NCBI GenBank assembly: GCA_020850695.1
Contig: JADZEF010000005.1
Coordinates: forward strand, 1 to 64,000
Direction of reading: 5' to 3'
From: Planctomycetaceae bacterium
GTDB lineage: Bacteria > Planctomycetota > Planctomycetia > Planctomycetales > Planctomycetaceae
Length of the DNA: 64,000 nucleotides
The position numbers and the translations under genes were made by a program. Below are positions 1 to 64,000 of this stretch, one piece after another (positions within the stretch are counted from its first letter, which is position 1; each line of letters starts with the position of its first letter). The notes under the pieces were generated by a model. It ran no database searches. It was not told the DNA's origin and saw only the letters and a list, made by a program, of their open reading frames with translations.

Positions 1-516
1 GGCTTTTTTGTGTTCCCACGCAAGCCCCGTGGAAAGCGCTCACGGCCCGGCGACGTTAATGGCCCACACCTTGACCACTGTCTGACTTGTTCCCGGCGGT
101 CTGACAGTTGACTGCGCAAGTCGATCAGCCCGCCACCAAGAATCGCGATGACGAGGTGAAGGCCGCAGCGATCATCCGCATGCGTGTCGGCCCAGGCCGG
201 AGCCGTTCACCGCTCCGACGCAACGTCCTTCTTCAGCAAGTTCCCCGTCGGAAAACACAGGGAACTTTTCTCAGTTTCTCGGGGATTGCCGCAGGCGTCC
301 TTGCGGCAGTGCCAGAGTCGCGCTCGCCGAAGATCGCACGCTTCGAAGCGTCCTCAGCAGGGACATCGGAAAGAGGACGCTGCCGATCACCGACAATCCG
401 CCACACTGGCGCAGGACTTGCATCCCTGGCCTCTCGCAACACGACAGCGCTCTTATTGCAGGTCGGCGATGAATGTCCGACCTCCCTTTGCCGTCAAACC
501 TTCCGGAGATCCAGCG
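1..516. other. Left-edge region without a convincing gene
   Basis: Open frames cross this stretch, but their translations are Arg/Ser-rich and show no signal peptide, domain or ribosome binding site. The only clear signal is the GGAG at 504-507 that serves the cytochrome gene starting at 517. The promoter of that gene presumably lies here, but no convincing -35/-10 pair was seen. Confidence 0.5.
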
Positions 517-1968
517 ATGCGCTCCCGCGCTAATCTCACCACACTGATGGCCGGTTCGGCGGTGGCGGCCGTGATCCTGCTCGGGATGAGAGGCTCCCTG
601 ACGGCTCAGGACGTGAAGCCCCCGACCCCCCGAAAGGGAGATGAGAGTCTCGTCAAAGGAGCACTCGTCAAGCGGCCCGTCGACTCGCCGTCGGAAGACG
701 CCTTCCGCAAGGCCCTCGAGAAGGACGAGGCGGAATTCGAAGCGAATCAGGCGGGACAGCGCGAACTCCTGGAAGATCGATACGATCTCGGCGATGACCC
801 GTCCGAGACGAAGATGTCCGGCGGCCGCAAGGCCGTCCAGAAGGGCGTTCGCGTCAAGCTCGGCGAAGGATGGACGTGGGAAAAGCTGGGAGAGACACCC
901 CCCGCCGAGATCCTCGCCCGCAAGGCCTTCCCCAAGGGGTTCCATCCTCTCCCGCACGTCAAGCACGTCACGGGAGGTCAGGTGTTTCCCAAGACGCAGA
1001 TCGACGCCATCGCCAAGGCAGAGAAGCGAGACCTCAAGCGCTTCGACGTCGACTTCGATCTGCCCGACCAATTTACGCCGGAGTTCCCGCCGCCGATCTT
1101 CCTGACGACGCGCCCCGACCTGGGAGACGTTTCCAACGGCGAAGTCCTGACGATCAAGAACTATTACCGTCTGCTCGACGGCAAGGTCACGCCGGTGCAG
1201 ATGGAGGGGATGCGGCTGCTCCTGACTCCCTTCCCACAGCAGCAGTTCAACCAGACCGAGGATCGCAAGACGAAGGAAGCCAGCCTCGGCGTCTCCTGCC
1301 TCGACTGCCATACGAACGGCCACACCAACGCGGCGTTCCATCTCAATCCCGACACGCGGCCGCAGCCCGCACGCTTTCGCCTCGACACCGTCAGCCTGCG
1401 CGGCGTGTTCAATCAGCGGATCCACGGATCGAAGCGGTCGCTTCGTTCCATCGAGGATTTCACCGAATTCGAGCAGCGGACCGCGTACTTCGATGGCGAC
1501 CAGGTGACGGCGGCCAAGAAAGGGGTCAATCTCCCCGACCGCGCCAGCCAGGTCGCCATGATGGCGCAGATGCAGAACATCCTCGACTTCCCCCCCGCTC
1601 CGAAGCTCGATGTCTTCGGACGCCTCAACGACAAGGCCAGCGACCTTGAGAAGAAGGGCGAGAAGCTCTTCTTCGGCAAGGCGACGTGTGCCGAGTGCCA
1701 TCCCGCCCCGCACTACACCGACAACCTGATGCACGACCTGCATCTCGAACGGTTCTACGAGCCGGGCATGGTCCGCGGACAGAACGACATCGCCGACGGA
1801 CCGATCAAGACCTTCACCCTGCGAGGCATCAAGGACTCGCCGCCGTATCACCACGACGGCCGGCTGCTGACGCTCGACGACACCGTCGAGTTCTTCAACC
1901 TGGTGCTGCAGCTCAAGCTCTCGTCCGAGGAAAAGCAGGCGCTCGTCGCGTTCCTGCATTGCCTGTAA
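517..1968 (+). CDS. Exported di-haem c-type cytochrome (cytochrome c peroxidase/MauG-like)
   Basis: The protein is 483 residues. A signal peptide (about residues 1-28, hydrophobic run TLMAGSAVAAVILLG) sends it to the periplasm. Two CxxCH haem-attachment motifs are visible: CLDCH at 261-265 and CAECH at 391-395. Two c-type haems about 130 residues apart resemble the bacterial di-haem peroxidase/MauG group, which takes electrons from small cytochromes to reduce peroxide or oxidise a partner. The substrate cannot be read from sequence. The frame is open upstream to 184, but the ATG at 517 has GGAG 9 bases before it and starts the signal peptide. No MauG substrate gene is adjacent. Confident for a di-haem cytochrome, less so for the reaction. 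Confidence 0.82.
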   Translation: MRSRANLTTLMAGSAVAAVILLGMRGSLTAQDVKPPTPRKGDESLVKGALVKRPVDSPSEDAFRKALEKDEAEFEANQAGQRELLEDRYDLGDDPSETKMSGGRKAVQKGVRVKLGEGWTWEKLGETPPAEILARKAFPKGFHPLPHVKHVTGGQVFPKTQIDAIAKAEKRDLKRFDVDFDLPDQFTPEFPPPIFLTTRPDLGDVSNGEVLTIKNYYRLLDGKVTPVQMEGMRLLLTPFPQQQFNQTEDRKTKEASLGVSCLDCHTNGHTNAAFHLNPDTRPQPARFRLDTVSLRGVFNQRIHGSKRSLRSIEDFTEFEQRTAYFDGDQVTAAKKGVNLPDRASQVAMMAQMQNILDFPPAPKLDVFGRLNDKASDLEKKGEKLFFGKATCAECHPAPHYTDNLMHDLHLERFYEPGMVRGQNDIADGPIKTFTLRGIKDSPPYHHDGRLLTLDDTVEFFNLVLQLKLSSEEKQALVAFLHCL

Positions 1969-2041
1969 TCGAAGGGAATCTCAACCGCCGGCGACCGGGT
2001 TGATATGCGTCGCCAACTAACGCCCGTCGAGGAGAAATGAA

Positions 2042-2194
2042 ATGGGTACGATCCTGCTCGTCATTCTGATCCTGTTACTTCTGGGTTCGGCGCCCGCCTG
2101 GCCATATAGCCGCGGTTGGGGTTATGGGCCGAGCGGCGGCATCGGCCTGCTGCTGGTGATTCTCATTGTCCTGATGCTGATGGGACGCATCTGA
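2042..2194 (+). CDS. DUF3309-type small hydrophobic protein
   Basis: A 50-residue protein. It has a hydrophobic N-terminus (MGTILLVILILLLLGSAPAW), a short aromatic/glycine segment (PYSRGWGYGPSGG) and a second hydrophobic helix (IGLLLVILIVLMLMGRI). This two-helix plan with a central W-G-Y-G-P-S-G-G is the DUF3309 pattern, a family of tiny membrane peptides common in environmental bacteria and often near stress genes. A strong GAGGAG at 2029-2034 precedes the ATG. It lies 73 bases after the cytochrome stop and could share its transcript. Function is unknown. Confidence 0.8.
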   Translation: MGTILLVILILLLLGSAPAWPYSRGWGYGPSGGIGLLLVILIVLMLMGRI

Positions 2195-2384
2195 CGAGCC
2201 GTGAACATTGATGACCAGTCCCGCGTCAGCCAGCGGACAGTCCTCGCGGTCCGAACGTCTGAAGCGACGATCTTTCGCGGCAGAGGTTCGGACCGAGGAC
2301 CGTGTCTGCGTCTTCTTCTCATGCATTCCATCATCCACAGGCCTGAGAGCCTGTGAGAACATGGATTTCCCACTGAGGTTTCTC

Positions 2385-3404
2385 ATGGCCAGTTTCACAC
2401 AGTTTGCGAGGATGAGCAGGTGGGCCGGGCGGAGTAGTCTTGTCGCCCTCCTGCTGTGTGGCGTCACCGGTTCGCTGTGGGCACAGGCGAAGGACCCCGT
2501 TTCCCCGCCGCCGAAGAAGGTTGTCCCGACGTCGAAGGACGACGTCCCGGCCGACCCGAATGATCCGCCGCCCAAGAAAATTCTGCCGACAAAACCGCGG
2601 CCGCAGCCCGACACGGAAATCGTTCCTCCGGTGAAGCACGGGTTGACGCTCGAGACGACGGCCGACGGAATTCTCGTGAAGAAAGTCGAGCCGGGCTCGG
2701 TCGGGGAACTGGCGGACATTCATCAGGGCGACCTGATCCTCCGCCTGGCGGGCAAGCAGGTGCTGACGCCGTTGGCGCTCGATCGGCGTCTGCATTCCTA
2801 TCGTGGTGGGACGAAGTTGGAACTCGCGGTCCTGCGGGATGCGAAGGAACGGCTTCTGTTCCTGACCCTCCCCAACGATCACGAGCCTGCTTTCCCCGAG
2901 AAACCGAGTGAAGCCCCCAAGAACATCACCATCGTCCAGCCGCCGGCCCGCGTGACGCGTCCCGTGGTCGCCGCGAAGACGGTCGACCTGGGATGGACGC
3001 TCCAGGTGAAAGATGGCCGCGTCTGGGTGGCGGACGTCGTTGACGGAGGCGTGGCCTCCGTCGCCGGCTTCCACAAGGGGGACATGCTGGTGAGCTTCGA
3101 CAAGACGCCGCTGACGTCGCTTGAAGCGGTCCAGCGCTCGCTCGCCGGTTACGAAGCCGGGTCCGTCGTCGCGGTGAGCGTCGATCGCAATGCTCGCGTG
3201 GTTCCCGTCAGTCTCACAATTCCCGGAACCAAGGTGGTTGCGGGTCGAACGACGACGGCGACCGCGACGGTCGTTCCCGCGGGTGAGGCGACCCTGGACG
3301 AACTGCTCCGCCGGCAACTCGTGCAGGAAGAACTTCTAACGAAGGTTCTCGCGGAACTCCAGGCGATCAACGCGGAGCTGAAAGCGCGCCGCGTCGTTCC
3401 ATAA
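2385..3404 (+). CDS. Exported protein with two PDZ domains
   Basis: 339 residues. A signal peptide (about 1-34, ending SLWAQA) is followed by a Pro/Lys-rich linker. Two PDZ-like domains follow, at roughly 85-160 (GLTLETTADGILVKKVEPGS... core) and 201-280 (LGWTLQVKDGRVWVADVVDG... core), then a C-terminal amphipathic helix (LDELLRRQLVQEELLTKVL) likely to form a coiled coil. No protease domain accompanies the PDZ repeats, so this looks like a periplasmic scaffold or adaptor rather than a DegP-type enzyme. The ATG at 2385 has GAGG 6 bases upstream. An in-frame ATG at 2361 is possible but would put extra residues before the signal peptide. The binding partner is unknown. Confidence 0.78.
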   Translation: MASFTQFARMSRWAGRSSLVALLLCGVTGSLWAQAKDPVSPPPKKVVPTSKDDVPADPNDPPPKKILPTKPRPQPDTEIVPPVKHGLTLETTADGILVKKVEPGSVGELADIHQGDLILRLAGKQVLTPLALDRRLHSYRGGTKLELAVLRDAKERLLFLTLPNDHEPAFPEKPSEAPKNITIVQPPARVTRPVVAAKTVDLGWTLQVKDGRVWVADVVDGGVASVAGFHKGDMLVSFDKTPLTSLEAVQRSLAGYEAGSVVAVSVDRNARVVPVSLTIPGTKVVAGRTTTATATVVPAGEATLDELLRRQLVQEELLTKVLAELQAINAELKARRVVP

Positions 3405-3454
3405 GTCTCGTGAAGCCGATGGAAGACAGGACAGACGTGAAGTCTCAGGGGGAG

Positions 3455-4981
3455 TCATCGAGCGTTTGACAGCTCGGTGGCTCCCGCTTCGCGTATGGCG
3501 ACCAGTAGCTCCGCCAGGTCGGCCTCCGTGGTGAGCGGATTGATAATTGTCACACGCAGCGCCGCCACACCGTCCTTGGCCGTCGGCACGATGTAGAAGC
3601 GGCCCGACTCAATGAGTCGCCTTCGCAGCATGAGTTGGAATCGTCCCAACTCCTCTGGGGGCGCTTCTCGCAGTCCTGCCGGCACGTGACGGAAGACCAC
3701 GATATTGCACTGCGGTTCGTGCAGCGGCTCGAAGTCCGGCGCGGCGACCAGCATCTCGTGAAAGCGGCGACCGAGTCCGAAAGTCAGATCGACGAGATCG
3801 GCGAAGAGTTGTGTCCCGAAGATCGACCACACCCCCCAAAGCCCATAGGCCGCAGCCCGCTTCGTGCACTCCACCGTCCGCAGCCCCAGATCGAAGTCGG
3901 CCAGGTCCGGCGTTGAGGGATCGAACAGGTACGGCGCATCCTGCTGGAAGGCCTCGTATCGATGGGCGCGGTTCCGATAGAAGACGAAGGCGCAGAGGGC
4001 CGGGACGAACATCATCTTGTGGGCATCGATGATGAAGCTGTCCGCGCGTTCGAGCCCCGCCAGAAGCCCGCGATGAGTGTCGCTGAACGCCGCCGCGCCG
4101 CCGTGTGCCGCATCGACATGCAGCCAGACTCCATGCCGCTGACAGACATCGGCCACGTCGTCGAGCGGGTCGAATGCGCCAATCGGTGTCGCACAGGCGC
4201 ATGCCGCCACAGCCACGATCGGATGCCCCTTGTGTTTCAGGTCGGAGAGCATGGCATCGAGTCTCTGCGGGTCGATGCGGCGGCGGTCGTCAAGTTCGGC
4301 CTTAATGACCTGACGCGTTCCCAGCCCCAGGATGCCGGCCGACCGCGCGAGGCAATAATGCGCCTCCGCGTGCACCACGAGCACCGGCGGCGGCCCTTCG
4401 CGACGAACACCCGCATCCCATGAATCCCCCAGGACGACGTTGCGAGCCGTCAGCAGCGCCGTCAGGTTCGCCAGTGATCCGCCATGCGTGACGTGCCCCG
4501 CAAACTCCCCCGCGCGGAGCCCCACCTGCATCCCCAACCGCTGGACGAGAGCCGTCTCGACCGCGGTTGCCCACGGTCCCATCTCGTAGATCGCCATCAC
4601 CTGATTCGTGATGGACGCCACCGCATCGAACAGCCCCGCGAGGGGAATGGAAGCGGGAACCTGGTGTCCTATGTAGTGCGGATGATGAAGATTCTGGCCG
4701 CGTTCGAGGATGGAACTGGCGAGTCGGGCGAATCGCTCCTGCGCTGTGACAAGGTCCGGGGGACCGGAGGCCCCGGCCTGGTCGCCACCCCGCAGAAACT
4801 CTTCCGCCGCCGCGACGTTCGGTGCCGGGGGATTCCAGTTGAGGACCTTCCCGTTTCCCGCCTGGATGCGAGTCAGATGCTCAACGACCAGTTCGATCGT
4901 CTTCCGGCCGGCGACGTCGAGAAGTCGTGGATCGTAGGCGGCCGTGATGCGTTGCCTGGCTGTGGCGAATGAGTCGGACAT
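3455..4981 (-). CDS. Pyridoxal-phosphate-dependent group II decarboxylase (aromatic/glutamate decarboxylase-like)
   Basis: 508 residues, fold type I PLP enzyme. The cofactor aspartate lies in WLHVDAAHGG (Asp near 290) and the Schiff-base lysine in IIDAHKMMF (Lys near 322), the hallmark of the group II decarboxylases acting on aromatic amino acids, glutamate, diaminobutyrate and others. HPHYIGHQVPASIPLAGL near residues 100-117 matches the conserved N-terminal substrate region. The substrate cannot be assigned. The frame extends to a TTG at 5110, but that codon sits inside the inverted repeat at 5103-5349, so the ATG at 4981 is preferred. Cytoplasmic; it stands alone, converging on the PDZ gene. 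Confidence 0.88.
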   Translation of the reverse strand: MSDSFATARQRITAAYDPRLLDVAGRKTIELVVEHLTRIQAGNGKVLNWNPPAPNVAAAEEFLRGGDQAGASGPPDLVTAQERFARLASSILERGQNLHHPHYIGHQVPASIPLAGLFDAVASITNQVMAIYEMGPWATAVETALVQRLGMQVGLRAGEFAGHVTHGGSLANLTALLTARNVVLGDSWDAGVRREGPPPVLVVHAEAHYCLARSAGILGLGTRQVIKAELDDRRRIDPQRLDAMLSDLKHKGHPIVAVAACACATPIGAFDPLDDVADVCQRHGVWLHVDAAHGGAAAFSDTHRGLLAGLERADSFIIDAHKMMFVPALCAFVFYRNRAHRYEAFQQDAPYLFDPSTPDLADFDLGLRTVECTKRAAAYGLWGVWSIFGTQLFADLVDLTFGLGRRFHEMLVAAPDFEPLHEPQCNIVVFRHVPAGLREAPPEELGRFQLMLRRRLIESGRFYIVPTAKDGVAALRVTIINPLTTEADLAELLVAIREAGATELSNAR

Positions 4982-5102
4982 GGGATCGATTTGCGAGAGC
5001 GGTGGGACGGCGAGTTCCGGCGGTCGTCGCCGATTCTCCTGTAGCAGATGCGCCGCGAGGCTGCACGGTTCAGTCGATCGCCGCGCAGTTCCAATCTGAA
5101 CG

Positions 5103-5349
5103 AAAGGCAATGAACGCAGAGATCGCTGAGGGAAGACGCAGAGGGGAGGGAGAATCGATCGATGGTGAGAACCGTCTGGAATGGATCGCTGATCCGGAAG
5201 GAATCAAAGTCAGAGCACGAAGTGACTCTCGTTGTTGCATTCGAAGCATCTTCAAGAACGCGATCGTTCATGCCAACTGTCTCTGAACGCTCGGAAACCT
5301 CTCCCAACCTCTGCGTCTTCCCTCTGCGACCTCTGCGTTCATTGCCTTT
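5103..5349. repeat. 247-bp inverted repeat with purine-rich 42-nt arms
   Basis: Arms at 5103-5144 and 5308-5349 are reverse complements with two mismatches. They are built of motifs such as ACGCAGAGG and GGGAAGACGCAGAGG. The 163-base interior codes for nothing convincing. The element lies in the 517-base gap between the decarboxylase start (4981) and the lipoprotein stop (5499), and no transposase is present. It belongs to the class of 130-240 bp intergenic palindromes seen across the window. Confidence 0.85.
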
Positions 5350-5398
5350 GACTGCATCAAGTCCGGATTGAGCGGAAACTGGCACGGTATTAAACGCA

Positions 5399-5439
5399 AA
5401 GACCGGTCGCTTTCCTTTGTGAGGAAGGCGACCGGTCTG
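5399..5439 (-). terminator. Hairpin terminator for the lipoprotein gene
   Basis: A long stem pairs AGACCGGTCGC plus TTCCT with AGGAA plus GCGACCGGTCT around a short loop (TTGTG). On the minus strand it is followed by a T-containing stretch (TTTGCG). It lies about 60 bases beyond the stop of the minus-strand gene at 5499. Confidence 0.75.
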
Positions 5440-5498
5440 TTGCTTGCCCGTGGGAACTTGGGCGGCTCACTCGTGAACGTGGCGGCCGACGGACGACG

Positions 5499-6083
5499 TC
5501 ATTTCGCCGCCGGGCCCGCACACCGGATCAGGTGGTCGTGGTCGATGTAGACCACATCTTGAACCTGGTCGGTGTGAGAGAACGGAATCGGCCAGTCGGA
5601 CCGGATGGTCTTCTCGAAGTAGACCGTGCACTTGTAGTGGCAGAAGTGGATCCGGGCGGGACCGACCATCGGATAGAACCGGCACTCGCCCAGGCGGTCG
5701 ACGATGGGTTCGACCACCATGCGGACGTTGTTGCGGCTGGTCTCGGCGATGAACGCGAGGCCGCCCGCGGTGTCGTCCGGCAGCGAGCGGATGACTTCAT
5801 CCGGCATGGGGGGGTCGAGACAGAACAGCGGCGCGTGTTCTCCCTCGACCGGATCGAGAATCGGCACCTTGTCGTACCGTTCTTCTTCCCAGTAGGTGTC
5901 TTCGATCAGCTGGCTGTAATACGGGCTGACCGGAATGAGCGGGGTGGTTTCCCAGAACTGTGCGAAGTTCAAGGCCACCACGATGAAGCCGCCGACCAGC
6001 GTGCAACCGCTGCTCGTCAGCGTCACGAGGCTGACGCCCGCCACCAGGGCCGCCGTCCGGAGCCATCTTGAAACTTTGACCAT
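5499..6083 (-). CDS. Predicted lipoprotein of unknown function
   Basis: 194 residues. The N-terminus MVKVSRWLRTAALVAGVSL leads to a lipobox (LTSSGC), so the mature protein should be lipid-anchored. The rest has regular charged and aromatic segments (SPYYSQLIEDTYWEEERYD, KCTVYFEKTIRSDWPI) and ends near YIDHDHLIRC. No known domain is recognised. The ATG at 6083 is chosen because the signal sequence begins there and AAGGGA lies about 12 bases upstream. The gene stands alone, with its own terminator at 5399-5439 and a palindromic repeat on each side. Confidence 0.7.
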   Translation of the reverse strand: MVKVSRWLRTAALVAGVSLVTLTSSGCTLVGGFIVVALNFAQFWETTPLIPVSPYYSQLIEDTYWEEERYDKVPILDPVEGEHAPLFCLDPPMPDEVIRSLPDDTAGGLAFIAETSRNNVRMVVEPIVDRLGECRFYPMVGPARIHFCHYKCTVYFEKTIRSDWPIPFSHTDQVQDVVYIDHDHLIRCAGPAAK

Positions 6084-6260
6084 GACCAGAATCCCTTGAG
6101 CATGTGCCGTCTGCACGGCACCCAGCCGTCGCAGCCGTCGTTCCCACTTGCTTTGCGGTTCCGTGCGGGAAACTCTTTCGAGTCCGGTTGCACGGATCAC
6201 ACCTTCTGTATCGAGTGTTCTGGCGGGGGGACTTGCATGAATTTTCCGAAGATTCGGTTT

Positions 6261-6497
6261 GTAGTGGGTAGTTGGTAGTGGGCAGTGGGTAGCCAGAGGA
6301 AGCCCGAACCCAGAAGAGGGCCAGCAATTGAGACTGATAGGGCCTCTGCAACCGCGTTGGCGTCTCCTGGCCGACGCAGCTGCGTTCCTGGCACGACTCT
6401 CACGGCTTTCTGGCCTCGTCGCCGCGCGACGTGCCGACTCAGCTTCACCCTGCCTCTTCCCTTCTGGCTACCCACTACCAACTATCCACTACCCACT
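6261..6497. repeat. 237-bp palindrome with degenerate heptamer arms
   Basis: The left arm begins with five 7-base units in register at 6261-6295: GTAGTGG, GTAGTTG, GTAGTGG, GCAGTGG, GTAGCCA. The right arm at 6461-6497 is the reverse complement in the same register with a few substitutions, ending CTTCTGGCTACCCAC on the plus strand. A perfect 12-bp palindrome, ACGCAGCTGCGT (6374-6385), sits at the exact centre. It occupies the 614-base gene-free gap 6084-6697, in which nothing else apart from the hairpin at 6640 was seen. The 7-base periodicity resembles the short tandemly repeated repetitive sequences of cyanobacteria. Confidence 0.85.
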
Positions 6498-6639
6498 CTG
6501 TTAAACCGCACCGCCTCCGGTGCGGGCAGGCCGCGCCGGAGGCGTCGTGTGCAGTTGCGAGTCTTCGTGTTGCCCGCGGTCGCTCGAGGTGAGCGATTCT
6601 CCGCACACCTGGGTTTCCCCAAATCAGGTCGCCCTGATG

Positions 6640-6681
6640 TGACCGCCAGAAAGCCGGATTGCTCCGGGTCCTGGCGGTTCG
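6640..6681 (-). terminator. Possible hairpin terminator after the BON-protein gene
   Basis: GACCGCCAG (6641-6649) pairs with CTGGCGGTTC (6671-6680), with an inner stem of CCGGA and TCCGG. It lies 17 bases beyond the stop of the minus-strand gene at 6698. No clear U-run follows, so it may be an imperfect or factor-assisted terminator. Confidence 0.45.
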
Positions 6682-6697
6682 AACGATCCGGAACCGA

Positions 6698-7918
6698 TTA
6701 CCAGTTCTTCGGGTTCATGAACCACCACCACTTGTCGGTCCGCGACCGGAAGTTGAGGTTCCAGTACCCGTCATCCCATTCGAGGGTCGCCGCACGCCAG
6801 CCGAGCGGAACCTGCGGGTACGGGTAGAACGGTCCGATGTACGGCCAGGCGCTCGCCGAGTACTGCTTCGGATAGCTCACGGCCGCGTAGTTCGGATAGG
6901 CCGCGTAGGTCGGCCAAGAGTTCTCGGGCAGGTACGGGTTGTCATAGATGCCCGGAGCCCCCGCCTGTCCCGGAGGACCGTAGCCACCCGGAGCGCCGGC
7001 CGGTCCCGGAGGACCGTATCCCGGCGGAACGCCCGGAGGGCCATATCCGCCACCCGGAGGACCGTATCCCGGCGGAACGCCAGGACCACCCGGCGGGACC
7101 GCGGCACCCGGGGCCGCAGGAGCCGCACCGTTCGGAGCAGCCGGGGCCGCGCCCGGTTCCTGGTAAGCGGTGTTGATGTACGGGCTCCGCGGCTTGCGGG
7201 TGGCGCGACCGGCCGGACGAGCCTCTTCCTCGTCATCCGCCGGAACGACCGCCAGACGGTTGTCGACCGCCTTGACGCCCGGAACAGACTTCGCCGCCTG
7301 TTCGGCCCGAGCCTTCAAAGCGGGCGAAGTGACTTCGCCGCCGAGAAGAGCCCGACCGTCCGTGTAGCGGACTTCGATCTTCTGACCGCCGACGCCCGCC
7401 GCCTGCAGACTGTCGGCCACCTTCTGGGCCATCTGCTGGTTGCTCGGCTTCGATGACGCCGGACGCGACTGCGTCGCCGCAATCGCCGCGCTGTCCGGCA
7501 GGTTCAGGCCGACCTGCTGGACGCCGCCGCGGCCACTGGCTTCATAGCCGGCCGGCTGCACCCGACCGCCGAAGGGCGTCTCATCCGCCTCGGCCATCAC
7601 TTCGAGCTGGTTCTGGACGCTGCGAACCCCTTCGACCGATTTGCAGGCCCGGGTCGCCGCTTCCTTCTGACGGCTGTCGGCAATCTTGCCGGTCAGCGTC
7701 GCCACGCCATTGATGTACCCGATCTCGATCTCGCGGCCTTCGAGGCGGGCCTGGCGGAGGGCCGCCGCGATGTCCTGGGCCACTGCATCATTGCTCCGGC
7801 GAGCCGAAGACGTCCCACCCGACTTGAACGGGTTGGCGTCAAACGGACCCGCAAGGGCCATTCCGGGGCAGGCGGCCATCAGGGCCACGCTCAGCACCCA
7901 GTTTCGACACTTGCGCAT
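6698..7918 (-). CDS. Exported protein with two BON domains and a Pro/Gly-rich spacer
   Basis: 406 residues. A signal peptide (1-24, ending GMALA) is followed by two BON domains at about 43-107 (ending VQNQLEV) and 160-226 (ending VDNRLAVV), the OsmY-type fold thought to bind lipid or membrane surfaces. A collagen-like low-complexity spacer follows at about 260-340, with repeats of GYGPPG and GAPG. A Trp/Tyr-rich C-terminal block ends in DGYWNLNFRSRTDKWWWF. That terminal block is compact and probably a separate small domain. The ATG at 7918 has GGAGGAG about 10 bases upstream. The likely role is in envelope integrity or stress. The spacer could stretch the BON pair away from the C-terminal domain. 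Confidence 0.85.
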   Translation of the reverse strand: MRKCRNWVLSVALMAACPGMALAGPFDANPFKSGGTSSARRSNDAVAQDIAAALRQARLEGREIEIGYINGVATLTGKIADSRQKEAATRACKSVEGVRSVQNQLEVMAEADETPFGGRVQPAGYEASGRGGVQQVGLNLPDSAAIAATQSRPASSKPSNQQMAQKVADSLQAAGVGGQKIEVRYTDGRALLGGEVTSPALKARAEQAAKSVPGVKAVDNRLAVVPADDEEEARPAGRATRKPRSPYINTAYQEPGAAPAAPNGAAPAAPGAAVPPGGPGVPPGYGPPGGGYGPPGVPPGYGPPGPAGAPGGYGPPGQAGAPGIYDNPYLPENSWPTYAAYPNYAAVSYPKQYSASAWPYIGPFYPYPQVPLGWRAATLEWDDGYWNLNFRSRTDKWWWFMNPKNW

Positions 7919-8124
7919 GACGAGAATCTCCTCCTTGAGTCCCATGCCAGGGAGCCTCATGAGCCGGGACTGCGCCCGACGACTCCCGAGGCCATTGCAG
8001 GCAACACGATGTCTATTTCATCGGGTCAGGATGGTCCGGTTATGCAGGTTATTCGGAATGTTTCTCGTGAATCGGGTCGCCGCAGGGATCGACAAGGGAA
8101 GACTGGGTAAATTCGGAAAACCAG

Positions 8125-8293
8125 TGAAAGCATTTGACGCGGAGATCGCAAAGGGGGTCCGCAAAGAAAGTCACTTTTCCTCGCTTTGGGTTCGTGAAAG
8201 ATAAGGAGCCCGGCGGCTTCTAATGCCACTTCTCTTTTCGATGCCTCCGCCCGCTTTGCAAGTCCTTTATGGACTCCGCGCCTTTGCTTCAGA
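8125..8293. repeat. Degenerate purine-rich inverted repeat (about 170 bp)
   Basis: The left arm around 8125-8166 contains GACGCGGAGATCGCAAAGG. The right arm, read on the minus strand from about 8293, contains GCAAAGGCGCGGAGTCC then AAAGG and GCAAAG. The match is clear only in blocks. The style resembles the arms at 5103-5349. It lies in the 387-base gap 7919-8305 upstream of the BON gene. No gene is supported there. Confidence 0.45.
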
Positions 8294-8305
8294 GTCTATC
8301 TGCAC

Positions 8306-9352
8306 TCACACGCTCGCCAGGTCGACGACCCGCCCCATGGCCGCGCTGCGAGCGACCGCTTCGGTGAATTCCATGTACCGTACTCCGGACGCAAAGTCCG
8401 TGACCTGAACCGATTCCTCGCCTCGAATCGCACCGATGAACTCGGCTTCGACCCGCCAGCCCCCCGCCTCTTCCGCCGGAATTGGAATCGGCGTCAGCTC
8501 TCCTCCGCGGTGCCCGCCGAACAGCGTCTCGCTCTCCCCCGCGACGAGCTTGAGCGTCCCCTCACTTCCGTAGAGATGGATCTGCAAGCCCGGCCCGTGG
8601 GAGACGACGCCGCTGAAGTGATAGATTCCACGAGTCCGCCCCGGCAGTTCGGCCAGAACATGCACACTATCCGGCGTCTCAACCGGCGCCGGCCGCCCCA
8701 ACGCTTCATCGAGGCGCTCGGGTGTAAACACCTGCGTCTGAGCCATCACCCGGACCGGCGACGGCACCCACCGCATCAACGTCTCGTGCAGAATGCCGAG
8801 CGTCAGCATGTTCGTCCCGCTGTATTTCGCTGTCTGACGCCAGTGCCGCGGCAGGCTTGGATCGGCGTAGCCATCGTTCGTCCCCAGCACGGCAAACTCG
8901 CGCAGCTCGCCCAGAAACCCTGCTTGAATCAACCGCATCACCGTCCGATGCACCGTCAACCCGACGGGACTCGGCACAATCTGTGTCACGAGGTCCGGCC
9001 GTTGCTGCGACGCCGCCAGCATCTGCCGCGCCTCGGCCACATTCATCGCCATGCGGGCTTCCGTCAGCACGTGCTGTCCGTGCTCCAGCGCGGCCAGCGT
9101 GATGGGGCAATGCAGGTAAGGCCAAGTCCCGATCATCACCGCATCGATGTCCGGATCCGCCGCAAGGTCTTGCCAGCGTTCATAAGTCTTGGGAATGCCG
9201 AACTCCGCAGCCGCTCGGGCGGTCGATTCCGGCGACCGATTGCACACGCCGACGATCTCCACGTCCGCGCACTCGCGCAGTCCCGGCACATGCCGCAGTC
9301 GCGTATTCCCCCCCAGTCCCACAATTCCCACGCGGATCGTCTCAAGGGACAT
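8306..9352 (-). CDS. Gfo/Idh/MocA-family oxidoreductase
   Basis: 348 residues, cytoplasmic. The N-terminal Rossmann fold starts IRVGIVGLGGNTRLRHVP (glycine motif about 10-16). A region equivalent to the family's E-K-P loop reads LTEARMAMNVAEA, with the usual Lys-Pro replaced by Ala-Arg. These NAD(P)-dependent enzymes act on sugars, inositols or their derivatives. The altered E-K-P lysine makes the catalysed reaction uncertain. The ATG at 9352 is preceded by GGGGAGAG at good spacing, so 14 upstream residues of the open frame are dropped. Single gene, no obvious partner. Confidence 0.85.
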   Translation of the reverse strand: MSLETIRVGIVGLGGNTRLRHVPGLRECADVEIVGVCNRSPESTARAAAEFGIPKTYERWQDLAADPDIDAVMIGTWPYLHCPITLAALEHGQHVLTEARMAMNVAEARQMLAASQQRPDLVTQIVPSPVGLTVHRTVMRLIQAGFLGELREFAVLGTNDGYADPSLPRHWRQTAKYSGTNMLTLGILHETLMRWVPSPVRVMAQTQVFTPERLDEALGRPAPVETPDSVHVLAELPGRTRGIYHFSGVVSHGPGLQIHLYGSEGTLKLVAGESETLFGGHRGGELTPIPIPAEEAGGWRVEAEFIGAIRGEESVQVTDFASGVRYMEFTEAVARSAAMGRVVDLASV

Positions 9353-9713
9353 CGCCAACTCTCCCCATATCGAGCGGTCGAAAAGGCAGCTCAAAGAACG
9401 TAGCCCTCTCGCTCTGCGAGAGGAAAGCCGTGCGTGGCAGACACATCGAACGATCTGCCGCCTCCGTCGTCACCACCGGCTCAATTCCACAGCTTCAAAA
9501 CCGGCGCCGCCTCAACCAAGTCGGAATCATAGCAGCACTTGCGATTGATCGTCCTCGGCGATTCTGATACATCCCGCGTCCCTTGTCCTGGTTCTCACCG
9601 CATCGCCCTTCGTTCTGAACGGCGACCACTCCTCTCGACGACTTCCCGCACCCCCCCTCGACCTGTCACGCCCCGTGGCACGGCCGACCTCCTCGCCTCC
9701 ATCGCACAAACAA
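9353..9713. other. Intergenic region between divergent genes
   Basis: 361 bases between the minus-strand oxidoreductase start and the plus-strand TolC gene. It holds one short hairpin of the CCTC...GAGG family (9405-9423). Open frames here are arginine/proline-rich and unsupported. Promoters for both genes presumably lie here. Confidence 0.45.
9405..9423. repeat. Short hairpin, CCTC...GAGG family, copy 1
   Basis: CCTCTCGC, loop TCT, then GCGAGAGG: an 8-bp perfect stem preceded by GTAGC. It is the most divergent of four hairpins in the window with the core GTAGCCCTC-NNGC-TCN-GCNN-GAGG. The others are at 11706, 49061 and 51416. Confidence 0.6.
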
Positions 9714-11699
9714 GTGACCCTGCACCGACGCATCCTGGCGTTGTCGGTTGCCGGACTCGGCGTGGCCGTGTCCGGGTGCGGGTTATTTCGTCATGAGGCT
9801 CCGCTGACCACAGTCGCGGAGATGTCCCACTCGGTGCGGCTCGCCGCGAAGCCGCCCGCGACCGAAGAAGTCGCCATCGAAGCGATCGACTCGGGGGAGC
9901 CGCGCCGCGTGCGGCACCCGCAGCCGGAAGAGTTGTGGCCGGTGACGCGGGCCGACGTGATGCGAATGGCTCTCGAACGGGTTGCCATCATTCGCGACCG
10001 CGGAAGCTTCCTTTCCCCTGGGAACTCGCTCCTCAACAACCCCGAAGGAACGCCATCGGCCTTCGACTCGGCCATTGCCGAATCGGGCGGCAATGGCGGC
10101 GGACGAGGCGTCGACGCCGCCCTTGCCGACTTCGACACCACGTTCGCCGCGGGCAACCTCTGGGGACGCAACGAGCTCATCCAGAACAACCGCTTCCTCT
10201 CCGGCGGCCTTCCGCCCGGAGCGACGCTGACCGACGAAACCTCGCAATTCACGTCGCGGGTCGAACGGTATCTCGACAGCGGCGGCCGCGTGGCCCTCAG
10301 CCACAACTGGAATTATTCGCTGAACAACGCCCCCAACCGCCTCTTCGGCTCGAACTACATCGGGCTGCTGCAGGCCGAGTATCGCCAGCCCCTGCTCGCC
10401 GGATTCGGTAGCGAGTTTACCGACGTCTCGGGCCCGCTCGGCAAGGGCGGCCGCAGCGGAACCGTCGGCCAGGGCGTAGCCATCGCCCGCATCAACACCA
10501 ACGTCTCGCTCACCGAATTCGAGACTCGCGTCCAGACACTGCTGAAGAACGTCGAAGACCTCTATTGGGACCTCGTGCAGTCCAGCCGCGCTTACGAAAT
10601 CGAACGAACCTCGCGCGACGACGCCCGCAAACTCTGGGAACAGACGAAGGGCCGCGTCGACGCCGGTCTCGAGAATGCCGGCGCTGCCGACGAAGCCCAG
10701 GCCCGCGAATACTTCTACGAGCGAAGTGCGGCCGCCGAGGACGCGCTGACCAACTTCTATCAGGCCGAGGGGCAGCTGCGACGATTGATCGGCCTGCCGG
10801 TGAATGACGGAAAGTTCCTGCATCCGGTCGAAGAGCCGATGTCCGCCGAATTCTCTCCCGACTGGCGTCTCTCGCTGGCCGAGGCCCTGACGCGCCGCCG
10901 CGAACTCCACCGACAGCAACTCGTCATCAAGAGCCTCAACGCCCAGTGTGCGGCGGCGAAGTCCCTCGTCCGCCCGCAAATGGATTTCGTCTCGGCCTAC
11001 CGCCTCAACGGTTTCGGCGACGACCTCTTCGGCGGCGACGATGCAGCCGGCCCCGGCGGACTCGGAAGCAGCTACGAAACGCTGGCCCGCCGCGACCAGA
11101 CGGGTTGGAACCTCGGTTTCGAACTCTCGGTCCCCCTGGGATTGCGGGCCGCGAACGCCCAGGTCCGCAACCTCGAACTCCGGCTCGCGAAGGCGCGGGC
11201 CGCCCTCAAGGCCCAGGAAACCGAGATCAGCCACGAGCTCTCACACGCGTTCCAGAATCTCGACCGCTGGTACTCGGTCGCCGAGATGAACCATCACCGT
11301 CTCGAAGCCGCCCACCAGCGGGTCAAGACGGTCGAAGCCGACTACCGCGCCGGCCGTTCGCAGCTTGATCTGTTGTTGCGGGCTCGCTTGAGCGAAGCCC
11401 AGTCCGAGGCCGCCCGCTCGCGCAGCCTCGCCGAATACAACAAGGCCATCGCCGAACTCCACTACCGCAAGGCGACGCTCCTCGAACACCACAACATCGA
11501 GCTGGCCGAAGGCTCGTGGAATCCGGCCACCTACGCCAACGCCTTGAAGCAGACCTGGAACGGACTCGGCGACGAGTCTAACGTAGTGCCAGCCACCAGC
11601 GAACCTGCCAACGGAACAGCTCCCGACTTCCCGACACCGCCCGCCCCGAAACCTCCCACGGAAACGGCTCCTGCACCGGCGCCGGTTCCAGAAAATTAG
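9714..11699 (+). CDS. TolC-like outer-membrane efflux lipoprotein
   Basis: About 661 residues. The signal sequence VTLHRRILALSVAGLGVAV runs into the lipobox VSGC (Cys near 22). The long helical body has two outer-membrane-efflux-protein repeats, seen as coiled segments such as EIERTSRDDARKLWEQTKGR and VKTVEADYRAGRSQLDLL, consistent with the TolC barrel-and-tunnel family. The C-terminus is Pro/Ala-rich. It should form the outer-membrane channel of a tripartite exporter. The next gene encodes the adaptor. The start is GTG at 9714, with GTG at 9675 as an alternative. Neither has a good Shine-Dalgarno. Length is at the upper end for the family because of an N-terminal extension of roughly 100 residues. 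Confidence 0.83.
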   Translation: MTLHRRILALSVAGLGVAVSGCGLFRHEAPLTTVAEMSHSVRLAAKPPATEEVAIEAIDSGEPRRVRHPQPEELWPVTRADVMRMALERVAIIRDRGSFLSPGNSLLNNPEGTPSAFDSAIAESGGNGGGRGVDAALADFDTTFAAGNLWGRNELIQNNRFLSGGLPPGATLTDETSQFTSRVERYLDSGGRVALSHNWNYSLNNAPNRLFGSNYIGLLQAEYRQPLLAGFGSEFTDVSGPLGKGGRSGTVGQGVAIARINTNVSLTEFETRVQTLLKNVEDLYWDLVQSSRAYEIERTSRDDARKLWEQTKGRVDAGLENAGAADEAQAREYFYERSAAAEDALTNFYQAEGQLRRLIGLPVNDGKFLHPVEEPMSAEFSPDWRLSLAEALTRRRELHRQQLVIKSLNAQCAAAKSLVRPQMDFVSAYRLNGFGDDLFGGDDAAGPGGLGSSYETLARRDQTGWNLGFELSVPLGLRAANAQVRNLELRLAKARAALKAQETEISHELSHAFQNLDRWYSVAEMNHHRLEAAHQRVKTVEADYRAGRSQLDLLLRARLSEAQSEAARSRSLAEYNKAIAELHYRKATLLEHHNIELAEGSWNPATYANALKQTWNGLGDESNVVPATSEPANGTAPDFPTPPAPKPPTETAPAPAPVPEN

Positions 11700-11705
11700 G
11701 CTCCT

Positions 11706-11742
11706 CAAAGTAGCCCTCTTGCTCCGCATGAGGGCTACTTTG
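11706..11742. repeat. Short hairpin, CCTC...GAGG family, copy 2
   Basis: CAAAGTAGCCCTC pairs with GAGGGCTACTTTG around TTGC-TCC-GCAT. The stem starts 6 bases after the TolC stop codon, so it may act as a 3' end structure. It has no trailing T-run. Confidence 0.75.
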
Positions 11743-11756
11743 GGAAGATGACCGCA

Positions 11757-11913
11757 GCACCCAGGCTGCGGCTCTGAGCAGCCTGGGTGCCGAATCAATC
11801 AGCCCACGAATCAAGTCAGAACTCCGAGAACAAGTCAGCCCCGTCGCCGAAGTTTCAAACTTCACGCCAACCTGATCCGGCACCCAGGGTGCTCCAAGCC
11901 GCACCCTGGGTGC
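11757..11913. repeat. Paired-hairpin element, copy 1
   Basis: Two 34-nt hairpins in opposite orientation. The first (11757-11790) has a perfect 13-bp stem, GCACCCAGGCTGC, with loop GGCTCTGA. The second (11880-11913) has stem GCACCCAGGGTGC with loop TCCAAGCC. The first is the reverse complement of the second's plan, so the whole 157 bp is also an imperfect palindrome. A related pair lies at 22298-22445. The second hairpin ends 17 bases before the adaptor start codon. Confidence 0.85.
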
Positions 11914-11930
11914 GATCGATGAGGTCACGG

Positions 11931-13955
11931 ATGACCGCCACATTGACGAATGAACCGACCGCCGCAACGGAAGCGGTCGAGCGCGCCATGACCGACGTCG
12001 CGGGAATGCTGCAGCGCGTCGGTCGACTCGCACAGGCCACGATCTCCGACGATCAGTTCTTCAAAGAGACCATTGCCGAACTCCGCAGCGGTCTCCCTCT
12101 CGTGGCGGCCGCACTCTGGCTGACTACTCCGCAAGGACTCCTCGTCCCGGCCGCCGAAACCGGCCTCGGAACCACCGGCCTGCTGCGCGATCCGCAAGTT
12201 AACCGATTGAACTCGCAGCGACTGAGCGAAGCCATCCGCAACGGTCGCGCCGCGACCCACCACAGTCTCACCGACAACGCCCACGCCGATGATGGACCAA
12301 CCATCCACATCGCACCCGTCATCGGACTGCGCGGTTGCGTCGGCGCCCTAGAAGTCTTCCTCCCGCACGACACTGATGACGCGGCGACACGGCAAGAGGC
12401 TGTCCGCGAGGTCGCCCAGCTAATCTCGCGTTCGCTGAAGTGGCGCGAGGAAACCTCGTCCGCCGAACGCCAGCTCGACTTCGCCCGCCGCCTCGAAGCG
12501 ACCGTACTCGCGCTCCATGCCCGCACCAGCACGCGCGAAGCCGCGTTCGTCACCGTCAACGACGGCCGCCAGCTGCTGCAATGCGACCGCCTCAGCCTTG
12601 TCGTGCGGCACGGAAGCGGAGTTCGTGTCATCGCCGTCACCGGCCAGGAGCGAGTCCACGCCCGCTCGAACCTCGTCCGCGCGATGGCGCAGATCGGACG
12701 ACTCGCCCTGAATGCCGGACAGCCGCTCCACTATCCGTCGTCCGCCGCCACCCAACCGCGAGCCGTCTCCGAAGCCTTCCTGCGGTTCATCGACCAAAGC
12801 ACGGCCCGCGCCGTCTGCCTTATCCCGCTGGCAGTCCCCCAGACTCCTGCAACAGAGAAGCCCTCGGCGCGTACCGCCAGCTCACCCCCGTTCGGTGTCC
12901 TCATCGCCGAGCACTTCACCGAAGACTGGCTGACCCCCGTCACTTCCGCCCGCACCGCCTGGTTCGGCGAGCACGTCGCTCTCGCTCTCCAGAACGCCCG
13001 CCGCAACGACAGCATCTTCCTCCTCCCATTGTGGCGAGCGCTTGGCGACGCTCTGTCTCGACTCCGCGGCTCGCGCTTCGCGCTGGCCCTCTTCGCGCTG
13101 CTGCTCCTCGGTGCGTCGGCTGCGGTGCTCGTCGGTCATCAAACCGCCTATCGCGTCGAAGGAACCGGCAAGCTGATGCCGGTCGTCCGCCGCGACATCT
13201 TCGCGCCGTGGGACGGTGAAGTAACCGAAGTGAAGGTGCGGACCGGCCAGGTCGTCGAAGCGGGCGATGTCCTCGTGGTACTTCGCAACGACGACCTCCA
13301 ATCGCAAATCCTCACCGTCCGAAACCGTCTCGCCGAACGCCAGCAGGCCTTCCACGCGTTGCGGGCGGAGAGCGACGAAGCCGCCGCACGCTCGCTGCGC
13401 CCCGACGAAGTGCTGCGGCTACGGGGCCGTCTCGCCCAGATTCGCATCGAAGTCGAGGGGCTCACCCAACGCGTGACCGCGCTGGAGGCCCAGCTCGAAA
13501 CCCTGACGCTCCGCGCGCCGATCGCCGGCACTGTCGCGACGTTCCAGGTCGATCAAGTCCTCCAGAATCGTCCGGTGCGGCGTGGCGAACGCCTGCTCGA
13601 ACTGATGGACGAGACCTCCGCGTGGCGGATCGAAGCGACAGTCCCAGAGGGCCGCGCCGGCCACCTGATGGCGGCCCGCAACCGGACGCGCGACACCCAC
13701 CTCCCCGCGTCGTTCGTCCTTGCCACGCACCCCGACGCCACGCACGATGGACGTCTCGTCGATGTCGCTACGCGGACGACCCTCAGCGAGAAGGACGGAA
13801 CCAGCGTCCCCGTCGTGCTTGAACTCGACACCGCCCGACTTCCCGACCGCCGCATCGGCGCGGAAGCGGTCGTCAAAATCGACTGCGGACAGAAGCCGCT
13901 CGGCTACGTCCTCTTCGGCGACGTCATCGAGTTCATCCAGCGCCGCTGGTGGTGA
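11931..13955 (+). CDS. HlyD-type membrane fusion protein with N-terminal GAF-like domains
   Basis: 674 residues. Residues about 30-165 and 180-365 look like two GAF-type sensory domains. A transmembrane helix follows at about 383-403 (FALALFALLLLGASAAVLVG). The periplasmic adaptor portion comes after it: a biotinyl-lipoyl-like hairpin (FAPWDGEVTEVKVRTGQVVEAGD), a coiled coil (about 455-525) and beta-barrel segments. HlyD adaptors join an inner-membrane pump to a TolC channel, so this pairs with the upstream gene. The GAF part would lie in the cytoplasm, so transport may respond to a small ligand. The ATG at 11931 has GAGG 6 bases upstream. The longer frame would be translated from the palindromic repeat. 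No ABC or RND pump gene is adjacent. Confidence 0.82.
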   Translation: MTATLTNEPTAATEAVERAMTDVAGMLQRVGRLAQATISDDQFFKETIAELRSGLPLVAAALWLTTPQGLLVPAAETGLGTTGLLRDPQVNRLNSQRLSEAIRNGRAATHHSLTDNAHADDGPTIHIAPVIGLRGCVGALEVFLPHDTDDAATRQEAVREVAQLISRSLKWREETSSAERQLDFARRLEATVLALHARTSTREAAFVTVNDGRQLLQCDRLSLVVRHGSGVRVIAVTGQERVHARSNLVRAMAQIGRLALNAGQPLHYPSSAATQPRAVSEAFLRFIDQSTARAVCLIPLAVPQTPATEKPSARTASSPPFGVLIAEHFTEDWLTPVTSARTAWFGEHVALALQNARRNDSIFLLPLWRALGDALSRLRGSRFALALFALLLLGASAAVLVGHQTAYRVEGTGKLMPVVRRDIFAPWDGEVTEVKVRTGQVVEAGDVLVVLRNDDLQSQILTVRNRLAERQQAFHALRAESDEAAARSLRPDEVLRLRGRLAQIRIEVEGLTQRVTALEAQLETLTLRAPIAGTVATFQVDQVLQNRPVRRGERLLELMDETSAWRIEATVPEGRAGHLMAARNRTRDTHLPASFVLATHPDATHDGRLVDVATRTTLSEKDGTSVPVVLELDTARLPDRRIGAEAVVKIDCGQKPLGYVLFGDVIEFIQRRWW

Positions 13956-13982
13956 GGTTGAGGCGGTGACAGCCCCGAACTC

Positions 13983-14279
13983 ATGCGGGAAGCGTTTGTG
14001 CAGAGCACGCATAATTCCGCAGGGGCGTTCATAGCAGCCCTGCTGCTGGTGCTGATCGGCGGATATGTGGGGGTGTACTACGCGATGGTCGAACGGGTCG
14101 GAGGAATCAAGTATGAGGGCATGGGACAGGTCGTGCGTATCGACAAGCCTGCCTATCGCGCCCCGATCGAGCTCTTGACGACCAACAAGGAAATAGCCTG
14201 GAACGGTGTCTGCGAAGCCGCTTTCGCCCCGATGCATTGGCTAGACCGTCGACTTCGACCGCGACTCTGGCGACGATGA
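13983..14279 (+). CDS. Small single-span membrane protein
   Basis: 98 residues. One transmembrane helix at about 13-33 (AGAFIAALLLVLIGGYVGVYY) is followed by a soluble tail containing VVRIDKPAYRAPIELLTTN and ending HWLDRRLRPRLWRR. It begins 27 bases after the adaptor stop, on the same strand, so it probably shares the transcript. The Shine-Dalgarno is weak. No family is recognised. Co-location suggests an accessory of the exporter or an independent membrane protein. Confidence 0.6.
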   Translation: MREAFVQSTHNSAGAFIAALLLVLIGGYVGVYYAMVERVGGIKYEGMGQVVRIDKPAYRAPIELLTTNKEIAWNGVCEAAFAPMHWLDRRLRPRLWRR

Positions 14280-14455
14280 CTCAAGCATCCCCCGTGCCAA
14301 TTTCAGGGGGTGCGATCATAGCTCCCCACGAGAGGTATCGGAGTCGCTTCGCCGTCACCATGGCCGACCTCGCCGGATTCGTTCCCCGTCCGGAACGGAA
14401 CGAAGCCTCTCACGACTTCGTCCGCCCGAAGTGAGAACGCATCCGGAGGCCGCGT

Positions 14456-15853
14456 CTAAACAAGGTTCCAACCGCTCCGATACTTGCGGCGGATAAACTT
14501 GTCCGCTTCCGGGGCATTCGGGCACCGCAGCGCCACCGGGTCCCATTCGAGTTTCTTCCCGACCCGATACGCAACGTTCCCCAGGTGGTTGGACTCGGTC
14601 AGCCAGCCCGAGTACTCGAAGTTGCACGTCGTCGGCTCGCCCGTCTTGCAGGCCCGGATCCATTCCTTGTGATGGCCGATCGAGTTGGGAATGAACGGTT
14701 CCGGGGCTTTGAAATCCTTGAAATCCGCTTCGGGGAGCAGGACGTGCTTGCCGTAGTCGGCCAGCAGCATCCCCTTGTCTCCGACGAACAGGCAGCCGCT
14801 GTCCCACTTGGGGATTTTCCCTTCGGTCAGCGGGGCCGGCTTGTTGACCCCCTGGTACCAGGTCATGGTGACGGCGGGGAGATCGCCGCGCGGGCCGAAC
14901 TCGTACCGCGCCTGCATCGAGGCGGGGGCGATCTCGGCGTGCGGGGGTGGGCCGGCGGCTTCGATCGTTAGGGGGTGCTTCAGCTTGAGGGCCCAGAAGG
15001 GGAGATCATTCCAGTGGCTGCCGAGATCCGACATCGTCCCGTTGCCGAAATCCCACCAGCGGTACCACTTCGGCCCGGGGAAATAGACCTGGTTGAAGGG
15101 CCGGGCCGGTGCGGGACCGAGCCACAGGTCCCAGTCGAGCTCGGGCGGCACGGGATGCGTCTCGGTCGGCCGCTCGAGGACGGTCACGATGTCGCCGTAC
15201 TTCTTCGCGTCTTCCGGCGATTGCCGTCCCCACGCCCGCCCGACCCAGACGTGGGCCTCGCGCACGGGACCGATCGCGTTCGTCTGGATCAGTTCGACGA
15301 CGCGGCGGTAGTTGTTCCCTGCATGGATCTGAATCCCCATCTGCGTGGCGACCTTCGCCTTGGCCGCCGCCTCGCGGATGATGCGGGCTTCCCACACGTT
15401 GTGGGTCAGGGGCTTCTCGCAATAGACATGCTTGCCGAGTTGCAGAGCGGGGAGCGTGGCAAAGGCATGCGTGTGTTCGCACGTGCTGACGACCACCGCG
15501 TCGAACCCGTTCGGCTTGTCGTAGAGCCGGCGAAAGTCATTCAGCCGCGCCGCCTTGGGAAACCGCTCCGCCGCCTTGCCGATGTTCGCCTCATTGACGT
15601 CGATGAGCGCGACCACGTTCTCACCTGAAACTTCCGCCAGGTTCCCGCCGCCGCGTCCCCCCACGCCAATGACGGCCACGTTGAGCTTCTCACCGGGGCT
15701 TTGCGACTGGGCCGCCCGCGGCAACCCCATCGCGGCGGCACCGATCGCCGCCGCCTGCAGGAAGCGACGCCGCGTGACGCCAATCAGCGGACCAGTCAGC
15801 GAATGATCGACAGTGGCAGAAGGCAACGCAGGCGTTTTCGCTTGAGCGCTCAT
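14456..15853 (-). CDS. Tat-exported Gfo/Idh/MocA-family oxidoreductase
   Basis: 465 residues. A twin-arginine signal ([19 protein letters not shown], Arg-Arg near 28-30) implies export of the folded, cofactor-loaded enzyme. The Rossmann motif is [11 protein letters not shown] (about 62-71), and the family E-K-P is intact ([11 protein letters not shown], near 146-148). The C-terminal substrate domain contains the aromatic block [20 protein letters not shown], typical of this large planctomycete subgroup. Substrates are probably carbohydrates; none can be named. Start ATG 15853. Monocistronic by position. Confidence 0.9.
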
Positions 15854-16001
15854 GAGGGGCTCCCGAGGAGAATGTCACGAATCGCTGCAGGGTATCGCAT
15901 CGTCCCGCCCGACGGCTATCAACACGAGGGAATATCGTAGACGATGGAGCGCGCTGACCGTCCCAATCACTGACGTCTCATCGTGTCCGCCGGACGGAAT
16001 C

Positions 16002-16433
16002 ATGACACCCCTCGTCAGCCCGATCGAAAGTGGAGATCTTTCAACGAATCGCTGGTACCACGTTCTCTACGGCCCACGATGGGGGCGATACTTCGAATCG
16101 CTGAAAACTCAGATGCTGGCACGCGGTCCCGTTCCCGTTGATATCTGGGACGATTCCGAAGTCGACATCGCCCGGTCAATCGAATCGATTCTGGCGGAGT
16201 TCTGTTGGGGCGAGCCGATCCAGTTCCACCCCGACGACCCCTGGTGGGTGATTGGCGAGTGGGAGATCGGAGACTACAGCGAAGTGGAAGCTCATCTGGA
16301 GATCGAAAAGCATTTTGATATTTCATTGCCGGACGAAATCATGCGAGAGTTCTTCGCGCGCCGGGGAACCTTCCGCGACTTCGTCGGCATGATCGCCAGT
16401 CGTCGCCGGAGCGCTGTCACTCAAGGATCCTGA
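16002..16433 (+). CDS. Small acidic protein with an acyl-carrier-like C-terminus
   Basis: 143 residues, acidic and Trp-rich, no signal peptide. The C-terminal part (EVEAHLEIEKHFDISLPDE, then FRDFVGMI) resembles the helix II-III region of acyl carrier proteins and the DUF1493 group. The phosphopantetheine-bearing serine of the D-S-L motif is not seen. Residues 15-60 contain RWYHVLYGPRWGRYFESL. It may be a non-carrier relative of the ACP fold. The start ATG at 16002 has only a weak GGA upstream; the longer frame from 15852 adds unsupported sequence. Confidence 0.6.
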   Translation: MTPLVSPIESGDLSTNRWYHVLYGPRWGRYFESLKTQMLARGPVPVDIWDDSEVDIARSIESILAEFCWGEPIQFHPDDPWWVIGEWEIGDYSEVEAHLEIEKHFDISLPDEIMREFFARRGTFRDFVGMIASRRRSAVTQGS

Positions 16434-16531
16434 GACGAGGGTGGATCATGATCGGCCCTGCCATCCCGCCGCTCGAACGACTACGATAGTCCCGTCACAT
16501 CCCGACCTCGCTCGCTCTCGATTCCGGTTCC

Positions 16532-17629
16532 ATGCTCGACGTCGCGTCCGATTCCACTCCCGAGACCGCCGCTTCGCCGTCGCGTTCCGAGACGGCCCAA
16601 GGTCATGCGGCGCCGCACGAGCCCTGCCACGTCGAGGAGACGTGCTCGGAATCGACTCACGCCCCCGGCGAGTGTTGCCCGCCGGACCAGTGCAGCGGGG
16701 AGGGGAAGCTCGACGGCGCGCACCAACCCTGTCCCACGCCGCAGGTCTGGCATCAGGTTCTGGCATCGTTCCGCGAGCAGGCCGAGTCGTGGTCCATCGA
16801 CCGCAACGGCCGCACGATCACGGGGCGGACCATCGGCTCGGGGCCGCCGATCTACTTCCTCAACGGCATCGGCGGCACGCACGAACTCTTCGTGTTGACC
16901 GCATGGCTGCTCCGCGATGAATTCCGCTGCGTGCTGTTCGACTCGCCGCCGCCGGATGGCCGTTGCGACGCTTTGAACACCCATGCGAGAGCGATGTCGG
17001 GGAGCGAAACGATTCCTCCGGCCCTGAGACAGCTCGCGGAGGACCTGCTGGCGGTTGCCGATCGTCACGGCGATGCGACCTTCTCAATCTCCGCGACCAG
17101 TTTCGGCGTCGCCGTGGCCCTCGCCGCGATGGCGTTAGCCCCTCATCGGATCGAGCGCGGCGCGCTGCAGGGAGGATTCGCCCGTCTCGATTTATCCTTC
17201 CCCGAGCGAATGCTGATTCGCCTCGGGCGGTGGCTTCCGGGCCGCGTCCGACATCTCCCGTTGCGATCGATTATTCAGACGCAAAGCCACCTTCCGTGGT
17301 TCCCGCCGTTCGATCTTACCCGCTGGCAGTTCTTCTCGGACGACACAGGGCAACTTCCCCTGCGCACGCTCGCCGGACGTGCGTCGGTTCTCACGCGGTG
17401 CGATCTGACGCCGCTCCTACCGCAGATTCGCACCCCGCTCATCCTCATACGCGGCGAGGGGGAAGGCCGCGTCTCGGCGGCCGCGTCGGAACAATTGCAC
17501 GCCAGTCTTCCGGAAGCCACGGTCGAGCGGATGCATGGTTGCGGGCATCTCCCGTACCTGACACACCCGCACCGCCTTGTGAAGCTGCTGCGGCCCTTCT
17601 TCAAAGGGGAAGAAGTTCCACAGGTCTGA
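16532..17629 (+). CDS. Alpha/beta-fold hydrolase with a cysteine-rich N-terminus
   Basis: 365 residues. The hydrolase core begins near 95 (GRTIGSGPPIYFLNGIGG), where the oxyanion-loop HG is replaced by NG. The nucleophile elbow is SATSFGVA (Ser near 190, in A-T-S-F-G rather than G-x-S-x-G). The catalytic His is probably in MHGCGHLPYL (near 339) and the acid near LILIRGEGEGRVS. The N-terminal 70 residues contain six cysteines (near 32, 38, 48, 49, 54, 67) not expected in this fold, which could bind a metal. Substrate unknown. The gene converges on the thioredoxin gene, with 6 bases between stop codons. Confidence 0.75.
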   Translation: MLDVASDSTPETAASPSRSETAQGHAAPHEPCHVEETCSESTHAPGECCPPDQCSGEGKLDGAHQPCPTPQVWHQVLASFREQAESWSIDRNGRTITGRTIGSGPPIYFLNGIGGTHELFVLTAWLLRDEFRCVLFDSPPPDGRCDALNTHARAMSGSETIPPALRQLAEDLLAVADRHGDATFSISATSFGVAVALAAMALAPHRIERGALQGGFARLDLSFPERMLIRLGRWLPGRVRHLPLRSIIQTQSHLPWFPPFDLTRWQFFSDDTGQLPLRTLAGRASVLTRCDLTPLLPQIRTPLILIRGEGEGRVSAAASEQLHASLPEATVERMHGCGHLPYLTHPHRLVKLLRPFFKGEEVPQV

Positions 17630-17635
17630 AAAGAC

Positions 17636-17983
17636 TTACGATGCCGGGTTCGTCGCGGTATGGCCCGCCAATTCGTCGAGGGCCCTCTGCATCTCCTCGG
17701 GCTCCGGACGCACCAGCCGACTCACCACTTCGCCGTCGTGCATCAGGACAAAGGTCGGCCACAGTTTGACCTGAAACGAGCGCCCGAGCCGCTTGCCGCG
17801 GCCGTCCTCGATCTTGAGGTGCAGCATCTCGGGATGTCTGGCCAGGAGCTGCTTCATCTGCGGGGCGAAGCCGCGACAGATCCCGCACCACGACGCGCCG
17901 AACTCGACGACCACCGGTCCGGCGAGTTCCGCCAGTTCCTGGCGTGTTGGCTCATGTTCTACCGATTCCGGTCGATCGCTCAT
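17636..17983 (-). CDS. Thioredoxin-family protein
   Basis: 115 residues, cytoplasmic. The active site is ASWCGICRGF (Cys 33 and 36; C-G-I-C instead of the usual C-G-P-C), followed by the cis-proline loop WPTFVLMHDGE. These proteins reduce disulphides or act as electron carriers. The C-G-I-C pair should shift the redox potential. The ATG at 17983 has a clear GGAGG about 6 bases upstream. It lies 29 bases after the cupin stop on the same strand, so the two form an operon. Confidence 0.88.
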   Translation of the reverse strand: MSDRPESVEHEPTRQELAELAGPVVVEFGASWCGICRGFAPQMKQLLARHPEMLHLKIEDGRGKRLGRSFQVKLWPTFVLMHDGEVVSRLVRPEPEEMQRALDELAGHTATNPAS

Positions 17984-18012
17984 GATCGCCTCCTCTGGCG
18001 CGGCTCCGGCCG

Positions 18013-18354
18013 TCACGATTGGCCCGACGGCAGTTCTTCCCCTTCTGAAGTGTAGGCCGGCGGGACGTAGAAGTTCAAAGTGCGCAGCAACCCGGTCCCC
18101 GTATTACGGATCTCGTGTCGCTCGCCGCGGCCAATCAGAACAAGATCTCCCTCCGCCAGAGCGACCTTCTGTCCTTCGACCGTTGCCTCCCCCGAACCGC
18201 TCGCGACATACAGCCATTGATCGCTGCCGCGATGGCGATTCGCGGGGCCTCCTTCCGACTCGCCCGGTGGACGGGTCATCTCGGCCGCCTGAGCCGCGGC
18301 ATCGTCCAGCACGACCCGGAACGACGACGTGAATCGAAGCGAGACTTTCTTCAT
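18013..18354 (-). CDS. Single-domain cupin protein
   Basis: 113 residues, one cupin barrel. Motif 1 covers RHRGSDQWLYVASGSGEATV (about 40-59) and motif 2 LAEGDLVLIGRGERHEI (about 66-82). His 41 and His 80 are the best candidates for metal ligands. Small cupins of this size are sensors, isomerases or storage proteins; no substrate can be read. The ATG at 18354 has GGAG 9 bases upstream. First gene of a two-gene operon with the thioredoxin. Confidence 0.8.
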   Translation of the reverse strand: MKKVSLRFTSSFRVVLDDAAAQAAEMTRPPGESEGGPANRHRGSDQWLYVASGSGEATVEGQKVALAEGDLVLIGRGERHEIRNTGTGLLRTLNFYVPPAYTSEGEELPSGQS

Positions 18355-18660
18355 GCCGCGCACTCCGGAACACTGCCGCAAGGACATGATTGCCCTGCAA
18401 CCACGTTGAGCACCGTTTGCCCGGAGGATGGTTTCGGAGCGTCGCCGCGACTGCCCGGGCGTGTTGAGAAGGGCCGGAGCGAAGTTCCCCAAAGCCGCGG
18501 GGTTCGTGCTCCCCAACCGTCGATCCGACAATCCGTCGAACTTCTTTGCGGCAACCGGCATGCCGCTCGCAGAGAGTCGCTGAGCAAGGACGACATCGAC
18601 ACTCAAAGTTCCCGGGCCACAGGAGATGCGGTCCCCTCCGACCTCTTCGAGTCCCCTCCC

Positions 18661-19203
18661 ATGCCCTCCTGGTTCGATCTCGACTGGAGCGGGATGTTCA
18701 TCCCGTCGCAACCGATTCTCGAAACGATCATTCGTGGCAGCGCAACGTACCTGTCGTTGTTCGTCTTGCTCCGCGCCTTCCGGCGACAGACCGGGTCGAT
18801 CGGTCCCGCCGACTTGCTGGTTCTGCTGCTCATCGCCGATGCCTCGCAGAACGCCATGGCCGGAGAGTATCGAGCGATCACGGACGGATTGATCCTGGTG
18901 ATGACCATCGTCGGGTGGGAATACGCCCTGGACTGGCTGGCGTTCCGTTACCCGGCCGTCGCGAAGTGGACGGAGCGCCCGGCGTTGCCGTTGATCGAGA
19001 AGGGGCGCGTCCTCAAAGAGAACCTGGACTCGGAACTCTTGAGCGTCGACGAGCTGCTCAGCCAGTTGCGGCAGAAAGGTGTCGACGAAATCGCGCGGGT
19101 GCGGCGTTGCCTGCTGGAAGGGGACGGCCACATCAGCGTCATTACCGATGAAGCGTCGACCCCCGCTCAAAGCCGCCCGGCCGATCCGGCCTCGGGCGCT
19201 TGA
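18661..19203 (+). CDS. YetF/DUF421-type membrane protein
   Basis: 180 residues. Three hydrophobic segments lie near 19-37 (TIIRGSATYLSLFVLLRAF), 47-64 (ADLLVLLLIADASQNAMA) and 73-92 (DGLILVMTIVGWEYALDWL). A soluble C-terminal domain follows (WTERPALPLIEKGRVLKENL, then LLSQLRQKGVDEIARV). This is the DUF421/YetF plan, a family linked to spore or stress physiology in Bacillus but unassigned here. The ATG at 18661 lacks a clear Shine-Dalgarno. It is followed within 40 bases by the isochorismatase-like gene. Confidence 0.85.
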   Translation: MPSWFDLDWSGMFIPSQPILETIIRGSATYLSLFVLLRAFRRQTGSIGPADLLVLLLIADASQNAMAGEYRAITDGLILVMTIVGWEYALDWLAFRYPAVAKWTERPALPLIEKGRVLKENLDSELLSVDELLSQLRQKGVDEIARVRRCLLEGDGHISVITDEASTPAQSRPADPASGA

Positions 19204-19239
19204 ATTCAAACCTTGAACTCAACTGAAGGAGACGTTTCG

Positions 19240-19824
19240 ATGGCATCCCCGGCCCGTCATCTGCACGGCAGCGCCCCCGATCAGGCCGCCACGGCGCTGC
19301 TCCTGATCGACGTCATCAACGATCTGGAATTTCCCGGATCGGAAGCGTTGGTGGCGCAGGCCATCCCGATGGCCGAACGAATCGCCGCATTGAAAGAACG
19401 GGCCCGTGCGGCCGACATCCCCGCGATCTACGTGAACGACAACTTCGGCCGATGGCGATCGGATTTTCGGGCTCAGATTCATCACTGTCTGCACGACGAC
19501 GTGAAGGGACAGCCGGTCGCCCGAATCCTGCAACCGCATGACGACGACTATTTCGTCCTGAAACCGAAGCACTCCGGTTTCTACTCGACCGTGTTGGACG
19601 TCCTGCTCGAGCACCTTGGGGTTCGGCGACTCATCCTGACGGGGATTGCCGGCAACATCTGCGTCCTGTTCACGGCGAACGACGCCTATATGCGGGACTA
19701 TGAAGTCATCGTCCCCTCGGACTGCGTCGCCTCGAACTCGGAATCCGACAACCAGGCGGCGCTCGACCAGATGCGGATTTCCCTGAAAGCCGACACGCGC
19801 ATGTCGCACGAGATCGATTTCTGA
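19240..19824 (+). CDS. Isochorismatase-like cysteine hydrolase
   Basis: 194 residues. The catalytic triad can be placed: Asp 24 (LLLIDVINDL), Lys 108 (VLKPKHSGF) and Cys 141 (GIAGNICVLF), in the spacing of the isochorismatase/nicotinamidase superfamily. Members hydrolyse amides such as nicotinamide, ureidoglycolate intermediates or biuret. The cytoplasmic substrate here is open. GAAGGAG lies about 9 bases before the ATG at 19240, so the TTG-led extension upstream is dropped. Probably co-transcribed with the DUF421 gene. Confidence 0.88.
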   Translation: MASPARHLHGSAPDQAATALLLIDVINDLEFPGSEALVAQAIPMAERIAALKERARAADIPAIYVNDNFGRWRSDFRAQIHHCLHDDVKGQPVARILQPHDDDYFVLKPKHSGFYSTVLDVLLEHLGVRRLILTGIAGNICVLFTANDAYMRDYEVIVPSDCVASNSESDNQAALDQMRISLKADTRMSHEIDF

Positions 19825-19905
19825 TGCAAGGCGATATGGAGCGGTCGGCGGTTTGGCACAGTCACCCCTTCGTTACACGGGAGCGGGTGACGACTGATCC
19901 GTCAG

Positions 19906-20280
19906 CTATTTCGACGACTTATGGCGGCGTGTGCCGGAAGAGGTCTGCTCCGTGGGCTTCGGCGACGTCCGAGGCGAGCCCGTGGTTTTCGGATCGCGGC
20001 GATGGCCGACGGCCAGCCGGGTCCAGGCCGGCGGATCGCTTGCAGGGAACGATTCCTCAGACGCCTCCTGGACCGCGTCGACCTCGTCTTCTTCGTCGCC
20101 ATAATTGTCCCGGATTTCGTGCTCCTCCTGCGGGTCGAACAAGTCGTGCTCGGCGGCCAGCCAGAACTCGACGTCGCGGCCGTCCGGACAGCCGCACCCT
20201 TCCCATTTCAAGTAGGCCGCCGTCCGGACGGCGTCCATCTCGGCATCGGAGTGATTCATGGATTGAGTGGGGAAACTCAT
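19906..20280 (-). CDS. DUF2934-domain protein with basic tail
   Basis: 124 residues. The segment RTAAYLKWEGCGCPDGRDVE, continuing FWLAAEHDLF (about 18-47), matches the DUF2934 pattern (A-x-x-x-W-E-x-x-G-x-P-x-G-R-D...W-x-x-A-E). A very acidic stretch follows (EEDEVDAVQEASEE) and then a Lys/Arg/Ser-rich tail (about 92-124), so the charge is sharply split. The function of DUF2934 is unknown; it is common in soil and aquatic bacteria near stress genes. The ATG at 20280 has GGAG 7 bases upstream. Confidence 0.8.
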   Translation of the reverse strand: MSFPTQSMNHSDAEMDAVRTAAYLKWEGCGCPDGRDVEFWLAAEHDLFDPQEEHEIRDNYGDEEDEVDAVQEASEESFPASDPPAWTRLAVGHRRDPKTTGSPRTSPKPTEQTSSGTRRHKSSK

Positions 20281-20739
20281 TGGACAACTCCTCAAGAAAG
20301 GAGAAAGAGCTTTGGATAACCGCCCACGGCGAGCGGGATCGTGCGTCAACGGGCGGTCATTCCTTCGGCACGTTGAGCAATCATCACTCAGCGCGCGGCG
20401 AGATTCGCCGTATTTCGCCTGCCGGCGCTCGTTGAGGCTCCAACAGCGAATCGTGTGCCCGCTGACCGTGATCGTGGTCCCGCGTCCGGCAGGAATAGCG
20501 CTGATCCCAAGCGGACTTGGACAGAGTGCCCGGGAAGAAGAATTGAGTGGCCTCAGTTTTTTGCTGAAGTATGAGCTGCAAGGCTCTATTGAGGGGATTG
20601 CGGCATACGCGTTGCAGCATTGGGAGGCCGGGCGAATTCAGTCCCCCGTCGGGCGGATCGCCTGACGGTCGCCGTCGCCCAAAGCACAATCCTCAAGCAC
20701 ATCGTGCTGTGGAACCCACAGTCTTTTCTGGAGGCCACA
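20281..20739. other. Intergenic region between divergent small genes
   Basis: 459 bases separate the DUF2934 start and the plus-strand gene at 20740. Open frames on both strands give no recognisable protein and lack start signals. No strong repeat was seen. It should contain the two divergent promoters. Confidence 0.45.
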
Positions 20740-20952
20740 ATGTCCAACAAACGTACGACCGGTCCGATCCCTCCGGCCAATCGTTCCCCTTACGGTCCAA
20801 GTGACCAGAAGAATGTCAAAGCGGCGCCCGCGGTGCCGGAAGGCGAGCCAATGTCGAACCACGACCCGCAGCGGCGGCTCGGTAACTTTGAGACCGCCGG
20901 AGAGCACTCGGTGCAGCAGCCGGGCGGAAAACAGGGAGCCAATCGAAAGTGA
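20740..20952 (+). CDS. Small hydrophilic protein of unknown function
   Basis: 70 residues, rich in Pro, Asn, Gln and Gly (MSNKRTTGPIPPANRSPYGP at the start, GKQGANRK at the end). It is probably disordered and has no signal peptide or membrane segment. A canonical GGAGG lies 6 bases before the ATG, and a strong hairpin terminator follows at 20992, so it is a believable transcription unit despite its size. Confidence 0.6.
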   Translation: MSNKRTTGPIPPANRSPYGPSDQKNVKAAPAVPEGEPMSNHDPQRRLGNFETAGEHSVQQPGGKQGANRK

Positions 20953-20991
20953 TGGCGCGATCGACCGTCGCATTCAAGCTGGCAAATGCTG

Positions 20992-21036
20992 AAGAGCGGT
21001 CGGCCGGGAAAGCCCATTCCCGGCAGACCGCTCTTT
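20992..21036. terminator. Bidirectional hairpin terminator
   Basis: AAGAGCGGTC-GGCCGGGAA pairs with TTCCCGGCAGACCGCTCTT around a short loop (AGCCCA), followed by TTGGTTTTGG. It lies 40 bases after the plus-strand stop at 20952 and 32 bases beyond the minus-strand stop at 21068, so it can serve both converging genes. Confidence 0.82.
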
Positions 21037-21067
21037 GGTTTTGGCACAGTCGCCTTTCGAATCTCGG

Positions 21068-22195
21068 TCAGCTTTTCAATGCCGACTTCATCTCCGCCAC
21101 GAGCGTCTCCACGTCCTTGGACGTGTTATAGCCATGCAGTGCCACCCGCAGTCGTCCCGCATGGCTCATCACGTGGATATTCTTCGAACGCAGGTGCTTG
21201 TGGATGCGGTCCGCCTCCGGATGGCGGAAGGCGAGAATCCCCGCAAGCCGCGATGGATCGCGCGGCGACAGCAACTCAACCGGCAGGCGTCCCACCTCTT
21301 CGAGACACTGTGCGACGAGCGGTCCGGCCGCCGCATGGATGGCTTCGACTCCGACGCTCCGGATGTAATCCAGCCCCGCACGAATTGCATAGACCGCGGG
21401 ATAATTGGGCATGCCGACGGTGAAGCCGGCCGCCCCCGGCTTGTTGACAGCGGTTTCGAACCGTTGGGCTCCGAAGGCGTCGGTAAGGTTGAACCAGCCT
21501 CCTGCGGGAACCGTCCACGCCGCGGCGCTCTTCGACGGCACGCCGACGAGTCCGCCGCCGTGGCTGGCGAGAATCCATTTGTGGGTGCTGCTGACGATGA
21601 GGTCGACATCGCGCAGGTCGAGCGGAATGCGTCCCAGGGCCTGCGTAACGTCGAGTGAAAACTGTGCCGAGGAATGTTTCCGGACCGCCGCCAGCACCTG
21701 TGGCAGCGGGATCATGAACCCGTTAAAGAAGCTGACGAGCGATGTCGTCACGAGACGGGTCTTCGGCCCGAGCAGTGGGATGAGATCTTCCACATGCAGC
21801 GCGCCGTCGCGGTGCCGCCAGAGCTTCACGGTGGCGGGAGAACCGGGCACCAGCCACGGCGTCGCGCCAGCGGGAAAATCGAGGTCGTTGATGACCACCT
21901 CATCCCCGGCCTTCAACCGCAGCGCCATCGCGGCCAGGTTATAGGCTTCGGACGAGCACGAGCAGATACTGACCTCGTCGGTCGACAGTCCGTAGAACCC
22001 CGCCAGGAGTTCCTTGGCCGCGTTCCACTGGGCGGCGTGAAGGTCGCGGCCATCCATTCCCAGCAGCTTGTCGGCGAAATACTGCTCGAACGCCTTGCCC
22101 ACCGACAGCGGGGGAATGCCTTCCGCGGCGGAATTCAGATAGACCTTTCCCTCCAGCGAAGGGAAATCACGGCGGCGAGAGGCGTCGGTCAGCAT
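21068..22195 (-). CDS. Class-V aminotransferase-family PLP enzyme
   Basis: 375 residues, fold type I. The N-terminus FPSLEGKVYLNSAAEGIPPL is typical of the class-V group. The cofactor Asp lies in FSLDVTQALG (Asp 182), and the Schiff-base Lys in SSTHKWILASHGGG (Lys 206). Family members include cysteine desulphurases and kynureninase- or serine-type transaminases. No persulphide-forming cysteine loop is evident, and no sulphur-transfer genes are near, so the substrate is open. The ATG at 22195 has GGAG 8 bases upstream, trimming 27 residues of open frame. Confidence 0.85.
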   Translation of the reverse strand: MLTDASRRRDFPSLEGKVYLNSAAEGIPPLSVGKAFEQYFADKLLGMDGRDLHAAQWNAAKELLAGFYGLSTDEVSICSCSSEAYNLAAMALRLKAGDEVVINDLDFPAGATPWLVPGSPATVKLWRHRDGALHVEDLIPLLGPKTRLVTTSLVSFFNGFMIPLPQVLAAVRKHSSAQFSLDVTQALGRIPLDLRDVDLIVSSTHKWILASHGGGLVGVPSKSAAAWTVPAGGWFNLTDAFGAQRFETAVNKPGAAGFTVGMPNYPAVYAIRAGLDYIRSVGVEAIHAAAGPLVAQCLEEVGRLPVELLSPRDPSRLAGILAFRHPEADRIHKHLRSKNIHVMSHAGRLRVALHGYNTSKDVETLVAEMKSALKS

Positions 22196-22297
22196 GCTCG
22201 GTCTCCGGAACTCGTTGTCAACGATCTCGCCCGATGTTAGCGGGATCGTCGCGTCAGCCCAACGAAACGCCTGCATCCCATGGGCCGTACTTGTCTA

Positions 22298-22445
22298 GCA
22301 CCTCGGCTGCATTCTGAGCCGAGCCGAGGTGCCGGAACAATTGGTGAACTTGATCCAAAGCCTGTGGCGTCGGTCTAGCTGAAGCGACACCACCGCACAT
22401 CGTCTGATCCGGCACCCAGGGTGCTCAGAGCCGCACCCTGGGTGC
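22298..22445. repeat. Paired-hairpin element, copy 2
   Basis: The first hairpin (22298-22332) has stem GCACCTCGGCT with AGCCGAGGTGC. The second (22412-22445) has stem GCACCCAGGGTGC with loop TCAGAGCC. The second is nearly identical to the hairpin at 11880, including flanking CTGATCCG and GTGCGA. The first keeps the plan but changes several pairs on both sides. It occupies the gene-free gap 22196-22569 (374 bases); nothing else was recognised there. Confidence 0.85.
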
Positions 22446-22569
22446 GACATGTGGCTCCGACGCACCGTCCCTGCCTGGTCAACCCTTCCGTCCCAGACCA
22501 TCGCTCGATATACTCCTGACGACTCGGCTGGGATTGCGCCGGGATTTTTCGCAGAAAGGATGCTGCCGT

Positions 22570-23802
22570 ATGACTCGACCGAGTGCACGGTTTCTGCATG
22601 CCGCCGGAGTGCGGCTTGATGTCCCCGTCGAAGGTTGCGGTCGCTTTGCCGCAGGCTCTCAGGCCGTTCGCCTCCGGGATCTTCTCGCCGAGTCAGCCTT
22701 CCAGGCACTGGAACGGCTCGTGGCCACGTCGATCGAGTTCGATGTCGATTTCGTCCTGCTCGGGGGCGACACCTTTTGTGATGCCGATGCCAGTGTCGCC
22801 GCACGCGGGGCGCTCCGGCGGGCTCTCGAAAAGTGGGCCGAACATTCGACTCCCGTTTTCGTCGTGCCCGGCTCCGACGACCCAGCCGACGCCTGGACGC
22901 GATTTCCTTCTCTTCCCGAATGTGTCACGCTGCTGACTCCCGACCCGGCGGGAGACGGGCCGCACCACGTCGAACGCGGGGGGGAAGTTGTCGCGGCGAT
23001 CGAGTACTGGCATCAGTCCCCGCAGGCCCGCCGCCGCAACCCGCGCGATGCGGACGGCGCCTGGCGGATTGCGGTGCTGGCTGATGACCCGTGGCAGGAC
23101 GAAGCCTCGCTCCGACGGCTCGAGAGTCCCGCCGCCGATTACTTCGCCGTCGCTCCCGCGACGGGCCGCCAGACTGAAGCCGCACACGGCGCGGTCATGC
23201 ATTCGCCCGGGTGCACCACTCCGACCCGCGGCCATGAAACAAGCGCCGGCGAGGCAACGCTCGTCACGCTTGATCCCGAGCAGGGAATCGAGTGTGAACC
23301 GGTTGGTCTCTCTTCGTTCGCCCGATTGAGCCGGAGGCTGACGATCGACGACCGCACGACCGAAGAACGATTCCTCCAGCAGATGCGGCAGGCGCTGCGA
23401 GAAGTCGCCACCACGCCGCCGCGCGAGGCGCTCCTTGTCTCGTGGAAGGTGAGTGGAAGCGGGTCCTTTCGACAATCGCTGATCGACGCGGAGTTTCAGC
23501 AACTTCTCTTCGAATCGGCTGTCGAGGGAATGATCCGCCCATCAACGAGCATCGTGCAGCATGTGGAAATCGAACCGCTGACGCCGCGTTTCCCGAGGGG
23601 TAAGCCAGGCGACGCGAAGACGCTCGTGTCGAAAGCGATCGCCGCGCTGGAGAATCGGTCCGCGGAATTCGATCCAGACAGCTGGCTGCGACAGGCGGGG
23701 CTGGCTTCGCGAACGGCTATCCGCCCCGTCGATCGAACGCGACTGCAGGCCGCGGCCGCGAGTCGCATCGAAGAGTGGCTGGGGGCGGGAACGGAAGACT
23801 GA
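22570..23802 (+). CDS. YhaO/SbcD-like phosphoesterase homologue with degenerate active site
   Basis: 410 residues. The N-terminal fold follows the calcineurin-like DNA-repair nuclease family, and the gene precedes a YhaN-like ATPase as in YhaO-YhaN and SbcD-SbcC pairs. Most metal ligands are missing. The D-x-H of the first motif (expected A-A-D-L-H-L-D) reads AAGVRLD at 11-17. G-N-H-D reads GSDD at 101-104. The L-x-H strand reads IAVLADDP near 168, and G-H-x-H reads APATG near 195. Only G-D-x-F-x-D (GGDTFCD, 65-71) survives. Nuclease activity is therefore unlikely. It may be a structural partner of the ATPase. The ATG at 22570 follows AAAGGA. Confidence 0.8.
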   Translation: MTRPSARFLHAAGVRLDVPVEGCGRFAAGSQAVRLRDLLAESAFQALERLVATSIEFDVDFVLLGGDTFCDADASVAARGALRRALEKWAEHSTPVFVVPGSDDPADAWTRFPSLPECVTLLTPDPAGDGPHHVERGGEVVAAIEYWHQSPQARRRNPRDADGAWRIAVLADDPWQDEASLRRLESPAADYFAVAPATGRQTEAAHGAVMHSPGCTTPTRGHETSAGEATLVTLDPEQGIECEPVGLSSFARLSRRLTIDDRTTEERFLQQMRQALREVATTPPREALLVSWKVSGSGSFRQSLIDAEFQQLLFESAVEGMIRPSTSIVQHVEIEPLTPRFPRGKPGDAKTLVSKAIAALENRSAEFDPDSWLRQAGLASRTAIRPVDRTRLQAAAASRIEEWLGAGTED

Positions 23803-23889
23803 GACGAGGGTGGCAATGCGTCATGGCCGAAGCGGGGAGCATCGGCCATGACCCAGGGACGAACACTGCGGGCCTGAAGGGATTCATGC

Positions 23890-26800
23890 ATGAAGATCCG
23901 CAATCTCTCACTCGATCGCTACGGAGTGTGGCGCGACGTCGCCATTCCGTTCGGGGAACCCGGGCTGCACGTGCTGCACGGTCCGAACGAAGCGGGGAAA
24001 TCGACGCTGATGCGTTTCGTCCGCGGAGTGTTCTACGGTTTCGATCGACGTGTGGCGGGCACCGGTGTGCGGCCGGGCCGCGATCGCCTCGATGCTTCGA
24101 CCGAGCCGGCGTCGGGTTCGATGACGGTCGATGTCGAAGGAGAACGCTGGCTCCTGACGCGTTCGCTGCTTGCCGACATGCGCCGCACAGACGACGCCCC
24201 GGCCGATCGGGGAACCCTCGACGTCCGCAGCGCCGAGGCCGGTTCACGCACGCGGCCTGTCGCCGGAGACTGGATCACTCAATCGCTGGGCGGCATCTCG
24301 GAATCGGTCTATCAGCGCATCTTCGCCGTCGGTCTCGAAGAGCTGCAGCAACTCGGCACGCTCCAGGCGGACGAAGTCGCGCGGCAGATCTACGGAGTGT
24401 CGCTCGGACCGGATGGGCAGCGGTTGCTTGGTGCATTCGAAAGACTCGAAGCCGAGTCGGCGCGACTCTCGTCGCCCGATGGCCGCGGACTGCTGCAGCA
24501 GCTCGCCGAGCGGGAGGCCACGCTCCGCACCGAACTCGCGCGGTTCGCCTCCGATCGCGATCGTTACGACAGCCTCCACCAGGAGCGCGAAGAACTCGAG
24601 GATCAGATCGCCCGCTGGAAGTCGGGTCAGGGGGACTTCGAGCGCCAGCTCCGCGGATTCGACCTGCTGGAAGAAGCGTGGGAGCCCTGGCAGCAGGTGG
24701 AAGCGTTGCGCCGCGAGTTGAAATCTTTGCCACGGACGCGGAGGTTTCCGGAACAGGGGCTTGAGCGGCTGCAGACGCTCGATGCGAAGCTGTCGGATTT
24801 CACTCAGCACCGCGACGCCGCACGCAACGAATACCGGCGGTTGCGGGCACGGCTGGGTGCGATGCCGAAAGACCCGGTCGCCGATCATCGTCCGCGGGTC
24901 CAGTCGCTGCTCGACCAGCGCGAGTGGGTGAGTGCGGGGCAGTCGCGGCTCGCGAATGCGGATGCTCGCGAGGCGGCTCTCAAGCAGGAACTCGACAAGC
25001 GGCTGGCTGAGCTCGGCCCCGGCTGGACGCTGGCCCGGATCGAAGCGCTCGATACTTCGCCCGAGCGATTCCAGCAGCTGGCGACGACAGCCCAACGCCG
25101 GCAGCGGGCCACGGTCAGTCGCAACCGCCTTCAACGGCGATTGAAGGGCTGGTCGCGGTCGTGCCGTGCTCGGGCGGCCGATGTGGCCGATCGCCTGAAG
25201 CAACTCGATGCCGCGTCGCTCGACCATTCGCTCGCCGAGGCCCGCGACCGCATCACCGATCTTCAAGAATACTCGGAGCTCCGCCGCAAGGAGCTCGAGC
25301 ACGAATCGCGGGGGATTGAAGTCCGCGACAACCTCCGGACGCTCGACGCCAAGCTCGTCTATCCCGAGTGGCTGCCGATGCTGCTGTGGTTCTTCGCGCT
25401 GGGCGGGGCGGCGGCGGCCGTGCTGGGGTTCTATCAGGGCTTTCAGCAGAACGGCCTGGCCGGGTTGATGTGGGCGTTCCTCGGACTGACGTGCGGCGGG
25501 CTGGCATGGGCGGTCAAGAGCCATTACGAAGTGGCCGTGCAGGAGACGGCCGAGCCGCTCCACGCGCGGCGGCAGCGCGTGGACACCGAGCTTCAGCAGA
25601 TTGAGCAACAGATCGATAAACTGCATCGGCGTTCGCCATGGCTGAAGGCCGCCTTCGGCACGCGCCGCGTCGGGGATGCTTCGACGCCGTGGGACGACGC
25701 TCTCAAAGAAGCGAAAGAGCGCTTCGCCGAATTGGAGCGACTCGCCGGGATTCAGCAACGCGTGTTGGCCCGGCGTCAAAAACTGAGCGGCCTCCGGCAG
25801 CGATTCCAGCAGGCCCACCGCGACGTCACGACGTCGCGGCAGCAATGGTGCCAGACTCTGAAGGAACTCGGGCTGCCCGAAACGCTCCGCACGCAGGAAG
25901 GAATGGTCGCGTGGCAGCGCGTGCTGGAAGCCCGCGCCCGCTGGCTCGAATGGCGGATGGTTTCCGAGCCCGCACAGGATCACCGGAGCGCGGTGCAGGC
26001 GTTCCAGTCGCGGTTGCAGGAAGCCGGCCGCTTGATGGAAGTGAAGCTGCCCCAAGGGCGTTCGCCGCTGGAGCAGCTGGCGTTTCTAGAAGAGCAGGTC
26101 GGTAAACTGCCGCAGCCCGCAGGAGAGCGCAAGGGGGCGGCACACGAGGCGCGTCAGCACTACCGCGAATGGCGGTCGCTGGCCTCGCAGGTGCGCAAGT
26201 TGCGTCGCGAGCGGGCCGCGCTGTTGCGAGAGGCCGGCGCGCGATCGCGTCGCGAGTTCGAGCGGAAGTCGGTCGCCTTCCATCGCCGCGGCGAACTGCA
26301 GGAGTTGCTGGCTGCGACCGAGAGCGAACTGGAGGCGGTCGGCGCGGGAGAATCCGAGCTGGCGATTGTGGAAGACGACCTGCGGTCATTCGATCGGGAC
26401 CGGCATCGCGAGCGGCGAGCGGCGCTCGTGAAAGAACGCGAAACGGCGGAGCGGGGCTTGCAGTCCGCCTACGAGCGGATCGGCAGCCTCAAGCAGGAAC
26501 TGAAGGCGATGGAGTCGGACCGGCGGGCGAGCGATCTGCGGAGGGCGCTCGCACAGGTCGAATCGGAACGGGCCGCGGCGGAAGAAGAGTGGTGCGCTCT
26601 TCAGGCGGCGGGGGACGCACTCGTTGAACTGCGCGGGGAGTATGAGAAGACCTGTCAGCCAGCGACACTGGCGGCCGCCAGCGAATGGCTTGGCCGGTTG
26701 ACTCAGGGACGATATCGCAACGTCTGGACGCCTTTGGGCGATCGCGACCTGAGAGTGGACGATGGGCAGGGACGATCGTGGCGGGTAGAACAGCTCAGCA

Positions 26801-27108
26801 GCGGGACGCGTGAGCAGTTGTTCCTCGCGGTGCGGATGGCGCTGGTGCGGCAGCTGCGCGATCAGGGGATCGACTTGCCGATGGTGCTCGACGACGTGCT
26901 GGTGAATTTCGACCAGGAGCGAACCGAGGCGGCGCTGGAGACGCTTCGCGAATTCGCGGCGCAAGGGCAGCAGATCCTGCTGTTTACCTGCCACCGCCAT
27001 GTGGCGGATCTGGGGGCGTCGCTGGGATGTGAATCAATCCGGCTGCCCTCTCGCTCGACGGAGGGCGAAGATTCGGCCGAGCGTCGCGAAGAGCGACGGG
27101 CGGGTTGA
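23890..27108 (+). CDS. YhaN-like SMC/Rad50-type ATPase with central membrane hairpin
   Basis: 1072 residues. Walker A is GPNEAGKST at 31-39. Long coiled coils run about 180-480 and 560-900. Two hydrophobic helices interrupt them near 494-517 (MLLWFFALGGAAAAVLGFY) and 524-545 (LAGLMWAFLGLTCGGLAWAV), a YhaN feature absent from SbcC. The C-terminal half-site has the ABC signature QLSSGTREQLFLAVRMAL (near 966) and Walker B LPMVLDDVLVNFD (near 996). It should be an ATP-driven DNA- or membrane-associated clamp working with the upstream gene, 87 bases away. Function of the YhaN family is not settled. Confidence 0.88.
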   Translation: MKIRNLSLDRYGVWRDVAIPFGEPGLHVLHGPNEAGKSTLMRFVRGVFYGFDRRVAGTGVRPGRDRLDASTEPASGSMTVDVEGERWLLTRSLLADMRRTDDAPADRGTLDVRSAEAGSRTRPVAGDWITQSLGGISESVYQRIFAVGLEELQQLGTLQADEVARQIYGVSLGPDGQRLLGAFERLEAESARLSSPDGRGLLQQLAEREATLRTELARFASDRDRYDSLHQEREELEDQIARWKSGQGDFERQLRGFDLLEEAWEPWQQVEALRRELKSLPRTRRFPEQGLERLQTLDAKLSDFTQHRDAARNEYRRLRARLGAMPKDPVADHRPRVQSLLDQREWVSAGQSRLANADAREAALKQELDKRLAELGPGWTLARIEALDTSPERFQQLATTAQRRQRATVSRNRLQRRLKGWSRSCRARAADVADRLKQLDAASLDHSLAEARDRITDLQEYSELRRKELEHESRGIEVRDNLRTLDAKLVYPEWLPMLLWFFALGGAAAAVLGFYQGFQQNGLAGLMWAFLGLTCGGLAWAVKSHYEVAVQETAEPLHARRQRVDTELQQIEQQIDKLHRRSPWLKAAFGTRRVGDASTPWDDALKEAKERFAELERLAGIQQRVLARRQKLSGLRQRFQQAHRDVTTSRQQWCQTLKELGLPETLRTQEGMVAWQRVLEARARWLEWRMVSEPAQDHRSAVQAFQSRLQEAGRLMEVKLPQGRSPLEQLAFLEEQVGKLPQPAGERKGAAHEARQHYREWRSLASQVRKLRRERAALLREAGARSRREFERKSVAFHRRGELQELLAATESELEAVGAGESELAIVEDDLRSFDRDRHRERRAALVKERETAERGLQSAYERIGSLKQELKAMESDRRASDLRRALAQVESERAAAEEEWCALQAAGDALVELRGEYEKTCQPATLAAASEWLGRLTQGRYRNVWTPLGDRDLRVDDGQGRSWRVEQLSSGTREQLFLAVRMALVRQLRDQGIDLPMVLDDVLVNFDQERTEAALETLREFAAQGQQILLFTCHRHVADLGASLGCESIRLPSRSTEGEDSAERREERRAG

Positions 27109-27111
27109 TGC

Positions 27112-27249
27112 TCACCAGCCGTAGGTCTTCGAGATTTCCCAGGCGAGCAACCCACACGCGGTGGCGAGCGCGAGCCACGAGACGATCAGCAGGCCGCAAT
27201 AGACATCCATTTCCGGGGCGGCCGCGGCGGCAGTCTTCTTCTTGGCCAT
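27112..27249 (-). CDS. Small single-span membrane protein
   Basis: 45 residues: a basic/alanine start (MAKKKTAAAAAPEMDVYCGL), then a helix (LIVSWLALATACGLLAWEIS) and a short tail. The ATG at 27249 is chosen over upstream frame. It is third in a minus-strand run after two coiled-coil membrane proteins, 111 bases after the previous stop, and converges on the ATPase gene with 3 bases between stops. Function unknown. Confidence 0.65.
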   Translation of the reverse strand: MAKKKTAAAAAPEMDVYCGLLIVSWLALATACGLLAWEISKTYGW

Positions 27250-27360
27250 ATCGAGAGATCCGGAAAAGATGCGAGATTCACGAATCGGGCATGAACGTCC
27301 TGCGAGGCCATTCCCGAGCACGCCGTAGTTTGCGTCCGCGTCGGGTGGCGGTCGCCGAGA

Positions 27361-28218
27361 TCAGAGCCGCGAGGTGACGACGTCGCCCTTTTTGATTGTG
27401 CCGTTTTTGTTCTTCAGCACCACCGTTCCCACCGCCTTGTCGGGCCAGACGTTCGTGATGCGGATCTTGCCCAGGAACTTCGCTTCCCCATCGGTGCGGT
27501 AGACGAAGAGCTCGTGCCCCTTGCGGATGTCGTCGTCGGTGCCGATGGAAATTTCGACGAACTCGGTTCCGCTGTTGTCGAGGCGGCGGGTCTCGACGAC
27601 TTTCCCTTCGACGGTGGTCGGCGGCGGTTCTTTGCTGACCATCGAGCGGGGGTCGGTATCGATGCCGTGCTGTTGGAGCAGTTTCTCCAGGGTGGCCGTC
27701 CGCTGCAGAGTCCGCTCGTGTTTTTCGTTCAGCGCCTTGAGGGTGACCTGCGCGACGAAATTCTTGTCCTCGAGTTCGCGGTTCGTCGCGAGGAGTCCGT
27801 CGCGCGATTCATGCAGCGTCTTGTTCTCGGCGCGCTGAACGCGGGCTTCTTCCATCCGCTGCTTCTCGCCTTCCGAAGCGATCTGGGCCTGAATCCTCTG
27901 GCTGCCGATTTCGGTTTCCAGCGTGGCATTGGCCTTCTTCTGCTGGGCGAGATTCTGCATCACGTTGTCGCGCTGCGTCTCGGCGGCTTCGGCGCGGATC
28001 TTTTCCTGGTCGCGTTCGGTCGTGCGGGCCGCGAGTTCCTGACGCAGGGCGTCCTCCTTCGTCTTGGCGTCGGTGCGGGCTTTGTCCAGATCCTTCTGAG
28101 TCGTCTCCGCCTTCACTTTCCAGTTGGACTGGGCGGTGAACACAGCGCCCGCAAATGCGATGAAGCAGATGCTGAGGACCAGCTGGAAAACGACGAGGAT
28201 TTTTCCGACGAACGTCAT
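27361..28218 (-). CDS. Membrane-anchored coiled-coil protein with C-terminal beta domain
   Basis: 285 residues. A transmembrane anchor at about 5-29 (GKILVVFQLVLSICFIAFAG) is followed by a long charged coiled coil (about 33-190). A compact C-terminal domain at about 205-285 contains EISIGTDDDIRKGHELFVYR and GKIRITNVWPDKAVGTVV, repeating a beta-strand pattern like that of flagellar or secretion-associated barrel domains. The anchor puts the coil outside the cytoplasmic membrane. GGGAG lies about 7 bases before the ATG. It follows the next gene upstream by 130 bases, same strand. No family is recognised. Confidence 0.75.
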   Translation of the reverse strand: MTFVGKILVVFQLVLSICFIAFAGAVFTAQSNWKVKAETTQKDLDKARTDAKTKEDALRQELAARTTERDQEKIRAEAAETQRDNVMQNLAQQKKANATLETEIGSQRIQAQIASEGEKQRMEEARVQRAENKTLHESRDGLLATNRELEDKNFVAQVTLKALNEKHERTLQRTATLEKLLQQHGIDTDPRSMVSKEPPPTTVEGKVVETRRLDNSGTEFVEISIGTDDDIRKGHELFVYRTDGEAKFLGKIRITNVWPDKAVGTVVLKNKNGTIKKGDVVTSRL

Positions 28219-28348
28219 GGACGTGCTCCCGCGATTGGCGGCCCGACGGTGTTGATTCGGTGGTGTGCTGAACGGTTTGAGGCGAAGGCTCCGCCGTCAC
28301 CGCTGGAGATTGGCCTGCTTGAAAAAATCGACCCGCTGGGGACGATCG

Positions 28349-29137
28349 TTATTCGGACTTCTCGTCTGTCTTTTCGGCGGCGTCATCCTTCGGCTTTTCG
28401 GCTTCCGGCTTGGCGTCCTCCGCCTTCGGATCGGCTGCGGCGTTGTCGCCGGAATCGACGGCCCCCTGGGCCTGCAACTGGGCGACGCGGCTTTCCAACC
28501 GGGCTCGGTTGCCGCGCATGCGGACGAGGAGCGATTCCAGCTGCTTCTGCTGTTCTGTCAGGCGGAATCGGTCGGTCCGCAGATTGTCGAGTTCGTTCTG
28601 AAGTCGGAAGGCGTCGTTGCGTCGGCGTTCGATTTCGGCCCCGATCGCCTGCGCTTCCTGTCCCTTGGCGATCGCTTCCTTGCTGAGTCGATCGATCTCG
28701 GCGTCCTGGGCGGTCCGCTCGTCAATCAGCGCCTTTTCGCGCTTCTTCATCGCTTCGAGATCTTTTTGATTGAAATCCTTCGCCTCGGCAATTGTCGCCT
28801 GGAGCGGCGGAATGGCGCGATCGAGCTGAGCGATTTCTTCCTGCTGGACCTTCTTCAGGTCTTCCCGGGTTTTCACGACGGCGTCGCCCAACGCGACGGA
28901 GTTCTGGGCGACGGTCTGAACGGCGGGCGCCGCTCCGCCCTGTGAGCGGGGACGCCGCGTCTTGGACGACCACGTCGGAGTCTGCCCTTCCTGCCGCGTG
29001 AACTCGTAGTCTTTGAGCAATGCGGCTTCGCCGCGCCAGTTGGGGCCGCCGGCGAAGACCACAAACACCACGCCGAGCACGGCGATGCTGATGAACGCGG
29101 TGGCCACCGCGAGCACTTTGCTGAAATTCGTAAGCAT
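28349..29137 (-). CDS. Membrane-anchored coiled-coil protein
   Basis: 262 residues. An anchor helix at about 8-29 (VLAVATAFISIAVLGVVFVV) is followed by a linker with an Arg-rich stretch (TRRPRSQGG) and a long coiled coil (about 85-225). The tail is acidic and Ala/Lys/Glu-rich (about 230-262), probably disordered. The plan parallels the downstream gene at 27361, so the two may pair. The ATG at 29137 has AAGG 6 bases upstream. The gene is divergent from the giant-protein operon, with 605 bases between starts. Confidence 0.72.
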   Translation of the reverse strand: MLTNFSKVLAVATAFISIAVLGVVFVVFAGGPNWRGEAALLKDYEFTRQEGQTPTWSSKTRRPRSQGGAAPAVQTVAQNSVALGDAVVKTREDLKKVQQEEIAQLDRAIPPLQATIAEAKDFNQKDLEAMKKREKALIDERTAQDAEIDRLSKEAIAKGQEAQAIGAEIERRRNDAFRLQNELDNLRTDRFRLTEQQKQLESLLVRMRGNRARLESRVAQLQAQGAVDSGDNAAADPKAEDAKPEAEKPKDDAAEKTDEKSE

Positions 29138-29742
29138 CAGGAACCTTCCGGCCCGGCTGCGGCCGAGGGTCGAACTGGCGGCGATGGGCCCGCGCGAGTC
29201 ATCGCAAATCGCGATGCGAAAAGGCAACTCGGGCTAAGCCTAACCCGAAAACCGATTATAGGAGTGCCGAAAAAGACGAGTCAAACAGAATCTGTCGACA
29301 GGGAAAAATGGGCGTCCCGCAACGTCGGCAGAACCGGCGCTTTCCCCACGTAGCGACCTTTACAGGTTACGCCAGCAGCGACGCGCTCGACGGAATTAAC
29401 TCGAATTCCCGCGGCGGAATGATTCAACTTTCCCGTTCCAGGAGTGGAACGGCGTACGAATCTCCGTATTCCGCAGTTTGGGAAATCCCGGCGTGTTGCG
29501 GGGGAACCGGTTTCCCCGCCAGACGTCACAAGCTATGATCGCAGTGCGCTGGCCGTTCGGTCTCCCATCGCGCTCCGTTCGACGAAATCATTCGATTTCA
29601 ACACGATCCGCCGGATCCTGTCTCTCGTCCGGTCTTGTTTCAGGGCTTCGCGTTCCGCTTGGAAGTGATCCGGCGGTCGGCAGTTTGCCTTCCGTCGGCA
29701 GTCAGCGGGCCGCCTGTTCGTCCAACTCCATCGCTCTCACAG
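29138..29742. other. Divergent control region
   Basis: 605 bases between the minus-strand coiled-coil operon and the plus-strand giant-protein operon. A perfect 10-bp palindrome CTGTCGACAG (29292-29301) is present, but nothing shows it is an operator. Short open frames on both strands are unsupported. Both promoters must lie here, so it could co-regulate the two operons. Confidence 0.45.
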
Positions 29743-32700
29743 ATGTGGCGACGTCCGCTAATTTTCGCCGCCTGGGTCGGAGTCGTGTCGTTTGGCGCGA
29801 TTCTTCCGGCTCAGGATGCGACTTCCGGAGCAGGCAATGCGGGTGCGGAGCGCCCTGCCGGCACGCCCGCGTCGGCTCCTCCCGCGCCGCGTCCCGGGAG
29901 CGATGCCACCCGCGATCTCGGCGGTGCTCCGGCACGTTCGACGGAGAGCCTGCTGCAGACAGATATCATCTACCTGCCTGGGCCCCAGGGGGACCTCGTC
30001 CCGGTCCCGCTCGATGCCGACCTGCTGGATTACCTGAAGTCCCGCCGTCCGAAGGCCGATCCGCCGCCGACTGCGGCCCCCTTTTCGATTGCGCTGGTGC
30101 AGGTCGAAGGGGAAGCGGATGAAGACCGGGCCCAGTTGACGGCCCGCATCCAGATCCAGGTGAACGTCGATCACGAGTGGGTTCGGGTGCCCCTGGCACT
30201 TCAGGATGTCGTGCTGCAAAGCAAATCTCACCAGGGGGACGGCGAGGATGCCTGGGACGGATTCGACCGCGAGGCCGGTCATCGATGGTGGTTGCGAGGG
30301 CGCGGGAAACACGAAATCGTCTGTGCGTTCTCCGTCCCCGTTCGACGCCAGGGGAGCAGCCGGCGCGTTCAGCTTTCCCTGCCCGAAGCGGCCGTGACTT
30401 CGTTTTCGCTGTCGGTTCCCGGGCAGGCGACGGCAGCCAAGGCTTTGCCGGAAGGATCCTGGGTCCGCACAACCGTCAAAGGAAGCCGCTCGATCATCGA
30501 TGCCCGTGGACGGCTCGGTCGGTTCGACCTGACATGGCAACCGGTGTCAACCGAAGAGCAGACGCAGACTGTCCTCCAGTCAGAGACCTCGATTGCGCTC
30601 GACATCTCAGAAGAGTCCCTGGTGCTGGAGGCCGATCAGGCAATCGAAGCCGTGGAAGGAAGCTTTTCCGAGATCCGCGTCCGGATTCCGGCGGGCTTTG
30701 CGTTTCTCGACGTGGAAGAGAAATACAGCCGCATCGCCTCGGCACGCGACGAAGGCCCCGACCGTCCCGACTTCATTCTTGTGCAACTCATGGAGCCGAC
30801 CAAGGGGCCGGTCTTCCTACATTGGACGCTGGCCGCTGCGTTTCCCAAGGGGACGGGCCGGATCATCGTCGACGGGTTTGAAGTTCAGCAGGCCGTGCGG
30901 CAATCGGGCGAAATTCTGATCGGACCCGCGGACGGCTTTCGAGTCACCCGGCGCGAGGGGGAGGCCGGCTATGTGCACCGCTCGCAGCCCAGTGCGGCAC
31001 GGGCGTCGAAACCATGGAGCAGCGCCTGGCGGTTCCTCAAGCAGCCGTTCAAGCTCACGCTCGATGTGCAGGAAGTGGAAGCCTATTACACGGTGGAACC
31101 GCGCTGGAAATTGCACGTCGCGGGCGCTTATGTGGAGCTCGACGGCGTCCTGCAGGTGCACGTCGCCCGTGATCGCGGCGCCGTGCAGTCGTTGACGCTC
31201 GACTGGCCCGCGTGGAAAGGGGACGGCTGGATTCTGCAGACCGTCGAAGCCCCGCAGATCATTCAACGGATCGAAGTCGAGGACGCCGACGCCTCGGCCC
31301 GCATCCGTATCCGCCTCGAGGGGAGGAAGGTCGGATCGTTCCAGGTGCCGTTCCGTGCGCGAAGGCCGCTGGCCGCCGGGACAAACGCTTTCGACGTCAG
31401 CCTGCCGGCCGCCTTGTCGTCGGCTCGAGGTCCGTCGCTCGTGGATGTCACCTGCGATGAAAACCTGGAAACCGAGGTCCGCCGCATCCCTCCGTCAAAC
31501 AACGAGGCCGTTCCCAATTCGGCTGCGGCGAATGCCGCGGCGCCCAATCCCGCACCGGCAGTGGCCGCCAATCCCGCGGCGCCGCCGGCGGCCGCCGGAG
31601 GGCCGGACAAGGAAGATCGCGCAGCCAACTGGGCTCGAACCTGGAAGCTGCGAATCGACGATGCTTCTCCGCGGCTCGCCATCCGCACGATGGCCCACGA
31701 GCGCGTCGTCCGCTGCGAATCGACCGCTGACGTCACGGTTCGCGGCGACCGGGTGGAAGTCGCGCAGCGGATGCTGTTCCGGGTGGATTACGAACCGCTC
31801 GCGAAGCTCCGGCTCCTGGTCCCGCGGCACCTCGCCGAAAATCTCGGCGTCCTCTACAACGACAAGGACGTCCTCTCGACCACTCCCGTTTCCGCCGGAC
31901 TGGAAAGCGACCCGCGCGCCGTCGTTCGCGTGATGCTGCTCGAGCCTCGGACGGGCGAATTCTCCCTGGTGGTCCGTTACAGCATCGACATTCCGCCGGA
32001 CTCGTCGAGCGATGGCCCGGTGCGAACGGGCGCTCAATTCACCGTTCCGCTCATCATTCCGGATGAGACGACCGTCACCGCGACCCGGCTGCGTCTGAAG
32101 GGAGACCAGACGCGGTCGCTCGATGTCGTCGGCACGCAATTCCAGCCGGGACCCGCCACGGCCGACTGGCATACGTACCTCGCGCCGGGAGCATTTCCGA
32201 ATGCCAGCCTTCGCACGGACGCCGTCAACCGCCGGGCGACGGGCGCGATGGTGGTGGAGCGGCTCTGGGCTCAGACGCGGCTCGATCCGTCCGGAGCGGT
32301 GGAAGGGCGGATGTGGCTGCGGGTGGACGGCGCGACACGCGTCTTTCCGTTGACGGTTCCCCCATCGGTCGAGCTGTTGCAGGTTCAATGGAACGGTGTC
32401 GAGATCGATCGACGAGTCTCCGGCAGGTCATCCAATGCTTCCGACGAAGCGGAGGCTTCACTGTTCGATCTCTTCCTTGATGACAATGACGTTTCGTCGG
32501 GCCTGCTCCTGCTGGTCTGGCAGCAGACGGGTCTCAGCCAGCCGGGACTGCTTCGCCAGCCGGAATTCCTGTTCCCGGCGCCCGAGGAAGGCATCCCCAT
32601 CCGCGAATCGGCCTGGGAATTGATTCTGCCGCAGGGCCAGCATCTCCTGACGTCGCCGGTTGGATACGCCGGCCGCTTCCGCTGGTTCTGGTCGCAAACC

Positions 32701-33357
32701 CACTTTCATCGAGTCGTTCTTCCCGAGTTCCGCTCGCCTGGCGAGTGGCTGGCCGCCGGTCTGCTCGTCTCGGGCCCACCCCGCCCCGGAGCGAGTGCGC
32801 GGACTAGTCTGACGCCTGCTGAACTCGCGCGGATCAACGACTCGCTATCCGTCGCCGGGGACGACGGGAATCACTACGTCTTCACACACATCGGCGGGCT
32901 CGGCGCGTCGTCCCTCGGCACGATCAGTTTCGCCATGCTGGTGCTGGCGGGCGCAGGAGCGGCATGGATGGGGGGATTGGTGCTGGTGAAGCTCCCCGCC
33001 GCACGGAACGCCGTGGTCATCCTTTCCGTCGGACTCGCTCTCGTGGCGATCGGTCTGGTGTTTCCGGCATCGTTCGCCCTGCTGGCTCAGCCTGCGGTGG
33101 CGGGGTTGATGCTGGCGGCGTTGATGGCGGGGCTCGAACGGATGTTGTCGCGCGATCGGGAGCCGCCGATTCTGACGATCAACGCCCCGAGCGATCCGGG
33201 CCGCGCGGCCCCGCGCGCGTCGTCCGTAGCGCGATTGAACGTGGGAGCCGGCATCCCCGAACCGACGCCCAGGTCGGACGTTTCGCGACCGGAAATCTCG
33301 CTGGGACGACCCGATCTGGCGGGCACGGGCTCGGCGGTGGGCGGAGCGCGACAATGA
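29743..33357 (+). CDS. Giant exported protein, one copy of the large module
   Basis: 1204 residues. A signal peptide at about 1-24 (PLIFAAWVGVVSFGAILPAQ) is followed by a low-complexity linker, then IIYLPGPQGDLVPVPLDADL and a long region predicted by eye to be beta-rich. A motif block near 304, GSFSEIRVRIPAGFAFLDVE, recurs in both halves of the next gene. An Ala/Pro linker lies near 590-620. Two to three membrane helices close the protein (about 1060-1135), followed by a basic tail. Most of it would therefore face outward from the membrane. No known domain is recognised. The ATG at 29743 starts the signal peptide. The stop overlaps the next start by four bases (ATGA), so the two are translationally coupled. 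Confidence 0.75.
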   Translation: MWRRPLIFAAWVGVVSFGAILPAQDATSGAGNAGAERPAGTPASAPPAPRPGSDATRDLGGAPARSTESLLQTDIIYLPGPQGDLVPVPLDADLLDYLKSRRPKADPPPTAAPFSIALVQVEGEADEDRAQLTARIQIQVNVDHEWVRVPLALQDVVLQSKSHQGDGEDAWDGFDREAGHRWWLRGRGKHEIVCAFSVPVRRQGSSRRVQLSLPEAAVTSFSLSVPGQATAAKALPEGSWVRTTVKGSRSIIDARGRLGRFDLTWQPVSTEEQTQTVLQSETSIALDISEESLVLEADQAIEAVEGSFSEIRVRIPAGFAFLDVEEKYSRIASARDEGPDRPDFILVQLMEPTKGPVFLHWTLAAAFPKGTGRIIVDGFEVQQAVRQSGEILIGPADGFRVTRREGEAGYVHRSQPSAARASKPWSSAWRFLKQPFKLTLDVQEVEAYYTVEPRWKLHVAGAYVELDGVLQVHVARDRGAVQSLTLDWPAWKGDGWILQTVEAPQIIQRIEVEDADASARIRIRLEGRKVGSFQVPFRARRPLAAGTNAFDVSLPAALSSARGPSLVDVTCDENLETEVRRIPPSNNEAVPNSAAANAAAPNPAPAVAANPAAPPAAAGGPDKEDRAANWARTWKLRIDDASPRLAIRTMAHERVVRCESTADVTVRGDRVEVAQRMLFRVDYEPLAKLRLLVPRHLAENLGVLYNDKDVLSTTPVSAGLESDPRAVVRVMLLEPRTGEFSLVVRYSIDIPPDSSSDGPVRTGAQFTVPLIIPDETTVTATRLRLKGDQTRSLDVVGTQFQPGPATADWHTYLAPGAFPNASLRTDAVNRRATGAMVVERLWAQTRLDPSGAVEGRMWLRVDGATRVFPLTVPPSVELLQVQWNGVEIDRRVSGRSSNASDEAEASLFDLFLDDNDVSSGLLLLVWQQTGLSQPGLLRQPEFLFPAPEEGIPIRESAWELILPQGQHLLTSPVGYAGRFRWFWSQTHFHRVVLPEFRSPGEWLAAGLLVSGPPRPGASARTSLTPAELARINDSLSVAGDDGNHYVFTHIGGLGASSLGTISFAMLVLAGAGAAWMGGLVLVKLPAARNAVVILSVGLALVAIGLVFPASFALLAQPAVAGLMLAALMAGLERMLSRDREPPILTINAPSDPGRAAPRASSVARLNVGAGIPEPTPRSDVSRPEISLGRPDLAGTGSAVGGARQ

Positions 33358-36300
33358 CCGTCCGCCTGACCTGCGTCGCGGCCGTCCTCCTGGGTTTCTC
33401 GACGGACTTCGTCGAACTCCCGGCTCTTGCCCAAAATGGGGCGGCTCCCGCCGCCAATGGCGATCTGCGCCGCCCGCTGTCGCTGCCACCCCTTCGGGAA
33501 GTCCATGTTCCTCGAGATCGGCTGGCCGACTGGCTTCGTTCCGGTCAGTGGTCACCCTTGAGCATCGAGGACTATCTCGCGCTGCGGAAGGCGACAGACC
33601 CTGCGGTCGAAGCTCCCGCCAACTGCTACTTCGAACGGGCCACCTACGAAGCCACGCTGGTTGACGGCGGCTTGCGTCATGGAACCTTCCGGCTAGAGGC
33701 GGTGCGCACGGCGAAAGAGGCCGCTCTGGCTTCTCTCGAACCGCACTCGTTTGTCCTGGCCGATCTCTGCTGGAGTGACGGCGCGGCGGTCTGGGGGGCC
33801 GACATTTCCGGTCGTACGCAACTCGTGGTCGATCGTCCCCGTGGTTCGCTGAGGGGGCGGTGGTCTCATGCGGGAAGAAAGCTGGCGCGGGGCGTCGTCT
33901 TCGACCTCAATTTTCCGCCGGCGTCGGCGTCGTCTCTGCTGTTGCGGATCCCGAGTGGTTTCCGGGTCAGCGCCGGCGCCGGAGATGTCCGCGGTCCGCA
34001 GCCTGCCGCGCAGCCCGGCTGGTCGCTCTGGCACATCGATCTCGGCGCGCGCAGCCAGACTCGGCTGCAGGTCTCGGCCGAAGAAGATTCTTCCACGAGT
34101 CAGACGCCGCTGGCACTCGTCCACAGCGACGTCACCTGGGACATCCGCGAGGAAGGCCTGCGATATGTCGGCCTGTTCGACATCGAGGTGGTCAGCGGGC
34201 AGGTCTCCGACCTGGAGTTCGATCTGCCCGCCGACCTGACAGTTCACCGGGTCACCTCCGGCGGAGAGGCGACGCTGGCGTGGTCGTCCGAAATGAACGC
34301 CGCGCGGCAACGCCTGAAGGTCCGGTTTCCGGAGCCGCAGCGCGGAAAACTTCGGAGCCTGCTCCTGGAAGCGACGGCGCCGGTCCGTCTCAACGAGCCA
34401 TGGCCGCTGCCTCGCGCCGAGGTCATGAAGTCGCTCTACCTCGAAGGACGCGCTGCGGTGCGCCTCGAGAACCCGCTGGAATTCCAAGGGATCACTCCTC
34501 GCGAATTCGTTCAGACGGGCATCTCGCCCAATGACGGCGAATCCGAATCCATCATCTTCCGGCAGGATACCGCATCCGCCGAGCTGGCGCTGCAACTCGG
34601 TTACCCATCGCTCGCCCTGTCGAGCCGTGTCCTCTCCGAGCTGACGCTGGCCGACGACCACTGGACCAATCGCTCGGAAATCGAATGGCGCGCCATCTCG
34701 GCCAGCACCTTTCAGGTCGCCGCCGATTTCCCGCGTGACTGGGACGTTCTCGAAGTCCGCGCGACGGGCGAGTCCGGGAAGGAGTTTCCGCTGAGGTGGG
34801 ACGTGGTCCGCAAGGTCGAGGGACGGCGACGGCTGGTCATCGACTTTGCGGAGCCGTTGACGTCCGCGGCGCCGCGGGTGATCAGCGTCGTCCTGCGACA
34901 ACTCGGTCCCTCGTCCGAAGGACTTGTGGAGCTTCCGGTGCTGAGGCCCGTCGCGGCCGCGACGCGGCACGCGGTCGTCGTCGCGTCCGAAACCACTGGA
35001 CTCCCCGAATCCAGCATCCCATGGCCGGCGGCCGGCGACGGTCTTCGCGAGTTCGAGCCTTTGCCGCTGCTGGCGGAGCTCCGCAAACGCACAACGACAC
35101 CCGCACGGGTGCTGTTCTGGACTGACGCGCCGGGGGCGGAAGGTGTCCGCTTGCGAGAGGATTCGCGCGCAGTGCGGGCGCAGACCTGGATCACCGCCGA
35201 GATTGCCGAAGACCCCGTTCGACATTCGATTGTTTGTCGCATCGATCCCGCCGGACGCGCGCTCGATGTCGTCCATGTGTACCTCACCGGGTTGCTTATC
35301 GGGGGTGACGAAGGCGATTCTCAGGAAGGCCCTGTCCATTGGCAGGGGGAAGAAGGAATGAGATTCCGAGCGACGCGGCTGGAAACCGCTCGCCACGCCG
35401 ATTGGGGACTTCCGGACACGGGTGAGCTCTGGGAAATCCGCTTCTCTGATGCTCAGTCCGCCCCCTTTCGACTCCTTGCCGCGGGATCCGCTCCTCGCAC
35501 GCCGGCGTTTCAGCCCGTCCTGGCGTTCATCCCGGAAGCCTCGCAGCTTGCGGGTGGCATCGAAATCGTCAATGCGTCGCGCCGCCGCTTCGAGATCGTG
35601 CCGCGCGGCGCAGTGCCGCTGACCGTTCCGGCAGCCAACCTCGAACGCGAACGCGTCGGCCTTCCCACGGCGACGGTCAGCCGGTCGTGGCGTTACGAGA
35701 ATCTCTCGGACCAGCTTCAGATTTCACAGGCAGAATCCGACCGCGAGGCGCCTGCCGCAGTCAAGTGCCTCTTGCGATCGCGTTGCAACGACGAGGCGCG
35801 CGCAGACCTGCATCACGCGAGTTTTCGTCAATGGGGGGGGCGCACGTCCTCGCTCCTTTCGTTCCAGCTCGCCGCGCCGGCGCGCTTGTTGTCGGTGCGG
35901 GTCGATGGCGAGCTGCTGGCGACAAGGCGGGATGAGCCGACGGGAAACTACCTCGTGCCGATGTCCGAGGATCGTCCCTGGAAAGAGCTCTCCATCGAGT
36001 ATTCGACTCCCGCCATCGAGCCCGGGCTCTGGCTGGATCGCTCAATCGTCGTCCCGCAGTTGCCGCTCGAATGCGTCGACTTTCGCTGGGAGTTCTGGCT
36101 GCCTGACGATGTCCGTCCGCAATCGGTATCCCCCGACTTGGCGCTCGTCATCCGTCCCGAGCCTCTCTCGTGGCGGCAACGCCTGTTTGGTCCATTCGGT
36201 CGAACTTCCCGCGAACGGGTCTTCGATCCGCTTCACCCGCTCCGGTCCGACGCCGCGGTCGAGAGTCTGCCGGACGCCGATGATCGAGACGCGACGGAGC

Positions 36301-39300
36301 GTCGCGGCAACGCGTCCTTGTTCGAGAATGCCGCGGGAGTGTCTCTGTTCCCGAATGACGGTTCTCTCTATGCCGCCGTCGCGCCGACGCTCCCCGCGTC
36401 GGTACAACTGACGGCCGGCCGGATGCAACTTGCCCGGACGCTGGGCGTCGCGACGCTCCTCATCACGGTTCTAACCGGCCTGAGCGTGCGCCGACTCGAG
36501 CTTCCTCGGCGGGGGGACATTGCGGCCATCGCCCTGGTCGCGGCGATGGTCGGGGCATTCCTTTGTCCCGAGGCCGTGGCCGTCATCGCAGGAAGTTGCT
36601 TCTGCGGGGCGCTGCTGGCCATTGCCATTCCGCGAACCCTGATCGTGGCATCACCGCCCAAGGCGAGCCCGTCCGGCGACGTGCCACAAGGAAGCACGGC
36701 CACCTATCACCACGTTCCGGCCGGCGTGGCGATCCTGCTCGCCTTCGGTCTGACAGTCTCCGCCCCCCGAGCCATTGCTCAACCCGAGGTTCCAAGGACG
36801 GGCGCGACCAGTCCCGGCAGCCCCGCACGACGGGACGTTCTCATCCCCTATGAAGGACGCAACCCGTCCTCTGACGATGTCCGCAAGACACGGCCCGAAG
36901 TCGTCTACGTTCCCCGCGACGTCGCGGATCGCTGGAAAACCTGGCAGGCGACCCCAGCCTCCAAGTCGTCGGTGCTCACGGCTCTGACGGCCTGTGACGT
37001 CTCGGTCGGTTCAGACGACCAGGCTCGCGCCTCATTTCAGTTCCGCGTCTCGGCGCTCGGACGCGGCGAATCGGTTCGATTGCCGCTCCGCTTCGGGGAC
37101 TTCGCGCCCCTCGGCGCCAACGCCTGCCTCGTCAACGATGTCCCGTTCCCTCTCCAGTATGACGCGGCGAACGGTTACTCCCTGATTCTGCCGCGCCCCG
37201 CCCCCCCCGCGCCGGAGTCGTCGCCAGGGATGTCCACGGCAACGGCAACCGCAACCCTCAATCCGCTCGACACCGTGACGGAATACCGCGTGTCGCTTAC
37301 CGGGTTTCTGCGGGTCCGCGTCGATCCCTCCACGTCCGAACGCAGCGCCGCTCTCCAGGTGTTACCACTTCCGGGCGTCGTCAGCGAATGGACGTTTCCC
37401 GCGGCGCAGATGCCGCTCGAGGGAATGCCGCTACGGTCGGAGGTCGTGCGTGATGCGGCGCGACTGGTGAGGTGGGAAGGGCGCACTTCCAACCTGTCGG
37501 CCCGCTGGTCCACTCATGCGGCCAAGGCCCCGCCCCGCGCCGAAGTCGAACTCCGCCTGTCACGTTTCGTGGAAGTCGCTCCCTCCGTCATCGAGATCCA
37601 CAACCGCATCGTGGGCCGCGTCCTGCGCGGCTCGCTCGACGATGTCTCGTGGCCCCTTCCTGAGGGTTCCATCGTGCAGTCGGTGGCGGGAGATCAGGTC
37701 CTCTCCTGGTCGGTCTCTGCGTCGGCCTCGGGCCCGAAGCGGCTGTTCGTCGAGTTCACGCAACCGCAGACTTCCGACTTCCGAGTCGACGTCCGGTTCC
37801 TCACGCCGGTCAACCCCAGCACTCCCGCCGCGGTCGCCCCCTGGGATGTGGAACCGGACAACGACGCCCGTCAGATCGGACGCCTCGTCCTCCGGCAGGT
37901 GGCCCTCGCGCCGCGTTCGGGATATCGAGTTGCCACCTCTCTTGTCGAGAGCGAGACCGCCCGGTCGATTCCCGTGGACACGTTCGTCCGCAATGCTTCC
38001 GATTGGGAAGCTGCGCGTCGGGCAGTCGTCGCATGGCAACTGCAGGAATCGGCGCCGGTGCCGGTTTCGTTGACGCGACTCGAACCCAGGAAGACAGTCC
38101 GCGGCGTTCAGAACGTCGTCGTCACGCCTCGTGAAATCCTGTACCAGTGGCGGGGCGAGGTCGTGACGAGCGAGTCGGTCGAGTATCGCCACACCCTGCG
38201 GGTCGATCCCCGGATTCAGATCGAATCGATCGGCGTGGTCGAGGATCAGGCCAATCGCCTCTCGCGGTGGACCCGGGTCGGAGACCGCCTGGTGGTCACG
38301 CTGAATGCGGGAACATCCGGGACGCAGGATGTCACACTGGTGGGTCGACTCCCCCTGGCGTCGCTTGGGGACGTTCCGCTTCCCCTCGTGAGACTCGACG
38401 ATGTGTCCGCCTCGGACCTGCGTCTGAGCATTTCCACCACTCCGGATCTGAACGTCGAACTGGTCGAACCGGCGCCACTTATTCCATTCGCCACCCCGCT
38501 GGAAGCCGCCGTCGCTCCTCCCCCCGACGCATCCGCGGGCCCCCGCGCCGAGGCGCACGTTTTCGGCCACTATCAGGTGTCCGGCGAGGGAGAGGCCCGG
38601 CTGCACGTTCAACGCAGCACCGACCGGCCAACGCTGGAAATCGTTTCTCACGCCCAGCCTTCCCGGACGGACCTGCGTTGGTCCGCCGCGATGCGATTCG
38701 ACGACCTTCATGGCCAGCCGCGCTACGCTCGATTCGTGGTCAGCGGCGTCCCAGCGAAGAACCTCACGGTCAGATCGCTGCCGGTCCTCGAACCGAAGCT
38801 GGCCGACGTCGTCGACGGCGTCCAGGTCGAGTTTCCCACGATGTCGCCGGAACTCGAGACATTGAGGGTCGAGGTCGAAGCCAACCTTCCCATCGCGGCC
38901 GGCGCCGACCCCCTTCTGCCGGTCCTCCAAACGGACTGCCGCCTGATCGCCCACTGGTACATGGCGGGCCGTTCCGAGCTGCTTTACCCCGCCCGCGAGA
39001 GCGCATCTCCCGCGGACGCCGCGGAGTTGCCGCCATGGCATCAGCCGCCCCGTACGGACGCCGCCGGAACGCTCGCGTTCCGGTTCAAGTCTCCGGAAGC
39101 GCGGCTTCAATGGAGGCTCTCCGCCGAGCCCAACGGCATCCGGGTCCTGGCGGCCCGCACCGAGCTGTCCTGGACATCCTCCGGAACTCCATTCGCCCGC
39201 ACCATCTGGCGAATGGCCCCCGGTGCGGGGACGGTCGCGTCCGTCGACTGGCCGGAAGGAGCGACAATGCGGAATGCCGTCGCGGACGGTAAGGCTCTTG

Positions 39301-40148
39301 CCGTGGCCTCCGACAACGATGGCCGCCGCCTGCAACTGATGTTTCCCGCCGGCTCGGAACCGCACGTTCTCACGCTGGAATGGTCGCCGGGGGCCGTCCA
39401 CTTCCCATGGGTCGGCTCCATGCAACTCGACCTGCCACACCTCCGAAGCCTCTCGCTCATCGATCACCTCGTCGTCGTCCGCTCGCCGCCCGACGAACTC
39501 CTTCGCTCATCGAGCGACATCCCCTCCCTCACTCGCGCCGAAAGGCTTTCCCGCGAAATCGTGAGCTGGTCGAAGAACTCGTCCGACGCCAACGCGCCGC
39601 CGCTCTCAACCGCCGAAATTCGCACGACGATCGAACTTGTCCGCGCTCTTCACGCCGAACTCGACCGAAACGCGCGAGCGTTCTCCCGGGACGAAGTCCA
39701 GTCATGGCGATCGATCGCCGCCGAGGCCCGTGCAACGCTCGAACGCGTCGTTTCCGAAGACGGGGGGGCGTCGGCCCTTCAGAGCACTCTCTCACAGATT
39801 CCCGTCGTTCCGGGACGTGACACGACGACCGGTAGAGAACTGGCGATCATTGTCGAGTCAGCCGCTCCGGCGATGGTCAAACTGTCCGGGGTCGATCGGC
39901 GGCTGATCTCGGTTCCGCTGGTGCTGGCGGCGGCGGCGTTGTTTGCCGTTCTGGCGGCGCGGCTGCTCCGCTCGGGCGCCGTTCCATGGGTCAGACATCA
40001 CCGCAATGTCGCCTGTCTGCTCATTGGCATGGTCTGGTGGTTCGCCCTCCAATTCAGCGGGCTCGGATTCCTGTTCCTTCTCGCGGCGATGGCCCACATC
40101 CTCCGCCAGCTGCTGCATCGTCCTCGCGCGCGTGAGATCCACGTCTAA
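33354..40148 (+). CDS. Giant exported protein, two tandem modules
   Basis: 2264 residues. A signal peptide (about 1-28) leads into module one, with its motif near 282 (GQVSDLEFDLPADLTVHRV). A cluster of helices lies near 1026-1105 (LGVATLLITVLTGL, DIAAIALVAAMVGAFL, then another). A second signal-like helix at 1125-1140 (GVAILLAFGLTVSAPRAIAQ) is followed by module two, with REPEAT-like entry PEVVYVPRDV and its motif near 1426 (GSLDDVSWPLPEGSIVQSV). Two C-terminal helices end it (about 2184-2205 and 2219-2250). The internal membrane cluster and signal-like helix look like the junction of two fused ancestral genes. The ATG at 33354 overlaps the previous stop. Function unknown. Confidence 0.78.
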   Translation: MTVRLTCVAAVLLGFSTDFVELPALAQNGAAPAANGDLRRPLSLPPLREVHVPRDRLADWLRSGQWSPLSIEDYLALRKATDPAVEAPANCYFERATYEATLVDGGLRHGTFRLEAVRTAKEAALASLEPHSFVLADLCWSDGAAVWGADISGRTQLVVDRPRGSLRGRWSHAGRKLARGVVFDLNFPPASASSLLLRIPSGFRVSAGAGDVRGPQPAAQPGWSLWHIDLGARSQTRLQVSAEEDSSTSQTPLALVHSDVTWDIREEGLRYVGLFDIEVVSGQVSDLEFDLPADLTVHRVTSGGEATLAWSSEMNAARQRLKVRFPEPQRGKLRSLLLEATAPVRLNEPWPLPRAEVMKSLYLEGRAAVRLENPLEFQGITPREFVQTGISPNDGESESIIFRQDTASAELALQLGYPSLALSSRVLSELTLADDHWTNRSEIEWRAISASTFQVAADFPRDWDVLEVRATGESGKEFPLRWDVVRKVEGRRRLVIDFAEPLTSAAPRVISVVLRQLGPSSEGLVELPVLRPVAAATRHAVVVASETTGLPESSIPWPAAGDGLREFEPLPLLAELRKRTTTPARVLFWTDAPGAEGVRLREDSRAVRAQTWITAEIAEDPVRHSIVCRIDPAGRALDVVHVYLTGLLIGGDEGDSQEGPVHWQGEEGMRFRATRLETARHADWGLPDTGELWEIRFSDAQSAPFRLLAAGSAPRTPAFQPVLAFIPEASQLAGGIEIVNASRRRFEIVPRGAVPLTVPAANLERERVGLPTATVSRSWRYENLSDQLQISQAESDREAPAAVKCLLRSRCNDEARADLHHASFRQWGGRTSSLLSFQLAAPARLLSVRVDGELLATRRDEPTGNYLVPMSEDRPWKELSIEYSTPAIEPGLWLDRSIVVPQLPLECVDFRWEFWLPDDVRPQSVSPDLALVIRPEPLSWRQRLFGPFGRTSRERVFDPLHPLRSDAAVESLPDADDRDATERRGNASLFENAAGVSLFPNDGSLYAAVAPTLPASVQLTAGRMQLARTLGVATLLITVLTGLSVRRLELPRRGDIAAIALVAAMVGAFLCPEAVAVIAGSCFCGALLAIAIPRTLIVASPPKASPSGDVPQGSTATYHHVPAGVAILLAFGLTVSAPRAIAQPEVPRTGATSPGSPARRDVLIPYEGRNPSSDDVRKTRPEVVYVPRDVADRWKTWQATPASKSSVLTALTACDVSVGSDDQARASFQFRVSALGRGESVRLPLRFGDFAPLGANACLVNDVPFPLQYDAANGYSLILPRPAPPAPESSPGMSTATATATLNPLDTVTEYRVSLTGFLRVRVDPSTSERSAALQVLPLPGVVSEWTFPAAQMPLEGMPLRSEVVRDAARLVRWEGRTSNLSARWSTHAAKAPPRAEVELRLSRFVEVAPSVIEIHNRIVGRVLRGSLDDVSWPLPEGSIVQSVAGDQVLSWSVSASASGPKRLFVEFTQPQTSDFRVDVRFLTPVNPSTPAAVAPWDVEPDNDARQIGRLVLRQVALAPRSGYRVATSLVESETARSIPVDTFVRNASDWEAARRAVVAWQLQESAPVPVSLTRLEPRKTVRGVQNVVVTPREILYQWRGEVVTSESVEYRHTLRVDPRIQIESIGVVEDQANRLSRWTRVGDRLVVTLNAGTSGTQDVTLVGRLPLASLGDVPLPLVRLDDVSASDLRLSISTTPDLNVELVEPAPLIPFATPLEAAVAPPPDASAGPRAEAHVFGHYQVSGEGEARLHVQRSTDRPTLEIVSHAQPSRTDLRWSAAMRFDDLHGQPRYARFVVSGVPAKNLTVRSLPVLEPKLADVVDGVQVEFPTMSPELETLRVEVEANLPIAAGADPLLPVLQTDCRLIAHWYMAGRSELLYPARESASPADAAELPPWHQPPRTDAAGTLAFRFKSPEARLQWRLSAEPNGIRVLAARTELSWTSSGTPFARTIWRMAPGAGTVASVDWPEGATMRNAVADGKALAVASDNDGRRLQLMFPAGSEPHVLTLEWSPGAVHFPWVGSMQLDLPHLRSLSLIDHLVVVRSPPDELLRSSSDIPSLTRAERLSREIVSWSKNSSDANAPPLSTAEIRTTIELVRALHAELDRNARAFSRDEVQSWRSIAAEARATLERVVSEDGGASALQSTLSQIPVVPGRDTTTGRELAIIVESAAPAMVKLSGVDRRLISVPLVLAAAALFAVLAARLLRSGAVPWVRHHRNVACLLIGMVWWFALQFSGLGFLFLLAAMAHILRQLLHRPRAREIHV

Positions 40149-40611
40149 TCGAGAGCCTCGGCGTCGGACGTCTCCAGGTCCTGGACGGGACGGGGAAATA
40201 TCGATCGCCGGCCATGACTCATTCACGCCAGAATGACCGTTGACTGAAGCCCCCTCGCATTCGCGGCCGTCATATCGCGGCGATCACCACGCCTCCGCCG
40301 TTGCCCGAACTTGCAACATCCTTCGCGCGCGAAGGTGAGGGCAATCCCCGCCGACTCTTCGATTTCTCAGCGTCCGATCGCTGGCCGCGTCAGCGCTGGC
40401 TCAATCGGCAGGACTCGTGCGGCGGTTGCGGCCGGTTCGACGACATTCGCCGTTACGGACCGTGCAATTCGATAATTCTCACGGTGGGCGGCACGCCGCA
40501 TGCAGATCGGGTGCAGCCATCGCCCCTGCTTCCCCGATAGGAGAGGGTATTCGTCAGGACGACCGGGCAGGCACCAGGATTCGGCATCGCGGAAACCGTC
40601 GGAGCAAATTT
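40149..40611. other. Intergenic region after the giant-protein operon
   Basis: 463 bases. Several open frames cross it, but none has a start signal or sensible composition. No strong terminator hairpin or repeat was recognised. The only certain signal is GGAG at 40600-40603 serving the GTG start at 40612. Confidence 0.45.
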
Positions 40612-41103
40612 GTGGCGCACTCGCATCTTCCGGTGCAGCATCTCATTCGACAGGTCGAAACGCGGAGGTCTCAGAAGAAGCGGAACGAGGTCAGGCCCGA
40701 ATGGGTGACGCGGTTCATCGACCGCATGGCCGATCTGTTCGAGCCGCTCGACGGCGTGGCCCGCGTCGGTTTTCTCTGCCGTCCCGACGACGGCGCCTGG
40801 ACCGTCACGATGTACCTGGGCCGCACCGAGATCGTCGGCGGCCGGGACGACGGGACGTCGCACTCGACCAGCTTCCATCTCGACATCCAGGGGACGCTCG
40901 CCTGCTTCAGCGAAGTGCAGAGCGTCCGCTGGACCGCCTGCCCCGACGCTCCGGCCGAAGAGACCGAAGCGAGCAGCTCGCTGCTCCGCGTCGAGGGGCT
41001 GGTCGAGGGGACTCTGCTGCGACTGGTCGTGACATCGGTGCCCCCGGATGTCGCGGGCCCGGGACTGCGCAAGTATCCCGACGGCCGCTGCAGCCCGGCG
41101 TGA
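40612..41103 (+). CDS. Conserved-looking soluble protein of unknown function
   Basis: 163 residues from a GTG with GGAG 8 bases upstream. The start reads VAHSHLPVQHLIRQVETRRS, followed by a mixed alpha/beta region with ARVGFLCRPDDGAWTVTMYL and STSFHLDIQGTL. There is no signal peptide or membrane helix. The gene ends 3 bases from the stop of the convergent TauE-like gene. No family is recognised. The frame extends upstream to 40417, but that part is low-quality sequence rich in Arg. Confidence 0.62.
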   Translation: MAHSHLPVQHLIRQVETRRSQKKRNEVRPEWVTRFIDRMADLFEPLDGVARVGFLCRPDDGAWTVTMYLGRTEIVGGRDDGTSHSTSFHLDIQGTLACFSEVQSVRWTACPDAPAEETEASSSLLRVEGLVEGTLLRLVVTSVPPDVAGPGLRKYPDGRCSPA

Positions 41104-41106
41104 GCG

Positions 41107-41859
41107 TCAGAAGACCCCCAAAAACCGCATCGCGACGAAACCCGCGAAGACGAGCAGCGTCGCGTCAAACGCCTTCTGGGGGATCCGCACGACCAGCCAC
41201 CGCCCCGCCAGCAGGCCCAGCGGGATCATCGGGGCCAGGACGAAGTTCAGCGCCAGCGACCGGGCATTGATCAGCCCGAGTCCGGCGCTGAACGGAATCT
41301 TGATGGTGTTGACCACCAGAAAGAACCACGCGCTCGTCCCCACCAGTTCGAGCTTGGGGAGCGATACGGAGAGGAAATAGAGGGCCATGATGGGCCCCGC
41401 CCCGTTCGCCAGCATGGTCGTCATTCCGGCCAGGAGACCCAGGCTCCACGCGAACCACAGCGAGTGGGGAACGTGCGAGAAGAGGTTCGGCCGCGTAATC
41501 CGCATCAGTTGCAGGACGGTCAGCAGCAGCACGATTCCGCCAATCACCGGCCGGAACTCGACGTCCGCCAGAAGGTGCATCAGCACGGTCCCCAGGATGA
41601 CGCCGACGACGGCCGGGGGGAGCATGCGGCGGACGTAGTCCCAGCGGGCATGCTGACGGAACAGGATCACCGCGAGCGAGTCGCCGATGACGAGCATCGG
41701 CAGGACGATGCCCGTTGATTCGCGGGCATCGAACAGCGTGGCGAAGATGAGGACGTGAAACAGTCCGACGCCGGCCAGTCCCCCCTTCGACACTCCGACG
41801 CCGAACGCCGCCAATGCGGCCAGCCCCCATTGATCCGTGGTCAGTTCAGGAAGCGGCAT
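41107..41859 (-). CDS. TauE/SafE-family membrane transporter
   Basis: 250 residues, about eight membrane helices. GVGVSKGGLAGVGLFHVLIF near the N-terminus is the glycine-rich signature of the TauE/SafE family, and the C-terminal half repeats the fold (MIPLGLLAGRWLVVRIPQK). The family exports sulphite or sulphoacetate and related organic sulphur anions. The actual substrate is not evident, since no sulphur-metabolism gene is adjacent. Start ATG 41859, inner membrane. Confidence 0.87.
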   Translation of the reverse strand: MPLPELTTDQWGLAALAAFGVGVSKGGLAGVGLFHVLIFATLFDARESTGIVLPMLVIGDSLAVILFRQHARWDYVRRMLPPAVVGVILGTVLMHLLADVEFRPVIGGIVLLLTVLQLMRITRPNLFSHVPHSLWFAWSLGLLAGMTTMLANGAGPIMALYFLSVSLPKLELVGTSAWFFLVVNTIKIPFSAGLGLINARSLALNFVLAPMIPLGLLAGRWLVVRIPQKAFDATLLVFAGFVAMRFLGVF

Positions 41860-42033
41860 GGGGTCTCGCGCGGCAGAATGTTGCTTTGGCCGCTTTCTTT
41901 AGCCGGTTCCGCGCGATGCTGCAACGCGCGCGGGGTTCGCCGACCGGGATGGAGCGTGGGAGCAGATTTCTGCGGAACTGACCGATGTGGGCCCCGAGAC
42001 GTCGCGCGTGGGTTTCGTTCACCCAAAGATCTC

Positions 42034-42270
42034 TACGCCGAAGGCGTTTTACTCCAATGCCCAGGGTCGCGAACGGAGTGAGCGCACCCTGGGTTGTCGA
42101 GGAATACAACCACGAACCCCAACGGGGTTCGACAATTCGCGTCCACTGCAAGAACCGGTCCCGGCTTGTCGAACCCCGTTGGGGTTCGCGGAATTTCACC
42201 AACCGGAACCCAGGGTGCGCTCGCCAGGCCTCGCGACCCTGGGCTTCGGAGTGCAACGCCTTCGGCGTAA
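42034..42270. repeat. Nested palindromic element, copy 1 (237 bp)
   Basis: Outer arms of 39 nt (42034-42072 and 42232-42270) are inverted copies with four differences. They start TACGCCGAAGGCGTT and contain CCCAGGGTCGCGA. Inside lie a second inverted pair (GCGCACCCTGGGTT) and a third (CGAACCCCAACGGGGTTCG against CGAACCCCGTTGGGGTTCG). Several arms are themselves hairpins. It lies in the gene-free gap 41860-42449 (590 bases). A related 201-bp copy is at 53951-54151. Confidence 0.9.
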
Positions 42271-42449
42271 AAACGACGAGTGCCCGGAAAACAACGAAAA
42301 CTTACGGCACCCGACCGGGATGCGTTCCCGATTCCAGCGGCGTTGCCCGCGGCTATTGAACTCTGCTCCTTCGGGGCACAAGCGAAGAAGCTTGCGATCT
42401 TCGACCGGCGAAACGAGACTGACGTCGTCGGGCCGGACGCCTCGGGTCG

Positions 42450-44108
42450 GTGCTCGTGGGATCTGCGTTGCCTGAAACCTATCAGACTGCCACTCCTATG
42501 CCCTCAATGATCGTCGGACCGCAGCCCCTGGCCGTGGAAGAAGGGGCGAAAGTTCTGGCCGCCGGCGGGAACGCCTTCGATGCGGCCCTGACGTGTGCTG
42601 CGGTGCAGTTCCTGGTCGATCCGCATTCGTGCGGAATTGGCGGGTATCTCTTGCTCACCTGTCGCCCGGCGGGCGGGGGGAACGAAGTCGTCACGCTGGA
42701 TGCTCCGGCCCTGGCGGGATCGCGCGTCCGTCCGGACATGTGGCAGGACATCGTGATCGGACCCAATCCGCGGGGTTGGGGGTTCTTTCTCAAGGGGAAG
42801 GTCAACGAGGACGGATACCAGTCGGTCTGCACGCCGGGCATGCCTCGCGGCATGCAGGCCATTCATCAGAAGTGGTGCACGCTCCCGTGGAAGGAGATCT
42901 TCGCCCCCGCCATCCGCATCGCGAACGAAGGCTGGATGTTGACACTGGGGATGGCCAATCGCTGGAAGGAGCCGGCCCAGTACTACGAAGGCTCGTCGCT
43001 CCGGCAGAAGCTCGACGTCACGCACGATGCCCAGGGGATCTATCTCAAGGACGGCCGCACCCGCGAAGCGGGCGAGACGCTTCGCAATCCGGATTACGGC
43101 CGCACGCTCGAACGCCTCGCCACGCACGGCCCCGACGACTTCTACACCGGCGAACTCGCCCGCCAGATGTTGGCCGACCTCGACGCCCACCACGGCTGGG
43201 TGACGGCCGACGACCTCAAAAACTATCGGACGCGCGAAGAACCCCCGGTCCGCGTCACGTATCGCGGATACGACGTCGCTTCCAACCAGCCCCCGCACGG
43301 CGGACCAACCCTTGGAGCGATCCTCAACATCCTCCAGGGATGGGATCTCGCGGCGCTGGGACACAACTCGCCCGAGTACATCTACCGCGTCTCGATGGCG
43401 ATGAAGGCCGCATTCGCCGACCGCAACCAGCTCCTCGCCGACCCGCGTTTCCAGAAGGTGCCGCTGGAATGGATGCTGTCTGAGGCACGGGCGAATGAGT
43501 GGCGCTCGACCATCGAAGCGGGGAGGCCGATTGTCCCGCCCCCGCCGCACGCCGACAGTCCCGACACGACGCAGGTCACGGTTGTCGATCGCCACGGCAA
43601 CTGCGTGTCGCTGACCCATTCGCTCGGCTCTTCGTCCGGGGCCATCACGCCGGGCCTGGGATTCATGTACAACAACTCGATGGTCAACTTCTTCCCGAAA
43701 CCCGGCCACGCGAACAGCATCGCCCCGGGCAAGAGCCGCACGACGGGAATGACGCCGACGATCGTGTCGCGCGGCGGAAAACCGGTCCTGGTACTGGGGG
43801 CTCCGGGCGCGACGCGGATCATCACGTCGGTTCTGCAGACGATTCTCAACGTGATCGATTTCGGAATGAGCGTGAGCGATGCGGTGCTGGCCCCGCGATT
43901 CGACTGCCAGGGAGAGATGATCTGGTGCCAGGCGCGGATTCCTGAGTACGTCTGCGCCGAGGTGCGCCGTCGGCATCCCGTGTCGCGGCTGGCCTACAGC
44001 CATGGCGGAATGGCGCTGGTGCATGCGATCCACATCGATGAGAAGTCGGGAGCGTTGAGCGGCGCGGCCGACACGGGGGGGGACGGGATGCCGCTGCTGG
44101 TTTCCTGA
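42450..44108 (+). CDS. Gamma-glutamyltransferase-family protein
   Basis: 552 residues. The N-terminus follows the family (PLAVEEGAKVLAAGGNAFDA). The autocatalytic cleavage and nucleophile site is SPDTTQVTVVDRHGN, with Thr 374 as the likely nucleophile. The glycine-rich small-subunit segments GFMYNNSMVNFFPKPGH and TGMTPTIVSRGGKPVLVLGA follow. The enzyme transfers or hydrolyses gamma-glutamyl groups of glutathione and related peptides. No signal peptide is visible, although classical enzymes are exported. The GTG at 42450 keeps a plausible N-terminus; ATGs at 42498 and 42507 are alternatives. It is followed immediately by the next gene. Confidence 0.88.
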   Translation: MLVGSALPETYQTATPMPSMIVGPQPLAVEEGAKVLAAGGNAFDAALTCAAVQFLVDPHSCGIGGYLLLTCRPAGGGNEVVTLDAPALAGSRVRPDMWQDIVIGPNPRGWGFFLKGKVNEDGYQSVCTPGMPRGMQAIHQKWCTLPWKEIFAPAIRIANEGWMLTLGMANRWKEPAQYYEGSSLRQKLDVTHDAQGIYLKDGRTREAGETLRNPDYGRTLERLATHGPDDFYTGELARQMLADLDAHHGWVTADDLKNYRTREEPPVRVTYRGYDVASNQPPHGGPTLGAILNILQGWDLAALGHNSPEYIYRVSMAMKAAFADRNQLLADPRFQKVPLEWMLSEARANEWRSTIEAGRPIVPPPPHADSPDTTQVTVVDRHGNCVSLTHSLGSSSGAITPGLGFMYNNSMVNFFPKPGHANSIAPGKSRTTGMTPTIVSRGGKPVLVLGAPGATRIITSVLQTILNVIDFGMSVSDAVLAPRFDCQGEMIWCQARIPEYVCAEVRRRHPVSRLAYSHGGMALVHAIHIDEKSGALSGAADTGGDGMPLLVS

Positions 44109-44165
44109 GTGGGATCGTTTGGTTCGATCGCCCGCGCGACATGTCGGTATTTCCGGAGGGGACGT

Positions 44166-45155
44166 GTGAAGGACTCACAGCCGAGGGGCGCCGTCTCGAC
44201 GGAGGGAGCGATCGAGAAATCGAGGCGACACCGCAGCTTGCGGTCGAGGCTCGCGATGATTTCGGGGATTCTGTTCCTTGCCGCGGCGATCCTCGGACTC
44301 GCGTTGAGAGCGACGGTGAGGGACCGGATTCCGATCGTTGCGACTGCCTGTTACGCGTTGCCCCTTCCGGTGATCGTCGCCTTCGCGGCGGCGTCCACGG
44401 GACTGTTGTTGCGTCGCCGGAACGCGGGCCGAGTGGCGGGAGTCGTGTTTGCCGCGGCCGCGCTATGGTTCGGGATGACCCATTTCGGATGGAATGCGCC
44501 GGCCGGGACGACGAGCGCGGTCCGAGTCGCCTTCTGGAACGTGTCCCGCGGGGTGCGAGGCTGGAAAGAGATTGTCCGTGAGCTGCGTGAGACCGACGCG
44601 GACCTCATCGGAATGGTTGAGGCGGGACCGCGGGACACCATGCAGGAATACTGGAGAACGCAATTCCCGGAACATCGAACCGAAGCGCTGCGAGGTGGGA
44701 TGGCGCTGTTCGTCAAAGGCGAGATACTGGCGGATGAGCGACGGGTGCTGGCGACCGGTGGCGAAGCGAACCGTGTGGTCGTCCGGTGCCGCGGAAGTGA
44801 ATGGGTGGTGTGGATCGTCGATATCGTGAGCGATCCGCTGAAGCCGCGCGGGCCGACGCTGGCCGCCCTGGCCGAGGCTGTGAAACCCGACCTGGGTCGG
44901 CCGCTCCTCATCATGGGCGACTTCAACACTCCCGCCGATTCCACGTGGCTCGATTCCTTTCGGAGCGAAATGCGGCTGCAACACGCATTCGAGACCGCCG
45001 GGACCGGCTATGCGGCGACGTGGCCGATGCCGTGCCCGGTGCTGACGCTCGACCAGGTCTGGGCCGATCGATCGGTCGAAGTGCTTCAATGTCGGCACGA
45101 GTGGTCCACCCGCTCGGACCATCGACGCGTCTTGTTGCAGGTCCGCCAGAAGTGA
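44166..45155 (+). CDS. Membrane-anchored endonuclease/exonuclease/phosphatase-family protein
   Basis: 329 residues. Three N-terminal helices (SGILFLAAAILGLALRA, YALPLPVIVAFAAASTG and AGVVFAAAALWFGM) are followed by a catalytic domain. The hydrolase motifs are FWNVSRG (start of the fold), a Glu in IGMVEAG, LLIMGDFNTPADSTWL and STRSDHR at the end, all as in the Mg-dependent DNase I-like family. Substrates may be phosphodiesters or phospholipids. The GTG at 44166 has GGAGGG 5 bases upstream; a GTG at 44109 abuts the upstream stop. It probably shares a transcript with the transferase. Confidence 0.83.
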   Translation: MKDSQPRGAVSTEGAIEKSRRHRSLRSRLAMISGILFLAAAILGLALRATVRDRIPIVATACYALPLPVIVAFAAASTGLLLRRRNAGRVAGVVFAAAALWFGMTHFGWNAPAGTTSAVRVAFWNVSRGVRGWKEIVRELRETDADLIGMVEAGPRDTMQEYWRTQFPEHRTEALRGGMALFVKGEILADERRVLATGGEANRVVVRCRGSEWVVWIVDIVSDPLKPRGPTLAALAEAVKPDLGRPLLIMGDFNTPADSTWLDSFRSEMRLQHAFETAGTGYAATWPMPCPVLTLDQVWADRSVEVLQCRHEWSTRSDHRRVLLQVRQK

Positions 45156-45222
45156 CGTTCGACGATCACGGACCGGTCAACAGCCAACGCGAGATGTCTC
45201 GCGATACGACACCACTGGTTCG

Positions 45223-47631
45223 TCATTCGACGAACAGGAACTCGCTGGTGTTGAGCAGGGCGTGGCAGAGATCGGTGAGAGCCGCGTCAAAGGTTTCATG
45301 GCCCGTCTCCGCGTACGCCGGTGCGGCCGCGGCCGTCTCGTTCGGCTTTGGCTTCGCCGCTGGGACAACCGAAGCCCGCAGGGTTTCGAACAGCGACTCA
45401 TCGGCCTCCGCGAGGTGTTCCTGTCGAGCGAAGAAGTCGAGCGTCGCGTGTGTCTCCGTCGATTCGGGATCGCGGCCCAGCACCTGTCGCCAGGCGGCTT
45501 CGATCAGGGCGACGCGATCTGTTCGCCCCGAGGTCTCAACGAGACGGCGGGCCAGCGCAGCAGATTGCGTGCGGACGAATTCTCCGTTCAACAGCATCAG
45601 GGCTTGCGGAGCCGTCGTCGTCTTCGAGCGGCAGGCACAGCTTTCGTGCATGTCGGGAAGGTCGAAGGCCTGAAGCATCGGAAATGGGAGATTGCGCTTG
45701 GCGAGAATGTAGACCGAGCGGCGTGACTGGTCGCGTCGGCTCTCGGAGACCTTCCACGCTTCACGGCCGTTGTAGCCCGCGGGGAGCGGCGGGCAGACGC
45801 CCGGTCCGGTGAGTGCGGGATTGAGCTCGCCTGAGACCGCCAGCATCGCGTCCCGGACCCGCTCGGCCGACAATCGTCGCCGCGGATAGGCCGACAGCAA
45901 CTCGTTGGCTTCCGCCGCGTCACTCGCGGGCGAATCACTCCCCTCGTGCCGAGAGGACTGTCGATAGGCGGACGAAGTGACGATCTGTCGTTGCAGGCGT
46001 TTGACGCTGCTGAAGGATTTGCGCGCCCCCGGTTCGTCGGCGCCGCTCGCTCTCATCGCTTCGCCCATCAATTCGGCCGCGAGCCAGTCGAGCAGTTCGC
46101 GATGACGCGGGGGCGGGGATTGCGTGCCGAAGTCGTTGGCATTTTCGACCAGGCCGCGGCCGAAGTGTTCCTGCCAGAGGCGGTTGACGAAGACGCGGGC
46201 GGTGAGGGGATGCTGCGGGTTGGTGAGCCAGCGCACCAGAGCGGTGCGCCGCCCGCTGGAGCCGACGCCGCTCGGCGAGACCGGCGCTTCGGACGACGCG
46301 CCGGCCGGCAGCAGGACCGACAGGGTTCCCGGATTCACTGCATCCTCCGGCCGGTCAGAGCTTCCGGAAGAAAGAACGGCCGTCGGCGGGATGTCCTCGA
46401 ACTCGGCGATGGTGAGGGCAGCGACTTCGTCGGGCGGCTTTGGGGCCGCGGCCTGTCGTGCGGCGAGTTGCTTCTTCAGCTCCTCGCGCCGGGACCTGGC
46501 GTCGTCGCTCATCCGCTTGAGGAGGTCGGCCTCCTTGAAGTCGACCTGCCTCTCGGACCAGAAGGCGAGCTGGCGCTGCAGGGTGGTGCGGCGATCGGGA
46601 TGGGTATCGATCGCTTCGAGGACGACGGCGGGAAACTTGGTGCGGCGATCCGCGGTGAGCGGAATGCGGGCGGCGGCCTCCAGTTCCTGAAGTTCGCGGC
46701 GGATTGGTTCAGTGGCGTCGAGCCATTCCTGCCGCGCCTGCCGATACCTGTTCAACGCTTCGCGATTGCCGACCGGCGCCCGATCGACGGGCGTGAGGCC
46801 GGCGAAGAAGGCTTGCAGCGTGAAGAAGTCGCGTTGCGGGAGCGGGTCGAACTTGTGGTCGTGGCACTGGGCACAGGCGAGCGAGAGCCCCAGGACGGCG
46901 GCCCCGAGGTTTCCCGTCAGGTCGTTGAGCGCGTCCTGCCTCGCCAGCAGGATGTTCGAGGCATTGCTCTCGTCGGGCCACATCCGCAGGTAACCGGTCG
47001 CGATGCGGGCGTTGCGGTCGTCGGGGAAGAGTTCGTCCCCCGCCAGCTGCTCTTCGAGGAAGCGGTCGTAGGGGACGTCTTCGTTGAACGCTCGAATGAC
47101 GTAGTCGCGGTATTGCCAGGCGAGAGGTCTCAGCGGATCGGCGTTGTAGCCGGCGGTGTCGGCGAAGCGGACGACATCGAGCCAGAGCCGGCCCCAGGTC
47201 TCGCCATAGTGGGGACTGGCGAGGAGTCGATCGACCAGCTGCTCGTAGGCATCCGGGGATTCGTCGGCGAGAAACTCCGCCAGTTCGTCGGGAGTCGGGG
47301 GGAGTCCGACGAGGTCGAACTTCACGCGCCGCAGCAACGTGGCCCGGTCGGCCGGGGGCGAAAATGTCTGTCCGGACGCCTCCAGCGACTTCAAAAGGAA
47401 GGCATCGACAGGAGACTGAATGAGGTCCGCATGAGAGACCGAGGGGGGTGTCGGACGTCGGACGGGCTGAAAGGCCCAGTGCGACCGCTCCTTCGGGGTG
47501 AACGGATCAGGGGTTCCGGATCCCGGCTCAGCAGCGATGCCGACGCCCAGAATCCCCGTGAGGATTCCGCAAATGGCGATGGCAACGCGACTTCCGACGC
47601 AAAAATGGGGCAGTCGACACGGTCGCGGCAT
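45223..47631 (-). CDS. DUF1549/DUF1553 (PSCyt2/PSD1) exported protein
   Basis: 802 residues. A signal peptide (about 1-34) is followed by the PSCyt2/DUF1549 domain (VKFDLVGLPPTPDELAEFL, then WGRLWLDVVRFADTAG), a CAQCH motif near 252 (LACAQCHDHKFDPLP) and the PSD1/DUF1553 domain towards the C-terminus (RALVRWLTNPQHPLTARVF-like, NDFGTQSPPPRHRELLDWL). This paired architecture is abundant in planctomycetes and has been suggested to act in polysaccharide or cytochrome-linked oxidation. The usual neighbour, a DUF1501 protein, is not adjacent. The CxxCH could bind one c-type haem. Isolated gene, divergent from the UPF0104 gene. Confidence 0.92.
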   Translation of the reverse strand: MPRPCRLPHFCVGSRVAIAICGILTGILGVGIAAEPGSGTPDPFTPKERSHWAFQPVRRPTPPSVSHADLIQSPVDAFLLKSLEASGQTFSPPADRATLLRRVKFDLVGLPPTPDELAEFLADESPDAYEQLVDRLLASPHYGETWGRLWLDVVRFADTAGYNADPLRPLAWQYRDYVIRAFNEDVPYDRFLEEQLAGDELFPDDRNARIATGYLRMWPDESNASNILLARQDALNDLTGNLGAAVLGLSLACAQCHDHKFDPLPQRDFFTLQAFFAGLTPVDRAPVGNREALNRYRQARQEWLDATEPIRRELQELEAAARIPLTADRRTKFPAVVLEAIDTHPDRRTTLQRQLAFWSERQVDFKEADLLKRMSDDARSRREELKKQLAARQAAAPKPPDEVAALTIAEFEDIPPTAVLSSGSSDRPEDAVNPGTLSVLLPAGASSEAPVSPSGVGSSGRRTALVRWLTNPQHPLTARVFVNRLWQEHFGRGLVENANDFGTQSPPPRHRELLDWLAAELMGEAMRASGADEPGARKSFSSVKRLQRQIVTSSAYRQSSRHEGSDSPASDAAEANELLSAYPRRRLSAERVRDAMLAVSGELNPALTGPGVCPPLPAGYNGREAWKVSESRRDQSRRSVYILAKRNLPFPMLQAFDLPDMHESCACRSKTTTAPQALMLLNGEFVRTQSAALARRLVETSGRTDRVALIEAAWRQVLGRDPESTETHATLDFFARQEHLAEADESLFETLRASVVPAAKPKPNETAAAAPAYAETGHETFDAALTDLCHALLNTSEFLFVE

Positions 47632-47845
47632 TTCGGAAACCTCGGCGGAGACACCTTGGAACCTTCAGAATAACCGTTGCGGTGCCCTTGGCAACGCTCG
47701 ATCGCCCTCCGCCGGGCGATAATGAAGGTGATCCCCCGACAGGAATTGCAGCAGAATGGGGGATCCACTACCGTCCGCGCCGAGTCTTTTCGTTTCGGCG
47801 AGAGGGCCGCACCACCGATTTGCGAACCGTTCAGGACCTCATCCC

Positions 47846-48949
47846 GTGTCCGAATCGCCGTCCCTTGGCCGCCGCCTGTCCACGGTCTGGTCGTGGCTCC
47901 GGTGGCCTCTTGCACTGGGGCTGCTGGGGTTCCTTTTCTGGATGCATCGCGCCGACTTCGCCCGCCTTCAGGAACGTTCCATTCATACGGGATGGCTGGC
48001 GGTGGGGGCCGTGCTGTGCCTGGTGGCGACGCTGCTGACGTTCATCCGCTGGTACCTGCTGGTGTGGGCCCAGGGGTTCGAGTTCAGCATGCGGGACGCG
48101 GTCCGCATCGGCTTCCTTGGGTATCTCTTCAACTACATTGCACCCGGAGCGGTCGGCGGCGACTTCATCAAGGGAGCGTTCCTGGTCAAGGAACAAAGCT
48201 CCCGCCGCCTGGTGGCTCTGGGGACCGTCGTGGTCGATCGCCTGGCGGGACTGCTGGCCCTGCTGATCGTCGGGGCGTTCGTTTCCTTTGTCCCAACGAC
48301 CATGGGGGATGGCCCCGAGATGCGGGCATTCCTCTCGACGTATCGCATCGTTGCCGCGGGGGGAACGGCCGGCCTCGCTCTGCTGATGCTGCCGGCCTTC
48401 GTCCGGTCGCGGTTCCTGCAAGCCATGACGCGGATCCCGAAAGTCGGACGGATCCTCGGCGAGTTGATCAATGCGCTGCTTCTCTACTCGCACCGCTGGC
48501 GGGTCGTCGTGGCAGTCCTCGTGATGAGCATCTTCGGGCACATCCTGATGCTCGGCTGCTTTTACGCGTGCGCCCTGGGCATCCATCGTCCCGACCAGGT
48601 CCCCGGCTTCTGGGAACACCAGCAGTTCATGCCGGCGGCCGAACTGGCGGGGGTTTTCTTCCCGCTGCCGGCGGGCATGGGCGCCCTCGAAGGGGCCATC
48701 GGATATTTCTACAAACTGGACGGGAAATCGTCGGGCGACGGTGTGCTCACCGGTGTTGCTTACCGAGTGATCTCACTACTGATCGCCGCCATCGGCGCGG
48801 TCTTCTATGCGTCGCTTCGGCGCGAGATTCAGTCGGCCCTGGCCGCGGAATCGAAGGTTCCCAATGACGACTCGACGTCAGACGAGGGATCGATTCATCA
48901 GGATGGCCGCACGGTCGTCCTCGCGGAACCCGAGCCACTGGCGAAGTAG
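47846..48949 (+). CDS. UPF0104/lysylphosphatidylglycerol synthase TM-region protein
   Basis: 367 residues, seven or so membrane helices. Family signatures are FNYIAPGAVGGDFIKGAFLV (about 96-115) and the Pro/Gly-rich GVFFPLPAGMGALEGAIGYF near the C-terminus. It matches the flippase-like membrane part of MprF and the UPF0104 family (YbhN), without a transferase domain. A role in moving lipids is plausible but unproven. The GTG at 47846 with AGGA about 9 bases upstream is preferred over the longer frame. A short charged C-tail ends the protein. Confidence 0.83.
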   Translation: MSESPSLGRRLSTVWSWLRWPLALGLLGFLFWMHRADFARLQERSIHTGWLAVGAVLCLVATLLTFIRWYLLVWAQGFEFSMRDAVRIGFLGYLFNYIAPGAVGGDFIKGAFLVKEQSSRRLVALGTVVVDRLAGLLALLIVGAFVSFVPTTMGDGPEMRAFLSTYRIVAAGGTAGLALLMLPAFVRSRFLQAMTRIPKVGRILGELINALLLYSHRWRVVVAVLVMSIFGHILMLGCFYACALGIHRPDQVPGFWEHQQFMPAAELAGVFFPLPAGMGALEGAIGYFYKLDGKSSGDGVLTGVAYRVISLLIAAIGAVFYASLRREIQSALAAESKVPNDDSTSDEGSIHQDGRTVVLAEPEPLAK

Positions 48950-49060
48950 CGCACATGCTCCGTGCGACACAAAGTCGCCGGGCAGAGAGCAAAGTTCGAA
49001 AAGCGCGCCGTTGGCAAGCCGAAGGCTGATCTTTGCGAATGGATCGCGTTGTGGTGGAAG

Positions 49061-49096
49061 GCCTAACCTCATGCGGAGCATGAGGGCTACCGGGGC
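49061..49096. repeat. Short hairpin, CCTC...GAGG family, copy 3
   Basis: CCTCATGC, loop GGA, GCATGAGG: an 8-bp perfect stem (49067-49085) flanked by GCCTAA and GGCTACCGGGGC. It lies 14 bases beyond the stop of the minus-strand amidotransferase gene, so it may double as that gene's 3' end. Confidence 0.7.
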
Positions 49097-49109
49097 CTCG
49101 ACCGCATGC

Positions 49110-49700
49110 TCAGGCCGCCGGCAGGGCGAGGAAGTTCTTCAGCAGCGGAATGCCCTGGAGCGTCAGGAAGCTCTCGGGATGGAACTGCACGCCGTGGATC
49201 GGATACTTCCGGTGCCGGAGTCCCATGATCTCTTTGGGATGATCGCTGTCGTCGGTCCAGGCGCTCACTTCGAGCTCGGGCGGGACCGATTCCCACGTCA
49301 CGACGAGGCTGTGATATCGCGTCGCCTCGAACGGGTTGTCGAGCCCCGCGAAGACGCCTCTATTGTCGTGGTGGATGAGCGAGACCTTGCCGTGCATCAG
49401 GCGGTCGTTGCGGACGACGTTCCCGGAGTAGACCTCCCCCAGGCACTGATGCCCGAGGCAGACGCCGAGCGTGGGGATCTTCGGTCCGAGCCGGGCAATA
49501 AGCTCCTTGGAGATTCCCGCTTCCTTCGGCGTGCACGGCCCCGGCGAAACGATGATCCGCTCGGGGTGCATCGCCTCGATCTGATCGACCGTCACCTGGT
49601 CGTTCCGCGCGACTTCGATCTTGAGACTCGAATCGATTTCCCCCAGCCTCTGCACGAGGTTCCAGGTGAAGGAGTCGTAGTTGTCGAGGACGAAGATCAT
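49110..49700 (-). CDS. Glutamine amidotransferase, anthranilate/aminodeoxychorismate synthase component II
   Basis: 196 residues, class I glutamine amidotransferase. The catalytic Cys 81 is in LGVCLGHQCLGE, and His 174 and Glu 176 are in VQFHPESF. The N-terminus MIFVLDNYDSFTWNLVQRLG and the oxyanion region VSPGPCTPKEAG match TrpG/PabA. It supplies ammonia from glutamine to a chorismate-using partner. No TrpE or PabB gene is in the window, so which pathway it serves (tryptophan, folate or both) is undecided. The last arm of a palindromic element starts directly before its ATG. Confidence 0.92.
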   Translation of the reverse strand: MIFVLDNYDSFTWNLVQRLGEIDSSLKIEVARNDQVTVDQIEAMHPERIIVSPGPCTPKEAGISKELIARLGPKIPTLGVCLGHQCLGEVYSGNVVRNDRLMHGKVSLIHHDNRGVFAGLDNPFEATRYHSLVVTWESVPPELEVSAWTDDSDHPKEIMGLRHRKYPIHGVQFHPESFLTLQGIPLLKNFLALPAA

Positions 49701-49827
49701 GGGAAGAAGGAGTCAGTAGTCAGGAGACAGGAGTCAGTAGAAAGGCAGGGATGGCTGGCGACACGCGATCGTTTGTTGTCTTCGTTCCGTCTTCTCCTGT
49801 CTACTGTCTCTTGACTACTCTCTTCCC
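49701..49827. repeat. 127-bp palindrome with heptamer arms
   Basis: Left arm: GGGAAGAAGG, then units AGTCAGT, AGTCAGG, AGACAGG, AGTCAGT, AGAAAGG (49711-49745). The right arm (49791-49827), read on the minus strand, is GGGAAGAGAGT followed by AGTCAAG, AGACAGT, AGACAGG, AGAAG. It fills the whole gap between the amidotransferase start and the carboxypeptidase stop. The right arm overlaps the last four codons and the stop of the carboxypeptidase gene. Confidence 0.85.
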
Positions 49828-51341
49828 ACGCCGTAGAGCGGTCCGAACTTTCGCCACAGGTGGTCGATCAGCGGTTGCGGGCTGAGTTTCTCGCCCGTCA
49901 CCATCTCGACCAATCGTTGCGGACGGTACTGCTTCCCCTTGTGGTGAATGTGCTTGTTGAGCCATTCCTTGAGAGGCTGGAATTCGCCTTTGGCGAACTG
50001 GCCTTCCAGTCCGCCGAGGTCGCGGTCGGCGGCGTTATAAAGTTGAGCGGCGTACATGTTGCCGAGGGCGTAGGTCGGGAAGTAGCCGAGCATCCCTCCC
50101 GACCAGTGGACGTCCTGGAGGCATCCGCGACGATCGTCCGGCGGAACGATGCCGAAGTATCGCGTGAATGTCTCCGTCCAGACAGTCGGGACGTCGGCCG
50201 GGTTCAGGTCGCCCGAGATGAGCGGCTGTTCCAACTCGAACCGCAGCATGATGTGCAGGTTGTACGTCACTTCATCCGCTTCGACGCGGATGAACGACGG
50301 ACGCACGTCGTTAATTGCTCCGTAGAAGTCGCACAGGCTGACGGTGCCAAGAGCATCGGGGAAGTGGGCCTGGGCCTGCGGGTAGAAGTGGGACCAGAAC
50401 GGCCGGCTGCGTCCGACGAAGTTCTCCCACATCCGCGACTGCGATTCGTGGATACCAAGCGAGACGGAGTCGCCCATCGGCGTTCCGTACGCGCCGCGAT
50501 CGAGCCCCTGCTCGTACATCCCGTGACCCGCTTCGTGAAGCACGCCGAAGAAGGCCTCGGGGAAGTGGTTTTCGTTGTACCGCGTCGTGAGACGGCAATC
50601 GCCGGGACCGATCCCGTTGCAGAAAGGATGGGCGGTGACGTCGAGCCGGCCCGCCTCGAAGTCGAAGCCGATCCGCTTGGCGACATCGGTCGCGAAGACC
50701 CGCTGTGCTTCGACGGGGAAGCGGCGGTGGAGGATCATCACGTCGGGCTTCTTCGAAGCGCCGGCGATGGCGGCCACCATCTTGACGAGGGCCTCGCGGA
50801 GCGGGGTGAAGACCGCCTGGACGTCGCCGACTTTCATCCCCGGCTCGTACTCGTCCAGGAGGGCGTCGTAGGGGACGCCGCCGTCGAAGCCGATGCAGCG
50901 GGCTTCCTGCCGTTTCAACTCGACGATCTTTTCGAGCCACGGCCGGAACTGGGCGAAGTCGGACGCTTTCCGGGCCTTCACCCAGGCCTGCTGTCCGAGT
51001 GACGTCACGCGCGACAACTCTTCGACCAGCGACTTGGGGAGCTTGGTGGCGCGATCGTAGTAGCGGCGGGCTTCGCGAACGTTGACCACCGGAGCCGAGT
51101 CGGGTTCGCCGAGATCGCTGCGCTGACCGAGTTCGCCGAGGAGTTCGCCGACGCGGGGGTGCGTCGCCCGGTCGTGAATCATTCCCGCAAGGAGACCGAG
51201 CTGGTTCGAACGATGCTCGGCCCCCTGCGTCGGCAGGTAAGTCTGCTCGTCCCAGCCAAGGACATTGACGCACGAACCGAGAAGCGACGTTTCCTTGAGA
51301 CGACCGACCAGTTCCTGATACAGCTCCGCCGTAGCCGCCAT
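49815..51341 (-). CDS. M32-family metallocarboxypeptidase
   Basis: 508 residues. The zinc motif is HEAGH at 269-273 in FGVLHEAGHGMYEQG, and the family sequence GDCRLTTRYNENHFPEAFF lies just before it. FVGRSRPFWSHFYPQAQ and DEVTYNLHIMLRFELEQ match the M32 (Taq) signatures. The enzyme removes C-terminal residues from peptides in the cytoplasm. Length is usual for the family. ATG 51341, with GGAG about 10 bases upstream, trims the open frame. It is divergent from the BatA-like gene. Confidence 0.92.
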   Translation of the reverse strand: MAATAELYQELVGRLKETSLLGSCVNVLGWDEQTYLPTQGAEHRSNQLGLLAGMIHDRATHPRVGELLGELGQRSDLGEPDSAPVVNVREARRYYDRATKLPKSLVEELSRVTSLGQQAWVKARKASDFAQFRPWLEKIVELKRQEARCIGFDGGVPYDALLDEYEPGMKVGDVQAVFTPLREALVKMVAAIAGASKKPDVMILHRRFPVEAQRVFATDVAKRIGFDFEAGRLDVTAHPFCNGIGPGDCRLTTRYNENHFPEAFFGVLHEAGHGMYEQGLDRGAYGTPMGDSVSLGIHESQSRMWENFVGRSRPFWSHFYPQAQAHFPDALGTVSLCDFYGAINDVRPSFIRVEADEVTYNLHIMLRFELEQPLISGDLNPADVPTVWTETFTRYFGIVPPDDRRGCLQDVHWSGGMLGYFPTYALGNMYAAQLYNAADRDLGGLEGQFAKGEFQPLKEWLNKHIHHKGKQYRPQRLVEMVTGEKLSPQPLIDHLWRKFGPLYGVGRE

Positions 51342-51415
51342 GAGTCGCTGCGCTCCGCAAGTTTTGACGAAAGAGGAACCCGCATTGTCACCGCACGCCG
51401 CGGGAAGGCAAGGGA

Positions 51416-51454
51416 CCAAAGTCGCCCTCATGCTCCGCATGAGGGCGACTTTGG
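51416..51454. repeat. Short hairpin, CCTC...GAGG family, copy 4
   Basis: A perfect 18-bp stem, CCAAAGTCGCCCTCATGC, with loop TCC (51416-51454). Compared with copy 2, the pairs in GTAGCC/GGCTAC are changed to GTCGCC/GGCGAC on both sides. It lies in the 151-base divergent gap upstream of the BatA-like gene, so it may be transcribed into that gene's leader. Confidence 0.85.
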
Positions 51455-51492
51455 GGACTGCCGCACGGCGGTTCGTCCGCTACAATCGGAAC

Positions 51493-53934
51493 ATGACCTT
51501 TGCGCATCCGTGGCTGCTCGGCTTCCTGGGGCTGATCGCGATCCCGATCATCCTGCACTTTCTGCTGCGCCAGAAGCCGAAGAAGCTGCTGTTCCCCGCG
51601 CTCCGCCTGATCCAGAAACGGCAGCGGAACAACGTGCGCCGGATGCGGTTGCGTCACATCTGGCTGATGCTTCTGCGAATTCTGGTGATTGCCTTTCTCG
51701 TCCTGGCGGTGGCCCAGCCGAAGCTCCCCGCTGCCGACTACGGCCTGACGAACGCGGAGATCGCTCGACTGGCGGCTATTGGCGTTGCGGCGGTCGGGGC
51801 GTACTTCGGGCTGATGCACCTGTGGAAGCGGAGACGGCTCGCCCACAGCGACCTCGCTTACCGGCGGTCGCTATTGCGGGGCGGGACGGGTGTTGGCGTC
51901 CTGGTGCTGCTGTTGCTGCTCGTGATCTGGCCTTATTGGCGGCGGATTGATGCGGAGCTTTCGGCCCCGCAGCCACCGGCGAAGGAAGACGCACCCGTCG
52001 CGGCGGTGTTCCTGTTCGACACCAGCGCCAGCATGGAGTATCGCCTGGAGAGTCGCACGCGGCTGGAGCAGGCGCAGCGGGTGGCTGAAGAGTTTCTGGA
52101 AAGCCTTCCGCCGCGAAGCCGCGTGGCGGTGGGGACATCGTCGGACGACGGGCAGGTTCTGTTTCAGGCCGATCTCACGAGTGCCCGCAACCGCATCAAA
52201 TCTCTGAAGACGACCCACGCGAGCCTTCCGTTGAGCACGCGGGTGCGGACGGCGCTGTTGGTGCAGGAGGAGGACAGGCGGCGGACGCTCGATGCGGACG
52301 CGTCGACTCCCGAGGATCAGCGCGAGGACGGGTTCCTGCGCGAGATCTATGTCTTTACCGACATGGCCCGCACCGCCTGGCGCGAGGACGACTCGAAGCA
52401 GTTGCAGTCGGAAATGACGCGGATGCCGTGGGCGAGCGCGTACCTTATTGATGTGGGGGTCGAGCGCCCCACTAACGTCGCGATCTCGGGGGTGAAGCTC
52501 TCGCGGCAGACGGTTTCGGAGGGGAGCGAACTGGTCGTCGAGGCGGCGCTCGATGCGGTGGGCGTGGAGAGTGCGGCGCGGACGGTCGAGCTCTATCTCA
52601 ACAGCGAGCGGGGCCCGGTCAAGAAGGGGCAGAGTACCATCACCGTCGACACGCAGGCGGGGGCAAAGGTCGCATTCACGATTCCCGGCGTCAAAGGACC
52701 GCTGGCCCAGGGGGAAGTGCGGTTGATCTCGAGCGACCCGCTTCCGGGCGATGACGTGCGTTACTTCACGGCGGCGGTGAAGCCGGTTCCCGAGATTCTG
52801 CTGGTGAGCGAGTCGGCGGACGATGCGGCGTATCTGCGGCTGGCCCTCGCGCCGACCGATCTCGAGCAGAGCGGCAAGGCCCGTTACAAGTGCCGGGTCG
52901 TCCGCCCCGTGCAGTTGGAGTCGACCAATCTCGATGCCTATGAGGCGGTCTGCCTCATCAACGTGCGGGAGCCGTCGACGAAAGCCTGGGACGCATTGAC
53001 GAAGTATGTGTCGGCCGGCGGGGGGCTGGCGGTGTTTCTAGGGAGTCCCCGAATTGAATCGGAGTCGTATAACTCACCGGCGGCCCGGGCGATTCTGCCG
53101 GTCGAGTTGCTTGCCCAGCTGGGGTTTCGTGGCGATGTGTTCCTCGACCTGCAAAACCTGGCGCATCCGATTCTGAAGAAGTTCGATGAGCTGGGCGGGG
53201 CCGGGGAACTGACGGCGTCGAACGTCTATCGGCACTGGAAGACGCTGCCGGTGGAAGGGGCGACGGTCATCGCTTCCTATACCGATGGCCGCGAGACGCC
53301 CGCGTTAGTGGAACGCCCGTTCGGCCAGGGGCGGACCGTCGTCCTGACGACGTCGGTCGATCTGGGCGGATGGAGCGAGATTCCGCGCTCGTGGCAGTTC
53401 GTGGTTCTCGCCGACCAGATGATGCAGTATCTCGGCCGCGTCGGCGAAGGGGTCTATAACTATTCGGCCGGCGAGGGGGCGGTGCTGCCGCTCGATCGCC
53501 GGAAGCCGCTGACTGAGTATCTACTCCGGACTCCGGCTCTGGAGCAGCTCCCCGGGAAGGTCGCGGCCGATGCCCGCTTTGTGACGATCGACAAGACCCC
53601 GCAAGCGGGACCGTATGAACTTGAGGGGACCGAGACGAAGGAGCCATACATCACGGGGTTCAGCGTGAATGTCCCGGTCGGTGAAAGCGATTTCACGCGG
53701 CTGATCGATGCGGACCTTGAAGTCTATTTCGGCAAGGACCGGTATCGCGTGGCGAAGGACCTCGGCACGCTGCAGCGGATCGTGACGACGGGACGGAAGG
53801 GGGAAGAGATGTTCCCGTTTGTCGTGGCGTTCCTGATTGCGGTATTTGTGGGCGAACATCTGGCGGCGAATTTCTTTTATGAAGCGGAGCAAGCGGGTCC
53901 GGCGACGCCGAGACGGCAGCCGGAGGGTGCGTGA
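51493..53934 (+). CDS. BatA/VWA-type membrane protein
   Basis: 813 residues. The N-terminal BatA segment is MTFAHPWLLGFLGLIAIPII, then a basic loop and further helices near 56-75, 92-113 and 134-151. A von Willebrand factor A domain starts near 170, with an intact MIDAS FLFDTSASMEY (D-x-S-x-S). A class I amidotransferase-like fold region follows (about 430-560, LLVSESADDAAYLRLALA). A C-terminal helix lies near 770-795. Such proteins act in metal-dependent complexes at the membrane; the partner AAA (MoxR) ATPase is not in the window. The next gene is of the same type and strand, 290 bases on. Confidence 0.85.
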   Translation: MTFAHPWLLGFLGLIAIPIILHFLLRQKPKKLLFPALRLIQKRQRNNVRRMRLRHIWLMLLRILVIAFLVLAVAQPKLPAADYGLTNAEIARLAAIGVAAVGAYFGLMHLWKRRRLAHSDLAYRRSLLRGGTGVGVLVLLLLLVIWPYWRRIDAELSAPQPPAKEDAPVAAVFLFDTSASMEYRLESRTRLEQAQRVAEEFLESLPPRSRVAVGTSSDDGQVLFQADLTSARNRIKSLKTTHASLPLSTRVRTALLVQEEDRRRTLDADASTPEDQREDGFLREIYVFTDMARTAWREDDSKQLQSEMTRMPWASAYLIDVGVERPTNVAISGVKLSRQTVSEGSELVVEAALDAVGVESAARTVELYLNSERGPVKKGQSTITVDTQAGAKVAFTIPGVKGPLAQGEVRLISSDPLPGDDVRYFTAAVKPVPEILLVSESADDAAYLRLALAPTDLEQSGKARYKCRVVRPVQLESTNLDAYEAVCLINVREPSTKAWDALTKYVSAGGGLAVFLGSPRIESESYNSPAARAILPVELLAQLGFRGDVFLDLQNLAHPILKKFDELGGAGELTASNVYRHWKTLPVEGATVIASYTDGRETPALVERPFGQGRTVVLTTSVDLGGWSEIPRSWQFVVLADQMMQYLGRVGEGVYNYSAGEGAVLPLDRRKPLTEYLLRTPALEQLPGKVAADARFVTIDKTPQAGPYELEGTETKEPYITGFSVNVPVGESDFTRLIDADLEVYFGKDRYRVAKDLGTLQRIVTTGRKGEEMFPFVVAFLIAVFVGEHLAANFFYEAEQAGPATPRRQPEGA

Positions 53935-53950
53935 TGGATCTCTTTACGCC

Positions 53951-54151
53951 TTTACGCCGAAGGCGTTATATCCGATAGCCCAGGGTCGCGAGGCTTTGCG
54001 AGCGCGCCCTGGGTTGCGGCAAAATGAGCAGGAACCCCGACGGGGTTCTATGAATGGAGCGCGATAGACGCTGACTATGGAACCCCGTTGGGGTTCTGAA
54101 TTCCATCGTATCGCGACCCTGGGCTATCGGATGCAACGCCTTCGGCGTAAA
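53951..54151. repeat. Nested palindromic element, copy 2 (201 bp)
   Basis: Outer arms of 41 nt (53951-53991 and 54111-54151) are inverted copies with two differences. They start TTTACGCCGAAGGCGTT and contain CCCAGGGTCGCGA. Inner arms are GGAACCCCGACGGGGTTC and GGAACCCCGTTGGGGTTC. It is related to the copy at 42034-42270, but the segment between GCCGAAGGCGTT and CCCAGGG differs in matching positions on both arms. It lies between the two BatA/VWA genes. Confidence 0.9.
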
Positions 54152-54223
54152 GACAGGGGCATCACAGCCGGTTGTTGCACTCTCTTCCGTAGTCCTTTCT
54201 GACGCTGGAGTTGTCGTTCCCGG

Positions 54224-56497
54224 ATGAGCGTCGTCTTCGATCCGATCTGGTCGTGGCCTGCCGTGGCGGTTGTTGCGGCGGGGCTGCTGTTGCTTGTTGC
54301 GGGGACCTACCCGCGGCGGGTGCGGCACATCGCGCCCGGACGACGGCGGCTGTTGACGGGGTTGCGGCTGGCTGCGGTGGCGGCCATCGTTCTGGCGATG
54401 CTGCGGCCGGCGCTGCGGTTCGATTCGTCCGAGAAGAAGACGTCGATTCTGTATGTCGTCACCGATGCCAGCCGCAGCATGAACACGAAGGACGGCACGG
54501 GCGGGCTCACGCGCCGTGAAGCGGTGATCAAGCTGGTCAGCGACATCGAGCCGCGGTTCAAGGAGATCGCGGACGAGGTTGAGGTTCGTTACTTCGATTT
54601 CTCCACGGAGTTGACGCCCGTCGAGAAGCCTTCGCCGAATGCCGAAGGAACGCAGACGGCGTTGGGAGCGGTGCTGGAAGCCATCCATCGCGGGTCGCAG
54701 GGGCAGCGGCTGGTGGGCGTGCTGCTGATGAGCGACGGCGCGCAGCGGGCGCTGTCGCCGCTCGACGCCGACCCGCGCGACATGGCCCGCCTGCTGGGAC
54801 AGCATCAGATTCCTGTCTTCACCGTGCCGATCGGCGGCTCGGGGCTCGCCGAGAACGCGCTCGATATCGCCGTCGAAGATCTGCTGGTCGATCCGCTGGT
54901 CTTCGAGAAAAAGGTCGTTCCAGTGACGGCCAAGGTGCGACTTGCCGGAGCGGCGGGTCGGAAGGTGACGGTTCAGCTGTTGGTCGAGGACCGTACCGGG
55001 AAAAAGCCGGGCGAGTCAGGCGAGATGAAGATCCCTGAGACGACGCGGCACGCCAAGCCCCGCATGACGATCGAGACGACCCGCAACGCGGACGTCATTC
55101 CGGTCGACCTCTCGTTCATTCCCGATCGTCCGGGCGAGTTCAAGCTGCGGCTGGAAGTCATTCCACAGGATGGGGAGCTGCGCGAGGCCAACAACCGGCT
55201 CGAGACGATCGTGGCGGTGCAGAAGGGGGGGATCAAGGTCGCGTATATCGACAAGTACCGCCCCGAGATGAAGTACCTGCGGGCGGTCAATAACTCGGAC
55301 AAGATCCAGCTCGACTTCCAACTGGTGCGGTCCGGGAAGTTCCAGCCGCAGACAGATATCGATCCTGAACTGTTCAAGCCGGGGAAGTACGACGCCTACA
55401 TCCTCGGCGACGTTCCGGCGGAAGTGTACGGCGCCGAGCGTCTGAAGCAACTGGCGGCCCGCGTGAACGAAGGAGCGGGACTGCTGATGATTGGCGGCTT
55501 CCGCAGTTTCGGGAGTGGAGGGTTCGCCGAGACGCCGCTGGCCGATCTGTTGCCGGTCGCCATGCTGTCGGTCGAGAAGCAATCGGGCGACCAGATCGAT
55601 ACTTCGCTTCATTACCTGACGCCGGTGAAGATGGTCCCCACGCAGCGTGGCCTGCAGCATTATCTGATGCGGCTCGATCCGGCGAAGAACCGCGAAGTGT
55701 GGGATGCGCTGGCACCGCTCGAAGGGGCCAACAAACTCCGGACCAAGAACGAAGCCGTCGAAGTGCTGGCAGAGACGCCGGAACATGCCCCCGTCCTGAT
55801 GGCTCACGTGGTGGGCTCCGCTCGCGTGGCGGCTTTCGCGGGCGACACCACGTTTCAGTGGTATCTGGCGGGACAGCGGGAAGCCCACCAGCGATTCTGG
55901 CGGCAGATGATCCTGTGGCTCTCGCACAAGGAGGCCGACACCGATCAGCCGGTGTGGGCGTCGGTCGAGCCGCGGAATTTCTCGCCGCGGCAGCCGGCTC
56001 CCCTCAAGATGGGAGCCCGGAGCGAGACGGGGGCTCCGCTCAACGATGCGGAGTTCGCCGTGACGGTGATCGATCCCGAGGGAAAGCCGCAGTCGATTCC
56101 TGCCCGCAAGTCGGGCGATCAGAACACCGCCGAAGTGACCGGAGCCACGCTTCCGGGCGACTGGTGGGTGAAGGTGTCGGCCACGCGCGGCGGGCAGGCT
56201 TATTCATTTCCTGCCTGGACGCGGTTCCTGGTGGATGCCCGCGACCTCGAGATGGACAACCCGGCCGCCGATCCCGGCCTGATGCGTGAGATCGCCGAAC
56301 TGACCGGCGGCATGACGATCCCGCCGGAGCGGCTCGATGCCACACTCGGCGAGAAGAGCAAGAACGGCGACTTCACGCTCCGCGAGGTGGCCCAGCATCG
56401 CGACCATCGGCTGTACGACAACTGGATTTTCCTGGTCGCTTTCGTCGCGCTGATGACCGCCGAGTGGGCCTGCCGGAAGCAGTTTGGGCTGGTGTGA
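54224..56497 (+). CDS. VWA membrane protein with amidotransferase-like domain
   Basis: 757 residues. Two N-terminal helices (about 10-30 and 45-63) are followed by a VWA domain with MIDAS VVTDASRSMN (near 80). Beta-rich extracytoplasmic regions come next, then an amidotransferase-like fold near 340-480 (YDAYILGDVPAEVYGAERLK, GLLMIGGFRSFGSGGFAETP) without the catalytic Cys-His-Glu. A terminal helix lies at about 733-755. It is a paralogue in architecture of the preceding gene; the two probably act together. The stop is followed directly by the palindrome at 56498. Confidence 0.85.
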   Translation: MSVVFDPIWSWPAVAVVAAGLLLLVAGTYPRRVRHIAPGRRRLLTGLRLAAVAAIVLAMLRPALRFDSSEKKTSILYVVTDASRSMNTKDGTGGLTRREAVIKLVSDIEPRFKEIADEVEVRYFDFSTELTPVEKPSPNAEGTQTALGAVLEAIHRGSQGQRLVGVLLMSDGAQRALSPLDADPRDMARLLGQHQIPVFTVPIGGSGLAENALDIAVEDLLVDPLVFEKKVVPVTAKVRLAGAAGRKVTVQLLVEDRTGKKPGESGEMKIPETTRHAKPRMTIETTRNADVIPVDLSFIPDRPGEFKLRLEVIPQDGELREANNRLETIVAVQKGGIKVAYIDKYRPEMKYLRAVNNSDKIQLDFQLVRSGKFQPQTDIDPELFKPGKYDAYILGDVPAEVYGAERLKQLAARVNEGAGLLMIGGFRSFGSGGFAETPLADLLPVAMLSVEKQSGDQIDTSLHYLTPVKMVPTQRGLQHYLMRLDPAKNREVWDALAPLEGANKLRTKNEAVEVLAETPEHAPVLMAHVVGSARVAAFAGDTTFQWYLAGQREAHQRFWRQMILWLSHKEADTDQPVWASVEPRNFSPRQPAPLKMGARSETGAPLNDAEFAVTVIDPEGKPQSIPARKSGDQNTAEVTGATLPGDWWVKVSATRGGQAYSFPAWTRFLVDARDLEMDNPAADPGLMREIAELTGGMTIPPERLDATLGEKSKNGDFTLREVAQHRDHRLYDNWIFLVAFVALMTAEWACRKQFGLV

Positions 56498-56727
56498 GCC
56501 CCTTGGGATAGCCTTCCAGGCTGTCCGTCCAGTCGCTGCAAACGCGATTCGCCCGAAAGACCATCTTCTGAGAATTGTCATTGGTCGTTGATCATTGGTC
56601 AGTGGTCATTTCTGAGAAATGATCAACGTCCGACGGCCAATGACCACTCGGCGCGGAGTTCACCGTACGCAACAACCAGGTGGCGGCGTGAGATTCCTTG
56701 GCAGCCTGGAAGGCTATCCCACGGGGC
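56498..56727. repeat. 230-bp nested palindrome with heptamer core
   Basis: Outer arms of 26 nt (56498-56523 and 56702-56727) are inverted copies with one mismatch. They contain GGGATAGCCTTCCAGGCTG. Concentric with them is an inner palindrome (about 56578-56648) of heptamers: TCATTGG, TCGTTGA, TCATTGG, TCAGTGG, TCATTTC, around TCATTTCTGAGAAATGA. The outer centre (56612.5) and inner centre (56614) agree. It begins the base after the VWA stop codon, inside the gene-free gap 56498-56979. Nothing else was seen in that gap. Confidence 0.88.
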
Positions 56728-56979
56728 GTGGAAGGGAAACACTCACCCCGCCATGTGTATCGACCCGGTGGGTCACCCGCAGCCCTTCGACGCACGGACG
56801 ATGGCAGTCCGGCCGAGCGAAATCTCAGCCCGTCCAGTGACGATCCGGCAAGCTTTCGCGTGATTGTCTGGCGGTGAGAAATCGGGACGCGTGCAGGGGC
56901 AGCGGGGAGTCGTTAGCATGACGGCGACAAGTCCGCCCGCCGACTTTCCCGCCTGGTTTCCGCTCCGAAAGGTTGATCC

Positions 56980-57507
56980 ATGTCGAATCAGTTGCCCATC
57001 GTTTTCGCTTTGCTGACCGGTCTCTTCTGGGGCACCTATGGTTCGGCCCTCGGCAACTCGCGGAGTGCCGAGAAGAGCCCGTTCAAGCCGTACGTCCTGA
57101 TCGCCGTCGCTTACTTGGCGTGGGGCCTGATTGGCGGCGTCGGCGGGATGCTGGCGACCAAAACCGGCTTCCACTTCTCCGTCGATGGCAGCAAGTGGGG
57201 CTTCATCGCCGGCTCGCTGGGCGCTCTCGGCGCCCTCGCTCTCACGCTGGCGATGTTTACGGGAGGGACAGCGAAACCTCAGATCGTGATGCCGATTGTG
57301 TTCGGAACGGCCGTCACGGTGAACGCCATCGTGGAAATGCTCCGCACCAAGTCGTCCGTGAACCCGATGCTGTACCTGGGAATCGCCGGCATGGCGGTGT
57401 GCATCGTGCTTGTCGCGTACTTCACCCCGCACGCGACTCCTCACAAGCCGGCCGCGCCGGCGAGTGCTCCGTCGACCGCCTCTGTCACCCCCCCGGCCGC
57501 ACACTGA
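56980..57507 (+). CDS. Five-helix membrane protein resembling half of a DMT transporter
   Basis: 175 residues. Five helices are visible: PIVFALLTGLFWGTYGSAL, PYVLIAVAYLAWGLIGGVGG, GFIAGSLGALGALALTLAMF, QIVMPIVFGTAVTVNAIVEM and PMLYLGIAGMAVCIVLVAYF. An Ala/Pro tail follows. FWGTYGSALG near the N-terminus recalls the drug/metabolite and rhamnose-transporter superfamily, but at half the normal length it might need to pair. GAAAGG lies about 8 bases before the ATG. It is 60 bases before the FabZ-like gene. Confidence 0.72.
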   Translation: MSNQLPIVFALLTGLFWGTYGSALGNSRSAEKSPFKPYVLIAVAYLAWGLIGGVGGMLATKTGFHFSVDGSKWGFIAGSLGALGALALTLAMFTGGTAKPQIVMPIVFGTAVTVNAIVEMLRTKSSVNPMLYLGIAGMAVCIVLVAYFTPHATPHKPAAPASAPSTASVTPPAAH

Positions 57508-57567
57508 GAAATCCCTGCAGTTTTTCGTCCCGGCGAGCCCGCTTCCCCATCGTCAGGACTTCGTGCC

Positions 57568-57999
57568 GTGACCCGCGATGAGATCCAGAAGCTCATTCCG
57601 CACCGCCCGCCGTTTCTCTGGCTGGATGAAGTCGTTGAGGCGACCGAGCGGCGGGTGCATGCCCGCAAGTTCATCGATCCCGCGCTCGACGTGTTTCAGG
57701 GGCACTATCCCGGCTTTGCGGTGCTGCCGGGGGTGCTGCAATGCGAGGCCGCCTTTCAGGCGGGAGCACTGCTCATCGCGCGGAGCGGGACGGTGTCCCC
57801 CGGCCATGTGCCGGTGGTCACGCGGCTCAACAACACGCAGTTCCGCCGCCTGGTCCGACCGGGTGAGACGATCGACATCGAGGTCGAACTGACCGAGACT
57901 CTGGCAAACGCCTACTTCCTGACGGGCAAGGTCTCGGTCGGGGGCAAAGTTTCCACACGACTCGAATTCGCCGTGGCATCGGCGCCGGTCGGCCCGTAA
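57568..57999 (+). CDS. FabZ-like 3-hydroxyacyl dehydratase (hot-dog fold)
   Basis: 143 residues. IPHRPPFLWLDEVVE opens the fold; the catalytic His 46 is in FQGHYPGFAVLPGVLQCE with Glu 60. This is the FabZ signature, although the core insert between the two is a little altered from the textbook enzyme. FabZ removes water from 3-hydroxyacyl-ACP in fatty acid elongation. Here it might act on another acyl chain, because no fatty-acid genes are adjacent. The start is GTG at 57568, following AGGA. A strong terminator follows at 58030. Confidence 0.88.
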   Translation: MTRDEIQKLIPHRPPFLWLDEVVEATERRVHARKFIDPALDVFQGHYPGFAVLPGVLQCEAAFQAGALLIARSGTVSPGHVPVVTRLNNTQFRRLVRPGETIDIEVELTETLANAYFLTGKVSVGGKVSTRLEFAVASAPVGP

Positions 58000-58029
58000 G
58001 CCGTCCGGACGAAGTCATACGAAAAGCAG

Positions 58030-58065
58030 AAAGAGCCACAGGCGAATATCGCCCGTGGCTCTTTT
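58030..58065. terminator. Bidirectional hairpin terminator
   Basis: AAAGAGCCAC-A-GGCGA pairs with TCGCC-C-GTGGCTCTTTT around ATA, and ends in four T. On the minus strand it is preceded by the same pattern (AAAAGAGCCAC). It lies 30 bases after the FabZ-like stop and 45 before the minus-strand VWA stop. Confidence 0.88.
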
Positions 58066-58110
58066 CAATGGAATCACCGCGAATCGTTGCGATCGCCCTT
58101 CCGGTCGCCG

Positions 58111-60207
58111 TCAGAACTTCGGCACCTTGATGTCGAGGTTGTTGTAGTTCGGGTTGTGGAACCCGTCCACGAACTCCATTCCGAACCCCATGCCCATTTC
58201 ATACTGAGCCCGGCGGGCCCACGGAGTCCGCGGGTGCTCGGTGATGACGAACTGGAAGAGGTCGCGGGCCTTCTGCTCGTGCTCCTTGAGGTCCTTCAGG
58301 TACTCGTCGCGGCTCATCTTGAGCTTGAAGGCGGCCTTGAGGGCCTTGTACTGCTCTTCATCCGGTTCGATCATTTTCGGGGTGCGGCGAACGTTCCATT
58401 CGTTGCTGTTAGCCCGCACCGGCTTCGGATTCTTGCGGACGTGGTCGTCCATGGCCAGGAGGTACTGGAACAGCCGCACGCGGTAGGCATAGCACTGGGC
58501 CAGGATCAGGTCGTAGTGAGCCCGCCACCGCTCGCTCTCTTCCTTCGCCCGCAGCGGCTCCAGCTTTTCGAGCAGCGGGATGACGTTGTTCAGTCCTTCC
58601 ATGGCCCGGTTGGCTTTGACCACTTCCTGCCCGGCGGCCGACTTGAAAGGTTCGAGCTCGAGCGGGTAGTGCAGCTCGCGGATATTGAGCTGCTTGTCGA
58701 CTTCGGGATCCATGATCTGGATCGCCTGGCTGACCGTGGAGCGGAACTTGCTTTGAGTCACCTGCTGGCCGTATTCGCGCCGCGAACCGAGGTTCGGCTC
58801 GTATTCCTTCATGTCGAGGGCGTCGAACTGCCGCTTCTCGTTGGCGCCCGCTCCGGAAAGGTCTTCCTCTTCGCCGGGCAGCACGAAGAAGATGCCCCCC
58901 GACTCTTTCGCCAGCCGGACCTGCTCGTAGGGGCCGAAGCCGCTGGAGAAGGCGTCCCAGCGGGCGTGGAGTCCATCCCACTGCAGGCATTCGCGGAACG
59001 GCGTCTCGGGACCGCGGAGAATCGGCAGCCAGTGCCACAGCTTGTACTTCGGGTCCATCCACTTCACGCGGGCGTACTTGTAACCGAAGATCGCTTCGCG
59101 GCCCATGATGTAGATCGGGGCGTGCGCCTTCTTCGCCGCGTCGAGCGCCTGTTCCACCTTGTCTCCGTCGTCGCCGGATTCGTCCGTGACGACGATGACG
59201 ACGAGCTTTCGCTTCTGTCGCGAGGCCAGCGTCTTATGGTCGTCGATCGCCTTCAGGATCGCCTGGCAGGTGTTTTCCAGGCCGCTCTCGTCAATGGCGA
59301 TCTTGTCGATCGAGTCCTTGATTTCCTTCACGTCGCTGGTCGGCTTCGGCGTGATCGGATGGTATTTCTCGCCGAAGCCGATGACGGACGTGAGCAGCGT
59401 TTCCTGGTTCTTCTTTTTGCTGAATTCCTTGTCCGTCTTGGAGAACAACCCCAGTTCTTCGTACACCTTGTGGAAGTTCTCGCGGATTTCCTTCTGGTCG
59501 TCCTTCATGCTTTCGGATTCGTCGAAGAGCCAGACGCACATGACCTGCTCATTGCGCAGAATGCGAATCAGTTCGTTCGTCATCGCATGGAGGGCGGCCC
59601 CGTAACCGCCGACCATCTGGCCCCCTTCGCCTTTGATTCCACCCCCTCCGCCAACCTTGCCATCCAGATCGTCGCCAATCGACAATCCGCCGGGCCCCGC
59701 GATTTCCCCGACGCCGATCCGGATTGACGGATCTCGAAATTTATTGCTCGTCCCCATCTGCTTTCCGACACCCGTTCCGGTGCCGAAGCCGCCTCCGGTT
59801 CCTCCGCCGCCCCCTCCACCCCCCGTCCCGCCGACGGCCTGGTTCGTCTGGATGGCGTCGGTGATTTCGACTGCCGCCGAGGGGCCCGACATCGCCGTGA
59901 TTTCCGTGGCCGCCCGGGTGTCCTCGGACATCACGCGCTCGAAACTCTCGCGCGAGACATCCTCCTCATAGACCGCATCCATGTGAACCGGAGCGGTGTT
60001 CTCGACGACCGCCTGGTGGATCAGTCCCAGCGCCAGCAGCGCCATCGAATGCACGCCCAGCGACACGGCAAAGGACGAAATCCCGAGCTTCTTGGCGCTC
60101 GTTGTTTCGCTCGCGGCCGGCGCTGCATCGCGAGAGGCATCTCGCTTCGGTGCGGGGGGGGCGACGGGTTGGGCTGTCACCGGTTCGGCAAGCTGGGCAG
60201 TCGACAT
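58111..60207 (-). CDS. VWA protein with TonB-like membrane anchor (paralogue B)
   Basis: 698 residues. A short cytoplasmic N-terminus precedes one helix whose start carries S-x-x-x-H (FAVSLGVHSMALLALGLI; Ser 49, His 53). A Gly-rich linker (about 126-150) is followed by a VWA domain with an intact MIDAS (VWLFDESESMKD, Asp 229). The rest is a large helical region rich in charged coils, including YEMGMGFGMEFVDGFHNPNY at the end. It is a clear paralogue of the next gene upstream on this strand. S-x-x-x-H matches the TonB helix that couples to ExbB/ExbD. The ATG at 60207 is preferred over the GTG at 60225. Confidence 0.85.
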   Translation of the reverse strand: MSTAQLAEPVTAQPVAPPAPKRDASRDAAPAASETTSAKKLGISSFAVSLGVHSMALLALGLIHQAVVENTAPVHMDAVYEEDVSRESFERVMSEDTRAATEITAMSGPSAAVEITDAIQTNQAVGGTGGGGGGGGTGGGFGTGTGVGKQMGTSNKFRDPSIRIGVGEIAGPGGLSIGDDLDGKVGGGGGIKGEGGQMVGGYGAALHAMTNELIRILRNEQVMCVWLFDESESMKDDQKEIRENFHKVYEELGLFSKTDKEFSKKKNQETLLTSVIGFGEKYHPITPKPTSDVKEIKDSIDKIAIDESGLENTCQAILKAIDDHKTLASRQKRKLVVIVVTDESGDDGDKVEQALDAAKKAHAPIYIMGREAIFGYKYARVKWMDPKYKLWHWLPILRGPETPFRECLQWDGLHARWDAFSSGFGPYEQVRLAKESGGIFFVLPGEEEDLSGAGANEKRQFDALDMKEYEPNLGSRREYGQQVTQSKFRSTVSQAIQIMDPEVDKQLNIRELHYPLELEPFKSAAGQEVVKANRAMEGLNNVIPLLEKLEPLRAKEESERWRAHYDLILAQCYAYRVRLFQYLLAMDDHVRKNPKPVRANSNEWNVRRTPKMIEPDEEQYKALKAAFKLKMSRDEYLKDLKEHEQKARDLFQFVITEHPRTPWARRAQYEMGMGFGMEFVDGFHNPNYNNLDIKVPKF

Positions 60208-60422
60208 GGCGTCAGTTCGCTCCACTCGGAGTGACAGCGGAATGTTTGAACGGGAAGGCAGGGGGCAATCGCCGGACGCGACTGCCGTCCGAATATCAAA
60301 GTACGGCTTTCCAAGATACCGATGCGAACGGCTTCATTCTACGACAAAAGCTCTCCCGAGGCGAATCGCCCGCTGGAGAGCCTCGTCGAAAATCCACAGG
60401 ACACCCGCCGTTGATTGTTTAC

Positions 60423-60470
60423 GGCGATCACCGTCTCGGGCGATCACCGTCGACGGCGATCACAGTGTCG
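60423..60470. repeat. Three tandem 16-nt repeats
   Basis: GGCGATCACCGTCTCG, GGCGATCACCGTCGAC and GGCGATCACAGTGTCG are consecutive (60423-60438, 60439-60454, 60455-60470). The third holds the stop codon of the minus-strand VWA gene, so the repeat begins in the gene's last codons and runs into its 3' flank. Confidence 0.75.
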
Positions 60471-62406
60471 GAGGAGCCTTTGGCTTCGGCGGCGCCTTCT
60501 TCGGGTCTTTCTTGATCTCTTCTTCGCGGGCGAGCTGAATGCGACGCTGCTCGGCCGCGTTGCGATCCATGGCCACGTAGTCCGCCTTCCCTTCTTCCCA
60601 CTGCCAGCCCATGGGCTTGCTGAGTTCTTTCTCGGCCAGCAGAGCCCAGGGAGTGCCCGGGTGCTCGTCGACAACACGGGTCAGGTATTCGCGAGCCCGC
60701 TTCTCGAGTTTTTTCACTTCGGGACCGGTCGTGATCTCGCTCGACTCGGCCAGGCGCCACTGGTTGTTTCCGGCCGTCTTGAAGGTCTTCGGGTTGAGCT
60801 TCATTTCGGCCGCCATTTTGTTGAAGCCGAAATACCGGACACGCATCGCCAGGACACGCCCCATGGCGAGATCGTAACTGGCGCGCCACCGCGGGGTGTC
60901 GAGCTTGTCCCGATCCTTCTCACCCACCTCGAGCATCTGCTGCATTTCCTGCAGCGGGGCATCGTAGCGGGCGGCGAGCGGCTGAGCGGCGGTGATTTCC
61001 TGCCGCAAGGCATTGTCGTTGTCCGCCCGGAAAATCAGATTCGGGACGGGAGCATCCTTCATCGATGTGTTCTTGCAGACGTTGATCAGGGCCTGCTTGG
61101 CCTTGTTCTTCATCACCTCGGTTTCGAGGGTCCGAAGCGGGCGATAGTCCGGACGATAGCTCTTCATCACCAGCGGATCGAACTTCACCTTGCTGTCGTC
61201 CGTAATGAGGTAGAGGCCGCCCGTCTCGGTGCAGAGGCGAGTGAGCCCATACGGGCCAAACGACGACGAGATGTGATTCAGGTCCTGCACCTGCACTCCG
61301 AAGAAGGGGAGTTCGAGGCGCTCCGGATAGGCCGATTCGGGCCCCAGATCGACGGCGATGTTGTTGAAGACCGTGCCGTCCGAGTCCTTGAACGTGACGT
61401 ATCCCTTCTCGCGGCCGAAGACCGCGGCATTGCCGACGCAATAGATCTTCATGCCCCACTTGCGGAGCTTGACGAGTTCGGACTCGATGTTCTGGAAGTC
61501 ATCGCCGCGTTCGTCGGTGACGACGATGATCATCACGTTGCGCTTCATCTTCAGGCGGTGCGGCAGGAACTTGTTCGCCGCCGTCATGATGGCGGTCAGC
61601 GTCATTTCCTTGCCCGATGTGTCGTCCTTCATCTTGCGGACTTTTTCCGCGACTTCCCGGACATCATCCACCGGTTCCGGCGTCAGGATTTCCACCTTTT
61701 CGCCGAACGACAGTGCGGCGGTCTTGAGCGCTTTGTCCTGTCCGACCTTCAGCTGGCCGAGCTGCTTGTAGACGTTCTCGAAGCGGTCGGCGATGGCGTT
61801 GCGGCGGTCGCGGAGCGAGAGCGACGCGTCGAAGATCCAGATCGCCAGGGTCTTGTCATCCTTCAGCGAGGCCGTCAGTTCGTGCGTCAGTCGGTCGAGC
61901 GAGCCTTCCACCGAGCCGGAAACCTCGGAAGCCCCTTCCGAGTTGAACCCGGCCGAAAGGTCGGTCTTGTCGCCCGTCGGCATTTCGGTCGAGCGGCCGA
62001 TCGTCCGCGGAGTGATGACTTTGTCGACGACGGTCTGGAATGTCTGCTGGGAAGCGCTGACCGTGGCGATCTGCTGATCTGCGTTGTCGGGGTTCTGAGC
62101 CCCGCTGCCGTTGCCGATCGACATGCTGGTCACGTCGCCGCTGGCCGCCACGACGTCGGTTGCGGTGGCGTCGACGTTGAAGGGATCGGTCGCCGCCGAG
62201 TCGTCGAATGCGTCGGTGAAAATCCCGTTCTCATGGAAGCCGGACGGCCGCACGATGAACAGGCACGAAAGCAGTACGAGGGCGTGAGCTCCGAAGCTGA
62301 CGGCCCAGGACGGAATCTGCCGGCGGAGCGAATCCGCTTCCGCCTTGTCCATCCGTGTTTCGTAGCCGTCGACCGCCGTCAAAGGCTTGGGGGGGGAAAA
62401 GCTCAC
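60460..62406 (-). CDS. VWA protein with TonB-like membrane anchor (paralogue A)
   Basis: 648 residues from GTG 62406. One N-terminal helix carries S-x-x-x-H (WAVSFGAHALVLLSCLFI; Ser 37, His 41), then a low-complexity Ala/Asp/Ser stretch. The VWA domain has an intact MIDAS (IWIFDASLSLRD, Asp 193), with KRNVMIIVVTDERGDDFQ as the later VWA strand. A long helical C-terminal region and a basic tail (KKDPKKAPPKPKAPPTL) follow. It is upstream of its paralogue, 252 bases apart on the same strand. A start at ATG 62352 would also be possible and would still include the helix. Confidence 0.82.
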   Translation of the reverse strand: MSFSPPKPLTAVDGYETRMDKAEADSLRRQIPSWAVSFGAHALVLLSCLFIVRPSGFHENGIFTDAFDDSAATDPFNVDATATDVVAASGDVTSMSIGNGSGAQNPDNADQQIATVSASQQTFQTVVDKVITPRTIGRSTEMPTGDKTDLSAGFNSEGASEVSGSVEGSLDRLTHELTASLKDDKTLAIWIFDASLSLRDRRNAIADRFENVYKQLGQLKVGQDKALKTAALSFGEKVEILTPEPVDDVREVAEKVRKMKDDTSGKEMTLTAIMTAANKFLPHRLKMKRNVMIIVVTDERGDDFQNIESELVKLRKWGMKIYCVGNAAVFGREKGYVTFKDSDGTVFNNIAVDLGPESAYPERLELPFFGVQVQDLNHISSSFGPYGLTRLCTETGGLYLITDDSKVKFDPLVMKSYRPDYRPLRTLETEVMKNKAKQALINVCKNTSMKDAPVPNLIFRADNDNALRQEITAAQPLAARYDAPLQEMQQMLEVGEKDRDKLDTPRWRASYDLAMGRVLAMRVRYFGFNKMAAEMKLNPKTFKTAGNNQWRLAESSEITTGPEVKKLEKRAREYLTRVVDEHPGTPWALLAEKELSKPMGWQWEEGKADYVAMDRNAAEQRRIQLAREEEIKKDPKKAPPKPKAPPTL

Positions 62407-62842
62407 CGCCGGAACCTCGCAATAGGAAGGAATCCACCCGGAACGGGGGAGGTCCAACAGAAACTCAACGCAAAACGGACGCTCGCTCGGCAATCCACAT
62501 CGAATCGCGAGAACCCATCGGCCGCACAGGGAGTAACCTGCGCACAGGACCCCGCAATTTGCCTACATCCTATCCATCCCGATTTCCGACTGCAACCAGT
62601 TTGTTGATCCGTAGCATCGGGCGGGGGATGTCTCGAACTTTGACCCCAGCCCCTCGCTTTCCCGAATGGTCGACAGAACCTTACAATCCCTGTCCAACAG
62701 TTCGGTTGAGGGGTTCGTCGCCGAACGACCCCGGGATTATCCAATCGTTGCCGGTTCGCGAATCTGCTTTCTCGAACCAGCAAGCCAACGAAAACCCCTT
62801 TGGGCCGCACACGGCTTCCATCAATAAACCCCGGAGACGCTC
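62407..62842. other. Divergent intergenic region
   Basis: 436 bases between the minus-strand VWA gene and the plus-strand TlpA-like gene. No gene, strong hairpin or repeat arm was recognised. Both promoters should lie here. Confidence 0.45.
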
Positions 62843-63844
62843 ATGACGTTCGTTTGTCCCTTTCGGATTTCTCGAACGAACTCTTCCGGACTGGTCGCCG
62901 CTGCTCTTGGCGTTTTCCTCCTCGGCCAGGCCGGCCAGGCCGAGGAACCGGTGTCGCTGGCGGGGATTCTGTCTCGGAAAAATCGCGAAACGTTCGATGC
63001 TGTCGCGGCTTACGTCGGATCAAACGCCTCGGCCGGAGACGCCGACAAAGGCTACCGTTGGCTTTTCGAGGCCGCGCGCCGCGAAGGATGGGAAGCGGAC
63101 GCACTTCCATTCGTTGATGCGTACCGCCAGCGCCCCGAGCTCGATCCGGTGACGAAAGTCATTGGCCAGCAAGTGCAGGCCCTCGGACTGGCTCGTCAGG
63201 GCAAGGCCGACGGAGCACTCGACGCCATGGACGAAGCACTGTCCGGCGTTGGACTTCGGAGTGCAAACGAATCGCTCGACTTTGCCACCGCGCTGGCGAC
63301 TGCGATGCAAAGCGGCGGCAAGCCGGAAGCATCCAAGCAGGTGTATGAGCGTCTGACGCGCAAGTTCTTTCTCAATCCGGGGGTACGTCAATTCTGCGAG
63401 AACCGGTCGGGAAAGCTCGAACTGCTCGGAAAGCCCGCACCCGATCTGGGAATTCAAGACCTCGATGGGAAGCCGGTGGCCTGGGCAGACTTTGCCGGAA
63501 AAGTCGTGCTCGTCGACTTCTGGGCCACCAACTGCCCCCCGTGCCTCGAAGAATTCCCGAGTTTGAAGCAACTCCATGCCGACTATCACAAGGAGGGTTT
63601 CGAGGTGGTGGGGATCAGCCTCGATGACGACCGCTCGATTGTTGACTCGTTTCAGCAACGGGCCAAGCTTCCCTGGCGGCTGGCGCTCAGCAACACCGAC
63701 CGGGACGCCACGCGAGAACGCTTCAAGGTCGTCACGATTCCCTCAATGTTTCTGGTCGACTCCGAAGGGCGGGTCCAGTATGTCGATGTTCGCGGGACGG
63801 AACTGAGGCGAGTGCTCGAGCGGACGCTCAAGAAAGCTCCGTAG
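62843..63844 (+). CDS. Exported TlpA-like thioredoxin protein with N-terminal helical domain
   Basis: 333 residues. A signal peptide (about 1-33, GLVAAALGVFLLGQAGQA) is followed by a helical, repeat-like region (about 35-190). A thioredoxin fold of the TlpA/ResA group comes last, with VLVDFWATNCPPCLEEFPSL (Cys 231 and 234). The motif TIPSMFLVDSEG carries the cis-Pro. It probably reduces periplasmic disulphides, for example in cytochrome maturation. The N-terminal domain may bind a partner. GGAG-like signal is weak before ATG 62843. Confidence 0.86.
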   Translation: MTFVCPFRISRTNSSGLVAAALGVFLLGQAGQAEEPVSLAGILSRKNRETFDAVAAYVGSNASAGDADKGYRWLFEAARREGWEADALPFVDAYRQRPELDPVTKVIGQQVQALGLARQGKADGALDAMDEALSGVGLRSANESLDFATALATAMQSGGKPEASKQVYERLTRKFFLNPGVRQFCENRSGKLELLGKPAPDLGIQDLDGKPVAWADFAGKVVLVDFWATNCPPCLEEFPSLKQLHADYHKEGFEVVGISLDDDRSIVDSFQQRAKLPWRLALSNTDRDATRERFKVVTIPSMFLVDSEGRVQYVDVRGTELRRVLERTLKKAP

Positions 63845-63854
63845 CAGTCGCAGT

Positions 63855-63883
63855 TCCTCCCGTCGGGCGCGGTTTCGGGAGGA
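63855..63883 (+). promoter_or_regulatory. Hairpin covering a ribosome binding site
   Basis: TCCTCCCG (63855-63862) can pair perfectly with CGGGAGGA (63876-63883), leaving a 13-base loop. The right half contains the GGAGG that serves the start codon at 63888, so translation of that gene could be limited until the stem opens. The pairing is visible in sequence; any regulation is inference. Confidence 0.5.
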
Positions 63884-63887
63884 CTTC

Positions 63888-64000
63888 ATGCACGTCACCG
63901 AGACGATGATCCGTCCCGAGACCGGGCAGCGGTTGTTCGTGCGGTTCTGCCATGCGTCCGGCGGACCCTCCCACCGCACCCTGTTGCTGCTGCATGGCGC
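63888..64000 (+). CDS. Alpha/beta hydrolase, N-terminal fragment (cut by window edge)
   Basis: The first 37 residues are inside the window: MHVTETMIRPETGQRLFVRF, then SHRTLLLLHG. The L-L-H-G oxyanion-loop motif near the edge marks an alpha/beta-fold hydrolase. GGAGG lies 6 bases before the ATG. It follows the TlpA-like gene by 43 bases on the same strand, so the two may be co-transcribed. Substrate and length cannot be judged. Confidence 0.65.
   Translation, partial: MHVTETMIRPETGQRLFVRFCHASGGPSHRTLLLLHG

Follow-up and report, generated by a model that had tools for sequence, protein, structure and literature searches.

Ribophorin I (OST1) of eukaryotes contains two similar luminal beta domains (PMC7226087). 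It is a single subunit in which these tandem, mainly-beta domains are followed by one C-terminal membrane helix, and it has no catalytic site. The N-terminal domain of M1 aminopeptidases (LTA4H, PepN, ERAP1), also present in TAF2, is a saddle-type beta-sandwich, combined in the aminopeptidases with a catalytic domain and a zinc motif. Chains of beta domains occur as well in integrin alpha chains and in the inter-alpha-inhibitor heavy chain (VIT domain). With respect to coding arrangement, the cytochrome b/c1 precursor FbcH of Bradyrhizobium is encoded by one gene and processed at an internal signal peptide into two membrane-bound partners.

The window, i.e. the whole stretch of 64,000 nucleotides analysed here, comes from an 8.6 Mb planctomycete genome and encodes two giant proteins, P1 with one large module and P2 with two (P2a, first half; P2b, second half). 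Each module starts with a signal peptide, continues with about five repeats of a beta-sandwich domain and ends in three membrane helices. The modules share with ribophorin I the tandem mainly-beta domains, the C-terminal membrane anchor and the lack of a catalytic site, but have about five domains and three helices instead of two and one, and exist as three paralogues. They lack both the catalytic domain and the zinc motif of M1 aminopeptidases, repeat the domain about five times and have no Pfam match. Integrin alpha and inter-alpha-inhibitor heavy chains resemble them in Foldseek as beta-domain chains, with low TM-scores (0.08-0.22), no sequence match, and no evidence in the modules of a propeller or I domain. 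P2 is unrelated to FbcH; its halves are paralogues of a separately encoded third protein, P1, and its cleavage would be of the same kind. The features of the locus, for which signal peptides were called from hydropathy and motif rather than with a trained predictor, are as follows.

29743-33357, + strand: P1, single-module protein, 1204 aa (ORF; conserved in the family)
29743-29811, + strand: predicted P1 N-terminal signal peptide, residues 1-23, cleavage after LPA|Q (hydropathy, family profile)
29968-29997, + strand: P1 module entry motif IYLPGPQGDL, residues 76-85
30082-32889, + strand: P1 array of about five beta-sandwich repeats, approximately residues 114-1049 (self profile comparison, AlphaFold2 model, M1 N-domain match on repeat 5)
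30658-30696, + strand: P1 second motif GSFSEIRVRIPAG, residues 306-318, within repeat 2
32929-33150, + strand: three predicted P1 C-terminal membrane helices, approximately residues 1063-1136 (family hydropathy; helices at 1028-1101 in the model)
33354-40148, + strand: P2, double-module protein, 2264 aa (ORF; overlap sequence)
33354-33431, + strand: predicted P2 N-terminal signal peptide, residues 1-26, cleavage after ALA|Q (hydropathy)
33498-33533, + strand: P2a entry motif EVHVPRDRLADW, residues 49-60
33624-36422, + strand: P2a array of about five beta-sandwich repeats, approximately residues 91-1023 (profiles, model, M1 N-domain match on repeat 1)
34197-34235, + strand: P2a second motif GQVSDLEFDLPAD, residues 282-294
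36423-36626, + strand: three predicted P2a membrane helices, approximately residues 1024-1091 (hydropathy, model)
36708-36779, + strand: internal signal-peptide-like helix of P2, residues 1119-1142, ending AIA|Q (conserved in P2 homologues; split orthologues start with separate signal peptides here)
36897-36935, + strand: P2b entry motif EVVYVPRDVADRW, residues 1182-1194
36930-39878, + strand: P2b repeat array, approximately residues 1193-2175 (homology to P1, profile comparisons)
37629-37667, + strand: P2b second motif GSLDDVSWPLPEG, residues 1426-1438
39900-40103, + strand: predicted P2b C-terminal membrane helices, approximately residues 2183-2250 (hydropathy; three by analogy, the third being presumed)

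Both ORFs, reported by the first-pass annotation from the letters alone, were confirmed, with ATG start codons at 29743 (P1) and 33354 (P2). The P2 ATG overlaps the P1 stop codon in the sequence ATGA, as had been noted when the two genes were described as coupled, and overlaps of 1 or 4 bases were found in 24 of 55 adjacent pairs of module genes. Scans of P1 and P2 gave no Pfam family at E values up to 1 and nothing above noise in NCBIfam; 28 P1 homologues matched no M1 family in Pfam, and their profile found nothing above noise among PDB sequences, in keeping with the earlier description of the family as unrecognised. The matches of P1 homologues to DUF5693, DUF7139, TgpA_N and other Pfam entries (E 0.003 or worse), and the sole PDB sequence match, viral glycoprotein B (E 0.44), were dismissed as noise. 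Records with homologues of P1 and P2 are named Schlesneria or Planctomycetaceae. No counterpart of the family was found in text passages of a paper on planctomycete surface proteins (PMC8567305) or of one on planctomycete essential genes (PMC10632474).

P1, P2a and P2b are full-length collinear homologues. Profiles built from alignments of 26-29 homologues of each module matched end to end in all three pairwise comparisons (P1 and P2a, E 8.3e-34 over 945 columns; P1 and P2b, E 2.5e-37 over 978 columns; P2a and P2b, E 2.7e-27 over 982 columns), while the best E value with one profile column-reversed was 0.0045. The motif block that had been picked out by eye is real, its quoted motifs lying at matching places in all three modules, and the spacing from the entry motif to the second motif is nearly equal (230, 233 and 244 residues in P1, P2a and P2b, respectively). 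Models of P1 and P2a were predicted independently from separate alignments of ten sequences, with moderate confidence (mean pLDDT 67-68, pTM 0.33-0.34); both are all-beta with three C-terminal helices, and their secondary structure is the same at 74.7% of aligned positions, compared with 47 +/- 3% when the alignment is shifted by 10-60. Chance similarity of motifs was rejected given the profile-profile matches and this agreement of the models. The proposal of three copies of one large module is thus borne out by the profiles, the P1 and P2a models and the tree described below, the membership of P2b resting on profiles and tree.

Comparison of each profile with itself gave offsets of about 165-190 residues and multiples thereof in all three modules, with E values as low as 6e-17 in P1, which indicates about five repeats per module. 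The N-terminal domain of M1 aminopeptidases matched repeat 5 of the P1 model (Z 13.9, rmsd about 3.2, about 168 residues) and repeat 1 of the P2a model (Z 13.8, rmsd 2.9, 159 residues), i.e. the saddle-type beta-sandwich was found in one repeat per predicted model. Across LTA4H, PepN, ERAP1 and TAF2, the fold is that of at least these two repeats, with Z 13.8-14 and rmsd 2.9-3.5 over 157-172 residues. In Foldseek, ribophorin I/OST1 chains ranked first for the P1 model (E 1.7e-10), whereas for the P2a model integrin alpha chains came first and ribophorin I behind them (E 4.5e-6). Because chains of beta-sandwiches give many such matches, an M1-N-type fold is likely for the repeats, and we take the likeness to ribophorin I as architectural resemblance, not kinship; the P1 profile had no ribophorin I sequence match in Pfam or PDB, and its arrangement of two luminal beta domains and one helix is not that of the modules. 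The P1 and P2 sequences contain neither HExxH nor GAMEN, so peptidase function was rejected.

The membrane helices said to close each module are supported by hydropathy and, for P1 and P2a, by the models, and the predicted topology places the bulk of each module facing the periplasm. This agrees with one half of the suggestion of a secreted or periplasm-facing surface assembly; the other half fits less well, since three C-terminal membrane helices anchor each module, making an inner-membrane-anchored periplasmic complex likelier than a secreted or outer-surface one.

P1 was present in 132 of 134 genomes and 49 of 50 genera of the window's family, and modules were detected in 61 of 195 genomes sampled evenly across the phylum. 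P1 alone as a query against genome contigs gave no match, whereas a 6-sequence profile did find homologues. The only family genomes without any P1 match, G007 and G242, form genus g8 and offer a natural loss for comparison. Module genes were adjacent and on the same strand in 52 loci, mostly with three modules in total. In L103 and L104, the modules are encoded by consecutive single-module genes (1128, 1237 and 1138 aa, and 1202, 1419 and 1470 aa, respectively), each starting with its own signal-peptide-like segment. Among the 101 modules placed in a tree, those of the family and of its class-level relatives fell into three clades, P1, P2a and P2b, with support of at least 0.997, and the split genes 1, 2 and 3 grouped by position with P1, P2a and P2b, respectively, together with fused L115 and its kin, though some branches are weak. 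As these distant three-gene orthologues follow the order P1, P2a, P2b, P2 appears to be two genes in a single frame, much as the first-pass annotation had guessed from its internal membrane cluster.

Several family genomes carry, beside the first pair, a second, longer paralogous pair of about 1130-1250 and 2660-2890 aa, termed system B (e.g. L066, L072, L079, L080, L113); ParA-like genes lie just upstream of it in L066 and L072. Other arrangements were two single-module genes, not three modules, in L107 (4488-13019), and one long module protein adjoining a VWA/YfbK gene without a separate P1 in L114 (4923-11564) and L128 (1-5517). P1 lies apart from P2 in G026 and stands alone in G021. L108 (1394-16723) has module genes in the order one, two, one on the same strand, the last at the contig end; this is possibly two tandem sets, since the last gene (L108_g4) groups with P1 in the tree. 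In L112 (G213:C37), the genome search matched modules and the gene calls there matched no module profile, probably a gene-calling artefact or very divergent modules.

The signal-like helix reported at the P2 junction is conserved and bears a signal-peptidase-type site. An xAQ directly follows it in 16 of 26 P2s (p about 8e-11 against P2 composition), and an AxA-like site is present in all 26. At the predicted N-terminal signal peptides, xAQ was found in 21 of 29 P1s and 11 of 26 P2s; at membrane helices used as controls, it was found in 0-3 of 24-29 sequences. Several P2s of system B and of distant genomes likewise have AxA or AxAQ-like endings at this point (e.g. L066, L076, L108, L110, L113, L120). 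With three P2a membrane helices ahead of it, the junction helix would have its start on the cytoplasmic side, correctly oriented for a second round of export. By hydropathy and motif, P2 has an internal signal peptide with an AxA site in the correct topology, as in a signal-peptidase-processed polyprotein. The simplest reading of the junction would be that P2 is cut in two, and signal peptidase probably performs this cut, yielding a three-chain complex.

No evident partner gene was found at the window locus. The upstream neighbours of P1 are two divergent proteins (27361-28218 and 28349-29143, - strand), alike by eye, each with an N-terminal membrane helix and coiled coils. Farther away, at 51340-56497, a BatA/VWA_2 protein followed by a GATase1-like protein forms a Bat-type cluster, taken as unrelated given its distance from P1 and P2. 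Elsewhere, in about ten distant genomes, a VWA/YfbK protein gene adjoins the modules, in most cases accompanied by an ECF sigma factor and an anti-sigma domain. In loci from other families of the phylum, an ECF sigma gene and a gene with vWF_A, VWA and YfbK_C domains lie directly upstream of the modules. Both genes are present in L105, L110, L114, L116, L117, L121 and L131 (the sigma genes of L114 and L131 being called by our own profile only), and L128, L138 and L140 have the VWA/YfbK gene only (own profile), the last two beginning near it and L128 ending near it. The zf-HC2 anti-sigma domain of Pfam scored in L105, L114 (below the curated cut-off), L117 and L121; it had no match in L110 and L116, although the L110 N terminus looks alike. 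Complete VWA/YfbK proteins have a single membrane helix near the N terminus, at approximately residues 108-162. These operon neighbours suggest an envelope-sensing or scaffold role for the modules. They are absent from the window locus: no ECF sigma or anti-sigma gene was among the genes scanned around P1 and P2, and YfbK_C was not found in the window's genome, so that the link to sensing does not hold generally. Among the genes that neighbour the modules in the family, those for inositol monophosphatase, prepilin peptidase, HtrA and UppP look like shared synteny, and a functional connection with them was rejected.

We consider it slightly better than an even chance that P1 and P2 give rise to a three-subunit, inner-membrane-anchored periplasmic scaffold or sensing complex, with P2 as a polyprotein. 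The proposal builds on the module homology, repeats, export signals, membrane helices, split orthologues, conservation and operon links described above; cleavage, assembly and role are deduced from these. Three paralogous subunits would come from two genes, each entering the Sec pathway via its own signal peptide and placing about five tandem M1-N-type beta-sandwich domains in the periplasm, followed by three membrane helices and a cytoplasmic tail. P2 would be made as one chain, in which the middle signal peptide could restart export because the three helices of P2a lead the chain back into the cytoplasm. Cutting by signal peptidase I would then release two subunits in equal amounts, and the three subunits would assemble. 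The arrays may act as a non-catalytic scaffold or envelope sensing arm, which in some lineages may report to an ECF sigma factor via the membrane-spanning VWA-domain protein, mostly with an anti-sigma domain.

P2 might instead remain uncut, with the middle helix as an ordinary fourth membrane helix in one chain bearing two periplasmic arrays, the fusion fixing stoichiometry and order only. The topology needs a hydrophobic helix there anyway, and L051, L074 and L118 show no obvious signal-peptidase site at the junction; yet a small-x-small-Gln ending is unneeded in a plain membrane helix and is enriched only at the junction helix and at true N-terminal signal peptides, and we judge an uncut P2 unlikely, though still a serious contender. 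We regard it as improbable that the modules build an adhesin, a fibre base, a crateriform pit component or some other secreted or cell-surface structure. Many Planctomycetota live attached, and exported long arrays of beta-sandwiches do resemble integrin alpha chains in Foldseek, but the three conserved helices with cytoplasmic tails anchor each module, and Pfam scans revealed no outer-membrane anchor, sorting signal or adhesin domain.

Distinctly improbable, in our estimate, is that the modules are ribophorin I-like accessory subunits of an enzyme that modifies proteins or glycans, holding substrate beside a GT-C glycosyltransferase. Ribophorin I/OST1 being the best Foldseek match of P1, and also found with P2a, speaks for such a role, as do PMT-family (GT39) genes upstream of P1 in L073, L078 and L120 and UppP adjoining P2 in nine family loci. 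Against it, no more than three of about 60 loci have a glycosyltransferase neighbour, the UppP gene is convergent and its proximity looks like shared synteny, ribophorin I differs in its numbers of domains and helices and has no sequence match, and its ranking is not specific, because integrin alpha chains score better with P2a. We give almost no credence to degenerate M1 aminopeptidases, i.e. leftover arrays of N-terminal domains without a function of their own: the repeat fold does match M1 N-terminal domains (Z about 13.8, rmsd 2.9-3.3), but M1 catalytic domain, HExxH and GAMEN are absent, and near-universal conservation across the family indicates selection.

Taken together, these observations describe a hitherto undescribed module present in three copies, two of them within one gene. 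More tentatively, and with rather more doubt than belief, we raise the wider possibility that the three subunits form a giant envelope machine kept across the phylum, with about fifteen ribophorin/M1-N-type domains, two subunits deriving from a polyprotein cut by signal peptidase, and that in some lineages this machine provides an ECF sigma system with a periplasmic arm for sensing or scaffolding. With ECF sigma and VWA genes as neighbours, the function of the modules can be put to the test. Should the internal signal peptide of P2 prove to be a cleavage site, P2 would provide a clear example of a bacterial polyprotein with wide conservation, whose naturally split and fused forms can be compared. 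With about 3,470 residues of envelope protein that is near-universal and lacks annotation, P1 and P2 mark a large blind spot in a bacterial group known for its unusual cell biology.
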